Part shown: piece after piece, positions 1 to 64,000 of the stretch
How positions within the stretch are numbered: position 1 is the first letter of the stretch
How the letters are laid out: every line of letters starts with the position of its first letter
Assembly: GCA_903851415.1 (NCBI GenBank)
Contig: CAINOE010000211.1
Coordinates: 1-64,000, forward strand
DNA from: an uncultured Rhodopila sp.
GTDB lineage: Bacteria > Pseudomonadota > Alphaproteobacteria > Acetobacterales > Acetobacteraceae
Direction: 5' to 3'
Length of the DNA stretch: 64,000 bases
Made by a program: the position numbers and the translations under genes
The notes under the pieces: model-generated
What the model was told of the DNA's origin: nothing
The model's database searches: none
The model's input: only the letters and a program-made list of their open reading frames with translations

Positions 1-120
1 GCAGCCGCCGCGGGCGCAGCCGCCGCGGGCGCAGCCGCCGCGGGCGCAGCCGCCGCGGGCGCAGAAGCCTCGGGCGCAGAAGCCTCGGGCGCGGAAGCCT
101 CGGGCGCGGAAGCCTCGGGA
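1..120 (-). repeat. 15-bp coding tandem repeat (pentapeptide repeats)
   Basis: Eight head-to-tail 15-bp units. Four near-identical units at 1-60 encode repeating Ala/Pro (PAAAA) and four variants at 61-120 encode PEASA on the minus strand. The unit length is a multiple of three, so copy-number change would not shift the frame. The array lies in the tail of the DUF4340 protein and may continue beyond the window. Confidence 0.9.
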
Positions 121-1199
121 GAGGCAGCGGCAGGCGACGCGGGCTGGGCTGCCTCCGGCACCGGCTCGGGATGCGCGGCAGCAGGCGCGGGCGCGGGAGG
201 TTCCGGCGACTTCAGATCATCGATCGCCGGCACCAGCGACTTTTCTTTCCAGGAGGGGACCTGGTAGCTCCATCCGGCAAGACGTGCGGACAGGCGATCG
301 GCTTCGGCCTTGACCTTCTCGGGACCGGAGACCGCGAACCGCGCCCAGACATCCTTGCCGGCGTGCAGCAGCGTCACCTTCACCACCAGCCCGTCCAGCG
401 TGGTGAACACCGCCTGGCCAGCCGGCTCCCCGGCCGCATCGGCGTCGGCTTTGACCGACTGCAAGGTCAGCGTCTCCAGCGCGCGCGCCACGTTATCGAC
501 CTTGTAGTCCTCCAGCTTCGGGTGCTCCGCCGGCCTGGTCAGCACGAACTTGCCGTCCACCCGGCCGAACACCAGGGCGTCGTCGCCGACAACCACCGAG
601 GCGATCTTGTCCTGGCCGATATTCAGGATGTCGCGGTCCAGCCACGCCTGCGCATCGGCGTCCGCCTGGAGAGTTCCCTCCGCCAGCCAGGACTGAGTCT
701 CCTCCGGGCGGCGGACATAGACCTCGTCCGGCACGTGCCCCTGGCTGCGCACCCGCCGGTGCCCGACGATCACCGCGACGATGGGCTGGCCGCCGGCATC
801 CAGCAGCCGCACCAGGTCGCCCGAGGCGGCCGCGCCGTTCGGATCGTCCACGCCGAGACGGGCGAACTCCGCGGGGTTGCCGGTGCGCGGCTCCAGCAGC
901 CGCAACTCGGTCAGCCCGGTCAGCACGCCGCGCAGCTTGACATCCTGGATCGGGTAATCGTGCATCGAGGCGACGCCCCAGCCGCCATCGGCGCGCTTCT
1001 CGATCACCGTCTGCTTGCCCTGGTGGGTGATCTCCAGCTTCGCCGCGTCGTGCAGCTTCGCGGCCAGGCCGGGGAACATCAGCCCACCGCCGGGGATGGC
1101 GGTCTGCTCGCGCGGCGTCGTCGCGACACCGTAGTACCAGCCGCCCGCGACGGCCGCGGCGCCCGCGACGACCAGCGCGGCGAGGGTGACGGCCCTCAT
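1..1199 (-). CDS. DUF4340 domain protein, 3' end beyond window
   Basis: Partial gene: about 399 codons are visible and the frame is still open at base 1. The N-terminus (MRAVTLAALVVAGAAAVAAG) looks like one membrane anchor, followed by a DUF4340-type body with several repeated beta-rich modules. The visible C-terminus is low complexity, rich in Ala, Pro, Glu and Ser. DUF4340 proteins are normally encoded next to GldG-like proteins of ABC-2 export systems, which fits here: the ATG overlaps the stop of the upstream GldG-like gene by 4 bp (ATGA), so translation is probably coupled. The substrate is unknown. Family call from context and sequence style; the tail is likely a disordered spacer. Confidence 0.75.
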   Translation of the reverse strand, partial: MRAVTLAALVVAGAAAVAGGWYYGVATTPREQTAIPGGGLMFPGLAAKLHDAAKLEITHQGKQTVIEKRADGGWGVASMHDYPIQDVKLRGVLTGLTELRLLEPRTGNPAEFARLGVDDPNGAAASGDLVRLLDAGGQPIVAVIVGHRRVRSQGHVPDEVYVRRPEETQSWLAEGTLQADADAQAWLDRDILNIGQDKIASVVVGDDALVFGRVDGKFVLTRPAEHPKLEDYKVDNVARALETLTLQSVKADADAAGEPAGQAVFTTLDGLVVKVTLLHAGKDVWARFAVSGPEKVKAEADRLSARLAGWSYQVPSWKEKSLVPAIDDLKSPEPPAPAPAAAHPEPVPEAAQPASPAAASPEASAPEASAPEASAPEASAPAAAAPAAAAPAAAAPAAA

Positions 1200-3094
1200 C
1201 GGCGTGCCCTCGCGCGGCGGCGTCGTTGCAGGATGCCCATGGCAATCGCCACCACGGTCAGCACGGTCGGTACCAGGACGATGGTGAAGACGCGCATCTC
1301 GGTCTCGAGTCGCGAAATGTCACGGTTCAGCTCCAGTTGCACCGCGCGCAGCTTGCCGCGGGTTTGCAGGATGTCCTGCCGGGCGGTGTCGATCGCGGCG
1401 CGCTGTTCGGGCGTGATCACGGCCTCGGTCTTCCCGTTTTCGCCGCCCGATCGCAGCGTGCGCAACTGCTTCTCCACGTCGTCGAGGTGGCTCTGCAAGG
1501 CCTGCTGAGTCTGGCGGTACTGCGCCTCCGCCTCGCTCTGCATGGCCGCGACCAGGGTGAACGGGCGGTTGGTGTCGCCGCGGGAGCGCAGGCCGATCAG
1601 CGCGTCGCTGCCCGACAGGGTGCCAATCAGGTTGGCGACAAAGGGACCGTTGTCGGAGAACGGGGTGGCGGTCTGCTGGCCGAAGAAGTCGGCGATGCGC
1701 ACCCAGAAACGGTCCGCCAGTATGTCGGCATCGGCCACGACGATCATGTTGGCGGGGCCGTCGGTCTGCGCCTTGTGCGCGGGGAAATTGTCCGGCCGCT
1801 TCTGCTCGCCTGTCAGCGGCGGCGGTCCGGAGAAGGCGGATTTCAGCACCCCGTGCACGCGGGCGGCGATGACGCGCGGACCGCCCTGCGGCTTGAAGCC
1901 GGCCAGAATTTTCGCCGGATCGGGCATTTTCACGTCATCGACCGGGAGCAGTTCGCTGCGGTCGCTGCTGGTCAGCAGCGGGGTGAAGTCGATCGCCGCA
2001 TCCGGGGCTTTCGCCAGCGACCCGGCGGACGCCACCGTCACCTGCTGCAGATCCGCCGTCGCCGGGTCATCGTGGTTGATGCCTTCGCGGATGTTGAACC
2101 AGGCGACGTAGCTGACCGCCTGGACCTCGTCGTTGCCGCCGGCCCGCACCCGCCAGGCGCCGGTCAGGTCGCCGACGACCTTCGACGGATCGAACTGGAT
2201 GCCCCAGGCATCGAACAGAGTCTTGAGGTCGGAATGGGTGTCCGCCGGCGGCATGCCGGTCTGGGAGGGGGTGGAGGCCAGCGCCTCGCTCCACGGATCG
2301 ACCATCGCCATCAGCTTGCCGCCGCGCATGACGAACTGGTCGATCGCATACAGCGTGGCGGGCGAGAGATCCCGGGCCTCCGCCACCAGCAGCACCTGGA
2401 TGTCCGGGTCGATGACCTGCGCATCCGGCGCCACCGTCTTGACCGTGTTGGTCTGCCGCAGCAGCACGGTGGAGGCATAGGGCTGGCCGCCCGGTCCCTG
2501 GCCGCGCGTCATCATCAGGGTGCGCGGATCGCCGTCCAGCGGCAGCGACGACATCACGCCGACGACGGGGCGGGCCGGGTTGGACAGGTCGTAGACCAGT
2601 TTCGTCAGATCGTATTCCAGGAAGCGCTCGCGTTCAGCCTGGAAGAACGGGATGGTCTTCTCATCGTCCTCCAGGTTGGTGCCGGCGAGGCCGAAATAGA
2701 CCTGGGATCCGTTCTGGTCGAGCGGCACGGGCTGCAGGCCGTAGGCCATGGCGCGGTCCTCGGTGTCGCTGAACGGTTCGGGGTCGTAGAATTCCAGCTT
2801 TACTTTGCCGTTCGACACCGAGGCGTAGTCCTCCAGCATTTCCCGCACGTGATCGGCGTAGGTGCCGTAGGCGGGGACGGTGCTGCCGAGCTGCTTCGAG
2901 TAGAACAGGCGAAGCGTCACCGGTTCCTTCAGTTCGGCCAGGATTTGCCGCGTGCCGGGTGCCAGGGTGTAGATGTGCCCCTGCGTCAGGTCGAGCTGGA
3001 CGTTGGCGAGCCGGGCATCGGCGAACATGTTGATGCCGATGGCGATCGCGGCGGCGGCAACGATGCCGATGAGGGAGAAGGTCAGGCGGCGCAT
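1196..3094 (-). CDS. GldG-like ABC-2 auxiliary protein
   Basis: About 632 aa. N-terminal membrane segment, then a large extracytoplasmic region of the GldG / ABC_transp_aux type (uncharacterised ABC-type transport family), a coiled coil around the QTQQALQSHLDDVEKQLRTL region, and a C-terminal membrane helix (VFTIVLVPTVLTVVAIAMG) followed by a basic tail. Start chosen at MRRLTFSLIG, 4 bp after the upstream stop. A start 30 bp further upstream (MSINGKR) would overlap the permease gene and is possible. Second to last gene of an ATPase-permease-GldG-DUF4340 operon. In Bacteroidetes GldAFG is tied to gliding; outside that phylum the cargo is generally unknown. Confidence 0.8.
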   Translation of the reverse strand: MRRLTFSLIGIVAAAAIAIGINMFADARLANVQLDLTQGHIYTLAPGTRQILAELKEPVTLRLFYSKQLGSTVPAYGTYADHVREMLEDYASVSNGKVKLEFYDPEPFSDTEDRAMAYGLQPVPLDQNGSQVYFGLAGTNLEDDEKTIPFFQAERERFLEYDLTKLVYDLSNPARPVVGVMSSLPLDGDPRTLMMTRGQGPGGQPYASTVLLRQTNTVKTVAPDAQVIDPDIQVLLVAEARDLSPATLYAIDQFVMRGGKLMAMVDPWSEALASTPSQTGMPPADTHSDLKTLFDAWGIQFDPSKVVGDLTGAWRVRAGGNDEVQAVSYVAWFNIREGINHDDPATADLQQVTVASAGSLAKAPDAAIDFTPLLTSSDRSELLPVDDVKMPDPAKILAGFKPQGGPRVIAARVHGVLKSAFSGPPPLTGEQKRPDNFPAHKAQTDGPANMIVVADADILADRFWVRIADFFGQQTATPFSDNGPFVANLIGTLSGSDALIGLRSRGDTNRPFTLVAAMQSEAEAQYRQTQQALQSHLDDVEKQLRTLRSGGENGKTEAVITPEQRAAIDTARQDILQTRGKLRAVQLELNRDISRLETEMRVFTIVLVPTVLTVVAIAMGILQRRRRARARR

Positions 3095-3098
3095 CGTG

Positions 3099-3830
3099 TC
3101 AGTCCGCTTTCCGTTGATCGACAAGAACAGTGTTCAGGAACAGGAAGAACCCGATGAAGGTGGCGAAGTAGATCACGTCGCGCAGCGAGATCAACCCGCG
3201 GGTGAAGTCGGTGAACCGGTCGGTGATCGCCAGCCTCCTGGTGAATTCCCCCAGCGCCGGGGCGGTGTGCGACAGGAAGTCGTTGACGATCGGGTTGGAG
3301 GCGACGGCGAAGACGAAACAGACCGCCACCGCCAGGACGAAGGCGATGACCTGGTTGCGCGTCAGCGCCGACATCGCCGCGCCGACGGAAAGGTAGGCTC
3401 CCGCGATCAGCAGGCTGCCGAGATAGCCGGCGGCGATGACGCCGTTGTCCGGGTTGCCGAGGATGTTGACCGCGATGACGAACGGGAAGGTCAGCAGCAG
3501 GGCGATGGCGCAGAACGCCCAGGCGGCGAGGAATTTCCCCAGCACCGCCTGGGTCTGGGTGACCGGCAGAGTGAGAAGCAGCTCGATGGTGCCGAGCCGG
3601 CGCTCCTCGGCCCAGAGGCGCATGGTGATGGCCGGGATCAGCAGCAGGAACACCCACGGAACGAACGTGAAGAACGGATTCAGATCGGCGATCCCGCGGT
3701 CGAAGAACTGGCCGAGATTGAAGGTCAGGGCGCCTTGCAGGACCAGGAAGATGACGATGAACACGGTGGCGACGGGGGTGGCGAAGTAGGCGCGAAGCTC
3801 CCGTTCGGCGATGGTGAGGATGGTGTTCAT
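3099..3830 (-). CDS. ABC-2 type permease (GldF-like)
   Basis: 243 aa polytopic membrane protein with about six hydrophobic segments. It starts MNTILTIAERELRAYFATPV, the typical amphipathic N-terminus of ABC-2 permeases of the GldF/NosY type, and has the coupling-helix pattern ITMRLWAEERRLGTIELLLT. It should pair with the ATPase encoded at 4030-4785 and the GldG-like protein just downstream. The gap to the ATPase gene (about 200 bp) is filled by a palindromic repeat, so the ATPase may be expressed somewhat differently. The exported substrate cannot be told from sequence. Confidence 0.85.
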   Translation of the reverse strand: MNTILTIAERELRAYFATPVATVFIVIFLVLQGALTFNLGQFFDRGIADLNPFFTFVPWVFLLLIPAITMRLWAEERRLGTIELLLTLPVTQTQAVLGKFLAAWAFCAIALLLTFPFVIAVNILGNPDNGVIAAGYLGSLLIAGAYLSVGAAMSALTRNQVIAFVLAVAVCFVFAVASNPIVNDFLSHTAPALGEFTRRLAITDRFTDFTRGLISLRDVIYFATFIGFFLFLNTVLVDQRKAD

Positions 3831-3898
3831 GCGGACGGGGTCTCCGAGCGTGCCATGGCCTGGCCCGTTCCCGTGTCATGGCCGGGCCTGGTTTTGTT

Positions 3899-3993
3899 TG
3901 TGTCCTGGCCGGGCTTGGTCCGGCCATCCACGACTTTGGTTGGTTCGGCATCGCAAGTCGTGGATGGCGGGGCCAAGCCCGGCCATGACACAA
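3899..3993. repeat. Dispersed palindromic repeat, copy 1
   Basis: Two arms of about 39 bp (3899-3937 and 3955-3993) that are imperfect reverse complements, with conserved ends reading GGCCATGAC and an internal CATCCACGACTTTG. A partial extra copy of the outer end lies at about 3874-3890. The same arms recur at 4967-5058 and 30709-30855, with relatives at 34317, 37948, 49031 and 56018. A strong hairpin is expected in RNA from either strand, so it could attenuate transcription between the permease and ATPase genes. Confidence 0.85.
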
Positions 3994-4029
3994 ACCTGCG
4001 CGGCGATGGGACAGCCGATGTGCGTGCCA

Positions 4030-4785
<756 letters not shown>

Positions 4786-4886
4786 GTTGCGTTCCCCTCA
4801 GTCTACGCTGGGCGGCGGACATACAAGAATCGCTGATCAATGCAACCCGGGCGGTAAGGGGATGACCGTAAGTTAACGCAACGGTA

Positions 4887-5147
4887 GGAGGGGCATCCCC
4901 CGTACGCGGTAAAATAAGTTGGGAGTCGGCGGCCCGTCCCTTGGGAGTCGGCGGCCCGTCCCATTTTGTCATGGCCGGATTTAGTCCGGCCATCCACGAC
5001 TTTGGTTCCATCAGCACCGCAAGTCGTGGATGGCCGGGACAAGCCCGGCCATGCCACAGGGGGCGATATCCGCGCCGCCAGCCCTTATTTTAGCGGCTAT
5101 GGGGGCATCCCCGCCCTCATGGCCCGGACAAGCCCGGCCATGACGGC
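4887..5147. repeat. Nested composite repeat between ATPase and cheZ
   Basis: An inner palindrome of the dispersed family (4967-5058) sits between outer inverted arms (about 4887-4923 and 5080-5116) that share TAAAATAAG and a GGGGCATCCCC-like block in opposite orientation. A perfect 22-bp tandem duplication (4919-4940 and 4941-4962, beginning TTGGGAGTCGGC) lies just inside the left arm. A further half copy (CATGGCC...GGCCATGA) occupies about 5117-5147. No gene is visible in 4786-5159. It looks like a small palindromic element inserted in an older one. Confidence 0.75.
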
Positions 5148-5159
5148 GGGGAGGGGACT

Positions 5160-5723
5160 CTACCCGAACATCGAATCCACCGCTTCCTGCAGCAGATCCG
5201 GGTTGTCTTCGGCCGCCGGGGCGGCGGCACCGGCTTCCTCGCCCTCCGGCACGATGTCGGTCAGCATCGTCTCCACCTGCTGGAGGTGCTGGATAGCCCG
5301 GCGGATGCGCTGGCCGGTGACGTCCTGGAAGGAGCACGCTTCGAAGATCGCGTTGACTTTCTCATTCACCGCCTGCACCGAAGCGGGATCGGCCGAACCG
5401 TCGCGCAGCCAGTCGCTGATCGCTTCCGCCGCCTCCATGATCCGGTTCGCCGCAGCCTCGGTCGCCTGCACCACGGCCTCCAGTTCCAGCCCGCTGTTGT
5501 GCGTGGCGGCGGCGGGCATGGCGATCAGGCCGGCGATCTGCTCCCGGATGCCCTTGAGCTGACCGGACAGGTTGTTCTCGCTGAAATCCATCAGGTCCAC
5601 GGTGGCGTGGATCTCGGCGCTGAGTTCGGCGATGCGGCGATCGACGAAGCTGCGCAAATCGCCCATCTCGGCGCGGATGGCCGCGGTGATCACCTGCTGG
5701 ATATGGTCTGCCTGGATTTCCAC
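5160..5723 (-). CDS. cheZ: CheZ-family protein phosphatase
   Basis: 187 aa from a GTG preceded by a GGGGTGA-type ribosome site; an upstream GTG at 5762 would give 200 aa but has no visible site. Long helical protein with the CheZ active-site region EACSFQDVTGQRIRR (compare the FQDLTGQ motif of CheZ) and an acidic C-terminal helix ending LLQEAVDSMFG, which resembles the CheY-binding tail of CheZ. Known CheZ proteins dephosphorylate CheY-P. No other chemotaxis gene lies in the window, so its response-regulator partner is elsewhere. The neighbouring copper ATPase does not suggest a functional link. Confidence 0.82.
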   Translation of the reverse strand: MEIQADHIQQVITAAIRAEMGDLRSFVDRRIAELSAEIHATVDLMDFSENNLSGQLKGIREQIAGLIAMPAAATHNSGLELEAVVQATEAAANRIMEAAEAISDWLRDGSADPASVQAVNEKVNAIFEACSFQDVTGQRIRRAIQHLQQVETMLTDIVPEGEEAGAAAPAAEDNPDLLQEAVDSMFG

Positions 5724-5775
5724 GTGCCTGTCACCCCGTCGGAGAAGCGGCGATAGGAGCACGCAGTGATTAATA

Positions 5776-7917
5776 TCAGGTTAAGGGCCGCCAGCTTCGC
5801 AGCAGCAGCGCATTGCAGACCACGCTGACCGAGGACAGCGCCATCGCCGCGCCCGCCGCCATCGGGCTGAGGTATCCCAGCGCCGCCAGCGGGATCCCCA
5901 GCGCGTTGTAGGCGAACGCCCAGAACAGCCCCTGGCGGATTTTCCGCACCGTCCGGCGGGACACCTCGATCGCGTCGGCGACCAGCGACAGGTCGCCGCG
6001 CATCAGCGTGATCCCGGCGGTTTCCATCGCCACATCCGTTCCGCCGCCCATGGCGATGCCGACATCCGCGGCGGCGAGGGCGGGGGCGTCGTTGACGCCG
6101 TCGCCAACCATCGCAACCGGGCGGAGGGCGGCGACGGCTTCGGCCTTGCCCTGCGGCAGGATGCCGGCATGCACCTCGTCGATGCCGATCTGCCGTGCGA
6201 CCGTCCGGGCGGCGCCTTCCGAGTCGCCGGTCAGCATGACGGTGCGCAGGCCCATCCGGTGAAGCTGCCCGATCGCCTCCCTGGCCCCCGGCTTGATCGT
6301 GTCGGAGAAGCCCAGCACTGCCGCGGCGCGGCGTTGCGGCGCGGTCTCGGCCAGGTAGGAGACGGTGTGGCCGGCCCCGGTCATCGCCGCCGCATCGGCT
6401 GCCAGCGGGGCGAGGTCGATGCCGTTATCCGCCATCAGCCGGGCGTTGCCGAGGATCAGGTGGCGGTCGCCGACGGTCGCCGCGACGCCGAGGCCGGGCA
6501 TGGCGCGGAAGTGTTCGGCGCGCGGTTTTTCGATGGCCTTTGCGGCGATGCGAACGGCCTCGGCCAGCGGGTGCTCGCTGCCAGCCTGCAGCGCGGCGGC
6601 GTCGGCCAGCGCCCGGGGCGGCACGATACGGGCGAGTGACGGTTTCCCCAGCGTCAGCGTGCCGGTCTTGTCGAAGGCCACGGTTTGAACCGCGCAAGCG
6701 CGCTCCAGCGCCTCGGCGTCGCGGATCAGGATGCCGCGGCGGGCGGCCATGCCGGTGCCGACCATGATGGCGGTGGGGGTGGCGAGGCCGAGGGCGCAGG
6801 GGCAGGCGATCACCAGCACCGAGACCGCGTTCAGGATCGCCGTGTCCGCGCCGGCTCCGGCGAGCAGCCAGGCGGCCAGCGTGGCGAGTGCGATGCCGAT
6901 GACCACCGGCACGAACACCGCGCTCGTTTTGTCCGCCAGCCGTTGGATCGGCGCTTTCGAGGCTTGCGCGTCTTGCACCAGGCGGACGATGCGGGCGAGC
7001 ATGGTCTCGGCGCCGATGGCGGTGGTCTCAATGACCAGATGGCCGTCGGCGTTGATGGCGCCGGCCGCCACGCTGTCGCCGACGGTGTGATCTGTTGGCA
7101 GGCTCTCGCCGGTGAGCATGGAGGCGTCGATCGCGCCGCTGCCTTTGGCGATGCGGCCGTCGACGGGGATGCGTTCCCCCGGGCGGACGACAATCAGGTC
7201 GCCGTGGCGGATGGCGGCGATCGGGGTTTCGGTCTCGGTGTTTTTGTTGAGCAGGCGGGCGGTGGCGGGGCGTAGTTTTATCAGCGCGGCGAGGGCGTTG
7301 AGGGTGCTGCGTTTGGCTTTCGCCTCCAGCCACTTGCCGAACAGGACGAAGGTGATCAGCAGCGCGGCGGACTCGAAATAAAGGCCGTGGGCGTGGCCGG
7401 TGGCGAGCCAGGTCCAGGTGGACAGGCCCCAGGCGGCGGTGGTGCCGAGGGCGACGAGCAGGTCCATGTTGCCGGACAGCGCCCGGGCGGCGGCCCAGCC
7501 GGCTTTGTAGAAGCGGGCGCCGAGCCAGAACTGGATGATGGTGGCGAGGGCGAACTGCGCGGCGGCCGGCAGCATCAGGGCGGGGGCCGCCATGCCGGGC
7601 AGCAGCGGGGCGCTGAGGACGGCGGCGGCGATCAGGTGGATGAGGTCTTTTTTGTCCTGCGGTTTGGTGCCGGCCGTCGGCGGGGCTTCGGGGCGGATTT
7701 CGGCGGCGGTGAAGCCGGCTTTCTGTATTGCTGCGATCAGCGCCTGAAGGTCGGGGTGGTGGGCGGTGACGCGGGCGCGCTCGGTGGCGAGGTTGACGGC
7801 GGCGGCTTGGACGCCGGGGACGCGGGCGAGGACTTTCTCCACGCGGCTGACGCACGAGGCGCAGGTCATGCCGGTGATGGCGAGGTCGATGGTTTGGGTG
7901 GGGGAGGCAGCGGGCAT
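5776..7917 (-). CDS. copA: Copper-translocating P1B-type ATPase
   Basis: 713 aa. N-terminal heavy-metal domain with GMTCASC (about residues 17-23), eight predicted membrane helices, actuator TGES, the transport motif CPC in VIACPCALGLATP, phosphorylation site DKTGT, SEHP in the nucleotide domain and GDGVNDAPAL in the hinge. The CPC motif with one CxxC domain points to Cu+ (or Ag+) efflux across the inner membrane. No CueR-like regulator or CopZ chaperone is adjacent. No convincing ribosome site precedes the ATG. Complete and apparently intact. Confidence 0.92.
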   Translation of the reverse strand: MPAASPTQTIDLAITGMTCASCVSRVEKVLARVPGVQAAAVNLATERARVTAHHPDLQALIAAIQKAGFTAAEIRPEAPPTAGTKPQDKKDLIHLIAAAVLSAPLLPGMAAPALMLPAAAQFALATIIQFWLGARFYKAGWAAARALSGNMDLLVALGTTAAWGLSTWTWLATGHAHGLYFESAALLITFVLFGKWLEAKAKRSTLNALAALIKLRPATARLLNKNTETETPIAAIRHGDLIVVRPGERIPVDGRIAKGSGAIDASMLTGESLPTDHTVGDSVAAGAINADGHLVIETTAIGAETMLARIVRLVQDAQASKAPIQRLADKTSAVFVPVVIGIALATLAAWLLAGAGADTAILNAVSVLVIACPCALGLATPTAIMVGTGMAARRGILIRDAEALERACAVQTVAFDKTGTLTLGKPSLARIVPPRALADAAALQAGSEHPLAEAVRIAAKAIEKPRAEHFRAMPGLGVAATVGDRHLILGNARLMADNGIDLAPLAADAAAMTGAGHTVSYLAETAPQRRAAAVLGFSDTIKPGAREAIGQLHRMGLRTVMLTGDSEGAARTVARQIGIDEVHAGILPQGKAEAVAALRPVAMVGDGVNDAPALAAADVGIAMGGGTDVAMETAGITLMRGDLSLVADAIEVSRRTVRKIRQGLFWAFAYNALGIPLAALGYLSPMAAGAAMALSSVSVVCNALLLRSWRPLT

Positions 7918-7999
7918 GGGGGTGATTAGGGGGGTGGGGACGGTGGGGGCAAGATCTCGCTTGAATCGCGAAATCGTCTACGTTCACCTCTCGTTCATG

Positions 8000-8014
8000 T
8001 TGACTTATAGTCAA
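8000..8014. promoter_or_regulatory. Palindrome upstream of DUF4258 gene (possible operator)
   Basis: Perfect 6-bp arms TTGACT/AGTCAA separated by TAT. It sits in the divergent gap between copA and the DUF4258 gene, and the left arm also resembles a -35 hexamer. Antitoxins of the MqsA type bind short palindromes in their own promoter, so this could be the operator for the HTH protein encoded at 8550. Not proven. Confidence 0.4.
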
Positions 8015-8177
8015 GTTCCGATTAGGTATGTCTCGACGATCAGCGCGAAACTAAACTAAGGGGTGTGCTCGACTAATCGCCGGCAATTATTACGGCTCAG
8101 TGTCTGTCTACTTTTCAGTTCCGATCATGAAAGATCCCCATCGATGTTCGACCCACCTTTTCCCAGGGAGCGACCCC

Positions 8178-8489
8178 GTGAGGCAAGCCGAAAGCGTTGC
8201 GGATGCGTTGAGAAGGCTACGCAAGACTAGTGGATTTTCTCCTGTTTGGAGTTTTCATGCGGAGCATGAAAGACTTCCGGACTACTATGCGAAATGGGGG
8301 CTTGATAAGTTGATTTGCGAGAAAGTCGTGTCGACTGGGACGCTACACTCGATTGAGGTTGATGTTCACGGGCGTGAGACGGTTCACGTGCGAGGGCGGG
8401 TAGACGGACTCACCGTTGATGTAGTCGTAGGTGTGGCACATACATCTAGTGAGACGTTCGTGCTAATCATAACGCTCAAGCCGAAATGA
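8178..8489 (+). CDS. DUF4258-like putative toxin
   Basis: 103 aa from a GTG with AGGGAG seven bases upstream; in-frame codons back to 8100 lack such a site. The pattern HAEHERLPDYYAKWGLDKLI, then VHVRGRVDGLTVDVVVGV and ETFVLIITLKP, follows the DUF4258 fold, a small RelE/MqsR-related alpha-beta family. It is followed 60 bp later by an HTH protein of MqsA type, the usual partner. The segment is clearly richer in A and T than its neighbours, suggesting recent transfer. Function as a toxin is inferred from fold and context only. Confidence 0.6.
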   Translation: MRQAESVADALRRLRKTSGFSPVWSFHAEHERLPDYYAKWGLDKLICEKVVSTGTLHSIEVDVHGRETVHVRGRVDGLTVDVVVGVAHTSSETFVLIITLKPK

Positions 8490-8549
8490 AAATTGTTAAT
8501 TGACATATTGCAAGGCTATTAAACTGATCCGCATTCGGAGCTAATCAGA

Positions 8550-9080
8550 ATGCTAAGAAATTTGGAATATTATGAGGAAAAGGGGATTGGCCTCCCATAC
8601 CCCGTCATCCTGCTGAACATAGTTCAGGAATTGATTGATGACAGAGGCGAGCGAATTGGCACTCGCATCCCTAATCTCCAGGGTCTATCTGCGACGGTTG
8701 CGATCGCCCGTTGCTTACATCCGCTGAAATTACGTGGTGCTGAGGTAAGGTTTATCAGGCGTGTTCTGGACGTCAATCAGATGGATTTTTCGGCTCAACT
8801 CGAATTAGGGTCTGTTGAGAGTATAAGCCGCTGGGAAAATGATGTTCGGCCAGTCGGCGACTCGGTTGACAAGCTACTGCGGTTTGTTGCGATAGCCAGC
8901 CTGCGTGAGCTAGCGCCCGGGATCTCAGCAGCGGCTGATTCGAAGCTCATTCAGCTGCGTATCCAGCGCCGGCATAGTTTGGATGAGTGGCCTCGATTGG
9001 TTATAACGCCGACTAGTTCGAAAGGCGTGGGTATCGAGTACACTTTGCATAGCGCCGACCAGGCCAGCCAACCGATTTGA
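8550..9080 (+). CDS. MqsA-like HTH protein (putative antitoxin)
   Basis: 176 aa. A helix-turn-helix segment around residues 70-110 (VRFIRRVLDVNQMDFSAQL, then VESISRWENDVRPVGDSVDKLLRF) has the RRxxxLsQ...iSRWEnG...P form of the MqsA/XRE C-terminal domain. No zinc-binding CxxC pairs are present, so it lacks the MqsA N-terminal zinc domain. The N-terminal 65 and C-terminal 60 residues are not recognised. AT-rich like the DUF4258 gene before it. Probably the antitoxin and autorepressor of a two-gene module. Confidence 0.6.
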   Translation: MLRNLEYYEEKGIGLPYPVILLNIVQELIDDRGERIGTRIPNLQGLSATVAIARCLHPLKLRGAEVRFIRRVLDVNQMDFSAQLELGSVESISRWENDVRPVGDSVDKLLRFVAIASLRELAPGISAAADSKLIQLRIQRRHSLDEWPRLVITPTSSKGVGIEYTLHSADQASQPI

Positions 9081-9253
9081 GATGTCGAATCGCGAATACC
9101 GCATGTCGCATGACTTCGCTCGATAGCGCCCATGTCGAAATATCCTGAGCCGCCCCAAAAACTGCACTCTGCGCCCAGCTTCGCCAGCGAGCGTCTCCTC
9201 TCCGCCTCGCGGCTGGAGCGCTTGGCCAACTTCGCGAAAGCATTCCACAGGCT

Positions 9254-9748
9254 TCATCTGAACGCAGCCTCAACATCCCCAAGCGTAACCATCAGCATCA
9301 TCGGATCAAGCGGCGACACGTCAAACCCCAGCGCCAAATAGAACGCCTTCGCCTCCTCCGACACCGCATGAACCACAATCCCCCGAATCCCGATCGTATC
9401 CGCCGCCTGCATCACCCGCCCGGCACAGTCCCGAAACAACGCCCGACCCAGCCCGCGCCCCTGCCACAAGCGATCGATCGCCAGCCGCCCCAGCAGCACC
9501 ACCGGTATCGGGTTCGGCATATTCCGGCGAAACCGCCCGAGCGCGCTGTCCACGCCGATCCCGCCCGAAGCGATGGCGTAATAAGCGACGACCCGCCGCC
9601 CCTCGGCGACAACGAAGGTGCGGCTCGCCCCGCTCGCCTGATTGCCGCGCGCCCGGCGCTTCAGCCAATCATCGAGCGAAGCCACCCCGGAGGCGAAGTC
9701 CGCCAGTTCGTGCGCCACACCAAGCGGTTCCGGTGCGGAGAGCGGCAC
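9254..9748 (-). CDS. tacT: GNAT acetyltransferase, TacT-type toxin
   Basis: 164 aa from a GTG start 2 bp after the stop of the antitoxin gene. GNAT fold with the acetyl-CoA loop motif DRLWQGRGLGRALF (Q/RxxGxG/A), N-terminal LDDWLKRRARGNQ and C-terminal EEAKAFYLALGF, all typical of the TacT/AtaT toxins that acetylate the amino group of charged tRNA. TacT-like proteins are encoded just after a DUF1778 antitoxin, as here. Complete; activity is inferred from family. Confidence 0.85.
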   Translation of the reverse strand: MPLSAPEPLGVAHELADFASGVASLDDWLKRRARGNQASGASRTFVVAEGRRVVAYYAIASGGIGVDSALGRFRRNMPNPIPVVLLGRLAIDRLWQGRGLGRALFRDCAGRVMQAADTIGIRGIVVHAVSEEAKAFYLALGFDVSPLDPMMLMVTLGDVEAAFR

Positions 9749-9750
9749 GC

Positions 9751-10032
9751 CTACTCCCAGGGCGCCGGCGTTTGCAGCGAACGCCGCAGCCTCTCATTCG
9801 GCCGCGGCGGTTCATCGAGACGCGCCCGAAACGCCTCGAACGCCTCCGCCCCGGCGAGGAACAGCGTCTGGTCCAGCAGCGCGTCCTCCGCCGCCCGGCG
9901 GGCCGCTTGCAGCACAAACTCGGTCTTCGTCTTGCCCGTAAGCCGGGCGGCACGGTCGATCAGTCCCCGGTCTTCCGGCTTGATGCGAAGATTAAGCGTG
10001 TCGCGGCGAGCGATCAGCGTCGGGTTGGGCAT
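9751..10032 (-). CDS. tacA: DUF1778 (TacA-type) antitoxin
   Basis: 93 aa. N-terminal ribbon-helix-helix region TLNLRIKPEDRGLIDRAARL followed by TGKTKTEFVLQAARRAAEDAL, the DUF1778 signature, and a C-terminal toxin-wrapping part (FRARLDEPPRPNERLRRSL). The start is fixed by GGAGG at 10038-10042, five bases before the ATG; the in-frame ATG at 10044 overlaps that site. It neutralises the adjacent GNAT toxin and should repress its own promoter. Confidence 0.87.
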   Translation of the reverse strand: MPNPTLIARRDTLNLRIKPEDRGLIDRAARLTGKTKTEFVLQAARRAAEDALLDQTLFLAGAEAFEAFRARLDEPPRPNERLRRSLQTPAPWE

Positions 10033-10060
10033 ACGAACCTCCATCGACGGTTCGTAGCAC

Positions 10061-10071
10061 GGCGTAACGCC
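10061..10071. promoter_or_regulatory. Putative TacA operator
   Basis: Short palindrome GGCGT-A-ACGCC about 30 bp upstream of the antitoxin start, with a related CCTTACGCC at about 10092-10100. Ribbon-helix-helix antitoxins usually bind repeated short palindromes here. Suggestive only. Confidence 0.35.
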
Positions 10072-10201
10072 AGCGTCATTACAAATCTGCGCCTTACGCC
10101 ATGATCGAGTTCCCCATATCTCCGGCCGCTCCAATCCCCGATCGCCCTCCCGGCGATTCAGTGCCGCCGGCCGGCGCGCTGGCCGCTGACCACCGCGAAA
10201 C

Positions 10202-10762
10202 TCAAAGCCACCGCACAAAGCTGCCGGTATCGGCGACCTGTTCCGGCGCCGGAGGCACCGCCTTCGGCGTGCCCAAATACAGAAACCCCACGATCTGATC
10301 CTCATCCCGCAGATCGAGCTCGCGATGCAGCCCGCGGTCGTACATGAACCACCCCGACCGCCAGATACCGCCAAACCCCAGCGCCTGAGCCGCCATCTGC
10401 ATCGCCATCACCGCGCAGCCGGCGGCCAGTTGCTGATCGAACACCGGAACGAGTTCGCTCGGCCGCGGTGTCGAAACGACCACGATCACCATCGGCGCCC
10501 GGCCCGGCATCCGGATCGACCGCTGTATCACATCGTCCGGCTTGCCCGCAGCGATGGCCGCGCGCTGCATGATCGCCCCCAGCCGCTGCAACCCGTCGCC
10601 TGCCGCAACGATGAAAGCGTAAGGGCGCAGCCGCTGGTGATCCGGCACCCGCAACGCCGCCTGGATGATCAGCTCCAGCGCCTCGCCCTGCGGCGCCGGC
10701 AGGCCGAGCGCGCCGCAGGACTGCCGTTGCAACAGAAACCGCACCTTATCCGTTTCTTGCAT
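10202..10762 (-). CDS. Nitroreductase family protein (YdjA-like)
   Basis: 186 aa, short for nitroreductases but right for the YdjA/TdiD subgroup of FMN enzymes. Motifs: RQSCGALGLPAPQGEAL near the N-terminus (FMN phosphate side), ALRVPDHQRLRPYAFIV, and C-terminal GFGGIWRSGWF...IVGFLYLGTP. Its start overlaps the end of the ABC ATPase gene by 17 bp, so it is translated as the last gene of that operon. It probably reduces a small substrate with NAD(P)H in the cytoplasm; which one is unknown. Confidence 0.82.
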   Translation of the reverse strand: MQETDKVRFLLQRQSCGALGLPAPQGEALELIIQAALRVPDHQRLRPYAFIVAAGDGLQRLGAIMQRAAIAAGKPDDVIQRSIRMPGRAPMVIVVVSTPRPSELVPVFDQQLAAGCAVMAMQMAAQALGFGGIWRSGWFMYDRGLHRELDLRDEDQIVGFLYLGTPKAVPPAPEQVADTGSFVRWL

Positions 10763-11750
10763 GGAGTCTTTCTCTCAAGGAATGATGCCCCCAGTCGATC
10801 GGGTTCTCGATACGCTCGCCCCGCCGCAGCCGCTCCCGCACGCCGAGCAGCGCCGCGTCGATGTCCTCCAACTGAACCAGGACGGCCTTTTCGGCCTCGC
10901 TCGTCGTAATGACATCGGCAACGCGCCCGTTGCGAATGATCACCCGGCGATGCCCCAGCAGCGCAAGCAGCGGATCGTGCGTCGAAACCAGAACGATCTT
11001 GTCCTCCGACACCAGCAGATCCAGCGCATCCCTCCTGTTAATCCCCGCATTTTCAATCTCATCTATCAGAACGATCGGCGATTCGCTGAGCAGCGCCGCA
11101 TCGGCGATCATCAACGCCCGCGACTGGCCGCCGCTGAGCTGGGTCAGCGAAACGTCCGGCCCGAAACGTTCCCCGGCCAGCGAATTGGCGATCGCAATGA
11201 TCCGGCCGGTGACACCGCTGCCGGGGTCGATCTGGCGGCAGGCGGCATGCATGTCCAGGAACACGCCCACGGTCAGGTCCACAACGAAATTCATGTTCTG
11301 CGACAGTTGCGCCACCAGCTTGCAATCCGGAGCGAACCGCTGATCCGCCGTCGGCAGGGCGCCATTCAGCAGGATACGCCGACCGCTCGGCGTATCGCCC
11401 TGCGCCAGGCACTCCACGTCGGCGAGCAGCCGGCTTTTGCCGGAGCCGGTCGGACCGACTATGCAGACGATCTCTCCGGCTTTGACCACCAGCGCATCGT
11501 GGCCGGCGCGGCCGTCCTTGTCATGGCCGCCCTCGATCGTCAGCGTGTGGATCGCGGTCCGCGCCGCGGCGGGACTGGTTGTTCCGGCATCGATCAGCAA
11601 CTGCAGATGCGCCGAAAGCTGCTCCCGGTCCAGGCCCATGTCCTGCAGCGCGGTTTCCGAAAGTCCGGCGATCCACCTGTCGATTGCGATGCCGGCGGGG
11701 AAATCCGGCAGACCCAGGCCGGACAGAAACGCCGCGACACGCGGGTTCAC
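10746..11750 (-). CDS. ABC-type ATPase without permease partner
   Basis: 334 aa from a GTG that overlaps the stop of the GTPase gene (GTGA). Residues 1-75 are a helical domain I do not recognise (FLSGLGLPDFPAGIAIDRWI onward). The ATPase core follows: Walker A GPTGSGKSR, Q-loop area AQLSQNMNF, signature LSGGQSRALMIADA, Walker B PIVLIDEIENAG and switch His in VLVSTHDP. The Walker B carries an extra acidic/Asn stretch (EIENAG) rather than EPTSGLD, as in non-transport ABC proteins. No membrane component is encoded nearby. Likely a mechanochemical or assembly ATPase working with the GTPase. Confidence 0.78.
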   Translation of the reverse strand: MNPRVAAFLSGLGLPDFPAGIAIDRWIAGLSETALQDMGLDREQLSAHLQLLIDAGTTSPAAARTAIHTLTIEGGHDKDGRAGHDALVVKAGEIVCIVGPTGSGKSRLLADVECLAQGDTPSGRRILLNGALPTADQRFAPDCKLVAQLSQNMNFVVDLTVGVFLDMHAACRQIDPGSGVTGRIIAIANSLAGERFGPDVSLTQLSGGQSRALMIADAALLSESPIVLIDEIENAGINRRDALDLLVSEDKIVLVSTHDPLLALLGHRRVIIRNGRVADVITTSEAEKAVLVQLEDIDAALLGVRERLRRGERIENPIDWGHHSLRERLHARNG

Positions 11751-12442
11751 GGGCTGTCCTCGAAGCTCATTTTCCGCACGTTGCCGCGCTGATAGTTTTC
11801 CCCGATGGCGGTTTCGCCGACGCAATAGGAGCACACCGCGGAGGGCATGGAAAAGCGCAGATGGTGGTGCTCCAGCGTATCGATCCGCGGCGCGGCATCG
11901 ATACGGAACGCCAGATCCATCGCACCCTGGCCGGTGATCCCGTTGCACCAAACCACCGGAGCGCGCGGGTTGGCGAGGCGCACGTTGTAAGCGAACACCT
12001 CGCGCTCCGCCTGAGACACGATATCCCCCTTCGTGATCGCAACGACATCGGCCAGCCGAAGCATGGGGCCGATCTTCCGGGGGGTGTGGATTCCGGCGAG
12101 GTTGTCGACAACGCAGATGGCGAGGACGCCTTTGATGTGCGGCGAGCAGCGGTTGCACAGCCCGGCGGTTTCGACGATCAGCACATCGAATCCGCTGCCG
12201 CGGCCCCAGGCGACACAGTCGTCGATGTTACTGACAAAGTAATGATCAGGACATAGACCCCCGGACAGACCAACCCGCACGGGCAGCCCCAGCGCGGCGT
12301 AGGCGGCATCGTCGGTGGTGGACAACGCATCGAACTTCGCCACGCCCACCTGCGCCCCGTCGTTGCGCAGCCGTGCGGCCACTTTCAGAAAAAGCGAAGT
12401 CTTGCCGACGGAAGGCGGTCCCGCAACGGTTACCAGGCGCAT
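11747..12442 (-). CDS. HypB/UreG-like GTPase with two CxxC motifs
   Basis: 231 aa. P-loop GPPSVGKTS, a switch/Walker B region ETAGLCNRCSPH containing a CxxC, base-recognition motif TKGD, and a second CxxC in CSYCVGET near residue 205. The arrangement is that of the SIMIBI metallochaperone GTPases (HypB, UreG, CooC relatives), which move Ni or other metals, though the Cys positions differ from HypB. The ATG overlaps the stop of the upstream solute-binding gene by one base and the stop overlaps the ABC ATPase start, so the three proteins are co-translated. Probably metal or cofactor handling. Confidence 0.75.
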   Translation of the reverse strand: MRLVTVAGPPSVGKTSLFLKVAARLRNDGAQVGVAKFDALSTTDDAAYAALGLPVRVGLSGGLCPDHYFVSNIDDCVAWGRGSGFDVLIVETAGLCNRCSPHIKGVLAICVVDNLAGIHTPRKIGPMLRLADVVAITKGDIVSQAEREVFAYNVRLANPRAPVVWCNGITGQGAMDLAFRIDAAPRIDTLEHHHLRFSMPSAVCSYCVGETAIGENYQRGNVRKMSFEDSP

Positions 12443-13455
12443 CAGGCGCGGCTCCAGGCGGCGAAGAACAGGCGTGTCGCGATCATGGTTTCTTCCGTCA
12501 TGTCATGTGTCCGGGTGTAGTCCCATCCGAGCCAGTCGAGCGTCGCACCCTCCGGTAAGGGTTGCGGTCCGTCCGCCCAGACCGCCGGGTAGCGGTTGCG
12601 CGCGAGCGCCGCCGCGCAGGCGTCGCCGCAAACGAAATCAAGCAGCGGCTGCACCCGGGCCCGTTGCGATGAGGACACGGAAAAGCCCATCGGCATGACC
12701 AATGCGCCATCGTTCGGCCAGACCACCGCGGTGCGGTCCCGGCGCGGGCAAATGTCCGCTTGCATCCACGGCATGATGGAAATCGCGCCGCCCTGCGGGT
12801 GGTTGGTGCCGGCGAAACGTGAAGCGACCGTGTTGTGCAGGATCGCGCGGGTGTTGCCGGCAAACGCCCGCACCCCGGCGGCGCCGAAACGATGGTAGAG
12901 GTAAAGCAGCAGATAGTCGTTGCAATCCGGATAGGTTCCGTCACTGGGACGCTTCCAGCCGCCGAACACGATCTGGTCTTCGTAGACCGGATCGAGCAGA
13001 TCCTCCCACCCGCGCGGCACCGGCCTGCCACCCAGTTTGCGGTTGTCGATCAGGAACACCCACGGAATGATGGCGAACACCGAGAACAGCCCTTCCGGAT
13101 CGATCAGCCCGGCGGCTGCCGGATGGGTTGGCCGAGGCGTGGCGGCGGCGTGTCCGGCCGCACGCAGGCGCTTCTGGAACGTTACCGACAGCACATCGCG
13201 CGTGAACGGGGTCAGCACCATGTTCGGAAAAGCCGCCATCGGTTCGGCGCGCGCCAACGCTTCGAAGGGCGCATACCATTCATTGCCTTTGACAAAGCAA
13301 ATCCCGCGGCCTCCGGCAACGGCAGCGGCCTGATCCAATCCGGCTGTGAAGCCCTGGCGCAGCGGAACCGGCATGCGTCCGAGAAAGTCAAGCGCAGCCA
13401 GATGCGCCACCGCATCGTCGTGGTCGCCGAGACATGTCAGCCGGCGGTGCAGCAT
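12442..13455 (-). CDS. Solute-binding-like protein without signal peptide
   Basis: 337 aa. The body looks like a periplasmic-binding-protein type II fold of the ferric-iron group (WEDLLDPVYEDQIVFGGWKRP, then NDYLLLYLYHRFGAAGV, AISIMPWM). The N-terminus (MLHRRLTCLGDHDDAVAHLA) has no hydrophobic signal, so the protein should stay in the cytoplasm. Cysteines occur in ADICPRR and VCGDAC. It is followed without a gap by the GTPase and ABC ATPase. A cytoplasmic binding protein could sense or carry an anion or metal for the GTPase. Function not known to me. Confidence 0.65.
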   Translation of the reverse strand: MLHRRLTCLGDHDDAVAHLAALDFLGRMPVPLRQGFTAGLDQAAAVAGGRGICFVKGNEWYAPFEALARAEPMAAFPNMVLTPFTRDVLSVTFQKRLRAAGHAAATPRPTHPAAAGLIDPEGLFSVFAIIPWVFLIDNRKLGGRPVPRGWEDLLDPVYEDQIVFGGWKRPSDGTYPDCNDYLLLYLYHRFGAAGVRAFAGNTRAILHNTVASRFAGTNHPQGGAISIMPWMQADICPRRDRTAVVWPNDGALVMPMGFSVSSSQRARVQPLLDFVCGDACAAALARNRYPAVWADGPQPLPEGATLDWLGWDYTRTHDMTEETMIATRLFFAAWSRA

Positions 13456-13834
13456 GGCTTTGTTCCCGAGGTTTCAAGGACCCGTCCTTCAAAAATCGTG
13501 CCAGCGCCTGGACGGCCCACCAAAGCCCGCTAATGCACCCGACCGAACGATCCGCGGGAAAACGTCCCGTTCCGTGCATTCCGCAACGTCGGATCGGAAT
13601 TCGACCTGCAAGCGCTGCGCCTAGACCGATGCCGATCCGAGCGGCTGGCTGCAGCCGGGATCTCTGACGAACTGATAGTTCGGCCGTGATCCGGACAGAG
13701 CTGACCCTTGGACGAAAGCAGGCAAATTCGGGCCATTTCCCACCGCCGCCGCCTGTGGAACATTCGAATCTCCGCCTCATGATGATTGCCTCCGGGGCAA
13801 ATGTCCCGCCTCGGTGCCCTTCCGCCGCAGTTTT
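13456..13834. other. Gene-free stretch upstream of the solute-binding-like gene
   Basis: No convincing gene on either strand. The one clear structure is a palindrome with arms CGAACT/AGTTCG around GAT at 13668-13682. The stretch presumably carries the promoter for the four-gene minus-strand operon starting at 13455. Confidence 0.5.
13668..13682. promoter_or_regulatory. Palindrome, possible operator
   Basis: Perfect 6-bp inverted arms CGAACT and AGTTCG separated by GAT, about 215 bp upstream of the solute-binding-like gene. It resembles a LexA box of alphaproteobacteria (GAAC-N7-GTTC) but the spacing here is five, so that assignment is not supported. Confidence 0.35.
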
Positions 13835-14857
13835 TCAGACGATCCAACGGTCGTGCGCAAACGCTCCCCGCTGCCGCGCCAGACTGTATTCCACCACATG
13901 CGCGACGATCTGCGTCCGGCTGTACCCGAGGCGCGCCCCGGCAAGCCCGATCGCCCCGCGGACCCCGAGATAGCAGCAAATATTCATCTCGATCAAATAA
14001 CGCCGCCCCGTTGCCGGATCCCACCGATAATCCAGGCGGAAATAGTCGATCGGCCCCAATGATGACCACACCGTCTGAACATCCTGCTCGATCGCAGCCG
14101 CAGTCGCCGCATCGATATCAATCAGTTCATTGCCAAGTCGATCCTCTGTCTTCAGATCGGCCGTGAGGATGTTGCCGATCTTGTCGGAGCGCGGAACGAC
14201 GTGGCCGAGAATAAGATAGGGCGAGTGCCCGATGACCGGCACAGTCAGGTCGATGCCCGGGCAAAACCGTTCGACAAGAACTTCCTTGCCGCTGGCATGC
14301 AGCCCCGCTGCCACCCGTGCGGCACCGGTCCATGTGTCCTGCAACGACTCTTCGGTCACGCCTTCCGAGGCGGCGCCAAAACGGTCCTTCACGAAATACG
14401 GGCCGGCAAAATTCACTGGCGGCAGGGGATCTCCGGGACGATAGACGCTTCCCGGTGACACCGGCAGCCCGAGACCGGCGAAGGCCAGTTTGCTGAGGTA
14501 TTTATCCTCCGCCAGAGCGCGAATATTGGGGGGTGCTCCGAGGCAGGGCAGGCGCAAATACGTGCAGATTGCCGGCACCAGCAATTCCGGGTTCCGGATC
14601 GGCATCCGATTAAGCAACGAAAATACGAAATCGGCGTTGCCGCCCGCCATCATCGCGGTATATGGCTTCGAGCTCGAAGATACGCGATAGCCGATGTCGC
14701 GCAACGCCTCGAAGATGCGGAAATGGTACTCCGCATAGCCGAAAGCAGTATCCTCGGGCTTCACTGTGTAGAAAGGGTCGTCCGGCGCGAACCTGGCGAG
14801 GTAGAGGATACGCGTGTCGCTCGGGGCAGCGGGCCAAAGCAGCGGTGGTGACGTCAT
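13835..14857 (-). CDS. ATP-grasp ligase (D-Ala-D-Ala ligase-like)
   Basis: 340 aa. Start placed at MTSPPLLWP; the frame is open for a further 78 bp with no good start. ATP-grasp features: a phosphate-binding strand FAGPYFVKDRFGAASEGV, ERFCPGIDLTVPVIG, and the metal-binding RRYLIEMNICCYLGV near the C-terminus. Similar to D-alanine-D-alanine ligase-like proteins of unknown substrate that join a carboxylate to an amine. It lies upstream of the solute-binding/GTPase/ABC cluster on the same strand but is separated by 379 bp, so co-transcription is uncertain. Confidence 0.72.
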   Translation of the reverse strand: MTSPPLLWPAAPSDTRILYLARFAPDDPFYTVKPEDTAFGYAEYHFRIFEALRDIGYRVSSSSKPYTAMMAGGNADFVFSLLNRMPIRNPELLVPAICTYLRLPCLGAPPNIRALAEDKYLSKLAFAGLGLPVSPGSVYRPGDPLPPVNFAGPYFVKDRFGAASEGVTEESLQDTWTGAARVAAGLHASGKEVLVERFCPGIDLTVPVIGHSPYLILGHVVPRSDKIGNILTADLKTEDRLGNELIDIDAATAAAIEQDVQTVWSSLGPIDYFRLDYRWDPATGRRYLIEMNICCYLGVRGAIGLAGARLGYSRTQIVAHVVEYSLARQRGAFAHDRWIV

Positions 14858-15009
14858 ATTGGCAGCCTGTTCCCTGCGATCGGTGTGGTCAGCGGCACTG
14901 CACGCGGCATGCCGCCGGAGGCGTCCGCGCCGCACCCCGATGCGCCAGTCGCGATATACGTCTGTATATGGCCCGAGGCTTCGCGGCCGGAGTCTTGCAA
15001 GAAATCAAA

Positions 15010-15270
15010 ATGGACCATGCCCACCATCACCATGTGAACGGATCCCGGGTTGCTCCGCGGTAGCCGGACCTGCCGGAAGTGATCAATCCCTGCACGGAAG
15101 AACCCTTCACCCGGATCGCCGTCGGCGACCCGGCCGTCGCGGCGGCAAAGAAAGCATTTCCGTCGCTCGCTCGCAGGGCAACGCCCTGACGAGCCATCTT
15201 ATCCGAGTACTAGCAGCGGCGGAAGGTCATTGCCGATAGGCTGTCGCGGGAAAAGGGCCCGCCGCTGAAA
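15010..15270 (+). pseudogene. Aldehyde dehydrogenase N-terminal remnant
   Basis: Translation from the ATG gives a His-rich start (MDHAHHHHVNGSRVAPR), a stop, then in the same frame PDLPEVINPCTEEPFTRIAV and VAAAKKAFPSLARR, which follow the N-terminus of NAD-dependent aldehyde dehydrogenases. After a frame change the match resumes as RAILSEY, a stop, QRRKVIADRLSREKGPPL. Two stops, one frameshift and loss of the remaining 400 or so residues make it non-functional. It lies between the ATP-grasp gene and the Phn-like transporter, both on the other strand. The rest of 14858-15386 holds nothing I recognise. Confidence 0.75.
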
Positions 15271-15386
15271 GTTGCCGGATGCAGGCCGGCAGGCGCGCGG
15301 CGCTGGGCGGGCAGGGGGCTGCCGGGATCCGGCGCCGGACGACTCACGATGCTTTGCCCGACGCCTGACCGTCATGGGTGGATCCA

Positions 15387-16214
15387 TCAACGGCTGGCAC
15401 CGCCGAGAAACCGGCCGCGCACAAAACCGCCCGCCACGTTGATCCCCGTCACCAGCCCCAGCAGAACGATGATCAGCGCTGAAGCCTCTTGGTATTCAAA
15501 CAGATGGAATGCCGTAATGACCTCCAGCCCCAAGCCTCCGGCCCCGACCATTCCCAGTGTCGTCGCGGCGCGTAGATTGTGCTCCCAACGATACAAGGTC
15601 ACATCCACAAGCCGAGGCAGGATCTGCGGGAGCACCGAAAAACGCAGTACTCCGACACGGGAAACCCCGTGGCTGCGCATCGCGTCACCGGGCGCGGGAT
15701 CGACATGCTCCAACGTTTCGGCAAAAAGCTTGGCCAGCATGCCGGTGCTGTGAGTCGCCAACGCAAGGATTCCGGGCAGCGGGCCAAATCCGACCGCCGC
15801 AACAAACATTACGCCCCAGATCAATCCGGGGACCGATCGGATGCCATTCAGCGCCAGCCGAACCGGCTCGCCCAACCAGGGCTGCCGCACAACGTTGCGG
15901 GCAGCCAGAACAGCCAGAGGCATCGCGGCTATGGCTGCCAAAGCGGTTCCGGCGACACTCATGGCCAACGTTTCCAGCAATGGCTTGCCCCACTGGGTCC
16001 ACCGGCTGAAGTCCGGCGGCATCGCGTCTCCCGCCAATTGCACAATTGTCGGCAATGCGTCGCCGTAGCGACGCAGGTCGAAGGCCCCGCCATAGGCAAA
16101 GGCCCAGCCCAGCACCGCAAATCCAACGCCCGCAACGATCAGCCCGTGACGCTGCCGGCGGCTGACATCCGCGAAGATGGCGTCCAGGTCGCCCTGGATC
16201 ATGCGGGCGTTCAT
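15387..16214 (-). CDS. phnE: PhnE-like ABC transporter permease
   Basis: 275 aa inner-membrane permease with about six helices. It has the BPD-transport coupling region EHVDPAPGDAMRSHGVSRVG, and NLRAATTLGMVGAGGLG, characteristic of PhnE. The start overlaps the phnD stop (ATGA). Last gene of a phnC-phnD-phnE-like operon. No C-P lyase or phosphonatase genes are present in the window, so the transported compound could be a phosphonate, phosphite or another oxyanion. Confidence 0.85.
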   Translation of the reverse strand: MNARMIQGDLDAIFADVSRRQRHGLIVAGVGFAVLGWAFAYGGAFDLRRYGDALPTIVQLAGDAMPPDFSRWTQWGKPLLETLAMSVAGTALAAIAAMPLAVLAARNVVRQPWLGEPVRLALNGIRSVPGLIWGVMFVAAVGFGPLPGILALATHSTGMLAKLFAETLEHVDPAPGDAMRSHGVSRVGVLRFSVLPQILPRLVDVTLYRWEHNLRAATTLGMVGAGGLGLEVITAFHLFEYQEASALIIVLLGLVTGINVAGGFVRGRFLGGASR

Positions 16215-17098
16215 TGCGGTGGCGGAGCCGCATCGGGATTGGCGGCCTGGATCGCCGCGATCCAGCCGCGCACCCGGTCAACATCGGAATCCACTGCCGG
16301 AATGAACGCCTCGGCGTTGAACACCTTCAGCACGGCCGGATCGCTGATGTGGATGAAGCCCTCCCGGACCTCCTCCTTGAAGGCAGGGTCGAGGCCCTGG
16401 CGGAAGGTCCACATATATTCCGGTATCGGCTGCGATTGTTCCAGCACACGCACGGTTTTCGGATCGATCCTGCCCTCGCTCAGCAGGCGCGCGTAGATCG
16501 GCTGCGACAGCCCGCCGGCCGCGACGCGATGGCTTGCAACCGCCAGCGCAACGGCATCGTGCGCGCCCAGCACCCGCAATGTGTAATCCCGTCCGGACAC
16601 CAGTCCGGCTCGCAGCAATTGATAACGTGGCACCCAGGTGCCCGACGTGGAAGCCGGATCGCCGAACGCCACCTCCGCACCGTTCAGATCGGCAAGGCTT
16701 TCGGCCCGGCTGTCGGCAGGCACAATCACCACCGCCGTGAAGGTCGGCCCCACCACGGCGTGCGACGGCCGCGCAAACGGCTCCAGCCTGGCGGAACGGG
16801 ACCGCAATATATACGTTACCGGCCCGAGATAGGCGATGTCGAGCCGCCCGAACCGCAGCGCCTCTCCCGTCGCGGCGTAATCGGAGCCGACGACAAGTTC
16901 CACCGGGATGCCGAGCCGATTTTCCAGATAGGCCCGCAACGGTTCGTTCAGCCGCATCACCGTCGGCGCGGATTCGCCGGGCAGCAGACCGACAACAAGT
17001 TTGTCCGGCCGTCCTTGCGCGGACGCATCGGAGACCGAAAGGCAGGAGGCAAGCAAGGCCGCGGCGAGGACAAAGCGGCGGCTCAATCCGGGGAACAT
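16211..17098 (-). CDS. phnD: PhnD-like phosphonate/phosphite binding protein
   Basis: 295 aa with a Sec-type signal peptide (RRFVLAAALLASCLSVSDA, cleavage near ASAQG). PhnD-family features: VGLLPGESAPTVMRLNEPLR, then GRLDIAYLGPVTYIL, and AFGDPASTSGTWVPRYQLLR, the Ser/Thr loop that holds the phosphonate group. Periplasmic receptor for the PhnCE transporter. The ATG overlaps the phnC stop by one base (TAATG). Ligand not certain. Confidence 0.87.
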   Translation of the reverse strand: MFPGLSRRFVLAAALLASCLSVSDASAQGRPDKLVVGLLPGESAPTVMRLNEPLRAYLENRLGIPVELVVGSDYAATGEALRFGRLDIAYLGPVTYILRSRSARLEPFARPSHAVVGPTFTAVVIVPADSRAESLADLNGAEVAFGDPASTSGTWVPRYQLLRAGLVSGRDYTLRVLGAHDAVALAVASHRVAAGGLSQPIYARLLSEGRIDPKTVRVLEQSQPIPEYMWTFRQGLDPAFKEEVREGFIHISDPAVLKVFNAEAFIPAVDSDVDRVRGWIAAIQAANPDAAPPPQ

Positions 17099-17919
17099 TA
17101 TACAGACCTTGTTTCTGAGGAGGAAATGCAGGGGTGGCTGAACACCGCGTGCTCCGCTTCCGCATCGAAGCCGGCGGCGGTGCCGTCGAACGCGACGCCG
17201 CCGTCCGCCAGACCGATGATCCGGTCAGCGAGAGCCCGCGCCAGGGGAATCTGATGCAGCACAAGAATGACCGTCAGGCCGTTGCGCACGACAAGGCGGC
17301 GAAACTCCGCCCCGAGTTGCCGCGCCAGCAACGGATCGACCGAGGCGAACGGTTCATCCCCAAGCAGCAGGCGCGGGCGGCGTGCCAGGGCGCGGGCGAT
17401 GCCGACGCGTTGACGCTCGCCGCCGGAAAGTTGACCGGTGCGGGCGGTGGCGCGGCTGAGCAAGCCGACCTCGTTAAGGGCTTCGGCGGCACGGAGACGC
17501 AACGATCGCGGCCAGGGCAGCGGCGATAGCGGATGGCGCATGTCGGCGAGGCCCAGCAGGACGTTGTCGATGGCCGGCAAGCGGTCGATCAGCGCATGGT
17601 CCTGGAAGATCGTTGCGGTGTGCCGTCGCGCCTCGCGCAGGGATCGGGCGTCGTCGAGGCGTCCGGCCCCGGCTACGGAAACGGTTCCGCGCTCCGGCGA
17701 TACCAGCCCGTTCAACGCGCCCATCAGGGTGGACTTGCCGACACCCGATCTGCCAACGAGGACGGTGATGGTGCCTTGGACAAAGGACAGCGACAGGTCG
17801 CCCAGCACGGGCTTGCCGCCTCGCTGCAACGTTACGCGGTCGAGGGTTACTGCAGCCGGCGCGGCCGGAAACAATGCGCCGGCGGTCCGGCAGTCAGGAT
17901 GGTGTGTCCGGGTCATCAT
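17098..17919 (-). CDS. phnC: PhnC-like ABC transporter ATPase
   Basis: 273 aa. Walker A GRSGVGKST, Q-loop TIFQDHALIDRL, signature LSGGERQRVGIARALAR, Walker B LLLGDEPFASVD and switch His in VLHQIPLA. First gene of the phnCDE-like operon. It begins 124 bp after the end of bcrD on the same strand with no obvious terminator between, so read-through from the benzoyl-CoA reductase operon is possible. Confidence 0.87.
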   Translation of the reverse strand: MMTRTHHPDCRTAGALFPAAPAAVTLDRVTLQRGGKPVLGDLSLSFVQGTITVLVGRSGVGKSTLMGALNGLVSPERGTVSVAGAGRLDDARSLREARRHTATIFQDHALIDRLPAIDNVLLGLADMRHPLSPLPWPRSLRLRAAEALNEVGLLSRATARTGQLSGGERQRVGIARALARRPRLLLGDEPFASVDPLLARQLGAEFRRLVVRNGLTVILVLHQIPLARALADRIIGLADGGVAFDGTAAGFDAEAEHAVFSHPCISSSETRSV

Positions 17920-18043
17920 CGACCAGACACGATGCAGGAAACGTACCAGCTTCGGCGTGGACTATTTCTCGGAACGGCCCGGCCGGGGATTCGACCGGGA
18001 TGTACACCCGCGGGGCCGTTTGTACGTGGTTGAACTTTTCCCG

Positions 18044-18886
18044 TTACGCAGCCTGCGCCTGCGCCGCGATCCGCGCCAGTTTCTCGTGCCGGAACGCGCC
18101 CCAAAGCGCCGCACCGATCGCACCGGCATAAATCGCATCCGGATGGCTTTCGATCGGGACACCGACTTTCGCCCGCGCCATCGCTTCCTTCATCGCCGCG
18201 ACAAGACCGGTGTCGAGCGCGAGGCCCCCGGTCATCTGGATCACCCCGTCCACCCCGCCAATCGTCTTCAGCAGTTTCGCCAGCCGATCGGCCATGGATT
18301 CGTGGATGCCTTTGAGGATGTTCGGGGCGGTGATGCCGCGCGAAACCATGTTGATGACGTCGGTCTCGGCGAGCACGGCGCAAATGCCGGAAACCTTCTC
18401 CGGGTTGTCCGACTGTTTCGACAAAATGCCGATTTCGTCCTGCGCGATGCCGAGGTATCGGGCGATGTTTTCGAGGAATTGGCCGGAACCGGAGGCGCAC
18501 TGACTGGTCATCTTGTAGCTGAGCACCTTGCCGCGTTCATCCATACGGATGGCCCGGCCGTGCAAGGCGCCGATATCGAGCGCGGCGCGGGCATCGGGGC
18601 GGAGATGGATCGCGCCGCGGGCGTGGGTCGTCATCGAATAGAAGTGGCCGGTGTGGAAATCCAACGATTCGCCTTCGCCGGTCGTTGCGCAGTAAGCCAC
18701 GTCACGTCGCGACAGACCCGCCGCCTTCAGGGCGTCATCGTAAATCTGCGTGGCCAGCTTCAGCGGATCGCGCTGGCGCACGCGCTCGACGCGCCGGCCG
18801 AGCCAGGTTTCCGTGTCGCCCTCGACATTGAACAGCACGGCCTTCACCGCGCCCGTTCCGACATCGATCCCTGCTGTTATCGGCAT
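18044..18886 (-). CDS. bcrD: Benzoyl-CoA reductase, activase subunit D
   Basis: 280 aa, the BcrD/BadG subunit of ATP-dependent benzoyl-CoA reductase. Actin/hexokinase-type ATPase: phosphate loop GIDVGTGAVKAVLFN, the [4Fe-4S] region SQCASGSGQFLENIA, a second cysteine in SGICAVLAETDVIN, and QMTGGLALDTGLV. Together with BcrA it couples ATP hydrolysis to low-potential electron transfer to the BcrBC catalytic site. The cluster cysteine is bridged between the A and D subunits. Last gene of the dearomatisation operon, 14 bp after bcrA. Confidence 0.93.
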   Translation of the reverse strand: MPITAGIDVGTGAVKAVLFNVEGDTETWLGRRVERVRQRDPLKLATQIYDDALKAAGLSRRDVAYCATTGEGESLDFHTGHFYSMTTHARGAIHLRPDARAALDIGALHGRAIRMDERGKVLSYKMTSQCASGSGQFLENIARYLGIAQDEIGILSKQSDNPEKVSGICAVLAETDVINMVSRGITAPNILKGIHESMADRLAKLLKTIGGVDGVIQMTGGLALDTGLVAAMKEAMARAKVGVPIESHPDAIYAGAIGAALWGAFRHEKLARIAAQAQAA

Positions 18887-18900
18887 GGCATTCTCCTGCT

Positions 18901-20214
18901 TCAGGAAACCACGGCGCGGCGGGCGAACTCGGCGGCGCCGAGCGCGCCGGTGTAGATCGAGTCCGGATTGATGTTGATCGTCACGTCGCCGTAGTTTTCC
19001 TTGATGAGCTTGCGCAATTCGCGCACGGCGGCCTCGTTCTTGGCGACCCCGCCGGTGAAGGTGAATTCGTCAGTCACGCCGCCCGAGCGCGAAATGATCG
19101 AAATCGCCCGCAGAATGATCGCGCGGTGCAGGCCGGCCAGGATGTCCTCCCGCTTTTCCCCGAGCGACAGGCGATCCCGCAGTTCGGCCCCGGCGAAAAC
19201 CGTGCAGGTGGAATTGATCCGCGCCGGCCGGTTCGATTTCATGGCCAGCGGACCGAGCTCGTGCAGGCCCATGTTCATTTCGTCGGCAATGTAGCCGAGG
19301 TAGCGGCCGCAGCCGGCCGCGCAACGGTCATTCATCTGGAAATTCGCAACGATGCCGCTGCCGTCGATCTGGATGCCCTTGGTGTCCTGGCCGCCGATGT
19401 CCAACACCGTGCGAGTGTTCGGATACATCATGTGCGCGCCCAGCCCGTGGCAGAGAATCTCCGACCGGATATGCTCCTTGGAGAAGGGCAGGGTGACGCG
19501 CCCATACCCGGTGCCGACAAGATAGGTTTCTTCCAGTTCGACGCCCAGCGTATCCTCGATCGTGCCCGGAACGTTGTTCGAGCCGTCGATCAGGTGCGGA
19601 TCGATCTCCAGGACGCGGGCCATGGCGCGGCGGAACTTGTCGCTCATGCCGCCGGACGGCGGCCGGTTCTCGACGTCGATAATCGATTTGTCGTAGGCAT
19701 TCAGCAGGATCTCGTGCGGCACATTGGATTCTTCGGCGACGGCGTCGGCGTGAACGTGGAAGCGCGAGCCGGCGATATCGCGAAAGAAGTCGGACTTGCG
19801 CACGGCGCCGGGGGCATAGAGGTCCGGGGCCTCGGCGCGCAGCCGCCTGAACACTTCATTCAGCGCCTCGCCCATCTTGTCCGCTACTTTGGCAAACCGT
19901 TCCGTTTGCAACTGGCCGAGGCAGGTTTCCTCCAGGTCGCCCAGTTGTTCCAGGAACTGCACCAGGCGGAAATTCCGTTCCAGCGCGCCGAGGAATGCCT
20001 GGACCAGCTCGCCGTTCGCCTCGCCGGTTTCCAGCGCGCGGCGAAACAGGGTGAAGCGGCCGTCGATCCGCGCCTCCTCGCTGGCAACCCGCGCGGCGGT
20101 GGCGTAGTTGGACCGGGAGTTGGTGATCCCGCGGCCGATAACGTCGCGGTTTTCGTCGAGCAGCACGGCCTTCGTGGTGGTCGAGCCGAGGTCGATGCCG
20201 ATGAACGTGCGCAT
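18901..20214 (-). CDS. bcrA: Benzoyl-CoA reductase, activase subunit A
   Basis: 437 aa, the longer BcrA/BadF activase subunit. Phosphate loop [15 protein letters not shown]; a roughly 150-residue insertion typical of BcrA between the first ATPase motifs; [13 protein letters not shown]; the iron-sulfur ligand region [32 protein letters not shown] and [12 protein letters not shown]. Forms the ATP-binding [4Fe-4S] electron-activating module with BcrD. It begins 9 bp after bcrB. Length and motifs match the Thauera and Rhodopseudomonas proteins. Confidence 0.93.
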
Positions 20215-20223
20215 GGTGTCTCC

Positions 20224-21534
20224 TCAGGCAGCGCCGCGCAAACCGGCGCGTTTCTGCTCGATCATCTGAAAATAGCTTTCCAGGCGGTTCTTGATGTTGG
20301 CAGGCGAGAAATATCGCGGATCAACCAGATCGGTTTCGATGAACGCCGCCGGCTTGCCGGTGCGCTTTTCAACCTCCCGCATGATCAGCAACTGGCCGGC
20401 AGAGAAGCTGTTGCAGCTTTTGATCGAATTGATCAGCAGGCCGTCGGCCTGGTATTCGTCGACGTAGTTTTCCAGCATGTCCACCCGCATCGGCAGGTTA
20501 CGGTTCGTATAGACATTCAGGCAATATTCCGCCAGCGATTCCAGCGGGTTGTCCGGGTCGTGCCGGAAGCCGAAATCGTAGGTGCCGCCGACTTTGGTGT
20601 AGCTCGAGGCGACGACGACCGCGCCCTCATCGTAGAACATCTTCCAGAACTGGCGGAAATGGGTGTAGTTCGGCGGTCCTTCGACCACGAGGCGATATCG
20701 CTCCTGCCCCATGTCTCCGTCCGGGGTGACCGGACCCTTGCCTTCCGCGATGCGTTCTTCCACCTCCTGGCGCAGGAATCGATAATAGTCGATCGCGTCG
20801 CCGGTGCCGCGGAACGCCCCGAAAATCGGCCCGATGTAATAAATCCCGCCAAAATACGCGTCGATCGGCGACGGCTTCGTTTTGGCGCTTTGCAGCACCC
20901 AAACCAGATCGTCCTCTGCCACCGCCGATTTGCGCAGGAACTCGCGCAACAGATCGATATCGAACTTCACCCCGGAAACTTTCTCCAGCTTCGGAATGAC
21001 ATCCTGCCTGAGCTGCTTCACCATGTACTTGATCATGTCCCTGGTGATTTTCCCGTCCGCCAGATACGGCGTATGGAACATGATCGTTTCACAGTTATAC
21101 TGCTGCCGCAGCAGCTCGAACCACTTCATGAAGGTGAAGCAGCCGGTGTAGGACAGCAGCAGCACGTCGGGGTCCGGCAGCTTGCGGCCGTTGGGTCCGA
21201 TATTGCCCTTCGCCATCATCCCGATATCGGACTTGACGTAGGTGCAAACGTCCTCGGAATGGCCGCTTTTCTCGGCCTCCATCACGTAGCCGCCGCTCTG
21301 CTTGCGCAGGCCGCTCTGGATGGCGTTGACCTCGGGCAGATTGTTAACGAAGCCGAAGCACATCAGCAGCTCGTTCAGATTGCCCGGAACGAAGGTGGCG
21401 GCGACCTTTTCGCCGGTGGCGGGCGCGTCTGACAGGCGCTCGTAATGCCGCGCCATCATGTCCTTCTGCTTCGACATCGAAGCGTCCTTGATGATCTCCG
21501 GCGGCCTGGACGCGGGGCGAGTGATGATGGTCAT
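20224..21534 (-). CDS. bcrB: Benzoyl-CoA reductase, subunit B
   Basis: 436 aa, HgdB-like catalytic subunit BcrB/BadE. Cysteines in SYTGCFTFMKWFE and INSIKSCNSFSAGQ fit the cluster-binding positions of this family, and the C-terminus (AAFIETDLVDPRYFSPANIK) is typical. The start is set by an ATGA overlap with the bcrC stop. With BcrC it forms the site where benzoyl-CoA is reduced to cyclohexa-1,5-diene-1-carbonyl-CoA. Confidence 0.93.
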   Translation of the reverse strand: MTIITRPASRPPEIIKDASMSKQKDMMARHYERLSDAPATGEKVAATFVPGNLNELLMCFGFVNNLPEVNAIQSGLRKQSGGYVMEAEKSGHSEDVCTYVKSDIGMMAKGNIGPNGRKLPDPDVLLLSYTGCFTFMKWFELLRQQYNCETIMFHTPYLADGKITRDMIKYMVKQLRQDVIPKLEKVSGVKFDIDLLREFLRKSAVAEDDLVWVLQSAKTKPSPIDAYFGGIYYIGPIFGAFRGTGDAIDYYRFLRQEVEERIAEGKGPVTPDGDMGQERYRLVVEGPPNYTHFRQFWKMFYDEGAVVVASSYTKVGGTYDFGFRHDPDNPLESLAEYCLNVYTNRNLPMRVDMLENYVDEYQADGLLINSIKSCNSFSAGQLLIMREVEKRTGKPAAFIETDLVDPRYFSPANIKNRLESYFQMIEQKRAGLRGAA

Positions 21535-22715
21535 GCGCCACTCCACAACTTGATTGAATCGGAGAACGTTCCCGCCTGCTCGCGAATCGGCTGCATCTGG
21601 CCGGAGTTCTCGGCAAACTTGAAGGCGATCTGCGGCACGCCGTGCTGTTTCAGAATGTCCTGCAGCATCGGGCGGTCAAGCAACGCCGGGTCGCAGAAGC
21701 TGGCCATGGCAAAGATGACGCCCTCGGCGCGATGTTTCCTCACCGCTTCGACGAGATACAGGCCTTTCTTCGCCTGATCGGGCTCGTATTTCGGCGGGGT
21801 CGAATGCGAATCGTGCAGGAACGAACGCGCCAGGCTCGCCAAAGGATCGCCCTCGGTCGCGACGTCCGATCTTTCCCACCGGTTGATCAACATGAAATCG
21901 TCATCGACGATGTAGCACCCGGACAGCTCGATGGATTTTATCAACGTCAGCGGCGGCTGTTCACAGAACGCTCCCGAAACCACAACCCGGGAATTGTCCT
22001 TGATTGGCCGTTGTTGCTGGCGAACGGACGCCAGATAGTCTCGCACTAGCTGGTTGTGCTCCTCCACCGGCAAAATCAGACCGGCGCGCATCAGCAGGTA
22101 AAGCTCGGAGGAAGGAACGTTCCACGGCTCGTCAGTCCGCAGCTCATATGCCTCCCGAACCAGACGGCGGTTCTCGTTGAACAGAACGATCGACTCCCGG
22201 ATCGCCTCGTCGGTCACCGGGCGCCCGGTAATCTCCGCCAGCCACTCGCGGATTTCGTTCAGTTCGCTGCGGTAGAACTCGCCGCCGACATCGTCCTCGA
22301 AATTCTGCGGCAGATCGACATAGCGCGTGCCGGCGTTCGGAAACATCAGCTTCCACATGCCCGAAAGATTGCGGATGACATCGCAGATCGAGGGAAACAG
22401 CATGCCATCGACGAAATCGATCCGGCCGGAAACGCCGAGTTCGATCGTCGAGCGCGGAATGCGGCAGATATAGCTTTGATAATAAGCGTCGCCGTGAATC
22501 ACCTCAAGCTGGTCGCCACCGCCCAGAATCCCCAGCGGCAGCGCGCCGGCCGCATGGATGACCTCGCGCGGCACGTAATACGGCATGAAGCCGATGACCT
22601 TGCGCCCCGGCTTCGCCGCCTTCCAGGCCCGCGCGGTTTCGAAATGCAAATCGGTGAACAGATCCTCGCAGCGCTGAATGATGCCGGCCGTAGCGGATAT
22701 CGTTACATCGAGCAT
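21531..22715 (-). CDS. bcrC: Benzoyl-CoA reductase, subunit C
   Basis: 394 aa from the ATG one base after the dch stop, with GGAAGG upstream; a longer reading frame to 22781 would overlap dch. HgdB-like catalytic subunit BcrC/BadD: GFMPYYVPREVIHAAGALPL, cysteines in SYICRIPRST, SICDVIRN and ASFCDP that are candidate [4Fe-4S] ligands. First of the four reductase subunit genes (order C-B-A-D, as in Thauera). Confidence 0.93.
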   Translation of the reverse strand: MLDVTISATAGIIQRCEDLFTDLHFETARAWKAAKPGRKVIGFMPYYVPREVIHAAGALPLGILGGGDQLEVIHGDAYYQSYICRIPRSTIELGVSGRIDFVDGMLFPSICDVIRNLSGMWKLMFPNAGTRYVDLPQNFEDDVGGEFYRSELNEIREWLAEITGRPVTDEAIRESIVLFNENRRLVREAYELRTDEPWNVPSSELYLLMRAGLILPVEEHNQLVRDYLASVRQQQRPIKDNSRVVVSGAFCEQPPLTLIKSIELSGCYIVDDDFMLINRWERSDVATEGDPLASLARSFLHDSHSTPPKYEPDQAKKGLYLVEAVRKHRAEGVIFAMASFCDPALLDRPMLQDILKQHGVPQIAFKFAENSGQMQPIREQAGTFSDSIKLWSGA

Positions 22716-22716
22716 G

Positions 22717-23484
22717 TCACACATCCTTCCAACGCGCCGGGCGCTTTTCCAGGAAAGCCTGAAGCCCCTCGACGGCGTCATGCGTCGGCATCAGTTCCCG
22801 CAGGTAGATCGCCTCGATCGCCGCCAGCTTGGCCGCGACCCTTTCAATCGTGCCATGGCGGGCCGCACGCGTCGCGAACCGCAACGAACCGGCGCTTTTC
22901 GGCGCCAGATGGCGATCGAAATAATCCAGCGCGGCCGCCTCCGGGTCCTCCGCCACCCCAGTCACCAGGCCAACCCGAACAGCCTCCGCCGCATCAATCG
23001 AACGGCCTGACAGCAGCAAATCTTCAGCCGCTGCCAGTGCAATCCGTTCCGGGAGCAAGCACGATGCCGCCGGAGCGAACACACCGATCAGGATTTCCGG
23101 CTGACCGAAGCGCGCATCCGGGGCCGCAAAAAGCAGGTGACCGGCACTGGCCAGTTCCAATCCGCCGCCGAGGCACTGGCCGCGCACCGCGGTGATAACC
23201 GGCACCGGCGAGGCGAAAATCCGCAGCACCAGCCGATGAAAACCGGCGAGCATCGCGGCGCATTGGTCCGGCAGATGCTCCTCGATCGACGCGCCGAAGC
23301 TGAAATGCGGCCCGCTCGCGTCCAGAAGGATGCCGCGCAACTCGGCGGCACCCCCGTGGCGCTCCAACGCATCCTCGATCGCGCCGACAAGTTCCGCGTC
23401 CAGCACATTGGCCTTCGGACGGTCCAGCCGCAGGCGCAACAGACGCCCGTCGCGCTCGAACCAGGCTTTCAGGGGCCCGCTCAT
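22717..23484 (-). CDS. dch: Cyclohexa-1,5-diene-1-carbonyl-CoA hydratase
   Basis: 255 aa enoyl-CoA hydratase/isomerase family member. Oxyanion-hole segments FSFGASIEEHLP and VRGQCLGGGLELASAG, then RFGQPEILIGVFAPAASCLLPE, which resembles Dch/BadK rather than general crotonases. The start overlaps the oah stop (ATGA). It hydrates the diene made by BcrCBAD to 6-hydroxycyclohex-1-ene-1-carbonyl-CoA, the substrate of Had, encoded two genes upstream. Assignment to Dch relies on context as well as sequence. Confidence 0.88.
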   Translation of the reverse strand: MSGPLKAWFERDGRLLRLRLDRPKANVLDAELVGAIEDALERHGGAAELRGILLDASGPHFSFGASIEEHLPDQCAAMLAGFHRLVLRIFASPVPVITAVRGQCLGGGLELASAGHLLFAAPDARFGQPEILIGVFAPAASCLLPERIALAAAEDLLLSGRSIDAAEAVRVGLVTGVAEDPEAAALDYFDRHLAPKSAGSLRFATRAARHGTIERVAAKLAAIEAIYLRELMPTHDAVEGLQAFLEKRPARWKDV

Positions 23485-24584
23485 GCCGCGTGACTCCCGG
23501 GTTTGGGGATCAGCTCCTCGATCATTGCCTCGGTCCACGGTTCGCCTTGGGCGAGACGCTGACGCAGCGCAACGAAATCGATCTCGCGTTCGTTCTTGGG
23601 CCCTTCGTTGAAGGCACGGAACCCTGTCCGGGCTTCAGCCATCATGTTCAGCGCCAGCCAGGCGCGGCTGTTTTCCTTGTTGCGGTTCCACGCATCGATC
23701 TTTGGTTTGCGCAGTTCCTCGAAGCTTTTGGTCAGGCATTCCGGGAAGGTCGTCATCAGCTTGGTGCACAGCGCCTCGACCTTGGCATCGAGCAGCGACA
23801 GATCGACCGTGCCGCGCGCCAGAACCGCCTTGCCCTCGGCCAGCGCCTCACCCGTCAGCGGTTCACCGTGGATGATGCGGCCGTACTCATCCAAATAGCG
23901 TTTCGTTTCGACCAGCGGATTGGCGACAAACGCGCCATCGACTTTCAGCGCCGGAACGATATCGAGAACGATGCCAAGCCGGTATGCCTTATGCGCGGAC
24001 CAGGGCTCGCACAGGGTGCCGGATTCCATGGCGCGCTCGGCGCCCACCATCAGAGGCAGAAAGTCCGTGGCACCTCCGATAGCCGCCGAACCATGCTTCG
24101 GGCCGGCCTGCCCGAACCGCGCAAGGTCTTGCGACAACGTGAAATCGCAGGCCATGCCGATTTCCTGCCCGCCGCCGATGCGCATCCCGTTGACGCGCGC
24201 GATCACCGGCTTGTCGCAGGCCAGGATCGACGACACCATGTCGTTGAACAACCGCATGTACTGCCGGTATTCCTGCGGATTGCCCGCGTAATATTCCGCG
24301 TATTCCTTGGTGTTGCCGCCGGTGCAGAACGCCTTGTCGCCAACCCCGGTAAACACCACCGCAACGACGTCGCGCGCATGCGAAGCCGTGCGGAAGGCGC
24401 GGATGACGCCCTTCACCATGCCGGTCGTGTACGAATTGAACTGCGCCGGGTTATCCAGCCAGATCCAGGCATTGAACAGGCCCGGAACGACCCGGCCATC
24501 GGCCCGGCGTGCCGGGCGTTTCTCATAGATGACCCCGGGGGTGGGTTCGAAGGCGACAACATCGTGGTCGACAAGATGGGACAT
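23481..24584 (-). CDS. oah: 6-oxocyclohex-1-ene-1-carbonyl-CoA hydrolase
   Basis: 367 aa from ATG 24584 (a GTG at 24602 would overlap had). Long crotonase-type ring-opening hydrolase, Oah/BamA. Diagnostic stretches: NPAQFNSYTTGMVKGVI, CTGGNTKEYAEYYAGNP, NGMRIGGGQEIGMACDFTLS and FGQAGPKHGSAAIGGATDFL; the last is the region used as the marker for anaerobic aromatic degraders. It hydrolyses the ring to 3-hydroxypimeloyl-CoA. Its presence shows the Thauera-type branch rather than the Rhodopseudomonas cyclohexane-carboxylate branch. Confidence 0.93.
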   Translation of the reverse strand: MSHLVDHDVVAFEPTPGVIYEKRPARRADGRVVPGLFNAWIWLDNPAQFNSYTTGMVKGVIRAFRTASHARDVVAVVFTGVGDKAFCTGGNTKEYAEYYAGNPQEYRQYMRLFNDMVSSILACDKPVIARVNGMRIGGGQEIGMACDFTLSQDLARFGQAGPKHGSAAIGGATDFLPLMVGAERAMESGTLCEPWSAHKAYRLGIVLDIVPALKVDGAFVANPLVETKRYLDEYGRIIHGEPLTGEALAEGKAVLARGTVDLSLLDAKVEALCTKLMTTFPECLTKSFEELRKPKIDAWNRNKENSRAWLALNMMAEARTGFRAFNEGPKNEREIDFVALRQRLAQGEPWTEAMIEELIPKPGSHAA

Positions 24585-24598
24585 GGCAAATGATCCTG

Positions 24599-25675
24599 TC
24601 ACTGCTGCGGAACGAGCACGGCGCGGCGAGTCAGCTTGTGCGCCTGCGCCAGCTCGAAAACCTCGTTGATACGGTCAAGCGGATGCTGTTCGACGAACGA
24701 TGCAAGCTCGATCCTGCCATCCAGCACCAGATCGAGCGCGGCGGGATAAAGCTCCGGCGGGCAGCCCCAGTTCCCCAGCGCGCGCGCATCGAACGCCATC
24801 AGGTTGGACAGGCGCAGTTCGATGCGGTCCATGGTGAAGCCGACGACGCACAGGGTCGCCCCATAGGTCAGCAGTCCGAACGCCGTGGTCTGGCCCGCGG
24901 CGGTCCCGGAACATTCGAAGATCGTCCATTCGGTCAGAGGCAGGCCGCCGGCCTTGCAGAATTCCCCGATTTTCGCTTTCAGACCGCGAAGGTCGTGCTC
25001 CCGGGCGTTCAAGGTCAGGCTGGCAGCGGCACGGCCGATGGCGTCCAGCTTGACCGGATCGACATCGATCGCCACCACCGTGGCGCCGAACGCCCTGGCG
25101 ATCTGCGCCGCGTAGCCTCCGACGCCGCCGATGCCGACAACGATCGCGACGGACCCGGGTGTCACCCCGGCGCGCAGCACAGCCTGATACGGGGTCGTTA
25201 CTGCGTCCGCCACAACGCTTACGTCCCCCAGCGTCAACCGCCGATGGGCCAGGCGGGATTCGTCGACGGGGCAAAGGCCGCGGGCGGGAACGACGATGTG
25301 GGAGGCAAATCCCCCGTGGATGTCGTTGCCCGGCATCGCCTGCTTGCGGCAGATATTCGGCCGGCCCCGCCTGCAGGTATCGCAGACGCCGCAGGGCAGC
25401 ACGGCCGGAATGATCACCGCGCGCCCGAGCCAGGATTCCGCTCCCGCTCCGGCGGCGGCGACGCGGCCGGAGATTTCGTGGCCGAGCGTCAGCGGCAAAG
25501 GATGGTTGGTGCGCACGCCGTCATACAGATAACCGAGATCGGTGTGGCAAACGCCGCAACCGGCGACCGCGACGACAACTTCGCCCTCCGCCGGCGCCGT
25601 CGAGAAAGCCTCGCGGACCAGCGGTTGGTTGACCGCGGTCATGATCCAGCGATGCGCTTCGATGCCGTGCGGCAT
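24599..25675 (-). CDS. had: 6-hydroxycyclohex-1-ene-1-carbonyl-CoA dehydrogenase
   Basis: 358 aa zinc-dependent medium-chain alcohol dehydrogenase. Catalytic zinc ligand in [25 protein letters not shown], structural zinc cysteines [15 protein letters not shown], and NAD-binding [15 protein letters not shown]. The match to Had is strengthened by [19 protein letters not shown] and by the oah neighbour. Oxidises the hydroxyl made by Dch to the 6-oxo compound for Oah. First gene of the had-oah-dch-bcrCBAD operon, preceded by a promoter-like region. Confidence 0.92.
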
Positions 25676-25734
25676 TTCGCTTCCCCACTTTTATGCCGCC
25701 CGCGATCGGTCCGCGTGGCGTCGTTTATGGTGGT

Positions 25735-25763
25735 ATATTAGTATCGGAATACCGGAAATGCAA
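25735..25763 (-). promoter_or_regulatory. Putative promoter of the benzoyl-CoA operon
   Basis: On the minus strand a TTGCAT (25758-25763) and a TAATAT (25735-25740) are separated by exactly 17 bases, about 60 bp before the had ATG. The -10 is flanked by GGTAT and ATACC arms (25733-25754 region), and GTAT-N4-ATAC falls in the spacer, which could be an operator. The stretch is AT-rich compared with its surroundings. No transcription start is known. Confidence 0.5.
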
Positions 25764-25839
25764 GCGGGAAATCACCGGCTCGTCCAAGCCATTAATGTAG
25801 ACCTCGTACAAGAAAGCAAAGTCAAGCACAGCGCACAGC

Positions 25840-25865
25840 CGGGGGCGCAACGAACTGCGCCCCCG
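25840..25865 (-). terminator. Terminator-like hairpin after flavin reductase gene
   Basis: Perfect 9-bp stem GGGGGCGCA/TGCGCCCCC (10 bp counting the outer C-G pair) with a 6-base loop, starting 11 bp past the stop of the gene at 25876. No U-run follows, so it may act as a Rho-assisted or bidirectional hairpin. It separates the pst/phoB/flavin reductase side from the had promoter. Confidence 0.5.
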
Positions 25866-25875
25866 AACCTCCGGC

Positions 25876-26379
25876 CTAGCCGCCGTAATACACCGTGTCG
25901 CCCAGATCCTTCATCTCCAGGATCGCTGCATCGGCGCGGCCAACCGGCGGGGTGTGCACGTAGGCCTCGGTCACTTCGGCCACGAAGATGTGGTGATCGC
26001 CAAGCTCAACGGTCTCCTTCACCGAAAGCTCCACCGCCGCGATCGCCGCGTCCAGTATCGGCGCCCCGTTCGCACCCGCATGGAAATCCTGGCCGGACAG
26101 CTTCCCGTCCTCCAGCCTGGCCGGCTTGAAGAAAGCAAAGGCGAGGCCCTTCTGGTCCTTGCCGAGCATATTCAGCGCGAACCGTCCGGTGCCCTTGACC
26201 ACGGTATGCGCCCCGGAATCGGCCTTGATGCCAACCACGACCAGCGGCGGCGCGAACGACCCCTGCGTCACCCAGTTCACCGTCGCCGCGCCGATATTGC
26301 CCTTCCCGTCATCCGCGGTCAGGACATAGATCCCGTACGGGATCATGCGCAGTGCGGTCTTCTTGGCGTCAGCGTCCAT
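25876..26379 (-). CDS. Flavin reductase-like FMN-binding protein
   Basis: 167 aa with a split-barrel flavin reductase domain: MIPYGIYVLTADDGKGNIGAATVNWVTQGSF-type N-terminus, PPLVVVGIKADSGAHTVVK, FALNMLGKDQKGLAFAFFK and late GDHHIFVAEVTEAY. Probably binds FMN and reduces flavin or a linked substrate with NAD(P)H. It follows phoB on the same strand by 67 bp and precedes the benzoyl-CoA operon. Its ribosome site lies in a hairpin (26384-26408). Exact substrate unknown. Confidence 0.82.
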   Translation of the reverse strand: MDADAKKTALRMIPYGIYVLTADDGKGNIGAATVNWVTQGSFAPPLVVVGIKADSGAHTVVKGTGRFALNMLGKDQKGLAFAFFKPARLEDGKLSGQDFHAGANGAPILDAAIAAVELSVKETVELGDHHIFVAEVTEAYVHTPPVGRADAAILEMKDLGDTVYYGG

Positions 26380-26383
26380 AGGA

Positions 26384-26408
26384 GTCCCCTTGAGTATAGC
26401 AAGGGGAC
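26384..26408 (-). promoter_or_regulatory. Hairpin covering the ribosome site of flavin reductase gene
   Basis: Perfect 9-bp arms GTCCCCTTG and CAAGGGGAC around a 7-base loop. In the minus-strand mRNA the 3' arm contains the AAGGGGA ribosome site, five to seven bases before the ATG at 26379, so folding would hide it. It could equally act as an attenuating hairpin after phoB, whose stop is 38 bases upstream. Confidence 0.55.
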
Positions 26409-26446
26409 CAGATTAGAGCCGAACCGGCCCTGGTGGAAGGCGGCGC

Positions 26447-27163
26447 CTAAAGCATCTCCGTGTCCAGCGCGTAGCCCGCCGTCCGCACCGTCCGCACCAC
26501 GTCGAGCTCCTCCGGGCCGTTGATCGACTTGCGCAGCCGGCGGATATGCACATCCACCGTGCGCGGCTCGACATGGATGTCCGGCCCCCAGACAGCGTCC
26601 AGCAGCTCCTCGCGCGAGAACACCCGCCGCGGATGCTGCATGAAGAATTCCAGCAGCCGGAACTCGGTCGGACCCAGGTGCAGCCGCCGATCGTTACGCG
26701 TGACGCGATGGGAGGCGAGGTCCATGGCGATGTCGTGGAACGACAGCAGGCCCTTCACCGGCACCGAATTGGATCGCCGCAGCAGCGCCCGCATCCGCGC
26801 CAGCAGAGCCTCGATGTTGAACGGCTTGGTGATGTAGTCGTCCGCGCCGGTGTTCAGGCCGCGCACCGCGTCCTGGTCCTCGGTCCGCGCGCTGACCATG
26901 ATCACCGGCAGGTCCCGGGTTGCGGCCTTGCGGCGGATCTGCCGGCACACCTCGATGCCGGACATCACCGGCAGCATCCAGTCCAGCAGCACAAGGTCGG
27001 GCTGCTGCTCCGCGATGCGGGTCAGCGCCTCCTGTCCGTCACCGGCTTCATCCACCCGGAAGCCTTGTTTCTCCAGGTTGTAGCGCAGCATCGTCGCGAG
27101 CGGCGCCTCATCCTCGACCACCAGGACCAGCGGCTTTGGCAGGCTTGAAACACTGTCAAGCAT
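26447..27163 (-). CDS. phoB: Phosphate response regulator PhoB
   Basis: 238 aa from the ATG at 27163, chosen because AGGAG lies just before it; an ATG 15 bp upstream overlaps that site. Receiver domain with acidic pair VVEDEAPL, phosphoacceptor Asp in LVLLDWMLP, TGADDYITKPF; then a winged-helix OmpR-type domain with LGPTEFRLLEFFMQHP and RTVDVHIRRLRK. Phosphorylated PhoB activates Pho-regulon genes by binding Pho boxes such as the one at 31993. Twenty base pairs downstream of phoU. The sensor kinase gene phoR is not in the window. Confidence 0.92.
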   Translation of the reverse strand: MLDSVSSLPKPLVLVVEDEAPLATMLRYNLEKQGFRVDEAGDGQEALTRIAEQQPDLVLLDWMLPVMSGIEVCRQIRRKAATRDLPVIMVSARTEDQDAVRGLNTGADDYITKPFNIEALLARMRALLRRSNSVPVKGLLSFHDIAMDLASHRVTRNDRRLHLGPTEFRLLEFFMQHPRRVFSREELLDAVWGPDIHVEPRTVDVHIRRLRKSINGPEELDVVRTVRTAGYALDTEML

Positions 27164-27182
27164 CACACTCTCCTGCATCGTA

Positions 27183-27902
27183 CTACTCTTTTACGCGGAT
27201 CACGGCGTAAGCCGACGAATCGCCTTTCGGGCGCGTATCCGGCAGCACTTCGCCCTCGACCGCATAGTAAACGGTTTCGGCAATGTTGGTCGTATGATCG
27301 CCGATGCGTTCCAGGTTCTTGGCGATGAACAGCAGATGCGTGCAGGGCGTGATGTTGCGCGGATCTTCCATCATGTAGGTGATCAGCTCGCGGAACAGGG
27401 CGTTGTAGATGTCGTCGACCACCCGGTCCGAGCGCCACACCTCGATCGCTTTTTCGGTGTCGCTGGAGCCGACGGCATCGATGATCGTCTTCAACTGCTC
27501 CTGCACCAGGTGCGCCATATGCGCGAGGCCGGTCAGCGAATAGGGCAGGCTGTACTGCCCCAGCACGATGCTGCGCTTGGCGACGTTGGCGGCGTAGTCG
27601 CCGATACGCTCCAGGTCTCCGGTGATCTTCAGCCCGGCGACGATGCGCCGCAGATCGCCCGCCATCGGCTGGCGCAGCGCCAGCATGCGGATCACGAACT
27701 GCTCCACATCGCGCTCAAGCTGATCGACCTTGGGGTCTTCCTCGACCGCCCGGGTCGCGGCGTTGGTGTCCCGGTTCATGATCGCCTCGGCCGCCAGCGC
27801 GACCTGGCTTTCGACGATGCCGCCCATCTCGGTCAGCATGTCGCGCAGCCGCTTCAGGTCAGCATCGAAACTCTTGACCAGGTGCTCGGTCGAATCGGAC
27901 AT
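27183..27902 (-). CDS. phoU: Phosphate signalling protein PhoU
   Basis: 239 aa all-helical protein with two PhoU three-helix repeats. Metal-binding acidic motifs appear as RDTNAATRAVEEDPKVDQLE with RIVAGLKITGDLERIGDYAANVAK in the first half, and NLERIGDHTTNIAETVYY in the second. It links PstSCAB transport status to the PhoR kinase and prevents excessive phosphate uptake. Lies between pstB and phoB, the usual place. Confidence 0.93.
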   Translation of the reverse strand: MSDSTEHLVKSFDADLKRLRDMLTEMGGIVESQVALAAEAIMNRDTNAATRAVEEDPKVDQLERDVEQFVIRMLALRQPMAGDLRRIVAGLKITGDLERIGDYAANVAKRSIVLGQYSLPYSLTGLAHMAHLVQEQLKTIIDAVGSSDTEKAIEVWRSDRVVDDIYNALFRELITYMMEDPRNITPCTHLLFIAKNLERIGDHTTNIAETVYYAVEGEVLPDTRPKGDSSAYAVIRVKE

Positions 27903-27924
27903 CTGCCTGATGGTTCCTTCCTGT

Positions 27925-28755
27925 TCAGCCGAATCGGCCGGTGACGTATTCCTGAGTGCGTTTCTGCTTCGGTGCGGTGAAGATCTGCGCCGCCGGCGCG
28001 CATTCCACCATCTCCCCCAAATAGAAGAACGCCACCTGATCGGCGCAGCGCGCGGCCTGCTGCATGTTGTGCGTGACGATGGCGATGGTGAAGTCGTGCT
28101 TCAGTTCGTCGATCAGCTCTTCGATCTTCAGCGTGCTGATCGGGTCCAGCGCGCTTGTCGGCTCGTCCAGCAGGATCACTTCCGGCCGCACGGCGATGGT
28201 CCGGGCGATGCACAGGCGCTGCTGCTGTCCGCCCGACAGGCCCATGGCGGAGGTGTTCAGACGGTCCTTCACTTCGCCCCAGAGCGCCGCGCGTGTCAGC
28301 GACCACTCGATTCGCTCATCCATCGCGGATTTCGAAAGCTGCTCGTGCAGTTTAACGCCGAATGCGATATTTTCGCTCACGGTCATCGGAAATGGCGTCG
28401 GTTTCTGAAACACCATGCCGATGCGGGCGCGCAGTGAATTCACGTCCACTTTCGAGTCGATGATGTTGGTTTCGTCCATCATCACCTGCCCGGTCGCCCG
28501 CTGACCGGGATACAGGTCGTACATCCGGTTCAGCACCCGCAGCAGCGTTGACTTGCCGCAGCCGGAAGGGCCGATCATGCCGGTGACCTGGCGCTCGGGC
28601 AGATCGAGGTTGATGTCTTTCAGCGCGCGATGGTCGCCATAGAAGAAATCCAGGTTGCGGATCGAGAGGCGCGTCGAGTTTATCGTGGCGGCGCCATGGC
28701 CCTGGACAGTGCTGAAGTTCGGTCCGGCAGCCTGGGATGCGGTTGTGGCACTCAT
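27925..28755 (-). CDS. pstB: Phosphate ABC transporter ATPase PstB
   Basis: 276 aa, start at MSATTAS. N-terminal [20 protein letters not shown] typical of PstB, Walker [28 protein letters not shown], signature [16 protein letters not shown], Walker [13 protein letters not shown] and H-loop [13 protein letters not shown]. Energises high-affinity phosphate import through PstCA. Seven bp after pstA. Confidence 0.95.
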
Positions 28756-28762
28756 GGACACC

Positions 28763-29656
28763 TCATTTTGCTCCGCGCAGCAGCATACGCGCGACGATGT
28801 TAATGGCCAGCACACCGAAGGTGATCAGCAGCGCGCCAACCCAGGCAAGCTGCACCCAGTCGGAGAAGGCCGAACCGGCATATTGGTAGATGGTAACGGG
28901 CAGGCTGGCCATGGGCTTGCCCAGGCTGAGCGACCAGTTCAGGTTGCCCAGGCTGGTGAACAGCAACGGCGCGGTTTCTCCCGCGATGCGGGCCACCGCC
29001 AGCAGGATGCCGGTGGCGATGCCTTGCCGGGCGGCGCGGTAGCAGACGAGGACGATCATTTTCCACTTCGGTGCGCCGAGCCCGATCACGGCTTCGCGCA
29101 AGGTGGAAGGGATCAGCCGCAGCATGTCCTCGGTGGTGCGCACGACGATCGGGATGACGATCACCGCCAGCGCCAGGCAGCCGGCGAAGCCGCTGAAGCC
29201 GCCGAACGGCGAGACCGCAAGCTCGTAGACGAACAGCCCGATCAGGATCGACGGCGCCGACAGCAGCACGTCGGAGACAAAGCGCACGGCGTTGCCGATG
29301 ACCGAGCCGGTGGCGTACTCGGCCAGGTAGGTGCCGACCATCAGGCCGATGGGGGTGCCGATGGCGGCACCGAGAATGGTCTGGATCAGGCTGCCGATGA
29401 TCGCGTTCAGCAGGCCGCCGTTGGATCCCGGCGGCAAGGTGGAGGTGGTGAACACCGTCAGCGACAGCCCGCCGAGACCGCGGTACAGCAGGGTGAACAG
29501 GATCGACGCGAGCAAGCTCAGGCCGATGACCGTCGCGATGACGCACAGCACCTTGACGATGATGTTGGACAGGTTCCTGCGGCGGCCCAGGGAGCGGGAG
29601 ACGCGCTCGTCCCGGGCCGGACCGGGAACGACCCCGGAGGCGGTTGTCGCGCTCAT
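28763..29656 (-). CDS. pstA: Phosphate ABC transporter permease PstA
   Basis: 297 aa, six predicted helices, with the PstA sequence [19 protein letters not shown] (coupling loop) and [17 protein letters not shown]. Overlaps the pstC stop by 4 bp (ATGA). Forms the membrane channel with PstC. Its first seven residues, MSATTAS, are the same as those of PstB. Confidence 0.94.
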
Positions 29657-30633
29657 GTCTTCAGCCTCGGGCGCAGCAGCAGGCGGGAGATCGCCAGCAC
29701 GATGAAGGAGATGACGAACAGGATGAAGCCCAGCGCCAGCAGCGACGACAGCTTCAGCGTGCCCGCCTGGCTTTCGGGAAACTCCAGCGCCACCAGCGAG
29801 GCGATCGTGTTGCCCGGCCCGAACAGCGAGGAGGTGATCCGGTTGGTATTGCCGATGACGAAGGTGACCGCCATCGTCTCACCGAGGGCGCGGCCGAGGC
29901 CCAGCATGATGCCGCCGACAACCGACACGCGGGTGTAGGGAATGACGATCGAGCGCATCACCTCCCATGTCGTGCAGCCGAGGCCGTAGGCGGATTCCTT
30001 GAACACCGGCGGCACGGTTTCGAACACGTCGCGCATGGTGGCGGCGATGAACGGGATGACCATGACCGCCAGGATCAGAGAGGCGGTCAGGATACCGGTG
30101 CCGAACGGGGGACCCTGGAACAGGGTGCCGATGTAGGGAACGTCGCCCAGGGTGTCGATGACCGGCGGCTGGATGTATTGCGCCATGATCGGGACGATGA
30201 CGAAGAAGCCCCACATGCCGTAGATGATCGACGGCACGGCGGCGAGCAGTTCGATCGCGGTGCTGACCGGGCGGCGGAACCAGACCGGCGCGATCTCGGT
30301 CAGGTAAAAGGCGATGCCGAACGCCAGCGGCACCGCCAGCACCAGCGCCAGCACGGCGGTCACCACGGTGCCGAAGATTGGCACGGCGGCGCCGTAGAGG
30401 TCCTGCACCGGGTCCCACTCGTCGTCGATCAGGAAGTAGGGCCCGAAGGCGTGGAAGGCCTTCATCCCGCCCAGGAACAGGACGACGATGATGGCGCCGA
30501 GCAGCAGCAGCACGAACAGGCCGGACGACTTTGCAATGGCGGCAAAGATGGCGTCGCCGGGACTGGTTTTCGGCCGGGGCGGAGGGCTGGTTATGGTTTC
30601 AGCCTGAGGCACATTGGTTTCCTGGTTAGGCAT
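29653..30633 (-). CDS. pstC: Phosphate ABC transporter permease PstC
   Basis: 326 aa from ATG 30633; a GTG 12 bp upstream is possible. Six helices after a Pro-rich cytoplasmic N-terminus; PstC hallmarks [36 protein letters not shown] and [20 protein letters not shown], with [17 protein letters not shown] in the final part. Partner of PstA. Separated from pstS by a repeat-filled 250-bp gap, so pstS may be expressed at a higher level. Confidence 0.93.
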
Positions 30634-30662
30634 GAGCGGGTTCACCCGCGGGAGCTTCGCCG

Positions 30663-30855
30663 CTTTGTCTCAAGGCCGGCCCGCCTTTGTGTCAAGGCCG
30701 GCGCGCTTTGTGTCATGGCCGGGCTTGGCCCGGCCATCCACGACTTTGCCTGGCCGTCAACGCGCCGCTTCCTTCGCGGCCTGGTTTCGGCGATCTCGCC
30801 GCTTCCCCTGCCCCGGGTCGTGGATGGCCGGGCCAAGCCCGGCCATGACACGGGT
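30663..30855. repeat. Dispersed palindromic repeat between pstS and pstC
   Basis: Long inverted arms 30709-30750 and 30818-30855 belonging to the GTCATGGCC...CATCCACGAC family, with about 67 bp between them. Three degenerate tandem units of about 22 bp (starting at 30663, 30685 and 30706, each beginning CTTTGT) lead into the left arm. Placed inside the pst operon, the hairpin could stop or slow part of the transcripts after pstS, a common way to favour the binding protein. Confidence 0.8.
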
Positions 30856-30884
30856 GGGGGAACCCGGCGCTGCGCCGCATGGTC

Positions 30885-31925
30885 TCAAAATACCGGCTTA
30901 CCGCCCGGGCCAACGATATTGGCATGCCAGGCGCTCCGCACGGTGGCCTTCACGGCCTCCGGCAGCGGGACATAGTCCAGCGCTGCCGCCGGCGCATCCC
31001 CGTTCTTGAAGGCCCAGTCGAAGAACTTCAGCACCGTGGCGGAGCGGGCCGGATCGGCCGGATCCTTGGGCAGCAGAACGAACGTGGTCGAGACGATCGG
31101 CCAGCTCTTGTCGCCCGGCTGATCGATCAGGTCGACGGCGAAATTCTTCGCATTCGCCCAGTCGCCGTTCGCTGCGGCGGATTGGAAGGACTGGATGGTC
31201 GGGGCGACGAAATGCCCGGCCTTGTTGCGAAGCTGCACGGTGATCAGGTGGTTCTGGCTGGCATAGGCAAACTCGACATAGCCGATGCCGCCGCGCGTGT
31301 TTTGGACGGTGGCGGCGACGCCGTCATTGCCCTTGGCACCCGAACCGGCCGGCCACTTCACGCTGGTGCTGGCGCCAACCTTGTCCTTCCAGGTCGGGCT
31401 GACCGCCGACAGGTACGAGGTGTACACGAAGCTGGTGCCTGATCCGTCGGCCCGATAAACCGGCGCGATCGCGATGTTCGGCAGCGTAAGCCCGCGATTG
31501 GCCTCGGCCAGCTTGGGGTCGCTCCACTTGGTGATCTTGCCTTCATAGATCGCCGCCAGCAGTTCCGGCGGCAGCTTGAGCTGGTCGGCCGTCACGTTCG
31601 GAATGTTGACGATCAGGACGACCGAACCGACCACCGTGGGGAATTGCAGCAGCTTGCCGGAGTCCAGCTTCTCGGGCGCCATCGGGGCGTCGGAGGCGCC
31701 GAAATCGACGGTGCGCTGCAGGATCTGGTTCTGGCCGCCGCCGGAGCCGATGGCCTGATAGTTCAGCTCGACGCCAATCGCGGCCTTCGCCAGCTCACCC
31801 CATTTGGTGTAGATAGGGGCCGGGAATGTGGCGCCCGCGCCAGTGATCTGTTGGGCCTGCGCCGCGCCGGAGGCTACGGCTAAACCGGCCAGGCCGAAGG
31901 CCAGGGCCGTCAGGACAATCTTCAT
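30885..31925 (-). CDS. pstS: Phosphate-binding protein PstS
   Basis: 346 aa, start at MKIVLTALAFGLAGLAVASG with GAGGAG nearby; signal peptide cut near AAQAQ. PstS features: TGAGATFPAPIYTKWG, GSGGGQNQILQRTVDFGASD, and VYRADGSGTSFVYTSYLS, the loops that bind phosphate. Periplasmic receptor for the PstCAB importer. A three-repeat Pho box lies about 70 bp upstream, so expression should rise under phosphate limitation via PhoB. Confidence 0.95.
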   Translation of the reverse strand: MKIVLTALAFGLAGLAVASGAAQAQQITGAGATFPAPIYTKWGELAKAAIGVELNYQAIGSGGGQNQILQRTVDFGASDAPMAPEKLDSGKLLQFPTVVGSVVLIVNIPNVTADQLKLPPELLAAIYEGKITKWSDPKLAEANRGLTLPNIAIAPVYRADGSGTSFVYTSYLSAVSPTWKDKVGASTSVKWPAGSGAKGNDGVAATVQNTRGGIGYVEFAYASQNHLITVQLRNKAGHFVAPTIQSFQSAAANGDWANAKNFAVDLIDQPGDKSWPIVSTTFVLLPKDPADPARSATVLKFFDWAFKNGDAPAAALDYVPLPEAVKATVRSAWHANIVGPGGKPVF

Positions 31926-31992
31926 CAAAGTTCTCCTCAGGAGTCGGTGCGCAGAGCGCGGCGGCACCGTAGGCGGGGCCGGTGACTGCCAT

Positions 31993-32021
31993 ATTGCAGT
32001 TCTATGACACTTGGGTGACGG
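31993..32021 (-). promoter_or_regulatory. Pho box upstream of pstS
   Basis: Read on the minus strand there are three direct 7-bp repeats at 11-bp spacing: CCGTCAC, GTGTCAT and CTGCAAT with 4-bp spacers, matching the CTGTCAT-N4 pattern bound by PhoB. It lies 68-96 bp upstream of the pstS start. PhoB itself is encoded at the end of the same gene group, giving autoregulation. The rest of 31926-32437 holds no gene I can support and includes the pckG leader. Confidence 0.75.
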
Positions 32022-32437
32022 CGGCTCGCTGTCGCCGTCCGGCGATCACTCACAGGCCTTAACATGAGCACGAACGGCACGGACGCCGCCTTTGCGCGAT
32101 GACCGGGACACGGCCCATAGGCGCCAACTTCAGGGTTTGGGGCACGGCGATGCCACCCGTGGCATCGCCGCAAACATTCCCGCGGCCGCGGCTTATCGTG
32201 ATAGACCTGTTGCGTGACCCGAACTTGACGAATATCATTCCTCCGGCTGCCGCGGTGCGATTTTGGCTATGAAATCCGCGGCAACATGCATAGACTGGTG
32301 GTGACTATGAATGAGTTCCACCACCACGGAAGCCTACTGAAATTTAATATGAAGCTTCGTCGCGGTTGGACACAACCGCTTTTCGTCGCCTCGTCCGGAA
32401 TGACGGGATAACTTCGCGCCAACGGGAGGAACGTAGC

Positions 32438-34285
32438 ATGGATGCTGCCGATATCGTAACTGACGGCATCAGGAACCGGCAGCTTGCCGACTGGGTCAAT
32501 GACATGACCCGGCTCTGCAAGCCCGAAAATGTGCATTGGGTCGACGGCTCGGAGCGTGAATACGACGACCTCTGCCAGCAGATGGTCGAGGCCGGGACCT
32601 TCATCCGCCTCAATCCTGAAAAGCGGCCAAACTCCTACCTCGCGCGGTCGCATCCCTCCGACGTGGGCCGGGTCGAGGACCGTACCTTTATATGCTCGGT
32701 GAACGAGCAGGATGCCGGCCCGACAAACAACTGGGCGCCGCCGGCAAAGATGCGCGCGACCCTGAATGCCGCGTTCGACGGCTGCATGCGCGGCCGTACG
32801 ATGTACGTCATTCCCTTCAGCATGGGTCCGCTCGGCTCACCGATTGCCAAGATCGGCGTGCAGATCACCGACAGCCCCTACGTCGTGGTGAACACCCGGA
32901 TCATGACCCGCATGGGGCGGCAGGTGCTGGACGTGCTCGGCGACGGGCCGTTCATCCCGTGTATGCACTCCATCGGCGCGCCCCTCGCACCCGGGCAGGC
33001 TGATGTGCCATGGCCGTGCGAGCCCGACATCCAGAAGAAGTACATCGTCCATTTCCCGGACACCTACGAGATCTGGTCGTATGGCTCCGGCTATGGCGGC
33101 AACGCCCTGCTCGGCAAGAAGTGCCTGGCGCTGCGCATCGCCTCGGTGATGGCCCGGGATGAGGGCTGGCTGGCCGAACACATGCTGATCATGGGCATTC
33201 ATTCTCCGACAGGAGAAAAGACCTATATCGGCGCCGCGTTCCCCAGCGCCTGCGGCAAGACCAACCTGGCGATGCTGGTGCCGCCGTCCTCGCTGGAGGG
33301 CTGGAAGGTCACCACCGTCGGCGACGACATCGCCTGGATCAAGCAAGGCCCCAACGGGGAATTGCGGGCGATCAACCCGGAGGCCGGATTCTTCGGCGTG
33401 GCGCCGGGCACCAATGCGAAAACGAACCCGAACGCGATGGCGAGCTGCTCACGCAACTCGATCTTCACCAACACGGCGCTGACCGATGACGGCGATGTCT
33501 GGTGGGAGGGCATGACCGACACCCCGCCCGCGCATCTGATCGACTGGACGGGCAAGGACTGGACCCCGGGCTGCGGCCGCCCGGCCTCGCATCCGAACGC
33601 CCGCTTCACGGCGCCGGCCGGTCAGTGCCCCTCGATCGACCCCGATTGGGAGAATCCGGCGGGCGTGCCGATCAGCGCGATGGTGTTCGGCGGGCGGGCG
33701 AGCAAGAACATGCCGCTGGTGTTCCAGGCGTTCAACTGGAGCCATGGCGTGTACCTCGCCGCGACGATGGGGTCCGAGGCGACAGCGGCGGCTATCGGCG
33801 TGACGGCCACGCGCCGCGACCCGATGGCGATGCTGCCGTTCTGCGGCTACAACATGGCGGACTATTTCTGCCATTGGCTCAACATCGGCCGCGTCGTCGC
33901 CAACCCGCCGCGCATCTTCCGGGTGAACTGGTTCCGCCGGGATGCCGACAACCACTTCCTGTGGCCGGGCTTCGGCGACAACATGCGCGTGCTGAAATGG
34001 ATCGTCGACCGGGTGCGCGGACGCGGCTACGCGGTCGAAAGCCCGATCGGATGGATGCCGCGGCTGGAGGACATCGACTGGCGCGGCCTCGACTACTCAC
34101 CCGAAACGTTCTACGAGCTGATGGCCGTCGGTCGTGAGGCGGGGGCCGTCGAAGCTCATTCGCACGAGGAACTGTTCGACCGGTTCTTCGATCGCCTGCC
34201 GAAAGAATTTATCTTCGAGCGGGAACTGCTGCGGTCGCGGCTGTGGCGGTCGCCCGACCGGTGGGAGCTGGCGCACGAGCGGTAG
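32438..34285 (+). CDS. pckG: Phosphoenolpyruvate carboxykinase (GTP)
   Basis: 615 aa, start ATG after GGGAGG. GTP-type PEPCK: phosphate loop [12 protein letters not shown] (Cys-containing kinase-1 loop), metal/kinase-2 region [28 protein letters not shown] for guanine and PEP binding. Interconverts oxaloacetate plus GTP with PEP, CO2 and GDP. It stands 350 bp before frdABCD on the same strand. In fermentative or CO2-fixing organisms it can run in the carboxylating direction to feed fumarate reduction; gluconeogenesis is the alternative. Confidence 0.95.
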
Positions 34286-34316
34286 CGGGAACGGGGGGCG
34301 GGTGGCGCCTGCGTCC

Positions 34317-34413
34317 CCCCGTCATGGCGGGCGCAGGCCCGCCATCCACGCCTTTGCTGCGATCAGCGCCAGAAGGCGTGGATGGTCCGCCTACGCGGAC
34401 CATGACGATGGGA
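34317..34413. repeat. Dispersed palindromic repeat, copy after pckG
   Basis: Imperfect inverted arms of about 40 bp around 34317-34356 and 34372-34413, starting GTCATGGCGGGC and ending GGACCATGAC, with internal CATCCACGCC. A diverged member of the family seen at 3899. It occupies much of the 350-bp gap between pckG and frdA; nothing else was recognised there. Confidence 0.75.
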
Positions 34414-34635
34414 CGGCGGTGCGAGGCCAGTACAAACCTGTATCGGAATGAAAACGCGCCGCTGCCGAACCGCAACCGCCGTGGAATTTCACGTTTGCGC
34501 TATGGACTCATTCCCTGACCCAAGGCACACTCCGACCGTCTGCTTTATAACCGCCGCCAAGGCGCGAATAGCGGGCAGGAACTCCGGACCGGCATCTCTG
34601 ATGCATCTTTGGCAACGCAAACTTCAGGAGCATCG

Positions 34636-36402
34636 ATGCAAGTCATCACGTGCGATATCGTCGTCGTCGGCGGCGGCGGAACAGGACTGCGGGCTGCGAT
34701 AGCCATCGCGGAGGCTGATCCGAAGGCGACAGTGGCATTGGTTTCGAAAGTCGTGCCGATGCGCAGCCATACCGTTGCGGCGGAAGGGGGCGCCGCCGGT
34801 GTCATCCGCGGCGACGATACGCTCGACAATCATTTCAATGACACCGTTTCCGGCGGCGACTGGCTGTGCGACCAGGACGCGGTGCAGTATTTCGTTGAGC
34901 ATTGCGTCGAGGAACTGGTGCAGCTCGAGCACTGGGGCTGCCCCTGGAGCCGCAAGGACGACGGCAACATCAATGTCCGCTTCTTCGGCGGCATGACCGT
35001 GCAGCGCACCTGGTTCGCCGCCGACAAGTCCGGCTTCCATATCCTGCACACGCTGTTCCAGACCTCGATCAAGTATCCCGGCATCCAGCGCTACGATGAA
35101 TATTTCGTTGCAGATTTGATCCTGGAGGACGGCCGCGTCCGCGGCGTGCTGGCGATCGAGGTCGCCACCGGTGAGATCGTCTTGTTCGAGGCCAAGGCGG
35201 TGATCCTCGGCACCGGCGGTGCGGGACGCGTCTACCGCCAGAACACCAACGCCGGCATCGTCACCGGCGACGGCATGGGCCTGGCCTATCGCCACGGCGC
35301 CAAGCTGCGCGACATGGAATTCGTGCAGTATCATCCGACCTGCCTGCCCGGCTCCGGCATCCTGATGACCGAGGGCTGCCGCGGCGAGGGCGGCATCCTG
35401 ACCAACAAGGACGGCTACCGGTATCTGCAGGACTACGCGCTCGGGCCGCTGGATCCGTGGCCGCGTCCGAAGGCGATGGAGCTCGGGCCGCGCGACCGCC
35501 TGTCGCAGGCGTTCTGGCACGAGGACCAGAAGGGCAACACGTTCCAGACCCCGCTGGGCACCGCGGTCAACCTCGACCTGAGGCACCTGGGTGAAAAGAA
35601 GATTCTGGAGCGGCTGCCGCTGATCACCGAGGCGGCGCGGGTGTTTGCCGGCGTCGATCCGGTAACCGATCCGATCCCGGTCCGGCCGGCGGTGCACTAC
35701 ACGATGGGCGGAGTCTACGCCAACATGACGGAGACCGAGGTCCCCGGCCTGTTCGCGGCGGGCGAATGCTCAAGCGTCGGCATCCATGGCGCGAACCGGC
35801 TAGGCTCGAATTCGCTGGTCGAGATCATTGTGTTCGGCAAGGTCGCCGGGGAACGCGCCGCCGCCTACGCACGCACCGTGAAGGACGGGTCGTCCGCCGG
35901 GGTGCGTCAGCAGGCGGAAGAATCGGCATCGCGGCTGCTCGCGCTGCTGAAGAACGACAAGGGCGAGCGCGTCGCGACGTTGCGCAACGAAATGGGCGAT
36001 GCGATGGAGGCCGGTGTCGGCATCTACCGTCAGGCCAGCGGCATGAAGACCGCCATCGACAAGATCGCCGAGCTGCGGGCGCGCTACCGCGCCGGCATCG
36101 CGCTGGACGACCACAGCCGATCATTCAACACCGAATGGCTGACGACGATCGAACTCGGCTTCATGCTGGAGGTCGCCGAGGCGATGGCGCATTCGGCGTA
36201 TAACCGTAAGGAATCGCGCGGCGCGCATGTCCGGCTGGACGAATACTCGACGCGCGACGACGAGAAATTCCTCCAGCATTCGTTGGCGACCTATACCGGC
36301 GAGGGCCCGCCCGCGATCAGCTATCAGCCGGTGACCATCACCAAGTCGCAGCCGAGGACCCGCAGTTACGGCGGCGCCGGCAAGCAAGCCGTAATGACCT
36401 GA
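34636..36402 (+). CDS. frdA: Fumarate reductase flavoprotein subunit
   Basis: 588 aa, start ATG with CAGGAG five bases before. FAD-binding VVVGGGGTGLRAAIAIAE, the covalent-FAD histidine motif RSHTVAAEGGAAG, QRTWFAADKSGFHILHTLF, active-site region EFVQYHPTCLPGSG and FAAGECSSVGIHGANRLGSN. The sequence style and the two-anchor gene order mark it as E. coli-type quinol:fumarate reductase rather than succinate dehydrogenase. Catalyses fumarate to succinate on the cytoplasmic side, with electrons from FrdB. Confidence 0.92.
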   Translation: MQVITCDIVVVGGGGTGLRAAIAIAEADPKATVALVSKVVPMRSHTVAAEGGAAGVIRGDDTLDNHFNDTVSGGDWLCDQDAVQYFVEHCVEELVQLEHWGCPWSRKDDGNINVRFFGGMTVQRTWFAADKSGFHILHTLFQTSIKYPGIQRYDEYFVADLILEDGRVRGVLAIEVATGEIVLFEAKAVILGTGGAGRVYRQNTNAGIVTGDGMGLAYRHGAKLRDMEFVQYHPTCLPGSGILMTEGCRGEGGILTNKDGYRYLQDYALGPLDPWPRPKAMELGPRDRLSQAFWHEDQKGNTFQTPLGTAVNLDLRHLGEKKILERLPLITEAARVFAGVDPVTDPIPVRPAVHYTMGGVYANMTETEVPGLFAAGECSSVGIHGANRLGSNSLVEIIVFGKVAGERAAAYARTVKDGSSAGVRQQAEESASRLLALLKNDKGERVATLRNEMGDAMEAGVGIYRQASGMKTAIDKIAELRARYRAGIALDDHSRSFNTEWLTTIELGFMLEVAEAMAHSAYNRKESRGAHVRLDEYSTRDDEKFLQHSLATYTGEGPPAISYQPVTITKSQPRTRSYGGAGKQAVMT

Positions 36403-36414
36403 TCGGGGACCGAC

Positions 36415-37182
36415 ATGACCGCCGAGACCAACACCCGAACCATCGAGATCGACGTCCTCCGCTATGATCCGGACAGCGGGGCGCCGCCGCGCTACCAGAC
36501 CTATAAGGTCCCGTTCCAGCACGACACCTCGGTGCTGGTCGGCCTGCAGTATATCAAGGACAACCTGGACGGCACGCTGACCTTCCGCTGGTCGTGCCGC
36601 ATGGCGATCTGCGGCAGTTGCGGCACCATGATCAACGGCATTCCGCAGTTGTCGTGCCATACCTTCCTGCGCGACTACTGGCCGAAGAAGCTGCGGATCG
36701 ATCCGCTGGAGCATTTTCCGATCATCAAGGATCTGGCGATCGACCAGACGGACTTCCTGAATAAGCTGGATTCGGTGAAGCCCTATCTGATCCCGAAGCA
36801 GGAAAAGCCGATCTCGGAGGGCGCCTATCTGCAAACGCCGAAGCAGATGGAGCAGTATTACAACTACTCGCAGTGCATCAACTGCCTGTTGTGCTATGCA
36901 GCATGCCCGCAATACGGTTTGACGCCGACGTTCACCGGTCCCGCCGCCCTCGCCTTGCTGCATCGTTACAACGCCGATTCCCGCGACGTGGGCTGGTCGG
37001 CGCGCAGCGATGTGCTGAATTCGGAAGACGGAGTCTGGCGCTGCACCCTGGTGGGCTATTGCTCTGAGGTGTGCCCGAAGAACGTCGATCCGGCGCATGC
37101 GATCAACCAGAACAAGGTCAACAGCACCTTGGATTACTTCGGCGTGCTGAAGCTTCTGTCCACCGTGGGGTTAGGCAAATGA
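36415..37182 (+). CDS. frdB: Fumarate reductase iron-sulfur subunit
   Basis: 255 aa. [2Fe-2S] cysteines in CRMAICGSCGTMINGIPQLSC-type region near residues 62-82, [4Fe-4S] ligands in QCINCLLCYAACPQYG and the [3Fe-4S] set in CTLVGYCSEVCPKNVDP. Carries electrons from the quinol site in FrdCD to FrdA. Twelve bp after frdA; its stop overlaps frdC by 4 bp. Confidence 0.94.
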   Translation: MTAETNTRTIEIDVLRYDPDSGAPPRYQTYKVPFQHDTSVLVGLQYIKDNLDGTLTFRWSCRMAICGSCGTMINGIPQLSCHTFLRDYWPKKLRIDPLEHFPIIKDLAIDQTDFLNKLDSVKPYLIPKQEKPISEGAYLQTPKQMEQYYNYSQCINCLLCYAACPQYGLTPTFTGPAALALLHRYNADSRDVGWSARSDVLNSEDGVWRCTLVGYCSEVCPKNVDPAHAINQNKVNSTLDYFGVLKLLSTVGLGK

Positions 37183-37580
37183 GCGGACGTTTCAAGCCGG
37201 CGGTCAAGACCTACACCAGGCCGGTGACCGGCTCATGGTGGAAGGAGAACCCGTTCTTCCTCGTCTACATGGCGCGCGAGGCGACGGCGCTGTTTGTTTT
37301 CATTTATGCGCTGGTGCTGCTGTGGGGTGTGGTTTCGCTCGCTCTGGGCCAAGGCGCGTATGAGGCGTGGCGGGCAGCCCTCGCCACCAGGACGTCGCTG
37401 GTACTCAACCTGATCCTGCTGGGGCTGATGGCCTACCATACCTACACCTGGTTCAAGGTGATGCCGAAGACGACGCCGCAAATCGACGTTGCACCGCAGA
37501 CCATCGTCAAGACCGGCGTGTTGTTCACCGCCGGCCTGTCGGTTGTGATCGTCGCGGTCCTGTTTGGAGTCTCGAAATGA
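37179..37580 (+). CDS. frdC: Fumarate reductase membrane anchor C
   Basis: 133 aa, three predicted helices. FrdC-type N-terminus (KTYTRPVTGSWWKENPFFLV) and YHTYTWFKVMPKTTP loop. Start from the ATGA overlap with frdB, end overlapping frdD by ATGA. No haem-ligand pattern like that of SdhC is evident, consistent with the haem-free class D enzymes. Confidence 0.92.
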   Translation: MSGRFKPAVKTYTRPVTGSWWKENPFFLVYMAREATALFVFIYALVLLWGVVSLALGQGAYEAWRAALATRTSLVLNLILLGLMAYHTYTWFKVMPKTTPQIDVAPQTIVKTGVLFTAGLSVVIVAVLFGVSK

Positions 37581-37930
37581 AGCGCGCCAACGATCCCATC
37601 TTCTGGTCGATGTTCGGTGCCGGCGGGATGCTGTCGGCGCTGCTCGGACCGGTGCTGATCTTCATCACCGGCATCGCCGTGCCGTTCGGCTTCATCCTGC
37701 CGAACAGCACCCTGAGTTATGCCAATGCGCTGGCCTTCGCGCAGAACCCCATCGGCAAGCTGTTCCTGTTCGCGGTGATCCTGCTGTTCCTGTTTCACAG
37801 CATGCACCGCCTGCTGCACAGCCTGCACGACTTTGCCATTCACAGCCCGCGGGAAAAGCCGATCTTTTACGGCATCGCGGGGTTTGGGACGCTGCTGGCG
37901 CTGATATCGCTGCTGTCGGTCGGGTTCTGA
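37577..37930 (+). CDS. frdD: Fumarate reductase membrane anchor D
   Basis: 117 aa with three helices; FrdD-like KRANDPIFWSMFGAGGMLSA and FHSMHRLLHSLHDFAIH. Completes the four-subunit quinol:fumarate reductase. Translationally coupled to frdC. A palindromic repeat follows immediately and may end the transcript. Confidence 0.92.
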   Translation: MKRANDPIFWSMFGAGGMLSALLGPVLIFITGIAVPFGFILPNSTLSYANALAFAQNPIGKLFLFAVILLFLFHSMHRLLHSLHDFAIHSPREKPIFYGIAGFGTLLALISLLSVGF

Positions 37931-37947
37931 ACCGCTCGCGGCTCATC

Positions 37948-38030
37948 GTCATGCCGACGAAGGTCGGCATCCACGCCTTCCATTTGTTCAAGCGAAGGCG
38001 TGGATGTCGGGCCTTCGCCCGCCATGACGA
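37948..38030. repeat. Dispersed palindromic repeat after frdD
   Basis: Inverted arms of about 35 bp (37948-37982 and about 37996-38030) with ends GTCATGCC and GCCATGAC and inner CATCCACGCCTTC. Diverged family member. The rest of the 334-bp gap before mutA (to 38264) shows no gene and no cobalamin riboswitch that I can support. Confidence 0.7.
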
Positions 38031-38264
38031 TTGGGCCGTCCGTGCGGCAACATGCGGTTCCGCCCGTGGATGATTGCAAAATTGTCTTTGAGCAAGACGA
38101 TCATTCGATCAAAATAGCTACGGCCGAAGTTGGCTGACATCGGCGTTCCCCCGGCCTCCGGGCCGAGTCACCAGGCAGGAGGCCCGTCCGATGCGCTTGA
38201 TACAGATCCGGGTTCTTCGAGCCGCTGCTACAGGGACCGCTGCTTAACAGGGGGAAGGTCAAAG

Positions 38265-40391
38265 ATGATCGACAAGCACTTCAAGCTGGGAAACGAATTC
38301 CCTCGCATCGACTTCGAAACCTGGCGCGCGGCCGTCGAGAAGGAGGTCAAGGCGCCGTTCGAAAAGCGCATGGTTTCCCAGACCTATGAAGGCTTCGCGC
38401 TGCAGCCGCTGTATACCGAAGATCTGGTCCCAACCGGAGGCGACCCGTCCGGCCTTCCGGGCTTCCCGCCCTATATCCGCGGATCGAGTCCTCTCGGCGC
38501 CACGGTGGCCGGCTGGGACATCCGGCAGGAGCATGCGGAACCCGACCCGGCCGAACTGAACGCGCACATCCTGGACGACCTGACGAATGGCGTGACGTCT
38601 GTCGTGCTGCAGTTCGACGCCGCCGCCGCCTCCGGCCTGGACGCGGACGATCCGCGCGCCGCGGCGCTGTCCGGGAAGGGCGGCGCGATCATCCATACGA
38701 GCGGTGACTTCCGGCAGGCGCTGGATGGGGTTCTGCTCGATGTCGCCGGGGCGTGGCTCGAAGCCGGCAGCGCCGCGGTTCCGGCCGCCGCGCTGTATGT
38801 GGCGGCGGCCAAACAGGCGGGGGTGGGACCTGACCGCCTGCTGGGTTCCTTCGCATCCGACCCGCTCGGCACCCTGGTGCATGAAGGCGCGTTGCCGGTG
38901 CCGCTGGAGACGGCATTGAAGCAGACAGCCGATCTCGCGGCGTGGACGGCGGCGAACGCGCCGCGGCTGACGTCGGTTCTGGTGTCCACCAAAGCGTATC
39001 ACGACGCGGGCGCGACCTCCGCCCAGGATCTGGCGTTCCTGCTGGCAACCGGCGTGGAGTATCTGCGGGCGCTGACCGCGTCAGGGCTGGATGTCGATAC
39101 CGCGGCGCGGCAGATCACCTTCAGCATCGAACTGGGCTGCCGCTTCTACCAGGCGACGGCGAAAATCCGCGCCGCCCGCCTGCTTTGGGACCAGGTGGTC
39201 GCAGCCAGCGGCGGCGGCGAGGCTGCGCGCAAGGCGCATGTCCACACCACGACCGGTCGGCGGGTGATCACCACGCGCAACCCGATGCTGACCATTTTGC
39301 GCAATACCGCGACCGCCTATGCCGGCGCCATCGGCGGGGCGGACGCGATCACCACCGTGCCGGTCGATGCGCCGGACGTGCTCAGCGCCGAGCAAAGCCG
39401 GCGCAACGCGCGCAACACGCAGTTGATCCTCGCCGAGGAATGCCACCTGAACCACGTCATCGATCCGGCCGGCGGGTCCTGGTACATTGAATGGTACACC
39501 AGCCATCTGGCCGAACAGGCCTGGGCGCTGTTCCAGGAGATCGAGGCCGAGGGCGGCATGATCGCCGCGGTCACCAGCGGCTGGGTGGCGCACAGGATCG
39601 AGGCTGTGGAGGCGAAGCGGGAACGCGACATCGCCACCCGCAAACTGGCCATCACAGGCATCAGCGAGCATGCGAACGTCTCCGAGGGGCACGTCCACCA
39701 CACGCCCGCGAAGGATCCGGCGACGCTGCGGGATGCCGCAGCCGGCAAGCTGGCGGGCTGGCGTGCGGCACATGCGCCCAAGGATGCGCTTGCCCGGCTG
39801 GCGGACGCCGCGGCGGCCTCGCACGGCGTGACCGCACTGGCGATCGCCGCGGCCGAGGCTGGTGCTACCATCGGCGAGCTCGCGGCGGCGCTCGTGCCTC
39901 CGGGGTCCGAGGCCGTACGCATAACCCCGCTCGCGGTGCATCCGTTCGACGAGGCGTATGAGCATCTGCGCGACGCCGCCGACGATTACCAGGATAAGCA
40001 CGGCCACCGTCCACGCGTCTTCCTCGCCGGCTTCGGCTCCATCGCGCAGCAAATCGGCCGCAAGACCTTCGCCAACAGCTTTTTCCAGGCCGGCGGGTTC
40101 GAGGTGCTGGCGCGGGAAGGCAATTTCACCGTCGATCAGGCGGCGGCGGAATTCGCCGCCAGCGGCGCGAAGATCGCGGTGATCTGCTCCACCGACAAGC
40201 TGTATGCGACCGGCGTGGCGGAACTGGCGCCGAAGCTGAAGGCGGCCGGCGCGCGCAACGTGGTGCTGGCGGGACATCCCGGCGCCGAGGAGGCGAACTA
40301 CCGTGCCGCCGGGGTCGATACGTTCATCTTCGTCAGAAGTAACGTGCTGGAGACGCTGACGGCGCTGCTGCGGCAGGAGGGAGCTCTGTGA
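38265..40391 (+). CDS. mutA: Methylmalonyl-CoA mutase small (beta) subunit
   Basis: 708 aa from the ATG after GGGGAAGG. TIM-barrel mutase domain ([22 protein letters not shown]-type start, [43 protein letters not shown]-type end) and a C-terminal flavodoxin-like domain without the DxHxxG cobalamin motif, as expected for the non-catalytic subunit. Pairs with MutB. Its stop overlaps the mutB start by one base. Confidence 0.92.
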
Positions 40392-42574
40392 TGGCTACGA
40401 TCCCGAACTTCAAGTCCATCCCGCTGAAGCCGGCTATCTCGGCCGCAACGGCGAGCACCTGGCTGGAAACGGCGGAGCATAGCGTGCGGAAGCCGCTGGA
40501 GGCGCTGAACTGGACGACCTCCGAGGGAATCCCCGTCAAGCCCCTCTTTACCGCAGCCGATCGGCAGGGGTTGGAGCATCTTGACAGCTATCCGGGGTTC
40601 GCGCCGTTCGTGCGCGGACCGTATGCCTCGATGTATGTCAGCCGCCCGTGGACGGTGCGGCAATATGCCGGGTTCTCCACCGCGGAAGAATCGAACGCGT
40701 TCTATAAGCGCAACATCGCCGGCGGGCAGAAGGGGCTGAGCATCGCCTTCGACCTGCCGACGCATCGCGGCTACGATTCCGACAATCCGCGGGTGTTCGG
40801 CGATGTCGGCATGGCGGGCGTGGCGATCGACAGCATCCTGGATATGCGCATCCTGTTCGACGGCATCCCGCTCGGCCAGATCAGCGTGTCGATGACGATG
40901 AACGGCGCGGTGCTGCCCATCCTGGCACTTTATGTCGTCGCGGCGGAGGAGCAGGGGGTCGCGCAGGAGCAACTCACGGGCACCATTCAGAACGACATCC
41001 TGAAGGAGTTCATGACCCGCAACACCTATATCTACCCGCCGACGCCGAGCATGAAGATCGTCGGCGACATCTTCCAGTACACCACGAAGCACATGCCGCA
41101 GTTCAACAGCATCAGCATCTCCGGCTACCACATGCAGGAGGCCGGTGCGACGGCGGACCTCGAACTCGGCTACACGCTGGCGGACGGGCTGGAGTATCTG
41201 CGCACCGGGCTGAAGACCGGGATGGCGGTGGACGATTTCGCGCCGCGGCTGTCGTTCTTCTGGTCCATCGGCAAAAACGTGCTGATGGAAGTCGCGAAAA
41301 TGCGCGCCGCCCGCATGCTGTGGGCGAAGATCATCAAGGGCTTCGACGCCAAGAACCCGAAGAGCTACTCGCTGCGCACCCACAGCCAGACCAGCGGCTG
41401 GAGTCTGACGGCGCAGGACGTCTACAACAACGTCACACGCACCTGCCTGGAGGCTATGGCCGCCACCCAGGGCGAAACCCAGAGCCTGCACACCAACGCG
41501 TTTGACGAGGCGCTGGCGCTGCCGACGGATTTCTCCGCCGAGATCGCCCGCAACACGCAGTTGTTCCTCCAGGAGGAAACCGACACCGACAACGTCATCG
41601 ATCCCTGGGGCGGCAGCTACTACGTCGAGTGGCTGACCGCGGAACTTGCGCAGCGCGCCTGGGCGCATATCGTCGAGTGCGAAGAGCATGGCGGCATGAC
41701 CAAGGCGATCGAGGCCGGCCTGCCGAAGATGCGCATCGCCGAGGCGGCGGCGCGGATGCAGGCGCGCATCGACTCCGGGCAGGAAACGGTCGTCGGCCTC
41801 AACAAGTACCGGCCGAAGACCGAGCAGCCGATCCGCGTGCTGAAGATCGACAATACCGAGGTGCGGGCGTCGCAGATCAGGCGCCTGCAGGAATTGCGGG
41901 CGTCGCGCGATCCGGAGGCGGTGAAGGGCGCGCTGGCAGCCTTGACCAAGGCGGCCGAAACAGGGGAGGGCAATTTGCTCGACCTGTCCATCAAGGCGGC
42001 GCGGCTGAAGGCGTCCGTCGGCGAAATCAGCGACGCGCTGGAGGTCGTGTTCGGCCGCTACCAGGCGACCCCGAGCCTCGCCACCGGTGTCTATGCGCGA
42101 GATTTCGGCGAATCCAGGAGCGGTATCATGGATGTACGGGCCAAGGTGGAGGCGTTTGCCAAGGAAGAGGGGCGCCAGCCGCGCATCCTGATCGCCAAGC
42201 TCGGCCAGGACGGTCACGACCGCGGCCAGCAGGTGGTAGCGTCGGCCTTCGCCGATTTGGGCTTCGACGTCGATGTCGGACCGCTGTTCCAGACGCCGGA
42301 GGAAGCGGCTCAGGCGGCGGTGGACAACGACGTGCATGTCGTCGGCGCCAGTTCGCTGGCGGCCGGGCATCTGCAGTTGATCCCGGCCCTGCGCAAGGCG
42401 CTCGACGAGCGCGGACGGGAGGACATCCTGATCGTCGTGGGCGGTGTGATCCCGCCGCAGGATTACGATGAACTCTATGCCGACGGCGCGGCGGCGGTGT
42501 TCGGGCCGGGCTCGGTGATTTCCGACTCGGCCTCGAAGGTGCTCGACCTGCTGGCCGGAGACGGCGCGTCGTAG
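40391..42574 (+). CDS. mutB: Methylmalonyl-CoA mutase large (alpha) subunit
   Basis: 727 aa. Substrate-side residues in [20 protein letters not shown] and [20 protein letters not shown], and a C-terminal B12 domain with [20 protein letters not shown] (DxHxxG). Converts methylmalonyl-CoA and succinyl-CoA with adenosylcobalamin. Its products link odd-chain and propionate metabolism to the succinate handled by FrdABCD. Confidence 0.95.
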
Positions 42575-42575
42575 C

Positions 42576-43568
42576 ATGGCGCTTTCGGTCGATGCCCTGG
42601 CCGAGGGCCTGGTGGCCGGCAACCGGTCGATGCTGGCCCGCGCGATCACGCTGGTCGAGTCCAACCGCCCCGACCATGAGGCGATGGGGCAGGCGCTGAT
42701 CACGCGCCTGCTGCCGCGCACCGGCGGCGCGACCCGCATCGGCATCACCGGCGTGCCGGGTGTCGGCAAAAGCGCCTTCATCGAGGCGTTCGGCAGCTTG
42801 CTGACGACAGCGGGGCATCGCGTGGCGGTGCTGTCAATCGATCCGTCCAGCATGCGCACCGGCGGCAGCATCCTCGGCGACAAGGCGCGGATGATGAAGC
42901 TGAGCGCGGACCCGAATGCATTCATCCGGCCCTCGCCGAGCGGATCGGTTTTGGGCGGCATCGCCCGCAAGACCCGTGAGACCATGCTGCTGTGCGAGGC
43001 CGCCGGCTACGACATCGTGCTGATTGAGACGGTGGGTGTCGGCCAGTCGGAGGTGGCGGTCGCCTCGATGACGGACCTGCTGCTGGTGCTGATGCTGGCC
43101 GGGGCCGGGGATGAGCTGCAGGGGATCAAGCGCGGGCTGATGGAGCGCGCGAACATGATTGTTGTCACCAAGGCGGACGGCCGGAACGTCACGGCGGCCT
43201 CGATCGCCGCGTCGCAATACCAGTTCGCCATGCGGCTGCTGCACGAGCCGGAGGATCTGCCGGAAGTGGTGACGTGCAGCTCGGTGGAGGGCACCGGGCT
43301 GGACCGGATCTGGACTCTGATCAATGAGCGGATGCGCGCGGCGGAGCGGTCCGGCGCGCTGAAGGCAAAGCGGGCCGAGCAGGCGACGGCGTGGATGTGG
43401 ACGCTGGTGGAAGAGAAGATCCGCGAGACTTTGCGGCAGACGGAGGCGATCCGGACGATCGCGGAGAACGCTGAGCAGCAGGTGCGCGGCGGGACGATGA
43501 CGCCGGTGCTGGGCGCGGGGGCGATCGTCGATGCCCTGCGGCTGTCGGGGGTGAAGCCGGCGGGATAG
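42576..43568 (+). CDS. meaB: Methylmalonyl-CoA mutase chaperone GTPase MeaB
   Basis: 330 aa G3E GTPase. P-loop [54 protein letters not shown] and TKADG. Loads and protects adenosylcobalamin in the mutase. One base separates it from mutB, so the three genes form an operon. Length and motifs fit MeaB/ArgK. Confidence 0.93.
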
Positions 43569-43717
43569 CCCGGGCTCGGCTGCGCGCGGCGGTGGCAACA
43601 CAAAGCTCTGTCCCGAGAGCGGCGCGCTGTCAGCATGCCCTGAACGCGCCGCGCGATTCCCCCGCGGCGACTTTGCCGCTACGACGACGCTCGCACTGGA
43701 GCAGGAGTCGAGTCCCG

Positions 43718-44218
43718 ATGACCAACCCGACCGTCGAACTGAAGATCCTTGATGACCGCCTGAGAGCCTGGGGTCTGCCGCAATACCAAAGCGAGATGGC
43801 GGCGGCCGTCGATCTGCATGCCTGCATCGACGCCCCGCTGGAACTGGTGGCGGGCGCGGCGGCTGTGCTGGTGCCGACGGGGATCGCGGTGCATATGGCC
43901 GATCCCGGGATGGCGGCGCTGGTGCTGCCGCGGTCGGGGCTGGGGCACCGCAAGGGGCTGGTGCTCGGCAATCTGGTCGGACTGATCGATGCGGATTACA
44001 CCGGGCCGGTTCTGGTCAGCGCCTGGAACCGCCTCGCAACAGGTTCCGGAGCGATCGTCCTGACGCCCGGCGAGCGCTTCGCCCAGATGGTGTTTGTGCC
44101 GATCCTGCGGCCGCGGTTCCAGCTTGTCGAGTCGTTCACGCTGTTCTCGGAGCGCGGTGCCGGCGGCTTCGGCTCCACCGGTTCGTCGGAGGTTCCGGGG
44201 TCCGGCGTCACCGGGTGA
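43718..44218 (+). CDS. dut: Deoxyuridine triphosphatase
   Basis: 166 aa, start ATG after GCAGGAG. All five dUTPase motifs are visible: [45 protein letters not shown] and [10 protein letters not shown]. Hydrolyses dUTP to dUMP and pyrophosphate as a trimer. Independent of the mutase operon, 150 bp away. Confidence 0.95.
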
Positions 44219-44341
44219 GACATTGCCGCGGTCTCAGTCGCGTTCTTGTGAACACAATTAATGGTCCGATGTAACACCTGTTCCCGAAAAGAAAGTGTAT
44301 CGTGGTCGAACAGACGATGATCTCATTCCGGAGGAGCGGAC

Positions 44342-44542
44342 ATGTCAATCCATCTTGCCAAGGCAGAACTGGCGGTTATTGATAATGTTCGGACCGCTCC
44401 GCCAGCGGCCCAGCCGCTCTGCGATAATGTCCCGGTGGAGGATGATGACCGTCTGGCTGTTGCCCGAGGTGTGCTCGGGGCCGTCATCATCTCTACCCCG
44501 TTCTGGATTCTGATCGGCTTCACGATCTATATGCTGCTGTAG
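44342..44542 (+). CDS. Small single-pass membrane protein
   Basis: 66 aa, ATG eight bases after GGAGGAG. The N-terminal 40 residues are soluble and acidic near DNVPVEDDDR; the C-terminus is one helix (GVLGAVIISTPFWILIGFTI). No family recognised. The strong ribosome site and lack of overlap with other genes support it as real. The region upstream has no other gene. Confidence 0.6.
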   Translation: MSIHLAKAELAVIDNVRTAPPAAQPLCDNVPVEDDDRLAVARGVLGAVIISTPFWILIGFTIYMLL

Positions 44543-44726
44543 CCGCCCGCGATTCGTCTGCTCCGCGGACCCGCCGCCGATGCTTGCGCCGCTATGGCCG
44601 CGATCCGGCCCGGCCCGCATCGCCGGCGCCCTGTGCCGCTGCGGTTGCCCGCGCGCCCGGGACCCGCGAAGATACCGTAACAAAATCCTGATTGACCGCC
44701 GCCCCGTTGCCGGTCTTCTGGTGCCA

Positions 44727-45617
44727 ATGCGCCACGTCCTCCTCCTTCTGTCGAGTCTCCTGCTCAGCCTGGCGGCTTTCCCGGCCGCGGCGCAGCCGTC
44801 GCGCTCCGCCCTGCCGCGCGACGTCGTGGACCATTTTTTCCTGACCTCCGATGGTGTCCGCCTGCACTACCTCGAGGCCGGACCGCCCTACGGGCATACG
44901 CTGGTGCTGGTCCCCGGCTGGACCATGCCCGCCTGGATCTGGATGCCGCAGATTCTCGCCTTCTCGCAGCGCTACCACGTCGTGGCGTTCGATCCGCGCG
45001 GTCAGGGCGACTCGGCCGCGCCGCCGGGGGGGTACGAGCCGCTCCGCCGCGGCCGGGACATCGCCGAGTTGATCGCGCGGCTGGAGTCCGGACCGGTCGT
45101 GGTCGTCGCCTGGTCGCTGGGCGTGCTGGACACGCTGGCGTCCATCCATGAAATCGGCGACCGCAGGATCGCCGGCCTCGTGCTGGTCGATAACTCAGTT
45201 GGCGAGGACCCTCCGCCGGCGCCGCTGCCGCCCGGTCCGCGGCACCGCGGGCCTCCGCCGGACCATGCCAGGGCGATGCAGGCATTTGTGCGCGCCATGT
45301 TCCACCGCCCGCAGCCCGCCGCCTATCTGGACCGCCTGACCGAGGCGTCGTTGCGCACGCCGGAAGCCGCCAGCCGATCGTTGCGCGCTTATCCGGAACC
45401 GCGGTCGTATTGGCGGGAAGCGGTGTACGAGACAAAAGTGCCGCTTCTCTATGTCGTGCGGCCGCGCTGGGTTGCGCAGGGCGAAAACCTCGTGCGAAAC
45501 CGGCCGGACACAGAGATGGAAGTGTTCGATGACGCCGGCCACGCGTTGTTCGTCGATGAACCCGCCCGATTCAACAGCGTGACCGAGCAGTTCCTGCAGC
45601 GCCACGTTTGGCCATGA
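44727..45617 (+). CDS. Exported alpha/beta hydrolase
   Basis: 296 aa from the ATG at 44727 with a signal peptide (MRHVLLLLSSLLLSLAAFPA, cut near AAAQ). Alpha/beta-hydrolase fold: oxyanion HTLVLVPGWTM, YHVVAFDPRGQGDSAAP, nucleophile elbow VVAWSLGV (Ser) and catalytic His in DAGHALFVDEP. Substrate unknown; esterase or lactonase possible. The stop overlaps the next gene by 4 bp. Confidence 0.8.
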   Translation: MRHVLLLLSSLLLSLAAFPAAAQPSRSALPRDVVDHFFLTSDGVRLHYLEAGPPYGHTLVLVPGWTMPAWIWMPQILAFSQRYHVVAFDPRGQGDSAAPPGGYEPLRRGRDIAELIARLESGPVVVVAWSLGVLDTLASIHEIGDRRIAGLVLVDNSVGEDPPPAPLPPGPRHRGPPPDHARAMQAFVRAMFHRPQPAAYLDRLTEASLRTPEAASRSLRAYPEPRSYWREAVYETKVPLLYVVRPRWVAQGENLVRNRPDTEMEVFDDAGHALFVDEPARFNSVTEQFLQRHVWP

Positions 45618-48058
45618 ACCTGTTTCCGCTGTTCCTCGTCTCGTTGGCCGCCGTCGGCTACGAGACGGCGCTGACGCGCTATTTCGCCGTCGCGAAATGG
45701 TCGGAGTACGGCTACTGGGTGATCTCCATCGTCATGGTGGGGTTCGCACTCAGCGGTGTCGTGCTGGCGCTGTGGCGCGATGCCTTTGCCCGCCGCGCCG
45801 CGGTGCTGATGGCGGCGCTGCCGGCCTGCCTGGTGATCACCGCCGCCGCCGGCTACCATTTCACGACGACGAACGCGTTCAATCCGCTGCAATTGCAGAA
45901 CCCGGTAACGTGGCAACCGCAGATCTGGAACATCGCCGGCTACTACGCCGCGCTGCTGCCGTTCTTCTTCCTCGCCGGCCTGTTCATCAGCCTGAGCTTC
46001 GTGCGCAACGCCAGCCGGATCGGCCTGGTCTACGCCTTCGACCTGACCGGCGCGGGCGCGGGCGCCGCCGGGGTGCTTGCGGCGATGTACCTGGTCCACG
46101 CCTTCCACCTTGTGCCGCTGCTGCTGGTGCCTTTGGCGCTGGCCGCGGTGTTCATGCGCGGGCCGCACCACCTGCGGGCGGTCGCCGCCGCGGTGCTGGC
46201 GCTGGGCCTGGCGGAGACCGTGCTGCTGCTGGATGACGAAGCCGCCTATAACGATTTCAAGGCGATCTACGCCCCGCTGCACACGCCGGATGCGAAGATC
46301 GTCGCCTCGGTGAACTCGCCGCGCGGCAACTACGCCGTGCTGGACGATTTCACCGAGCGCGTCGACACCGACATTTCCAACAACGCCGGCATGCTGGGGG
46401 TCGAGGGGCCGCCGCGTTCCTACGGCCTGTACCGCGACGGCAACCGCATTGCCGCGCTGCCGTCGCAGCCCGGACCGCTCGGCTCCGACTACGCCGCGGC
46501 GGCGCTGGACGCGCTTCCCTTCACGTTGATCCCGCACGCCCGGGTGATGCTGGCCGGCGCCTCCGGCGGGTTCCGGATTGCCGAGGCGTCGCGTCTGGGC
46601 GCCGCCGAAATCCGCGCGCTGGAGCCGGAACCCGTGCTGCTCGGCATCCTGCGGCATGGCATCGGTCCCGTCGCGCCAGCCCCCGGCATCGCCGGAGCGG
46701 ACATCTCCGGCTCCGCGCCGCTCGCCGCCATCGGCAACGGCCCGTTCGACATCATCGACCTGTCGGCGGACTTCCTCGACGCCGCCGAAACCAACGCGAC
46801 GGCGTTCAGCCGGGAAGCCATCGTCTCGTATTTGCGCGCCTTGGCGCCGGGCGGGATGGTGTCGATCCCGGTCTCGATCCGCGACTTCCCGGTCTATGCG
46901 CTGCGCATGCTGGCCACGGTGCGGGCGGCGCTGCTGTCGGCGGGCATCGACGACCCCGCGGCGCATGTCCTGGTGTACCGTTCCGCCTGGAACGTCCGCA
47001 TCCTGATCGCGCCCGGCGGCTGGAGCGCCGCCCGCATCGACGCCGCGAAAAAATTCGCCGACGACCGCTCGTTCGACATCGCCTGGTATCCGGGGATGGA
47101 TGTCGGCAAGGCCCGGGACAGCATCTACAACGACCTGCCGGCCGTCTCCTTCGACAAAGGCGAGGTCGAATCCGGCGGTCCGGACGATGCCATCGCCGAC
47201 GAGGCGGAGGCGGTGCTGTCAGGCCAGCCCTCGCCCTCCCGCGACCAGTTCAACCTCTCGCCGATAACCCTGGACCGCCCGTTCTTCTATGCCGTGCTGC
47301 GGCTGGACCGCATCGGGACAATTCTGAAACGCCTGGAAATCCTGCCGCAGGCCGAGGTGGGCGCGCTGGTCAACCTCGCGGTGCTGGCGCAGGCGGCGGT
47401 GATCGCCGTGCTGGTGCTGATGGTGCCGCTGCTGGCCCCCGGCCGGATCCGCGCGCCCGGGGCCGGGCTATTGCGCGCGGTCGTTTATTTCCCGGCGCTG
47501 GCGCTCGGGTTCCTGTTCATCGAGATCTACCTGATTGAGAAAGCCAGCTTCTGGCTGTCCGACCGCACCAGCGGATTCGCGCTGGTATTGACCGGGATGC
47601 TGATCTTCTCCGGCCTCGGCAGCCTGCTGTCGGAGCGGATGGCGGCGGCGCCGCGGCACTTCATGGCGCTGGCGGCGTTGGTCGTGCTGATCTGGTGCGC
47701 GTCGGCGGCGGCTTTCCTGGAACCGGTGCTGCTGAGGACGCTGGATTGGCCGTTCATGGCGCGGACGGGGCTGCTGCTGGCGGTGATCGCGCCGGTGTCG
47801 GTGGCGCTGGGCACGCCGTTCCCGCTCGGACTGAACCAGACCGGATCCACCGGGTTCCTGCCCTGGGCCTGGGGGCTGAATGGCGCATTTTCTGTTGTCG
47901 CCACGCCACTGGCGAATTTGATTGCACGCGAAGCCGGATTCATGTGGGTTCTTTTCTGCGCGGCAATCCTTTATGGCATCGCTTTGATAACATTTCCGGC
48001 GATGAGGAAGACCTCGGTTTGGCAAGACATCCCAGCACCATCACCCGCCGGGGAGTAA
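45614..48058 (+). CDS. Multipass membrane protein with spermidine-synthase-like domain
   Basis: 814 aa. N-terminal helices (about residues 1-215), a central soluble region with a Rossmann-like spermidine-synthase fold (HARVMLAGASGGFRIAEASR, then NGPFDIIDLSADF), and a second helical block from about residue 580. The SAM-type loop reads AGASGGF rather than the usual GGGDG, so it may not make polyamines. Known as a family of fused spermidine synthase-like membrane proteins of unknown function. ATGA-coupled to the hydrolase gene and overlapping the next by 40 bp. Confidence 0.72.
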   Translation: MNLFPLFLVSLAAVGYETALTRYFAVAKWSEYGYWVISIVMVGFALSGVVLALWRDAFARRAAVLMAALPACLVITAAAGYHFTTTNAFNPLQLQNPVTWQPQIWNIAGYYAALLPFFFLAGLFISLSFVRNASRIGLVYAFDLTGAGAGAAGVLAAMYLVHAFHLVPLLLVPLALAAVFMRGPHHLRAVAAAVLALGLAETVLLLDDEAAYNDFKAIYAPLHTPDAKIVASVNSPRGNYAVLDDFTERVDTDISNNAGMLGVEGPPRSYGLYRDGNRIAALPSQPGPLGSDYAAAALDALPFTLIPHARVMLAGASGGFRIAEASRLGAAEIRALEPEPVLLGILRHGIGPVAPAPGIAGADISGSAPLAAIGNGPFDIIDLSADFLDAAETNATAFSREAIVSYLRALAPGGMVSIPVSIRDFPVYALRMLATVRAALLSAGIDDPAAHVLVYRSAWNVRILIAPGGWSAARIDAAKKFADDRSFDIAWYPGMDVGKARDSIYNDLPAVSFDKGEVESGGPDDAIADEAEAVLSGQPSPSRDQFNLSPITLDRPFFYAVLRLDRIGTILKRLEILPQAEVGALVNLAVLAQAAVIAVLVLMVPLLAPGRIRAPGAGLLRAVVYFPALALGFLFIEIYLIEKASFWLSDRTSGFALVLTGMLIFSGLGSLLSERMAAAPRHFMALAALVVLIWCASAAAFLEPVLLRTLDWPFMARTGLLLAVIAPVSVALGTPFPLGLNQTGSTGFLPWAWGLNGAFSVVATPLANLIAREAGFMWVLFCAAILYGIALITFPAMRKTSVWQDIPAPSPAGE

Positions 48059-48975
48059 TCTCCGCCGCGGCCGCGGCTTCCGTCCTGCCCGTCGCCGCCC
48101 ACGCGGCTTCGGCCTGGACCAAATCCGCCTATGAGACGGCCATGCGCGAATCCGGCCGACCGGTCAGCCTGACGGACGCCCAGTTCGACGCGATCCAGAA
48201 GCGCAAGCCGGCCGCCATGCGATTGATCGAGTCGTACCTGAAGGAGCGGCTGGGTTCAGCAGATCCGGCGGTGCTGGCGGCATTCCAGGCGGTGCCCCGC
48301 GAGTACTATCACTACGAGTATCCGGAACACCGGGCGACTCCGGGCGATGCCTATGAGGACAATCCGAAACCGTGGGCGCTCGGCTGGGGTTCGGCATTGT
48401 CCGATTATCTGGGGCAGGCCTACATGACCCAGATCTGCAAGCCAGGGCCGGGCGAAATCACGCTGGAGATCGGCACCGGCAGCGGATTTCAGAGCAGCCT
48501 GCTGTCGCGGATCGTCGCGAAGTCCTACTCGATCGAGATCATCGAGCCGCTGGGCAGGGCCGTCGGCAGGATTTTCGCCCCGCTGGGCTACGACAACGTC
48601 CATAGCCGCGTCGGCGACGGCTATTACGGCTGGCCGGAGGTGCAGGGCGGCTTCGACATCATCATCGTCACCTGCGCGGCGACCTTCGCGCCGCCCGATC
48701 TGTTCAAGCAGTTGAAGCCGGGCGGCCGGATGATCATTCCCATCGGCCAGCCGTTCAAGCGCGGGCAGGTGCTGTATGTCTATACGAAGGACGCCGAGGG
48801 GAAGATCCACTCGAAGCGCGATATCGGGGTGTTCTTCATTCCGATGACCGGGGCGATCCAGCGAAACCAGCCGGTGCGCCCGGAGACCGTGTCGGATCGC
48901 GTGCCGGCGCCGCCGAAGCCTCCGGCGGATGAGCCCAAGCCCGCGGCCGCGGAGGCGAAACCGGCGGTGGAATAA
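48019..48975 (+). CDS. Tat-exported isoaspartyl methyltransferase-like protein
   Basis: 318 aa from a TTG with AGGAAG eight bases upstream; the start overlaps the previous gene by 40 bp. N-terminus TRRGVISAAAAASVLPVAAH fits a twin-arginine signal. The body matches Pcm: SAM loop LEIGTGSGFQSSLLSRI and GDGYYGWPEVQGGFDIIIVT, PPDLFKQLKPGGRMIIPIG. The C-terminus is Pro/Ala/Lys rich. Pcm is normally cytoplasmic and repairs isoaspartate, so export would be unusual since SAM is not expected in the periplasm. The true start is the weak point. Confidence 0.7.
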   Translation: MARHPSTITRRGVISAAAAASVLPVAAHAASAWTKSAYETAMRESGRPVSLTDAQFDAIQKRKPAAMRLIESYLKERLGSADPAVLAAFQAVPREYYHYEYPEHRATPGDAYEDNPKPWALGWGSALSDYLGQAYMTQICKPGPGEITLEIGTGSGFQSSLLSRIVAKSYSIEIIEPLGRAVGRIFAPLGYDNVHSRVGDGYYGWPEVQGGFDIIIVTCAATFAPPDLFKQLKPGGRMIIPIGQPFKRGQVLYVYTKDAEGKIHSKRDIGVFFIPMTGAIQRNQPVRPETVSDRVPAPPKPPADEPKPAAAEAKPAVE

Positions 48976-49030
48976 CCGGGGCTGGAGGCTTCGCCGCCAA
49001 CAACGGCGGCCTGGACCCGGATGGCGAATT

Positions 49031-49200
49031 ACAGCGTGTTCAGGCTGACTGGAAAGGCGGCGGACGCTGCCACACCGTCATGGCCCGGCTCGTCCGGGCC
49101 ACCTATACCAGCACCCTGCCGCGATAGGTGGCCCGGACAACAAGCCGGGCCATGACGAACAGGGTCCTCGCCACGCTTCCAGTCAGCCTGGAAATGCTCT
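49031..49200. repeat. 170-bp inverted-repeat element
   Basis: Two arms of about 78 bp (49031-49110 and 49122-49200) are imperfect reverse complements, sharing CAGGCTGACTGGAA at the outer ends and GTCATGGCCCGGC inside. The inner part belongs to the dispersed family. Non-autonomous, no gene inside. It directly abuts the broken envelope gene at 49199-49612. Confidence 0.8.
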
Positions 49201-49612
49201 AGCCTCCCAATACTTGTTGTTGAAGCTCAGCTCGAAATTCAGCCCGTAAAAGAACGTCTGCCGCGCTGCACCCGGCACGACGAACAGGGTTCGCAATTTG
49301 CCCCCCGTTGAACTGCGCGGTGCCCGGGGCGAATGTATAGACCGGCATATACACGCCGAGTTCCCACCAATCGGTCATGCCGTCGGCGGTTTCCAGTGCG
49401 CCGTTCCAGCTATGGTTGGAGATGGTCCCGCCAGGGAAGGCCGGTTGCCTGAGACCGTCCGGTGCGTAATCGTTATGTAACGCAGCGTCGACGTGGCCGC
49501 GCTCGGCAATTTCGGCGCCGTAAACCCGGATCTCGTCGGTCTGCGCCCGTGCGGCCAGCGGAGACGCCGCAGTCAATATGACTGCTGAAAAACAGAAGTT
49601 ACGCCAAGGCAC
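49199..49612 (-). pseudogene. Truncated, frameshifted outer-membrane-type protein
   Basis: N-terminus has a signal peptide (NFCFSAVILTAASPLAARAQ) then HNDYAPDGLRQPAFPGG and TDWWELGVYMPVYTF, typical of a conserved family of putative outer-membrane proteins. At a run of six C (49301-49306) the frame slips: the +1 frame continues NGGKLRTLFVVPG and TFFYGLNFELSFNNKYWEA, the expected continuation, and then enters the inverted-repeat element and stops. So there is a frameshift and loss of the 3' half. Likely a pseudogene, perhaps broken by the repeat. Confidence 0.75.
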
Positions 49613-49844
49613 GACAGTTTCCCGTTAACTGTGTCAGCCGGGGAATTGGCGCTTCTTGCTACGCTGTCAACGGTGATGTATCCCGCGAGCGGATTGGGGG
49701 CGATGCCGCGATTGAGTGCATCACCCGCCGCAGGCGTGATCGAGCGTTACGTGCCGGAGCTGCGCAGGTTGCGGGTGTGATAAGCGGCCCGAACTCGTGC
49801 GCGCAATCCTGCCAGGCGAAGTCCGAAACCATGGTGAGAGTCTC

Positions 49845-50534
49845 ATGCCGCCCAAGGAACAGCACCGCTCGCATCGCACCGGGTGGCTGCGCGCCGCCGT
49901 GCTGGGCGCCAATGACGGCATCCTTTCAACCGGCAGTCTGCTGCTTGGCGTTGCCTCCTCCAACGCCAGCCACTCAAGCATCCTGATCGCCGGCATCGCG
50001 AGCCTGGTCGCCGGAGCCATGGCGATGGCCGCCGGAGAGTACGTCTCGGTCAGTTCGCAAGCCGACACCGAAGAGGCGGATCTCGCGCTGGAGCGGCTTG
50101 GGCTGGAAACCGATCTTGCTTACGAGCATGAAGAACTCACACGGATCTACGTCGAGCGCGGTCTGACGACCGAGCTGGCAAGAGAGGTGGTGACGCAACT
50201 CATGGCCCGGGACGCCCTGGGCGCCCATGCCCGCGACGAGATCGGCATCACCGATACGCAAGCCGCCCGGCCGCTGCAAGCTGCGGCGGCGTCCGGGGCG
50301 AGCTTCACGGTTGGCGCGATCCTGCCGCTCGCCGGCGCGGTGCTTGTGACCGGCCCGGACCTGATCCCCGTCGTTGCCGGAACATCGCTCGTCTTCCTGG
50401 CTTTACTCGGGGCGATGGCTGCGCGCGCTGGCGGGGCGAGCCTGGTCAGAGGCGCGGCGCGCGTCCTGTTTTGGGGCGCCCTGGCGATGGGGGTGACGGC
50501 CGGCGTCGGCGCGTTGGTGGGGACGCCGATGTGA
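49845..50534 (+). CDS. VIT1/CCC1 family transporter
   Basis: 229 aa, start ATG at 49845 (MPPKEQHRSHRTGWL). Five predicted helices with the VIT signature: LGANDGILSTGSLLLGVASS, AGAMAMAAGEYVSVSSQADTEEADL, and an acidic cytoplasmic region (RGLTTELAREVVTQLMARDAL). Exports Fe2+ or Mn2+ from the cytoplasm in known members. Other metal transport genes follow 2 kb downstream. The 230-bp gap before it has nothing recognised. Confidence 0.88.
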   Translation: MPPKEQHRSHRTGWLRAAVLGANDGILSTGSLLLGVASSNASHSSILIAGIASLVAGAMAMAAGEYVSVSSQADTEEADLALERLGLETDLAYEHEELTRIYVERGLTTELAREVVTQLMARDALGAHARDEIGITDTQAARPLQAAAASGASFTVGAILPLAGAVLVTGPDLIPVVAGTSLVFLALLGAMAARAGGASLVRGAARVLFWGALAMGVTAGVGALVGTPM

Positions 50535-50918
50535 GAAAATGCGACCGGGTCCGGCGTGGCGGTCCGGCGGGCGATCGAATGGGCCAGCAGGCCCACCGCC
50601 GATGGAGCAGGCGACGGCTTTAAACCCGAAGCTCCCGGCACGAGGCGCCGCCCGCGGCGTGGCGTAGGCACAATTCCGATCCAAGATCGACCAGACGGGA
50701 CGGCGCCTCGGCGCAGGCCGCGCGGGGCAAGCCGCCGGACTATTGCGCTTGCCCGTTACGGTGCCATCTCACATTCTTCCTGGTATGTTCGTCTTCACCG
50801 GAGCCGATGCCGCCACGACAGGTTTCGCGTTCCATGCCGGCCAACCGCGGGGATTCGCTCTTTTGCCGAAGCTGCTCTTGCGGTTCCGGCCCGGGGATTC
50901 GATGGCGGGAATCATTGG
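50535..50918. other. Gene-free stretch
   Basis: Between the VIT-like and methyltransferase genes. Open frames here lack a ribosome site or family resemblance. GC-rich inverted segments occur near 50640-50730 but no clear hairpin. Nothing supported. Confidence 0.4.
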
Positions 50919-51656
50919 ATGAAGTGGTTGGAGCGTGCCGTCCGCAACCTGGTGGTTCGATCCGTCAACGCAAGCGGGGTGCTTCTGCTCCAGCGCGTGC
51001 CGATTGCGCTGCGAAATAACCGGTCTGACTTTTTGGCTCTCCGGCGGCATTGGGTCGCAGGGAAGCCGAAGGGCAATGACCTGGACATGGTCCGTCTGGC
51101 GTTTCTCGCGACCAACATCGCCGCCCTTGAGGCAGCCGGCGTTCCCGGTGCGTTCGCGGAACTTGGTGTCTGGCGAGGAAATTCGGCAAAGGTCATCCAC
51201 AGCCTCGCCCCCGGAAGGGACCTTTACTTGCTGGATACCTTCCAGGGCTTTCCGGCAGAACATTCCGATGACGATCCGGTCAGCGGGATATCGCACCATT
51301 ATCAGGATGTCTCGGTTGACACGGTTCGCGCCTTTGTCGGCCGGTCCGAGCGTATCCATTTCGTGGTCGGATGTTTTCCGGACTCAGCCGGCTCTATTCC
51401 ATTTGAAGAGCGTTTCGCCTTCGTGCACATCGACTGCGATCTCTATCGATCGGTAAGAGCTGGACTTGAATACTTCTATCCACGCATGTCCCCGAAGGGG
51501 CTGATCGTGGTTCATGACTATGGCAGCGGCCGGTGGCCGGGCGTGACCAAAGCCGTGAACGAATATCTCTCCGACAAGCCGGAGACTCCGGTGCTGATAC
51601 CCGACACTTCGGGGAGCGCCGCGATCGTCCGCCAGATGCACGGATCACCTGTCTGA
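50919..51656 (+). CDS. TylF/MycF-type O-methyltransferase
   Basis: 245 aa. TylF-family features: GAFAELGVWRGNSAKVIHSL, LYLLDTFQGFPAEHSDDDP, FAFVHIDCDLYRSVRAGLEY (metal ligands DCD) and GLIVVHDYG. SAM- and Mg-dependent methylation of a sugar or similar hydroxyl. The frame is open upstream but the ATG at 50919 begins the recognisable part. Stands alone between metal-transport genes; substrate unknown. Confidence 0.8.
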   Translation: MKWLERAVRNLVVRSVNASGVLLLQRVPIALRNNRSDFLALRRHWVAGKPKGNDLDMVRLAFLATNIAALEAAGVPGAFAELGVWRGNSAKVIHSLAPGRDLYLLDTFQGFPAEHSDDDPVSGISHHYQDVSVDTVRAFVGRSERIHFVVGCFPDSAGSIPFEERFAFVHIDCDLYRSVRAGLEYFYPRMSPKGLIVVHDYGSGRWPGVTKAVNEYLSDKPETPVLIPDTSGSAAIVRQMHGSPV

Positions 51657-51905
51657 CCCGGGCGCGGTAAACCGGCTCGGGGTCCCGTCCCGGCTCAAAC
51701 CGCCGCCTCGCTGTCACCGCCACGGCCCCTAAATCGGGCCGGCCGCCGCGGTCCGGGCTCCGGCAGCGCCGCCCCAAAGCCGGGCGGCGGTCATCACCGG
51801 CGCCGGTGTTACAAAAGTCTGACGTCACGGATAACGGCTTGAAAACCGGGGCATGATGAACTAGGCCGCGAGGAAGCCGAACTCTGCCCGAGGGCGATCC
51901 CAGAC

Positions 51906-53174
51906 GTGAATTTCATTACCAAGTGCTACTACCTGTTCCGGCGCGTCTGGAAATCCGTTTCGCTCTATCTGGTCCTGGCCGGCCCCGGCCTCGTGGTGAT
52001 GATCGCCGACAACGATGCGGGCGGCATCACAACCTATGCCGCCACCGGAGCGAAATACGGCTATCACCTGATCTGGTTTCTGGTGATCCTCATCCCGGTC
52101 GCCTATTATGTACAAGAAATGACGGTTCGGCTGGGTGCGGTCACCAAGCGCGGCCACGCCGAGGCGATCTTCGACGGGTTCGGAGCCTTTTGGGGCTGGT
52201 TTTCGCTCCTCGACCTGATGCTGGTGGATTGGCTGACCCTGGTGACCGAGTTCATCGGCATGACATCGGCGCTGCGGATTTTCGGCGTGCCCGAGTGGCT
52301 GACCGTCCTGGCGGTCTGCCTGCTGATGGGCTTCATGGTGCTGAACGGCCGCTACTGGACCTGGGAGAAGATCGCGCTCGGCTTCTGCCTGCTGAATCTG
52401 ATCTACATTCCGGCCGCATTCCTGGTTCAGCCACCGCTGCGCCAAATCCTGGCGGACGGCATCATCCCGAACTTCCCGGGCGGCTTCAACGGCGAGATGT
52501 TCTTCTTCCTGATGGCGAATATCGGCACCACCATCGCCCCGTGGATGCTGTTCTTCCAGCAGAGCTCCGTGGTGGACAAGGGCATGCGGGAGAAGGATAT
52601 CCCCTGGGGCCGGTTCGACACCTGGACGGGTGCGATCATTACCGTGGTGGTGGCGGTCTTCATCGTCGTGCTGACCGGCACCATCCTGCATGGCGTGGAG
52701 ATCGACGACGCGGCGCAAGCCTCCGCCCTGGTCATGCAGACGAACCGGTATGCCGGCACGATGATGGCCATCGGCCTGTTCGATGCCGGACTGCTCGGGG
52801 CGATCTGCATCTCTCTCGCCAGTTCGTGGGCGTTCGGCGAAATCTTCGGCTGGGCGCATTCGTTGAACACCAAGATCAAGGAAGCGCCCTGGTTCTATGT
52901 CAGCTATTTCTTCACGCTGGTGTCCGCCGGCCTTGTCGTGCTGATCCCGGGCGCGCCGCTGGTGCTGATCACGCTGTTCGTTCAGGTCGTCGCGGTGACG
53001 CTGCTGCCGGCGGCGCTGGTGTTCCTGATCCTGCTGCTCAACGATCGTGAAACGATGGGCGGCCACTGCAACACCCGGTCGCAGAACGTCATCGGCGGGG
53101 TCATCATCGGGACGATCATCGTGCTGTCCACCTGCTACGGCATCAGCGCCCTGTTCCCCGGGCTGTTCGCCTGA
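51906..53174 (+). CDS. NRAMP-like divalent metal transporter, non-canonical
   Basis: 422 aa with about 11 helices. The TM1 signature is IADNDAGGITTYAATG where Mn/Fe NRAMPs have DPGN, and the TM6 motif is ANIGTTIAPWMLFFQQSS where they have MPHNLYLHS, so the metal-binding Met is missing. Related NRAMPs without the Met transport Mg2+ or other hard ions. Followed by a small membrane protein and a soluble MgtE-N/CBS protein that could sense Mg2+. Likely a Mg2+ or Mn2+ importer; the ion is inferred. Confidence 0.82.
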   Translation: MNFITKCYYLFRRVWKSVSLYLVLAGPGLVVMIADNDAGGITTYAATGAKYGYHLIWFLVILIPVAYYVQEMTVRLGAVTKRGHAEAIFDGFGAFWGWFSLLDLMLVDWLTLVTEFIGMTSALRIFGVPEWLTVLAVCLLMGFMVLNGRYWTWEKIALGFCLLNLIYIPAAFLVQPPLRQILADGIIPNFPGGFNGEMFFFLMANIGTTIAPWMLFFQQSSVVDKGMREKDIPWGRFDTWTGAIITVVVAVFIVVLTGTILHGVEIDDAAQASALVMQTNRYAGTMMAIGLFDAGLLGAICISLASSWAFGEIFGWAHSLNTKIKEAPWFYVSYFFTLVSAGLVVLIPGAPLVLITLFVQVVAVTLLPAALVFLILLLNDRETMGGHCNTRSQNVIGGVIIGTIIVLSTCYGISALFPGLFA

Positions 53175-53198
53175 CCATCATCCGGCCGCGAGGAAACC

Positions 53199-53393
53199 AT
53201 GTCGATCGCTCACGCCGTCCGCTCGCTGTTCGCCGGCAACCTGGAGAAGATCCGGGACATCAACCGCAAATACGCGACCCCGCGCATTGCGATGTCGCTG
53301 CCGGTGCGGCTCGCTTTGCTGGCGCTGCGCGTCTATCTGCTCTTGCTCGTCGGTTTGCTCGTCTACAAGTTCACCATCACCCTCATGCAATAG
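53199..53393 (+). CDS. Small membrane protein in NRAMP operon
   Basis: 64 aa, ATG preceded by GAGGAAACC. Basic N-terminus (RSLFAGNLEKIRDINRKYAT) and one membrane helix (LALLALRVYLLLLVGLLVYK). Lies 24 bp after the NRAMP gene and 20 bp before the MgtE-N/CBS gene, so it is probably part of the same transcript and complex. No family recognised. Confidence 0.68.
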   Translation: MSIAHAVRSLFAGNLEKIRDINRKYATPRIAMSLPVRLALLALRVYLLLLVGLLVYKFTITLMQ

Positions 53394-53413
53394 CGTTCGA
53401 CGGCAGGCACATC

Positions 53414-54667
53414 ATGAACACTCTGATCGAGCGCAGCTATCTGCTGAGCGACCTCATCGGCATTCCGGCCGTCATCGCCGGCAAGAAGATCGGCAAGCTC
53501 GCGGACCTGATTGTCACCGAGGACGGCAAACTTCCCGAGGTCACGCATGTCCTGGTGAAGCGCCCGTTCGGGCACAAGTCGCTGCTGGTGCCCTGGGCCA
53601 AGGTGACCGAACTGGGACCGCGCCTGGTGATAGACGCGGCTACCTCGGCCGAGGTGAAGGGGGAGCCGCAAGAGGGGCAGGTCTGTTTGAAGGACCACCT
53701 GCTGGACAAGAAGGTGCTCGATTGCGACGACGACGAGGTCGAGGTCGTCTACGACATCAAGCTGGCGGTGCGCCAGGGCCGGCTGTACGCCACAGACGTC
53801 GATTGCTCGCGGGCGGCGTTCCTGCGCCGCATCGGTCTGCGGCCGCTGGCCGATATGCTGCGCTCCATCGCCAGCCGCATCAACGATGACACGATCCCCT
53901 GGACCTATGTGCAGCGCCTGCCGGCGGGAATCAGCGGCTTCCACGGCGACGTCAAGCTGAACGTCCTGAAGGAGAAGCTGCCGGACATCCATCCGGTGGA
54001 CCTCGCCGACATCCTGGAGGAACTCGACCCGCAGGAACGCCTGGCGATCTTCAACGCGCTGGAGACCGAGCATGCCTCCGACACCCTGGAGGAGATCGAG
54101 CCCCGGGTGCAGCGCGAACTGATCTCCTCGCTGGAGCCCGGGCGCGCCGCGGAGCTGATCAACGACATGAGCCCGGCGCAGGCGGCGGATATTTTGGCCG
54201 TGCTGCCGGCGCCGGATGTCGATGGCATCCTCGAGCTGATCGATGCCGAGGAGTCGCGCAAGATCCACCATTTGCTCGAGCACCACGACGACACCATCGT
54301 GAATTTCGCGACCACGCACGTGATCACCTTCCCGCCCGAGACAACCATCCGGCAGGTTCTCGATGACTATCGGGTCGTCGCCAAGGACGCGGATGTCGTG
54401 ATGTATGTCTATGTGCTGGATGCCGGGCGCCGGCTTATCGGCGTGCTCGACATCAAGGAGATCATGCAGGCCGAACCGGAGGACCGTCTGGCGGACGTGA
54501 TGACCACCAATCTGGTGACCCTGAACGCCGGCTCCACCGTGAAGGAGGCGGCAAAGCTGTTCGCCCGCTACAGCTTCCGGGCGATTCCGATCGTCGATGA
54601 CGCCGAGCTGTTGCTGGGCGCGATCCCCTACCGCGATGTGATGGACCTGCAGCACCGGGATGCATGA
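53414..54667 (+). CDS. PRC-barrel / MgtE-N / CBS protein without channel domain
   Basis: 417 aa, soluble throughout. Residues 1-170 carry two PRC-barrel-like parts (IAGKKIGKLADLIVTEDGKL). Residues 180-300 are an MgtE N domain (HPVDLADILEELDPQERLAI, AAELINDMSPAQAADILAVL), and 305-410 a CBS pair (DRLADVMTTNLVTLNAGSTV). MgtE Mg2+ channels carry the same N and CBS parts fused to five helices; here the channel is absent. It probably senses cytoplasmic Mg2+ and gates the adjacent NRAMP. The role is inferred. Confidence 0.82.
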   Translation: MNTLIERSYLLSDLIGIPAVIAGKKIGKLADLIVTEDGKLPEVTHVLVKRPFGHKSLLVPWAKVTELGPRLVIDAATSAEVKGEPQEGQVCLKDHLLDKKVLDCDDDEVEVVYDIKLAVRQGRLYATDVDCSRAAFLRRIGLRPLADMLRSIASRINDDTIPWTYVQRLPAGISGFHGDVKLNVLKEKLPDIHPVDLADILEELDPQERLAIFNALETEHASDTLEEIEPRVQRELISSLEPGRAAELINDMSPAQAADILAVLPAPDVDGILELIDAEESRKIHHLLEHHDDTIVNFATTHVITFPPETTIRQVLDDYRVVAKDADVVMYVYVLDAGRRLIGVLDIKEIMQAEPEDRLADVMTTNLVTLNAGSTVKEAAKLFARYSFRAIPIVDDAELLLGAIPYRDVMDLQHRDA

Positions 54668-54823
54668 GCGGACGGCCGGACCCGGCCCTGGCCATGATTT
54701 TACCGGCGTCCAGAATTGCCCGATCCGCCGAGTCGCCGATAACGCCGCAGTAGCCCCTTGGAACGCATTCGTTTAGATGCTCCGGAAAACTCCGCCGGTT
54801 CGGCGGAGCAAGAGGGAATCATC

Positions 54824-55993
54824 ATGATGCTGTCTCGCGTATTCACGGCCGCGCCGCTGCGTGCCGCTCTGCTGGCCGGCGCCGCCTGCCTCGCCTTTGG
54901 CGCCAGCGCGGCCGAACCCGCCGGGGACAAGGCCGGCGGGGAAAAGGCCAGGCCGGAAGGCCATCCGGTCACCGTCACCGAGGAAATGACCGGCGCCGGC
55001 ATCGTTTCCAGCGGTGTGACGCTGCCGGACCCGCCGCCGGTGACCGGTTCGCGCGCCCATCCTGTCCCCGCCTGGGACAGCCCGCTCCCCTGGCCGATAC
55101 TGATCGCCGATCGGCGGAATAACCGGTTGCTGGAGGTGACGCCGGATAAGCGGATTGTCTGGGAGTTTCCCTCTCCGAACCTGGCTATCTACCGTGGCAA
55201 TGACGACGTGAACTTCACGCCCGACGGCAAGACCCTGGTCGTCAATGAGGAGGATAACTACGACATCCATTTCATTGACTATAAAACGCGCGCCCTGACC
55301 TGGACCTACGGCGTCTCCGACACGAAAGGCCGGGGTGAGGGCTACCTGGACTTCCCGGACGATGCGCGGCTGCTGCCGGACGGGCGGATGACGGTGGCGG
55401 ACATCCGCAACTGCCGCCTGCTGTTCATCAATCCGGACACGGCGAAGACGCTGACGCAATGGGGCAAGCCCGGCGTCTGCAAGCACAACCCGCCGGCGAC
55501 CTTCGCCTTCCCCAACGACATCAACTACTACGACAACGGCGACTTCCTGGTGACCGAAATCCCGGACGCCTGGATCACCCGCCTGGGCGGCGACGGCCAT
55601 GTGGTCTGGAGCGTCAAGGCGCCGCATCTGCGCTATCCCTCGGACGCCCGGGCGGCCAGCGACGGCAACGTCATTGTCGCCGATTTCACCAAGCCGGGCG
55701 GCGTGGTGATCTTCAACCCCGCAACGGGCAAGGTGGTCTGGGAATACCGGGTCAAAGAGGGCGAGAAGGCGCTGGATCATCCCTCGCTGGCGGAGGAACT
55801 GCCCAACGGCAACATCCTGCTGAACGACGACCATCGTGAACGGCTGCTGGTGATCGATCGCCAGTCCAAGGAGTTCGTCTGGCAATACGGCAAGACCGAT
55901 ACACGGGGCCATACGCCGGGGCTGCTGTGGTATCCGGACAGCGAGAGCCTCGACTATTACCACGATTGGAAGGCGGCGCTGGCCAAGAAATGA
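54824..55993 (+). CDS. Exported beta-propeller protein (NHL/PQQ-like)
   Basis: 389 aa from MMLSRVFTAAP with a signal peptide ending near AFGASAAEP. Repeated blades such as ILIADRRNNRLLEVTPDKRI, then VNFTPDGKTLVVNEEDNYDI and VWSVKAPHLRYPSDARAASD resemble NHL or arylsulfotransferase-type propellers. Enzymatic residues are not recognised. Exported, likely periplasmic; partner and ligand unknown. Stand-alone gene. Confidence 0.75.
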   Translation: MMLSRVFTAAPLRAALLAGAACLAFGASAAEPAGDKAGGEKARPEGHPVTVTEEMTGAGIVSSGVTLPDPPPVTGSRAHPVPAWDSPLPWPILIADRRNNRLLEVTPDKRIVWEFPSPNLAIYRGNDDVNFTPDGKTLVVNEEDNYDIHFIDYKTRALTWTYGVSDTKGRGEGYLDFPDDARLLPDGRMTVADIRNCRLLFINPDTAKTLTQWGKPGVCKHNPPATFAFPNDINYYDNGDFLVTEIPDAWITRLGGDGHVVWSVKAPHLRYPSDARAASDGNVIVADFTKPGGVVIFNPATGKVVWEYRVKEGEKALDHPSLAEELPNGNILLNDDHRERLLVIDRQSKEFVWQYGKTDTRGHTPGLLWYPDSESLDYYHDWKAALAKK

Positions 55994-56017
55994 TCGCCGG
56001 CGCGGCGATATTGCGGT

Positions 56018-56042
56018 GCCGTCATGGCCGGGCCATGACGGC
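56018..56042. repeat. Short perfect palindrome of the dispersed family
   Basis: Twelve-base arms GCCGTCATGGCC and GGCCATGACGGC around a single G. It equals the outer ends of the larger repeats joined head to head, so it may be a collapsed copy. Located between two genes read towards each other, it could also act as a bidirectional terminator stem. Confidence 0.75.
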
Positions 56043-56118
56043 GTAGCAGAAGAAGCTGCGCCATCCATCCCCGTCCTTCGTGCGCCTCGTTAGGCCGATC
56101 AACACCGGCGGGCCGGCG

Positions 56119-56604
56119 TCATCCCTTCACCGGCACCCAGATCTCGAACCCGCCCAGCCCCGTCCGCCCATCGAACCGTTCATCGTAACGCTCGAACACC
56201 GCCGCATCCGCGCTCTGCAATCCCGATCCCGGCAGCCAGTCGTTGAAGATCGCCATGAAGGTTCCCCGCACCGCCGAGATGTGCCCGGCATGGGTGAACA
56301 CGGCGTAGCGCTGCGGCGTCAGCCGCAGCGATGCAAAGTCCTCAGGCAGCGCGGCTGCATCCGCGACCTCCACCCCGGCGATGTAGTCGAAACCGTCCTC
56401 CTCGTCAGTGTTGTAGCAGACGCCATAGGCGACGTTGCCGATCTGGCCGGGGACGGCGCCGAGGCGGGGGCGGACGCGTTTCCAGAGCGATGGCATGCCG
56501 GACAGGTCATCGAAGCGGAAATGCTCCTGCAGTCCGGCGATCAGCAGCGGACCGCCATCCGCCATCCGGGGCGGGGCCAGTGTCGTCTTCGGGGTCTCAT
56601 CCAT
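56119..56604 (-). CDS. GyrI-like / AraC effector-binding protein
   Basis: 161 aa. The pattern LIAGLQEHFRFDDLSGMPSL, GVCYNTDEEDGFDYIAGVEV, YAVFTHAGHISAVRGTFMAI and GGFEIWVPVKG is the GyrI-like small-molecule-binding fold found at the C-terminus of AraC regulators. No DNA-binding domain is present, so it is a stand-alone binder. Ligand unknown. Confidence 0.82.
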   Translation of the reverse strand: MDETPKTTLAPPRMADGGPLLIAGLQEHFRFDDLSGMPSLWKRVRPRLGAVPGQIGNVAYGVCYNTDEEDGFDYIAGVEVADAAALPEDFASLRLTPQRYAVFTHAGHISAVRGTFMAIFNDWLPGSGLQSADAAVFERYDERFDGRTGLGGFEIWVPVKG

Positions 56605-56815
56605 GGCATATGCCTCCGTCAGGGAAAGGGTCGCGACAATACCGCCGGCGCGCGCCCGGCGGGGCTCGTCCGCGCATTGAGTTTCGATGAATCACACGGG
56701 CCTGGCCATAGGGGTCACGCTTGCCTCCCGCCCGGGGCATGCGCCACGCTATACCGGGTTCCGGCGCCGCGCGCTTGATCGCGGTTACTGAATCCGACCG
56801 GGGAAAGGCAGGCGC

Positions 56816-57667
56816 GTGATTGTTCCGAACCGACCGCAAACGACCTCCGCCGTCGCGGGGCATTACGACGAACTCGACGGGTTCTATCGCGAGATATGGG
56901 GCGAGCATGTGCATCACGGCTATTGGGCGACGGGGCGGGAGACGCCCGGGCAAGCCGCCGAGGCGCTGGTCATGCACTTGGCGCGGCGGTTGCGCCTGGA
57001 GGCGGGCCAAAGCGTGTGCGACATCGGCTGCGGCTACGGCGCCACGGCGCAGCTTCTGGCGGACCAATTCGGCGTATCGGTGATCGGCGTGACGGTGTCG
57101 CCGGCGCAGGCGCGGATCGCCGCTTCGCGCACCGTGTCGCGGGGCGGTCTTTCGATCCGGCTGCAGGACTGGCTCAGCAACGACTTTGCCGCCGCCGGCT
57201 TCGACCGCGTCTATTCGGTCGAGAGTTCCGAGCACATGCCGGACAAGCAGCGCTTCTTCGACGAAGCGTTCCGCACGCTGAAACCCGGGGGGAAGCTGGC
57301 GATCTGCGCCTGGCTCGCCTGCGACGACCCGGGGCCTCGGGAGGTCCGGCATCTGCTTGAGCCGATATGCCGCGAGGGGCGGCTGCCGGGCATGGGGGAC
57401 GAGGCGGATTACCGGCGGTTCGGCGAGCGCGCCGGGTTCCGGGTGGTGGGGGTCGAGGATATCAGCGATCAGGTCCGCCGCACCTGGTCGATCTGCGTGC
57501 GGCGGGTGCTGGGGAAGCTGTTCACCGATCCGCGGTATGTACGGTTCCTGTTCGATGGCAGCGCGTCGGACCGGATCTTCGCGCTGACGATGGTGCGCAT
57601 CATGATCGCCTACCGCACGCGCTCGATGCGGTATTGCCTGCTGGTGTTCGAACGCGAGGCGGACTGA
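56816..57667 (+). CDS. SAM-dependent methyltransferase
   Basis: 283 aa from a GTG. Class I methyltransferase: VAGHYDELDGFYREIWGEHV followed by HHGYW as in cyclopropane synthase and tocopherol methyltransferase types; SAM loop VCDIGCGYGATAQLLAD; FDRVYSVESSEHMPDK; LKPGGKLAICAWL. The HHGYW plus gamma-tocopherol-like layout suggests a lipid or quinone substrate. Stand-alone. Confidence 0.8.
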   Translation: MIVPNRPQTTSAVAGHYDELDGFYREIWGEHVHHGYWATGRETPGQAAEALVMHLARRLRLEAGQSVCDIGCGYGATAQLLADQFGVSVIGVTVSPAQARIAASRTVSRGGLSIRLQDWLSNDFAAAGFDRVYSVESSEHMPDKQRFFDEAFRTLKPGGKLAICAWLACDDPGPREVRHLLEPICREGRLPGMGDEADYRRFGERAGFRVVGVEDISDQVRRTWSICVRRVLGKLFTDPRYVRFLFDGSASDRIFALTMVRIMIAYRTRSMRYCLLVFEREAD

Positions 57668-57678
57668 TAACCGGAGCG

Positions 57679-58005
57679 TCAGAGCAGTTTCTCGACGAAG
57701 ACCTTCACTTTGCCGCCGCAGGCCAGCCCAACTTCCCATGCGCGTTCATGGCTGATGCCGAAATCCAGCAGTTGCGGGCTGCCTGTCTCGATCGTCTGCA
57801 TCGCGGCATCGGCCACCGCCCCCTCGATGCAGCCGCCGGAAACCGACCCGGCCATGCGGCCGGATTTGGTCACCGCCATCTGGCTGCCGGCGGGGCGAGG
57901 CGAGCTGCCCCAGGTTTCCGTCACGGTCGCCAGCGCGACCTGCTCCCCGGCGGCGCGCCACATGGCGGCGGTGGCCAGGACATCCTCGACTTGCGGAGTG
58001 TTCAT
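57679..58005 (-). CDS. XdhC/CoxI N-terminal domain protein
   Basis: 108 aa, only the XdhC_CoxI domain: VALATVTETWGSSPRPAGSQM, SGRMAGSVSGGCIEGAVADAA, and the end GLACGGKVKVFVEKLL. Full XdhC proteins add a Rossmann domain of about 150 residues that is missing, as in many stand-alone CoxI forms. The family delivers molybdenum cofactor (sulfurated) to xanthine or CO dehydrogenases. The next gene on the same strand is coxE-like, but no structural molybdenum enzyme is present here. Confidence 0.85.
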   Translation of the reverse strand: MNTPQVEDVLATAAMWRAAGEQVALATVTETWGSSPRPAGSQMAVTKSGRMAGSVSGGCIEGAVADAAMQTIETGSPQLLDFGISHERAWEVGLACGGKVKVFVEKLL

Positions 58006-58214
58006 ACGCGATTCCTTGTTTCAAAGCGCCCGAACGAGCCAGGTCTCAGCGGGGCGAGCCTGCATCGAACGGGTGCCCACGCACTTTGGCGCGAACCCGC
58101 TCCATCGCAACGGCGATCAGCCCGGGAGCTTTTGTTATTCGCTGCGAGACACCACCACCCTCAAGCGTTTCGCGACGGCGTAGGCCGAGATTTTCCGCAT
58201 CCTGTCGTTACCAA

Positions 58215-58235
58215 CTTTGCGTATTCTACGCAAAG
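58215..58235. promoter_or_regulatory. Perfect palindrome between xdhC and coxE genes
   Basis: Nine-base arms CTTTGCGTA and TACGCAAAG around TTC. It looks like an operator for a small dimeric HTH or ribbon protein. On the minus strand it is followed after about 20 bp by a short frame MRKISAYAVAKRLRVVVSRS that ends quickly, which may be the rest of a lost gene. Not assigned. Confidence 0.45.
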
Positions 58236-58247
58236 ATTGGCCGCCTG

Positions 58248-59465
58248 TCACCTCGGCAACGCTCCTTCAAACCGTCCGGCCGGACCCGGTTTCATCGGCG
58301 CGGGCCGGGACAGCAGATCAATCAGCCCGCGCAGGCTGGCCAGGTTATGCACCGGACGGAACTCGTCCACATGCGGCAGCATCGCGCGGATGCCCTGCGA
58401 CTTTGGTTCAAACCCGCTCCAGCGCAACAGCGGATTGAGCCATATCAGCCGCGTGCAGGAGCGGTGCAGGCGGTCCATGTTCTCCGCCAACCCGTGCGCT
58501 CCGTCGCGGTCGAGGCCGTCGGTGATCAGCAACACCACCGCGCCCTGGCCCAGCACCCGCTTCGCCCACAGGCGGTTGAAGCTCGCCAAAGCCTCGCCGA
58601 TACGGGTGCCGCCGGACCAGTCCGGCACCGCATGGGCGACCATCTGGAACGCGACCTCGGGATCGCGGGCGCGCAACTGGCGGGTGACGTTGGACAGCCG
58701 CGTGCCGAACAGGAAGACATGCACCCGGTCGCGGTCATTCGTTACCGCGTGCAGAAAATGCAGCAATATCTGCGCATACCGCGCCATCGAGCCGGAGATG
58801 TCGCACAGCACCACCAGCGGCGGCGGCCGGGTTACCCGGCTGCTGCGGGCGATGGTCACGATCTCGCCGCCCTGCCGCAGGCTGCTCCGTATCGTCCGCC
58901 GCAAATCCGTTGTTGAACCGTTTTGATCGGCTCGCGTCCGCCGGGTGCGGCGCAGATCCAGCGGCAGCACCAGCCGGCGGATCTCCTGCTTCGCCCGGGC
59001 GATGTCATCCGCGCCCATGGATTCGAAATCCATCTGCCGCAGCCGTTCCTGCTCGGACACCGTCAGCGTCATGTCGATGCGCGGCGGCTCATCCCTCGGT
59101 TGCCGCGGCTTGTTGCTCCCGGGCGCGAACGCCTCCGCCACCCGCCGCGCCGCGGGCGGAGGACGCTCCGGCCTGGTCTCTTTTTGCGCGTCCGGGAGCG
59201 CCCCGGCGTTGGACTGCCCGGCCGCGGCCGGATCGCGCCAGAACAGAGCGAAGGCCGCGTCGAAGACTGGCTGGTGCTCATGCCGGTGGATCATCGCGGC
59301 GCGCAGGGCAATGCGGGCCTGGGTCCGCGAGCCGAGGTCGATCCGCGTCAGCGCGTCCTGCGCGGCGATTGATTCCGCCGGGCCGACGGGCAGCCCCGCC
59401 CGGCGCAGCAGGCGGGCGAAGTGCATCACGTTGGCCGCCAGGCGGGAAGGCGTCTCAGGCTGCAT
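58248..59465 (-). CDS. CoxE-like VWA domain protein
   Basis: 405 aa, start at MQPETPSRLAANV. DUF/CoxE N-terminal helical part (VMHFARLLRRAGLPVGPAES), a variable Pro/Ala linker, and a C-terminal von Willebrand A domain with a MIDAS motif (VVLCDISGSMARYAQ), GGTRIGEALASF and LLITDGLDRDGA. CoxE with the MoxR-type CoxD helps mature CO dehydrogenase active sites; no coxD is adjacent. Same strand as the XdhC gene, which suggests a shared role in molybdoenzyme maturation. Confidence 0.85.
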   Translation of the reverse strand: MQPETPSRLAANVMHFARLLRRAGLPVGPAESIAAQDALTRIDLGSRTQARIALRAAMIHRHEHQPVFDAAFALFWRDPAAAGQSNAGALPDAQKETRPERPPPAARRVAEAFAPGSNKPRQPRDEPPRIDMTLTVSEQERLRQMDFESMGADDIARAKQEIRRLVLPLDLRRTRRTRADQNGSTTDLRRTIRSSLRQGGEIVTIARSSRVTRPPPLVVLCDISGSMARYAQILLHFLHAVTNDRDRVHVFLFGTRLSNVTRQLRARDPEVAFQMVAHAVPDWSGGTRIGEALASFNRLWAKRVLGQGAVVLLITDGLDRDGAHGLAENMDRLHRSCTRLIWLNPLLRWSGFEPKSQGIRAMLPHVDEFRPVHNLASLRGLIDLLSRPAPMKPGPAGRFEGALPR

Positions 59466-59549
59466 GGCGCGTACTCGAACCCGGGCGGCGGTTCGGCGCA
59501 AGCCCGGGCCACTCTTGAACCGCGGCCAACAGAGGTCCACATTCCGCTT

Positions 59550-59825
59550 ATGAATAAGAATCGTCCGCCGGAACTGGAAATGACCCTCGACGGCGAGTTT
59601 GTCTCGCCGCCGCCGCCCCCGGTTTCGACCCGCATCCTGTTTTGGGCCGTCGTCGTCGCGGTGATTGCCGGCGCGGCATCGCTGGCCGCGATTGCGCTGA
59701 CCCTGGCGCTCAGCATCCTGCCGATCGCGTTCGGGGCCGCCGCGGTGGCGTATGTTCTCTACCGCTACAAGCTGTGGCGGGCGGGCGCGTCAATCGGCGG
59801 GCGGCAGGATCTCCGGCGGCCGTAG
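59550..59825 (+). CDS. Small membrane protein with Pro-rich N-terminus
   Basis: 91 aa (MNKNRPPELEMTLDGEFVSP start). Pro-rich linker, then two closely spaced hydrophobic helices (ILFWAVVVAVIAGAASLAAI, ILPIAFGAAAVAYVLY) and a basic tail. No family recognised. Its end overlaps the 3' end of the oppositely directed luciferase-like gene by 36 bp. Confidence 0.6.
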   Translation: MNKNRPPELEMTLDGEFVSPPPPPVSTRILFWAVVVAVIAGAASLAAIALTLALSILPIAFGAAAVAYVLYRYKLWRAGASIGGRQDLRRP

Positions 59826-60824
59826 GCCGAATTCCTGCGCCAGCAGCGCGTACGACCGCCGACGCGCGTCCGGGTCGTGCAGCGTCGTCAGGATGGCAAT
59901 CTCGTCGACCCGGTGCTCCGCCGCCAGCGCCCGCAGCCTGTCGCCGACGACGTCCGGCGTGCCGAATAGGGCACGCTGTCGCAAGCGTTCAATCCGGACC
60001 TTTTCAACGTCCGAATAGGGATGGACCGATGCCTCGTGCGGCGAGGGCAGGGCGGTGTAGACACCACGGTCGCGGCCGAGGCGCCACATCTCGCGCGACT
60101 GGAAAAGCCAGGCCGCTTCCTCCCTGGTTTCCGCCGCCATCGCCCAGACGCAGATCGCGGCATGCGGCTCCGGATGCCGGACACTTGGCCGGTAGCCGCC
60201 GCGATACGCCGCCAGCGCCTGATCGGCGCCGTGCCCGTCGGTGATGAAATGCGCGAAGCAATAGGGCAGCCCGAAATGCGCCGCGACCTGCGCGCCGTAG
60301 TCGGAACTGCCGAGAATCCACACCTCCGGAGTCGTCGGTCCGGCCGGCTGGGCGCGGACGTCGCGGAACGGATGGCCCTGCGTCAATGGTTCCCCGGACA
60401 CCCAGGCCAGCAGATCGCGCACGGCGGCGGGAAACTGCTCGGCCGCGGCGTCGGCGCGGGGGTTCAGCGCATAGGCGGTGCGTCCGTCGGATCCGGGCGC
60501 GCGGCCCAGGCCGAGATCGATCCGCCCCGGCGCGATGGCATCCAGCACGCGGAACTGTTCCGCGACTTTCAGCGCCGGGTAATGCGGCAGCATGACCCCG
60601 GCTGACCCGACACGGATGGTTCGGGTGGTGGCGGCGATGGCGGCGATCAGGATCTCCGGCGCGGTGCCGGCCTGGCTGTCGGAGTTGTGGTGTTCGGCGC
60701 ACCAGTACCGCGCGTAGCCGAGCGCTTCGCAATGCTGCGCCAGGCGGATGCTTTCCCGGATCGACGTGTCGGGCGAGCGGCCCGAAACGACGGTGGATTG
60801 ATCCAGGACCGATAGCCGAACCAT
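59790..60824 (-). CDS. Luciferase-like (LLM) flavin oxidoreductase
   Basis: 344 aa from the ATG with GGAGGAG upstream. LLM class: SVLDQSTVVSGRSPDTSIRE, GYARYWCAEHHNSDSQAGTA, RIRVGSAGVMLPHYPALKVA-type strand and GRIDLGLGRAPGSDGRTAYA. Belongs to the MsnO8/YhbW-type subgroup often labelled as putative monooxygenase. Uses reduced flavin; substrate unknown. Confidence 0.87.
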   Translation of the reverse strand: MVRLSVLDQSTVVSGRSPDTSIRESIRLAQHCEALGYARYWCAEHHNSDSQAGTAPEILIAAIAATTRTIRVGSAGVMLPHYPALKVAEQFRVLDAIAPGRIDLGLGRAPGSDGRTAYALNPRADAAAEQFPAAVRDLLAWVSGEPLTQGHPFRDVRAQPAGPTTPEVWILGSSDYGAQVAAHFGLPYCFAHFITDGHGADQALAAYRGGYRPSVRHPEPHAAICVWAMAAETREEAAWLFQSREMWRLGRDRGVYTALPSPHEASVHPYSDVEKVRIERLRQRALFGTPDVVGDRLRALAAEHRVDEIAILTTLHDPDARRRSYALLAQEFGLRPPEILPPAD

Positions 60825-61274
60825 GGGATCGTTCTCCTCCCCCGTCATGGTCCGGATCGTCCGGTCGGCCGGGGTGTCCCGCACTAACGCCGGGCCGGGG
60901 CGGGGGCAAGAGGCGGCGGGTGGTTGGTCGTTGCCATGAAATCGGTCATATAGAGGGTGAAGGTCAGAGCGGCCCGCTTGGGTGGTTATCGGACGCACGA
61001 CATTCGCGCCACCGACGGCGGCTTTGCGCCCAGTTCTGTCATCCAACCGCCCTGGCGTTCACCGCCGAAGCGGACACTCCTCGGCAATCGTCGAATGGCG
61101 GGAGTGGATGGAGAGCGGACATAAGCGATGCAGCACCTCGGCGACAGCTTGCGCTAATCTCGGTCGCCTGGCTCCCTCGTCGGGCCTCTGCAAAGCTGAA
61201 GCAGGCTATTTGCAAACTGACGAACGGCCCGGGTGAAAAGCTGTCGGCAACGCCCGGACGAAAACTCGACGCGT
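60825..61274. other. Gene-free stretch
   Basis: 450 bp between two minus-strand genes. No frame shows a plausible start with a ribosome site or a known family. I see no strong hairpin. It may hold the luciferase-like gene promoter on the left and the end of the ParA transcript on the right. Confidence 0.4.
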
Positions 61275-62240
61275 TCAGATTGGCACTTCGATCCTGTCCG
61301 CGATCACGCGGGCGAGCTTTTCAAAATCGTCGTAGGCAGCGGACACGGCACCTTGATGACCGCCGATTGCTCCGTCGCCCGGACGAAGCTTGAACATGGG
61401 CTTGCGGGCATCTTGTGCCATAGCGATCAGCGAGCGGTAGTCCTTGAGGCGACCCAACGCGAGCGCTTCGTCGGGAATATCAGGATCGTCCACCGCCCGG
61501 CGGTAAGCATCGGGAATCTTTCCGATCCATTTTTGGAAGGCGCGCACTACCCCGTCGGCGAATTCAGTGTGGCGGGACACAACATAGCCGATAGGCCGCA
61601 TGTTGCCCGCCGGCAAACTGAAGTCGAGCCGCGGAGCGCGGTTGAGCCGGTCCTGCCATTCCGCGCGCCAGGACTTCAGTCGGCCACCAACGTTTTCGAG
61701 GCCTCGAACGGAGAAAAGGTCCGGCGCCACAGGGATTATAACATAATCTGCGGCAATAAGGGCTGATCGGTTCAGGGCGCCGAATGTCGGACCCACGTCT
61801 ATGAAGGCGATATTGGCCTGATGCCGTTGACTGGCGTATTCGATGATCCGATGGAACGCAGCCGTGACGCGGAACGCTCGCTCGTCGCGATCAACGCACC
61901 GCGGCCATGTCGCGGATAACTCATCCTCAAAGTCCGAGAGCAGTAGATCGCCAGGAATTATTGCAAGACCGTCGGTCACGCTCAGGGGGTCGAAAAAATG
62001 AAGGTCGCCAACACCGCGCTTGACAGGCTCTACCGCCGTGAAAATCGTGTTCGGCTTCCGCGCCTCGTAGATCTGCTCGAGTGTAGTGTCCTTGAAGCAC
62101 ATGGCGGTGAGGTTGGATTGAGGGTCGAGGTCCGCCAACACTACCCGTTGCCCCAGGTCGGCGTACATCCACGCGAGGTGATAGATCAGCGAGGTCTTGC
62201 CAACGCCGCCCTTGTTGTTAAAGAAAGCGATCGATTTCAT
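61275..62240 (-). CDS. ParA-type ATPase
   Basis: 321 aa. Deviant Walker A FFNNKGGVGKTSLIYHLAW, Walker A' VVLADLDPQSNLTAM and Walker B region ANIAFIDVGPTFGALNRSAL. No ParB gene follows; the partner upstream is an AlbA/Schlafen-type ATPase, coupled by an ATGA overlap. ParA proteins in such pairs may position or signal through the partner rather than segregate DNA. Candidate phage-defence or plasmid-derived module. Confidence 0.85.
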   Translation of the reverse strand: MKSIAFFNNKGGVGKTSLIYHLAWMYADLGQRVVLADLDPQSNLTAMCFKDTTLEQIYEARKPNTIFTAVEPVKRGVGDLHFFDPLSVTDGLAIIPGDLLLSDFEDELSATWPRCVDRDERAFRVTAAFHRIIEYASQRHQANIAFIDVGPTFGALNRSALIAADYVIIPVAPDLFSVRGLENVGGRLKSWRAEWQDRLNRAPRLDFSLPAGNMRPIGYVVSRHTEFADGVVRAFQKWIGKIPDAYRRAVDDPDIPDEALALGRLKDYRSLIAMAQDARKPMFKLRPGDGAIGGHQGAVSAAYDDFEKLARVIADRIEVPI

Positions 62241-63424
62241 CGGGCCGGCTCCACCCTGAACAGCGTGTAGTTGGGCTCAAACTGCGTTGCTATTGGTGGA
62301 TTGCCGTTTGCCTTGAGAGCGCGGCGAGCTTGCATCAGGCCGTAGCCGAACCGTTCGACCACGCCCAAAGATTTCAGACCTTCGGCAAGGAAGGGATTGC
62401 GGTAGGCGGTCACGCCCCGCCAGATCGTGTCCGGGTTGACCTCGCCGAAAAGTCCGCCGGGGTTCATGATTTCAATGCGATCCGAGTACCAGTACAACTT
62501 CACCGGCATGGTGCTGGAATCATATGTCCGGTGAAGCAAGGCGTTCCGGATGAGCTGATCTAATGCTTCGGCAGGATAGTCGGGCTGCTCTCTGCGCTGC
62601 GCCCCGCCAATGGCGGCGGGCGTACGTAAATTCAACCGCATGAGCTCTTCCACCTGCCTGACTTGGTCGGGGACGGTTCCACCAATTTCTTTCTGATCCA
62701 GGATCGTGTCGACCAGCTCGGGGCCACCCAACCGAAGGAATTGAATATAGGCGCCGGGGAGATACTCCCGAGGTTCCTTGCCCAGGAGAAGCAAGGCTGC
62801 ATTCGTTGGCCGTCCGTCCCGGGAGATCAGCCGCAGCGCGCGCAGCTTCTCCTCGGTCGATCGGCTGTTCTCCCGCCGGATTTCCCGGGAAGTCGCGGAC
62901 GGGACATATTCAGTTTCGAACCGATGCAAGTCCAAATCATCAAGGCAGGCGTCGGCACACGGTCGGGCATCGAAGGTCAGGTTCTGCCAAACCTGCTTTT
63001 CCGTAAGGCGGCGTTCCTCCTCCGCGGTCGCAACGGCCCGCCGTGGGCCGACGCGTATCCAGGTGCGCCCGTCCAAGCGAACGGGTGGTTGGGTCGATGG
63101 CGACACCTCGATGACCGCAACCGTACAGCCGTCAATCTCCCTCCGGGTCACCGACATCACCGGAAAGGGCAGGATCAGACCCTCGCTGCGAAGGCCCCCC
63201 AGGATTTTGAGGAGATCGTCGTCAACATTGATCCCGGAGCAGCTTCCATCGTCCTCCTGGCCGATGAAGATCAGTCCCGGCTGGCGATGGTTGGGGAGAT
63301 CATTGGCGTAAGCGCAGATCGCCTGTCGCACCTTGTCGGCGGCTGCCTTGAAGCTGCGCTTGCGCTCAGCACGGTCCGTCTCCATGTCCCGGAAGAGCCG
63401 AGCAATCTCATCGTCCGTGAGCAT
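62237..63424 (-). CDS. AlbA_2 / HATPase_c_4 (Schlafen-like) protein
   Basis: 395 aa from ATG 63424 with GAGG five bases before. N-terminus (about 1-130) is an AlbA_2 domain: ERKRSFKAAADKVRQAICAY, LIFIGQEDDG, RTWIRVGPRRAVATAEEERR. C-terminus (about 250-395) carries a GHKL ATPase-like part: LDQLIRNALLHRTYDSSTMP, DRIEIMNPGGLFGEV, ERFGYGLMQARRAL. Such proteins are annotated as transcriptional regulators or putative helicases, and are frequent in defence islands. First gene of the pair with ParA. Confidence 0.82.
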   Translation of the reverse strand: MLTDDEIARLFRDMETDRAERKRSFKAAADKVRQAICAYANDLPNHRQPGLIFIGQEDDGSCSGINVDDDLLKILGGLRSEGLILPFPVMSVTRREIDGCTVAVIEVSPSTQPPVRLDGRTWIRVGPRRAVATAEEERRLTEKQVWQNLTFDARPCADACLDDLDLHRFETEYVPSATSREIRRENSRSTEEKLRALRLISRDGRPTNAALLLLGKEPREYLPGAYIQFLRLGGPELVDTILDQKEIGGTVPDQVRQVEELMRLNLRTPAAIGGAQRREQPDYPAEALDQLIRNALLHRTYDSSTMPVKLYWYSDRIEIMNPGGLFGEVNPDTIWRGVTAYRNPFLAEGLKSLGVVERFGYGLMQARRALKANGNPPIATQFEPNYTLFRVEPAR

Positions 63425-63849
63425 GAACACCTCGCGACCAGCACCCTAGCCCACGGTGGACTTGCGCGCTAGCACGAGCTTAGAGCAGCGGACGCTGCTG
63501 ACAAAAGAACTGGGTTGCCCTCTGTCGGCGGCCTATGTCCAGAAGGTGCGGGCGGCGAGAGTGCGCAACCGAGCGCCGGCCTTGTGTCCGGTCCTGCACC
63601 GCCTTCAGATTTTCGTCGCCTCCGGTTAAGCCCTCGGCACCCCTCGCAATGTCGCATAGCTGGAGCAACCAACATGTCGGCTTTGGGCCGGGAAATAGCG
63701 GATTCGTGCCCCAGCATCCTCGGAAACCGCCGTTTCGCTTCCGGCCGATCCCAGCCGTTTGGGCGGCAGCCGATAAGACAGCCCGGGTCGGGGAATTGGC
63801 CAACGGACGATGAACCGCCCCATATGACCGGCTTCGCGGAAACGCCGTA
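63425..63849. other. Gene-free stretch
   Basis: 425 bp before the DUF445 gene end. Open frames are present but none with recognisable content. No clear terminator or repeat of the dispersed family. Nothing supported. Confidence 0.4.
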
Positions 63850-64000
63850 CTAAAAAGCCGTGTGACCGAACATCGAGTCCAGGAGCACATACAGCAGACC
63901 GCCAATCAGGAAACCGACAATCGTTCCGTTCATGCGGATATATTGCAGATCCTTGCCGATGCGTAGCTCCAGCCGATCGGTGATCGTATCGGAATCCCAG
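63850..64000 (-). CDS. DUF445 family membrane protein, C-terminal end
   Basis: Only the last 49 residues are in the window; the gene starts beyond base 64000. They read DLQYIRMNGTIVGFLIGGLL near the end, the typical C-terminal signature of DUF445 membrane proteins (IRxNGxxVGxLxG), with a final helix and the tail DSMFGHTAF. Function unknown. Confidence 0.72.
   Translation of the reverse strand, partial: WDSDTITDRLELRIGKDLQYIRMNGTIVGFLIGGLLYVLLDSMFGHTAF

Follow-up and report, generated by a model that had tools for sequence, protein, structure and literature searches.

To our knowledge, nitrogenase biosynthesis has an open step in the path along which vanadium, once imported, reaches the assembly of the FeV cofactor. 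Among the closest described systems is an Avin_02430-type operon of Azotobacter vinelandii, which is dependent on VnfA1 and sigma-54 and which is conserved with vanadium nitrogenase and printed without an assigned function (PMC9542535). On the side of import, RPA1385 of R. palustris, once annotated as a phosphonate substrate-binding protein (SBP), binds vanadate (PMC3223731). SufC-type ABC ATPases work in metal-cofactor biogenesis, in Fe-S assembly, and CxCC is the motif that defines COG0523 (PMC9164220). Here, we analyzed a window of 64,000 nucleotides from an uncultured Rhodopila sp., which contains an operon that the original prediction presented as the best candidate for an undescribed system. 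This is half right, because the operon of A. vinelandii has been published as VnfA1 dependent but has no function there (PMC9542535). We found no mechanism for this operon in the literature searched.

Results

The operon consists of four genes on the minus strand encoding, in order, a cytoplasmic SBP with an SBP_bac_6, ferric-SBP fold (12442..13455), a G3E-type GTPase (11747..12442), a soluble ABC ATPase with a DUF1858-like N-terminal domain (10746..11750, GTG start), and a nitroreductase of the YdjA family (10202..10762), with overlaps of 1, 4, and 17 bp, as claimed from first inspection. An ATP-grasp ligase gene (D-Ala-D-Ala-ligase-like; 13835..14857, minus strand) indeed lies upstream, without overlap and 379 bp from the SBP gene; it starts at an ATG at 14857, with an in-frame GTG also upstream at 14935. 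No regulator or permease gene is present inside the operon. A sigma-54-like promoter (TGGCACGATTTTTGAA; 13488..13503, minus strand), which agrees with 10 of 11 consensus positions, is found 48 bp before the SBP start, and 0.76 sites that good are expected per 64 kb (50 shuffles). While L014, the window's nearest relative, has a sigma-54-like site at the same offset, no good site was found before the SBP in six other V-clade loci or in genome G043, and L031, a locus outside the V clade, has a score equal to that of the window's site. No VnfA site (GTAC-N6-GTAC) was found in the window.

Three minus-strand genes adjoin the set, encoding a PhnE-like permease (15387..16214; TIGR01097, 270.9 bits), a PhnD-like periplasmic binding protein (16211..17098; TIGR01098, 230.8 bits), and a PhnC-like ATPase (17098..17919; TIGR02315, 193.4 bits, below the cut-off of 266.1). 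The copies beside the vnf genes of L100 are 83% (PhnE), 90% (PhnD), and 80% (PhnC) identical to them, and the PhnD encoded next to the vnf genes in Azotobacter chroococcum L097 shares 74% identity with that of the window. Judged from sequence, PhnCDE are probably a vanadate ABC importer. The claim that no permease is encoded thus stands for the operon but not for its surroundings, although this PhnE is encoded with a binding protein and an ATPase of its own.

The SBP (Pfam SBP_bac_6, 188.7 bits) yields an AlphaFold model with a pLDDT of 91.2, for which the best Foldseek matches are ferric SBPs of the FutA/FbpA type, with the metal-citrate protein MctA further down. Its start at 13455 is the first ATG, GTG, or TTG past the upstream stop codon, and the highest 15-residue hydropathy in its first 60 residues is 1.11, versus 2.25 for the window's PhnD-like protein. 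By this start-codon check and simple hydropathy measure on the window sequence, no signal peptide is seen, in keeping with the original prediction. The GTPase (Pfam cobW, 35.0 bits; cut-off 20.7) displays a GxxxxGKT P-loop, ExxG, and TKxD, which place it in the G3E superfamily, and its best solved full-length relatives in the Protein Data Bank (PDB) are HypB and UreG, the very kind of protein that had been proposed. Its scores are below the cut-offs for HypB (TIGR00073; 27.7 against 121.2 bits), UreG (TIGR00101; 25.1 against 204.2 bits), and MeaB (TIGR00750; 27.8 against 240.75 bits). The residues CPDH (64 to 67), CxRC (96 to 99), C110, and CxxC (204 to 207) are identical in all 82 aligned rows, an alignment that, like the tree, leaves out three fused GTPase-ABC loci (L040, L045, and L083), and the CxCC motif of COG0523 is absent both from the window GTPase and from this invariant Cys pattern.

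The ABC ATPase (Pfam ABC_tran, 45.3 bits; AlphaFold pLDDT 90.1) had been described as having an unknown helical N-terminal domain, of which "unknown" has to be dropped because one profile-profile comparison indicates that it is DUF1858-like; Pfam recognized no DUF1858 in the ABC proteins among the 25 families shown. In some clostridia, GTPase and ABC ATPase are fused in a single ORF (L040, L045, L083, and L142), and these natural fusions support a partnership between the two. The nitroreductase (Pfam Nitroreductase, 62.8 bits) exceeds the NCBIfam cut-off for the YdjA family (NF008088; 184.8 bits against 183) and matches YdjA in the PDB (3bm1) with an E-value of 7.5e-46. The ATP-grasp protein reaches Dala_Dala_lig_C only below the Pfam cut-off (21 against 24).

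The gene set is conserved beyond chance. In 85 loci (the window and 84 related loci, chosen via their GTPase or ABC protein), the GTPase is found in 85, the ABC ATPase in 84, and the SBP in 78. The nitroreductase profile is recognized in 16 of the 85 and the ATP-grasp gene in 8, each of these loci being in a VnfD genome. ATP-grasp is a partner gene in some alphaproteobacteria, absent from the loci of L014 and L026. The window holds the full SBP-GTPase-ABC-nitroreductase set. Of the 18 VnfD loci of this operon type, 16 hold it, and the other two (L018 and L026) end before the nitroreductase. A search of a plasmid collection returned one Fusobacterium record.

The operon is associated with vanadium nitrogenase. 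VnfD scores above its curated cut-off in each of the 18 genomes in which we found an operon of the window's type and, among evenly drawn Pseudomonadota genomes, in 2 of 398, which are precisely the two with this operon type. The window's own genome encodes VnfD (994.9 bits; cut-off 823.1) together with further vnf-type genes on C124, elsewhere in the genome than the operon. We examined two families in detail. In the Magnetospirillum fulvum family (55 genomes), a GTPase with at least 60% identity is found in 9 of 10 VnfD genomes and in 1 of 45 others (p = 1.5e-8). When five genomes are left out, four first reached via the GTPase (G656, G657, G658, and G675) and one with the same contig places as G043 (G747), these counts are 5 of 6 and 0 of 44 (p = 2.8e-6). 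In the Clostridium magnum family (146 genomes), the GTPase is present in 8 of 9 VnfD genomes, in 9 of 34 with NifD/AnfD-type genes only, and in 12 of 103 with neither (VnfD versus all others, p = 7.9e-6, or 2.2e-5 without the three seed genomes G678, G689, and G714); in the seven loci read, its VnfD genomes carry differing GTPase-ABC subtypes. Each family has one VnfD genome without the GTPase (G734 and G873). As for individual nitrogenase matches, that of L056 is weak (3.9e-28), L010 was outside the search, and L061 and L048 are one genome.

The wider GTPase-ABC family is not V specific. It is found in 21 of the 137 C. magnum-family genomes without VnfD, the rows of a 29-row clade nearly all come from genomes that have no NifD-type gene, and Mo/Fe diazotrophs and anaerobes that lack nitrogenase carry related GTPase-ABC clades. 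Near the genes of the non-diazotrophic anaerobe clade, there is a Cys-rich protein of 80 residues, accompanied in some loci by genes resembling those of hybrid-cluster protein or nitrite reductase. Names given to neighbor clusters, such as VnfA, VnfG, NrfHA, Hcp, and TonB, are presumptive and read from sequence wherever no family search is cited.

Discussion

We favor, with reasonable but not high confidence, the view that the operon is a vanadium-nitrogenase accessory system, most likely handling vanadium after import. Since its genes accompany vanadium nitrogenase, handling or delivery of vanadium in the cell is likelier than import or benzoate breakdown. The original guess of a role in metal or cofactor supply gains support from the invariant Cys/His sites and the HypB/UreG relatives of the GTPase. 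The mechanism that we infer is as follows. Vanadate would be taken in by a PhnCDE/Vod-type importer, for which a related binding protein has been tested in print. The cytoplasmic SBP, to judge by its fold and clade-specific conserved residues, may then bind the incoming metal itself or a complex of metal and carboxylate, and the YdjA-like flavoprotein may reduce vanadium toward the valence of the FeV cofactor. The GTPase, with metal held by its invariant Cys/His sites, would act together with the soluble ABC ATPase and hydrolyze nucleotide to pass the metal to FeV-cofactor assembly. Conceivably, the ATP-grasp enzyme or, in some gamma- and betaproteobacteria, a GCS2-type ligase might synthesize a thiol or other small molecule as a ligand of the metal.

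Other readings have to be weighed. L021, L024, and L028 have genes of neighbor cluster 13, presumably VnfA-like, no more than 10 kb away, which would suit vanadium sensing, where the SBP would inform VnfA-type regulators of the vanadium status and the NTPases would serve as switches, with no metal carried to the cofactor. In A. vinelandii, the operon belongs to the VnfA1 regulon, and VnfZ, a VodA homolog without signal peptide, interacts with VnfA3 and controls its activity, but VnfZ is of the phosphonate-binding type and not SBP_bac_6 as here (PMC9542535). A sensor has no obvious need for an ABC ATPase, a nitroreductase, and a ligase, and the window's operon lacks a regulator gene, so we consider sensing unlikely. 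We regard as similarly improbable a role in metallophore release, in which a chelate of V or Fe would be reduced by the flavoprotein and bound by the SBP, while the chelator would be processed by ligases or a methyltransferase. Among the 84 related loci, FecB-type proteins are nearby in 19, FecCD-type permeases in 12, DUF2478/DUF4213/DUF364 "heavy-metal chelation" proteins in 10 (7 in the V clade), and methyltransferases in 10, the identity of the last two clusters coming from one member each; L015 has FecBCD-type genes, a NifD-like gene, and what is presumably a TonB-type receptor near the operon. However, only 2 of the 12 FecCD-bearing loci are in the V clade (L015 and L019), and the window carries PhnCDE instead.

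The folds of the SBP and ABC ATPase, and permease genes nearby in some loci, might point to a transporter subassembly that borrows PhnE, FecCD, or another permease. Against this, PhnE in the window already has a dedicated SBP and ATPase, GTPase and ABC ATPase occur as fusions, and FecCD- or ModB-type permeases are recognized in just 12 and 11 of the 84 loci, in which unlabeled ORFs were only partly searched. As originally predicted, this is not a usual transporter: a binding-protein-dependent ABC importer has an exported SBP and a cognate permease, and because no signal peptide is seen and the operon has no permease, we find the transporter reading very unlikely. Vanadate is a phosphate analog, and a reductase with a binding protein would suit detoxification or storage that shields phosphate enzymes from it, but use fits better than defense because the operon accompanies vnfD, which leaves this explanation little probability. 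In favor of the proposed link to benzoyl-CoA reductase, by activation or cofactor supply, BcrC (21552-22691) begins ~8 kb from the SBP gene. In its general form it is refuted, and we give it almost no credence: among the 34 searched genomes holding the GTPase, BcrC (TIGR02263) exceeds its cut-off in 4, all among the 23 proteobacterial VnfD genomes of that set, whereas VnfD is present in 18 of 18 genomes with the window's operon type.

The operon is a conserved gene set accompanying vanadium nitrogenase in Proteobacteria, and if it is truly a delivery system, it should be counted among the parts from which Mo-independent nitrogen fixation is to be engineered. Many anaerobes that lack nitrogenase have this core as well, which points to a general machine for metal loading; we found no study of it in the literature searched. 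We tentatively suggest, as a possibility that is more doubtful than not, that GTPase, ABC ATPase, and SBP form a fifth G3E metallochaperone branch, widespread, NTP driven, and cytoplasmic, that would load heterometals or special metals into complex clusters. One clade would serve vanadium nitrogenase, others Mo/Fe diazotrophs, and one a metalloenzyme of non-diazotrophic anaerobes, with the metal set by clade-specific residues of the SBP.

How does the locus compare with known systems? The Avin_02430-02420-02410-02400-02390 operon of A. vinelandii has the SBP, GTPase, ABC ATPase, and nitroreductase in the same order and is likewise tied to vanadium nitrogenase, but it ends with a glutamate-cysteine ligase gene, whereas the window has the ATP-grasp gene upstream and PhnCDE beyond (PMC9542535); the match is drawn from which genes are present, how they are ordered, and locus L023 of A. 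chroococcum, which is related. The VodABC/RPA1385 vanadate importer, whose PhnD-type SBP has its counterpart adjoining the operon, is a periplasmic import system, a neighbor of the operon and not the operon itself. With the ferric binding proteins FbpA/FutA and the metal-citrate binding protein MctA, the window SBP has a predicted fold in common, but it is cytoplasmic, shows 9 to 16% identity in the 50 hits listed, and, unlike them, belongs to a type with clade-specific conserved residues. Methanocaldococcus jannaschii SmsC2, a SufC-type soluble ABC ATPase, is among the Foldseek matches of the ABC protein, which differs by its DUF1858-like N-terminal domain and by an operon with no SufB/SufD-type gene. 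Finally, the GTPase shares G3E motifs and Cys/His metal-type residues with the HypB, UreG, MeaB, and COG0523 metallochaperones, but it has an invariant pattern of its own (CPDH, CxRC, C110, and CxxC) and is paired with an ABC ATPase and an SBP.

Gene Organization and Conservation of the Operon

The operon originally predicted, in which genes for a solute-binding protein (SBP), a GTPase, an ABC ATPase, and a nitroreductase follow an ATP-grasp gene, is borne out. All five minus-strand genes are in place, the 1-, 4-, and 17-bp overlaps are correct, and the ATP-grasp gene lies upstream, 379 bp from the SBP gene. The window is part of contig C211, and the host assembly (7.09 Mb in 215 contigs) has 6.15% contamination. 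Just downstream of the operon (9254-10057, minus strand), a small gene, which we take to encode a DUF1778-type antitoxin-like protein, precedes a GNAT-like gene, presumably an acetyltransferase; the two are a possible TacAT-like toxin–antitoxin pair. A heavy-metal P-type ATPase, copper-type by eye, is encoded at 5776-7917 (minus strand). The benzoyl-CoA reductase region spans 18044-22781 (minus strand), with BcrC at 21552-22691 scoring 737.7 bits, above cut-off, and the other genes read by eye.

When 289 genomes of the class were searched for the GTPase (E ≤ 1e-10), only two had it, the own genome and G043, where the ATP-grasp, SBP, GTPase, ABC, and nitroreductase genes occur together. A contig scan yielded at least 588 pattern matches, 568 of those listed being confirmed relatives, and the best 80 loci were kept. 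In a profile search of the window and 84 loci, we detected the GTPase in 85/85, the ABC protein in 84/85, the SBP in 78/85, the nitroreductase in 16/85, and the ATP-grasp protein in 8/85. Aligned GTPases (82 rows) are 57-95% identical to the window's, with only 38-39% for the divergent pair L011/L012. The closest relative among the matches listed is from an uncultured Rhodopila sp. (L014), with 96% GTPase identity.

The Operon Is Associated with Vanadium Nitrogenase

VnfD, called by TIGR01860 above its curated cut-off, was found in 21 of 54 genomes searched, including 18/18 with the window's operon type (own genome, G043, L014-L028, and L030). L037, L040, and L045 account for the rest. VnfD did not exceed the cut-off in any of the other 29 locus genomes, 13 of which have a NifD/AnfD-type match (E ≤ 1e-20). 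For comparison, an even draw of 398 Pseudomonadota genomes contained two with VnfD above the cut-off, the own genome (G000) and G043. These two also have the ABC protein (E ≤ 1e-30), found in 4/398 genomes drawn likewise; the other two (G295 and G323) carry a divergent subtype and lack any NifD-type match.

In the Magnetospirillum fulvum family (55 genomes, 10 with VnfD over the cut-off), a GTPase with ≥60% identity is present in 9/10 VnfD genomes vs. 1/45 others (Fisher p=1.5e-8). That single genome has AnfD, the VnfD genome without the GTPase is G734, and distant homologues (42-48%) occur in a further two of the 45. Since some of these genomes were first reached through the GTPase, we removed five such genomes for a second count, which gave 5/6 vs. 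0/44 (p=2.8e-6). In the Clostridium magnum family (146 genomes; GTPase and NifD/AnfD-type matches at E ≤ 1e-60), the GTPase is present in 8/9 VnfD genomes, 9/34 with NifD/AnfD-type matches only, and 12/103 with neither (VnfD vs. all others, p=7.9e-6, or 2.2e-5 without three seed genomes; NifD/AnfD-only vs. neither, p=0.053). Neighbors vary across seven clostridial VnfD loci. Labeled by their top BLAST match among earlier clusters, these genes are FecB/FecCD-type, NifD-like, ModD-like, or similar to hybrid-cluster-protein genes. The vanadium link there is therefore statistical rather than one conserved operon.

In the own genome, VnfD is on contig C124, together with what we take, from cluster membership, to be VnfG-, VnfK-, VnfA-, and VnfE/VnfN-like genes. 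L020, L021, L022, and L024 each have a NifD-type ORF no more than 10 kb from the GTPase. At L015:1374-7559, a FecBCD-type importer and a NifD-like gene, presumably with a TonB-type receptor, lie near the operon. This arrangement resembles the Avin_39870-39890 region named in PMC9542535.

In the GTPase tree (82 rows), the 19 vanadium rows take 2 changes vs. 15.6 in shuffles. The tree is midpoint-rooted, so clade statements denote sides of branches. A 29-row clade (support 98/98) comprises Bacteroidales, Cloacimonadota, Aminicenantes, Spirochaetes, Fusobacteria, and others, with NifD-type genes in 2/28 of its genomes searched. All 18 of the 84 loci encoding an 80-residue Cys-rich protein (e.g., L067:11739-11984) belong to it; this protein adjoins the GTPase–ABC pair, has weak zinc-ribbon/HypA similarity, and also occurs in three clostridial loci outside the 84. 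Flanking genes in this clade (L054, L059, L067, L077, L091, and others) presumably encode at least one of hybrid-cluster protein (5 loci), an Rrf2-type regulator (7), and NrfH/NrfA-like proteins (5/4). Outside this clade and L011/L012, the source genome has a NifD-type gene for 48/51 rows, the exceptions being L036, L051, and L068. L011 and L012 are from two proteobacterial genomes, neither of which gave a NifD-type match; there (L011:6319-7713, L012:6569-7963), the divergent ABC–GTPase pair is followed by a CGMCGFKSC-motif protein, possibly a 4Fe-4S domain. Deposited as a plasmid of Fusobacterium vincentii, the L010 record (2.1 Mb) is the size of a chromosome.

Properties of the Encoded Proteins

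The SBP belongs to the SBP_bac_6 family. As predicted, no signal peptide is seen: the N terminus is not hydrophobic (hydropathy 1.11 vs. 2.25 in a PhnD-like control), and the frame has no earlier start codon. Its predicted structure (pLDDT 91.2) is nearest to FutA/FbpA-type ferric SBPs, metal-citrate MctA ranking lower. W167, N179, and R238, among others, are invariant in 17/17 V-clade rows (from VnfD genomes) and differ or are mixed in other groups; H207 is conserved in 55/57 rows. PF08984 (DUF1858) was called in 23/59 SBPs.

Because it carries P-loop, ExxG, and TKxD motifs, the GTPase is assigned to the G3E GTPases. Among solved structures, its relatives are HypB and UreG, and the P-loop also drew RecA repeat matches. 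It scores far under the HypB, UreG, and MeaB cut-offs, and the COG0523 CxCC motif is absent from it and its aligned rows, which places it outside all four subfamilies. CPDH, CxRC, C110, and CxxC are identical in 82/82 aligned rows. In the ABC ATPase, the P-loop, LSGGQ, Walker B DE, and His-loop are all invariant, and in a single hhalign comparison (93.5%, E 2.3e-7) its N-domain matches that of the wider SBP family. Fusion of GTPase and ABC in one polypeptide in L040, L045, L083, and L142 argues that they act together.

The nitroreductase is of the YdjA family and, among the loci, is found only in those of VnfD genomes. The ATP-grasp gene, present in 8 loci, is missing from L014 and L026, and a GCS2-type ligase cluster (one member identified) occurs in L019, L023, L027, L028, and L030.

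Probable Vanadate Import and Regulation

Within 32 kb of C124, we found no match to the PhnDE of the window. In the Rhodopila relative, a PhnD copy with 90% identity is a neighbor of vnf-type genes (L100). R. palustris RPA1385, misannotated as a phosphonate SBP, is a high-affinity vanadate binder (passages of PMC3223731), and A. vinelandii vodABC is a predicted vanadate transporter (passages of PMC9542535). We infer that the PhnCDE importer of the window imports vanadate.

The SBP start is preceded, at 48 bp, by a sigma-54-like site that matches 10/11 positions, a level at which 0.76 sites are expected per 64 kb. In L014, such a site is found at an identical distance. Weaker sites (8-9/11) lie within 70 bp in L019, L025, L028, and L030, and no good site precedes the SBP in L013, L015-L017, L021, L022, and L024. 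L031, which is not a V-clade locus, has a score of 10 at its own predicted start. No VnfA-type site was found in the 64-kb window. The A. vinelandii operon is VnfA1-dependent with a sigma-54 promoter, according to passages of PMC9542535.

Proposed Working and Comparison with Known Systems

From the features of the GTPase, ABC protein, SBP, nitroreductase, and ligases, we propose a model in which the metal would be imported, captured in the cytoplasm, reduced, and handed over, driven by NTP, to FeV-cofactor assembly. What the data show directly is the association with vanadium nitrogenase, the gene order, and the conservation.

Both the A. vinelandii operon and the fact that it is conserved with vanadium nitrogenase have been published (PMC9542535), and passages of that paper leave its function open. 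When the operon's locus tags were searched in full text, this paper alone was returned, and passages of PMC8406325 and PMC13102585 do not mention the operon. In literature that covers few subscription papers, we found nothing further on its mechanism, on a chaperone for vanadium, or on any HypB-like GTPase here. The vanadate importer of Anabaena is a different one, VupABC (passages of PMC4284476). UreG and HypB hand on nickel in a nucleotide-gated fashion (passages of PMC9164220).
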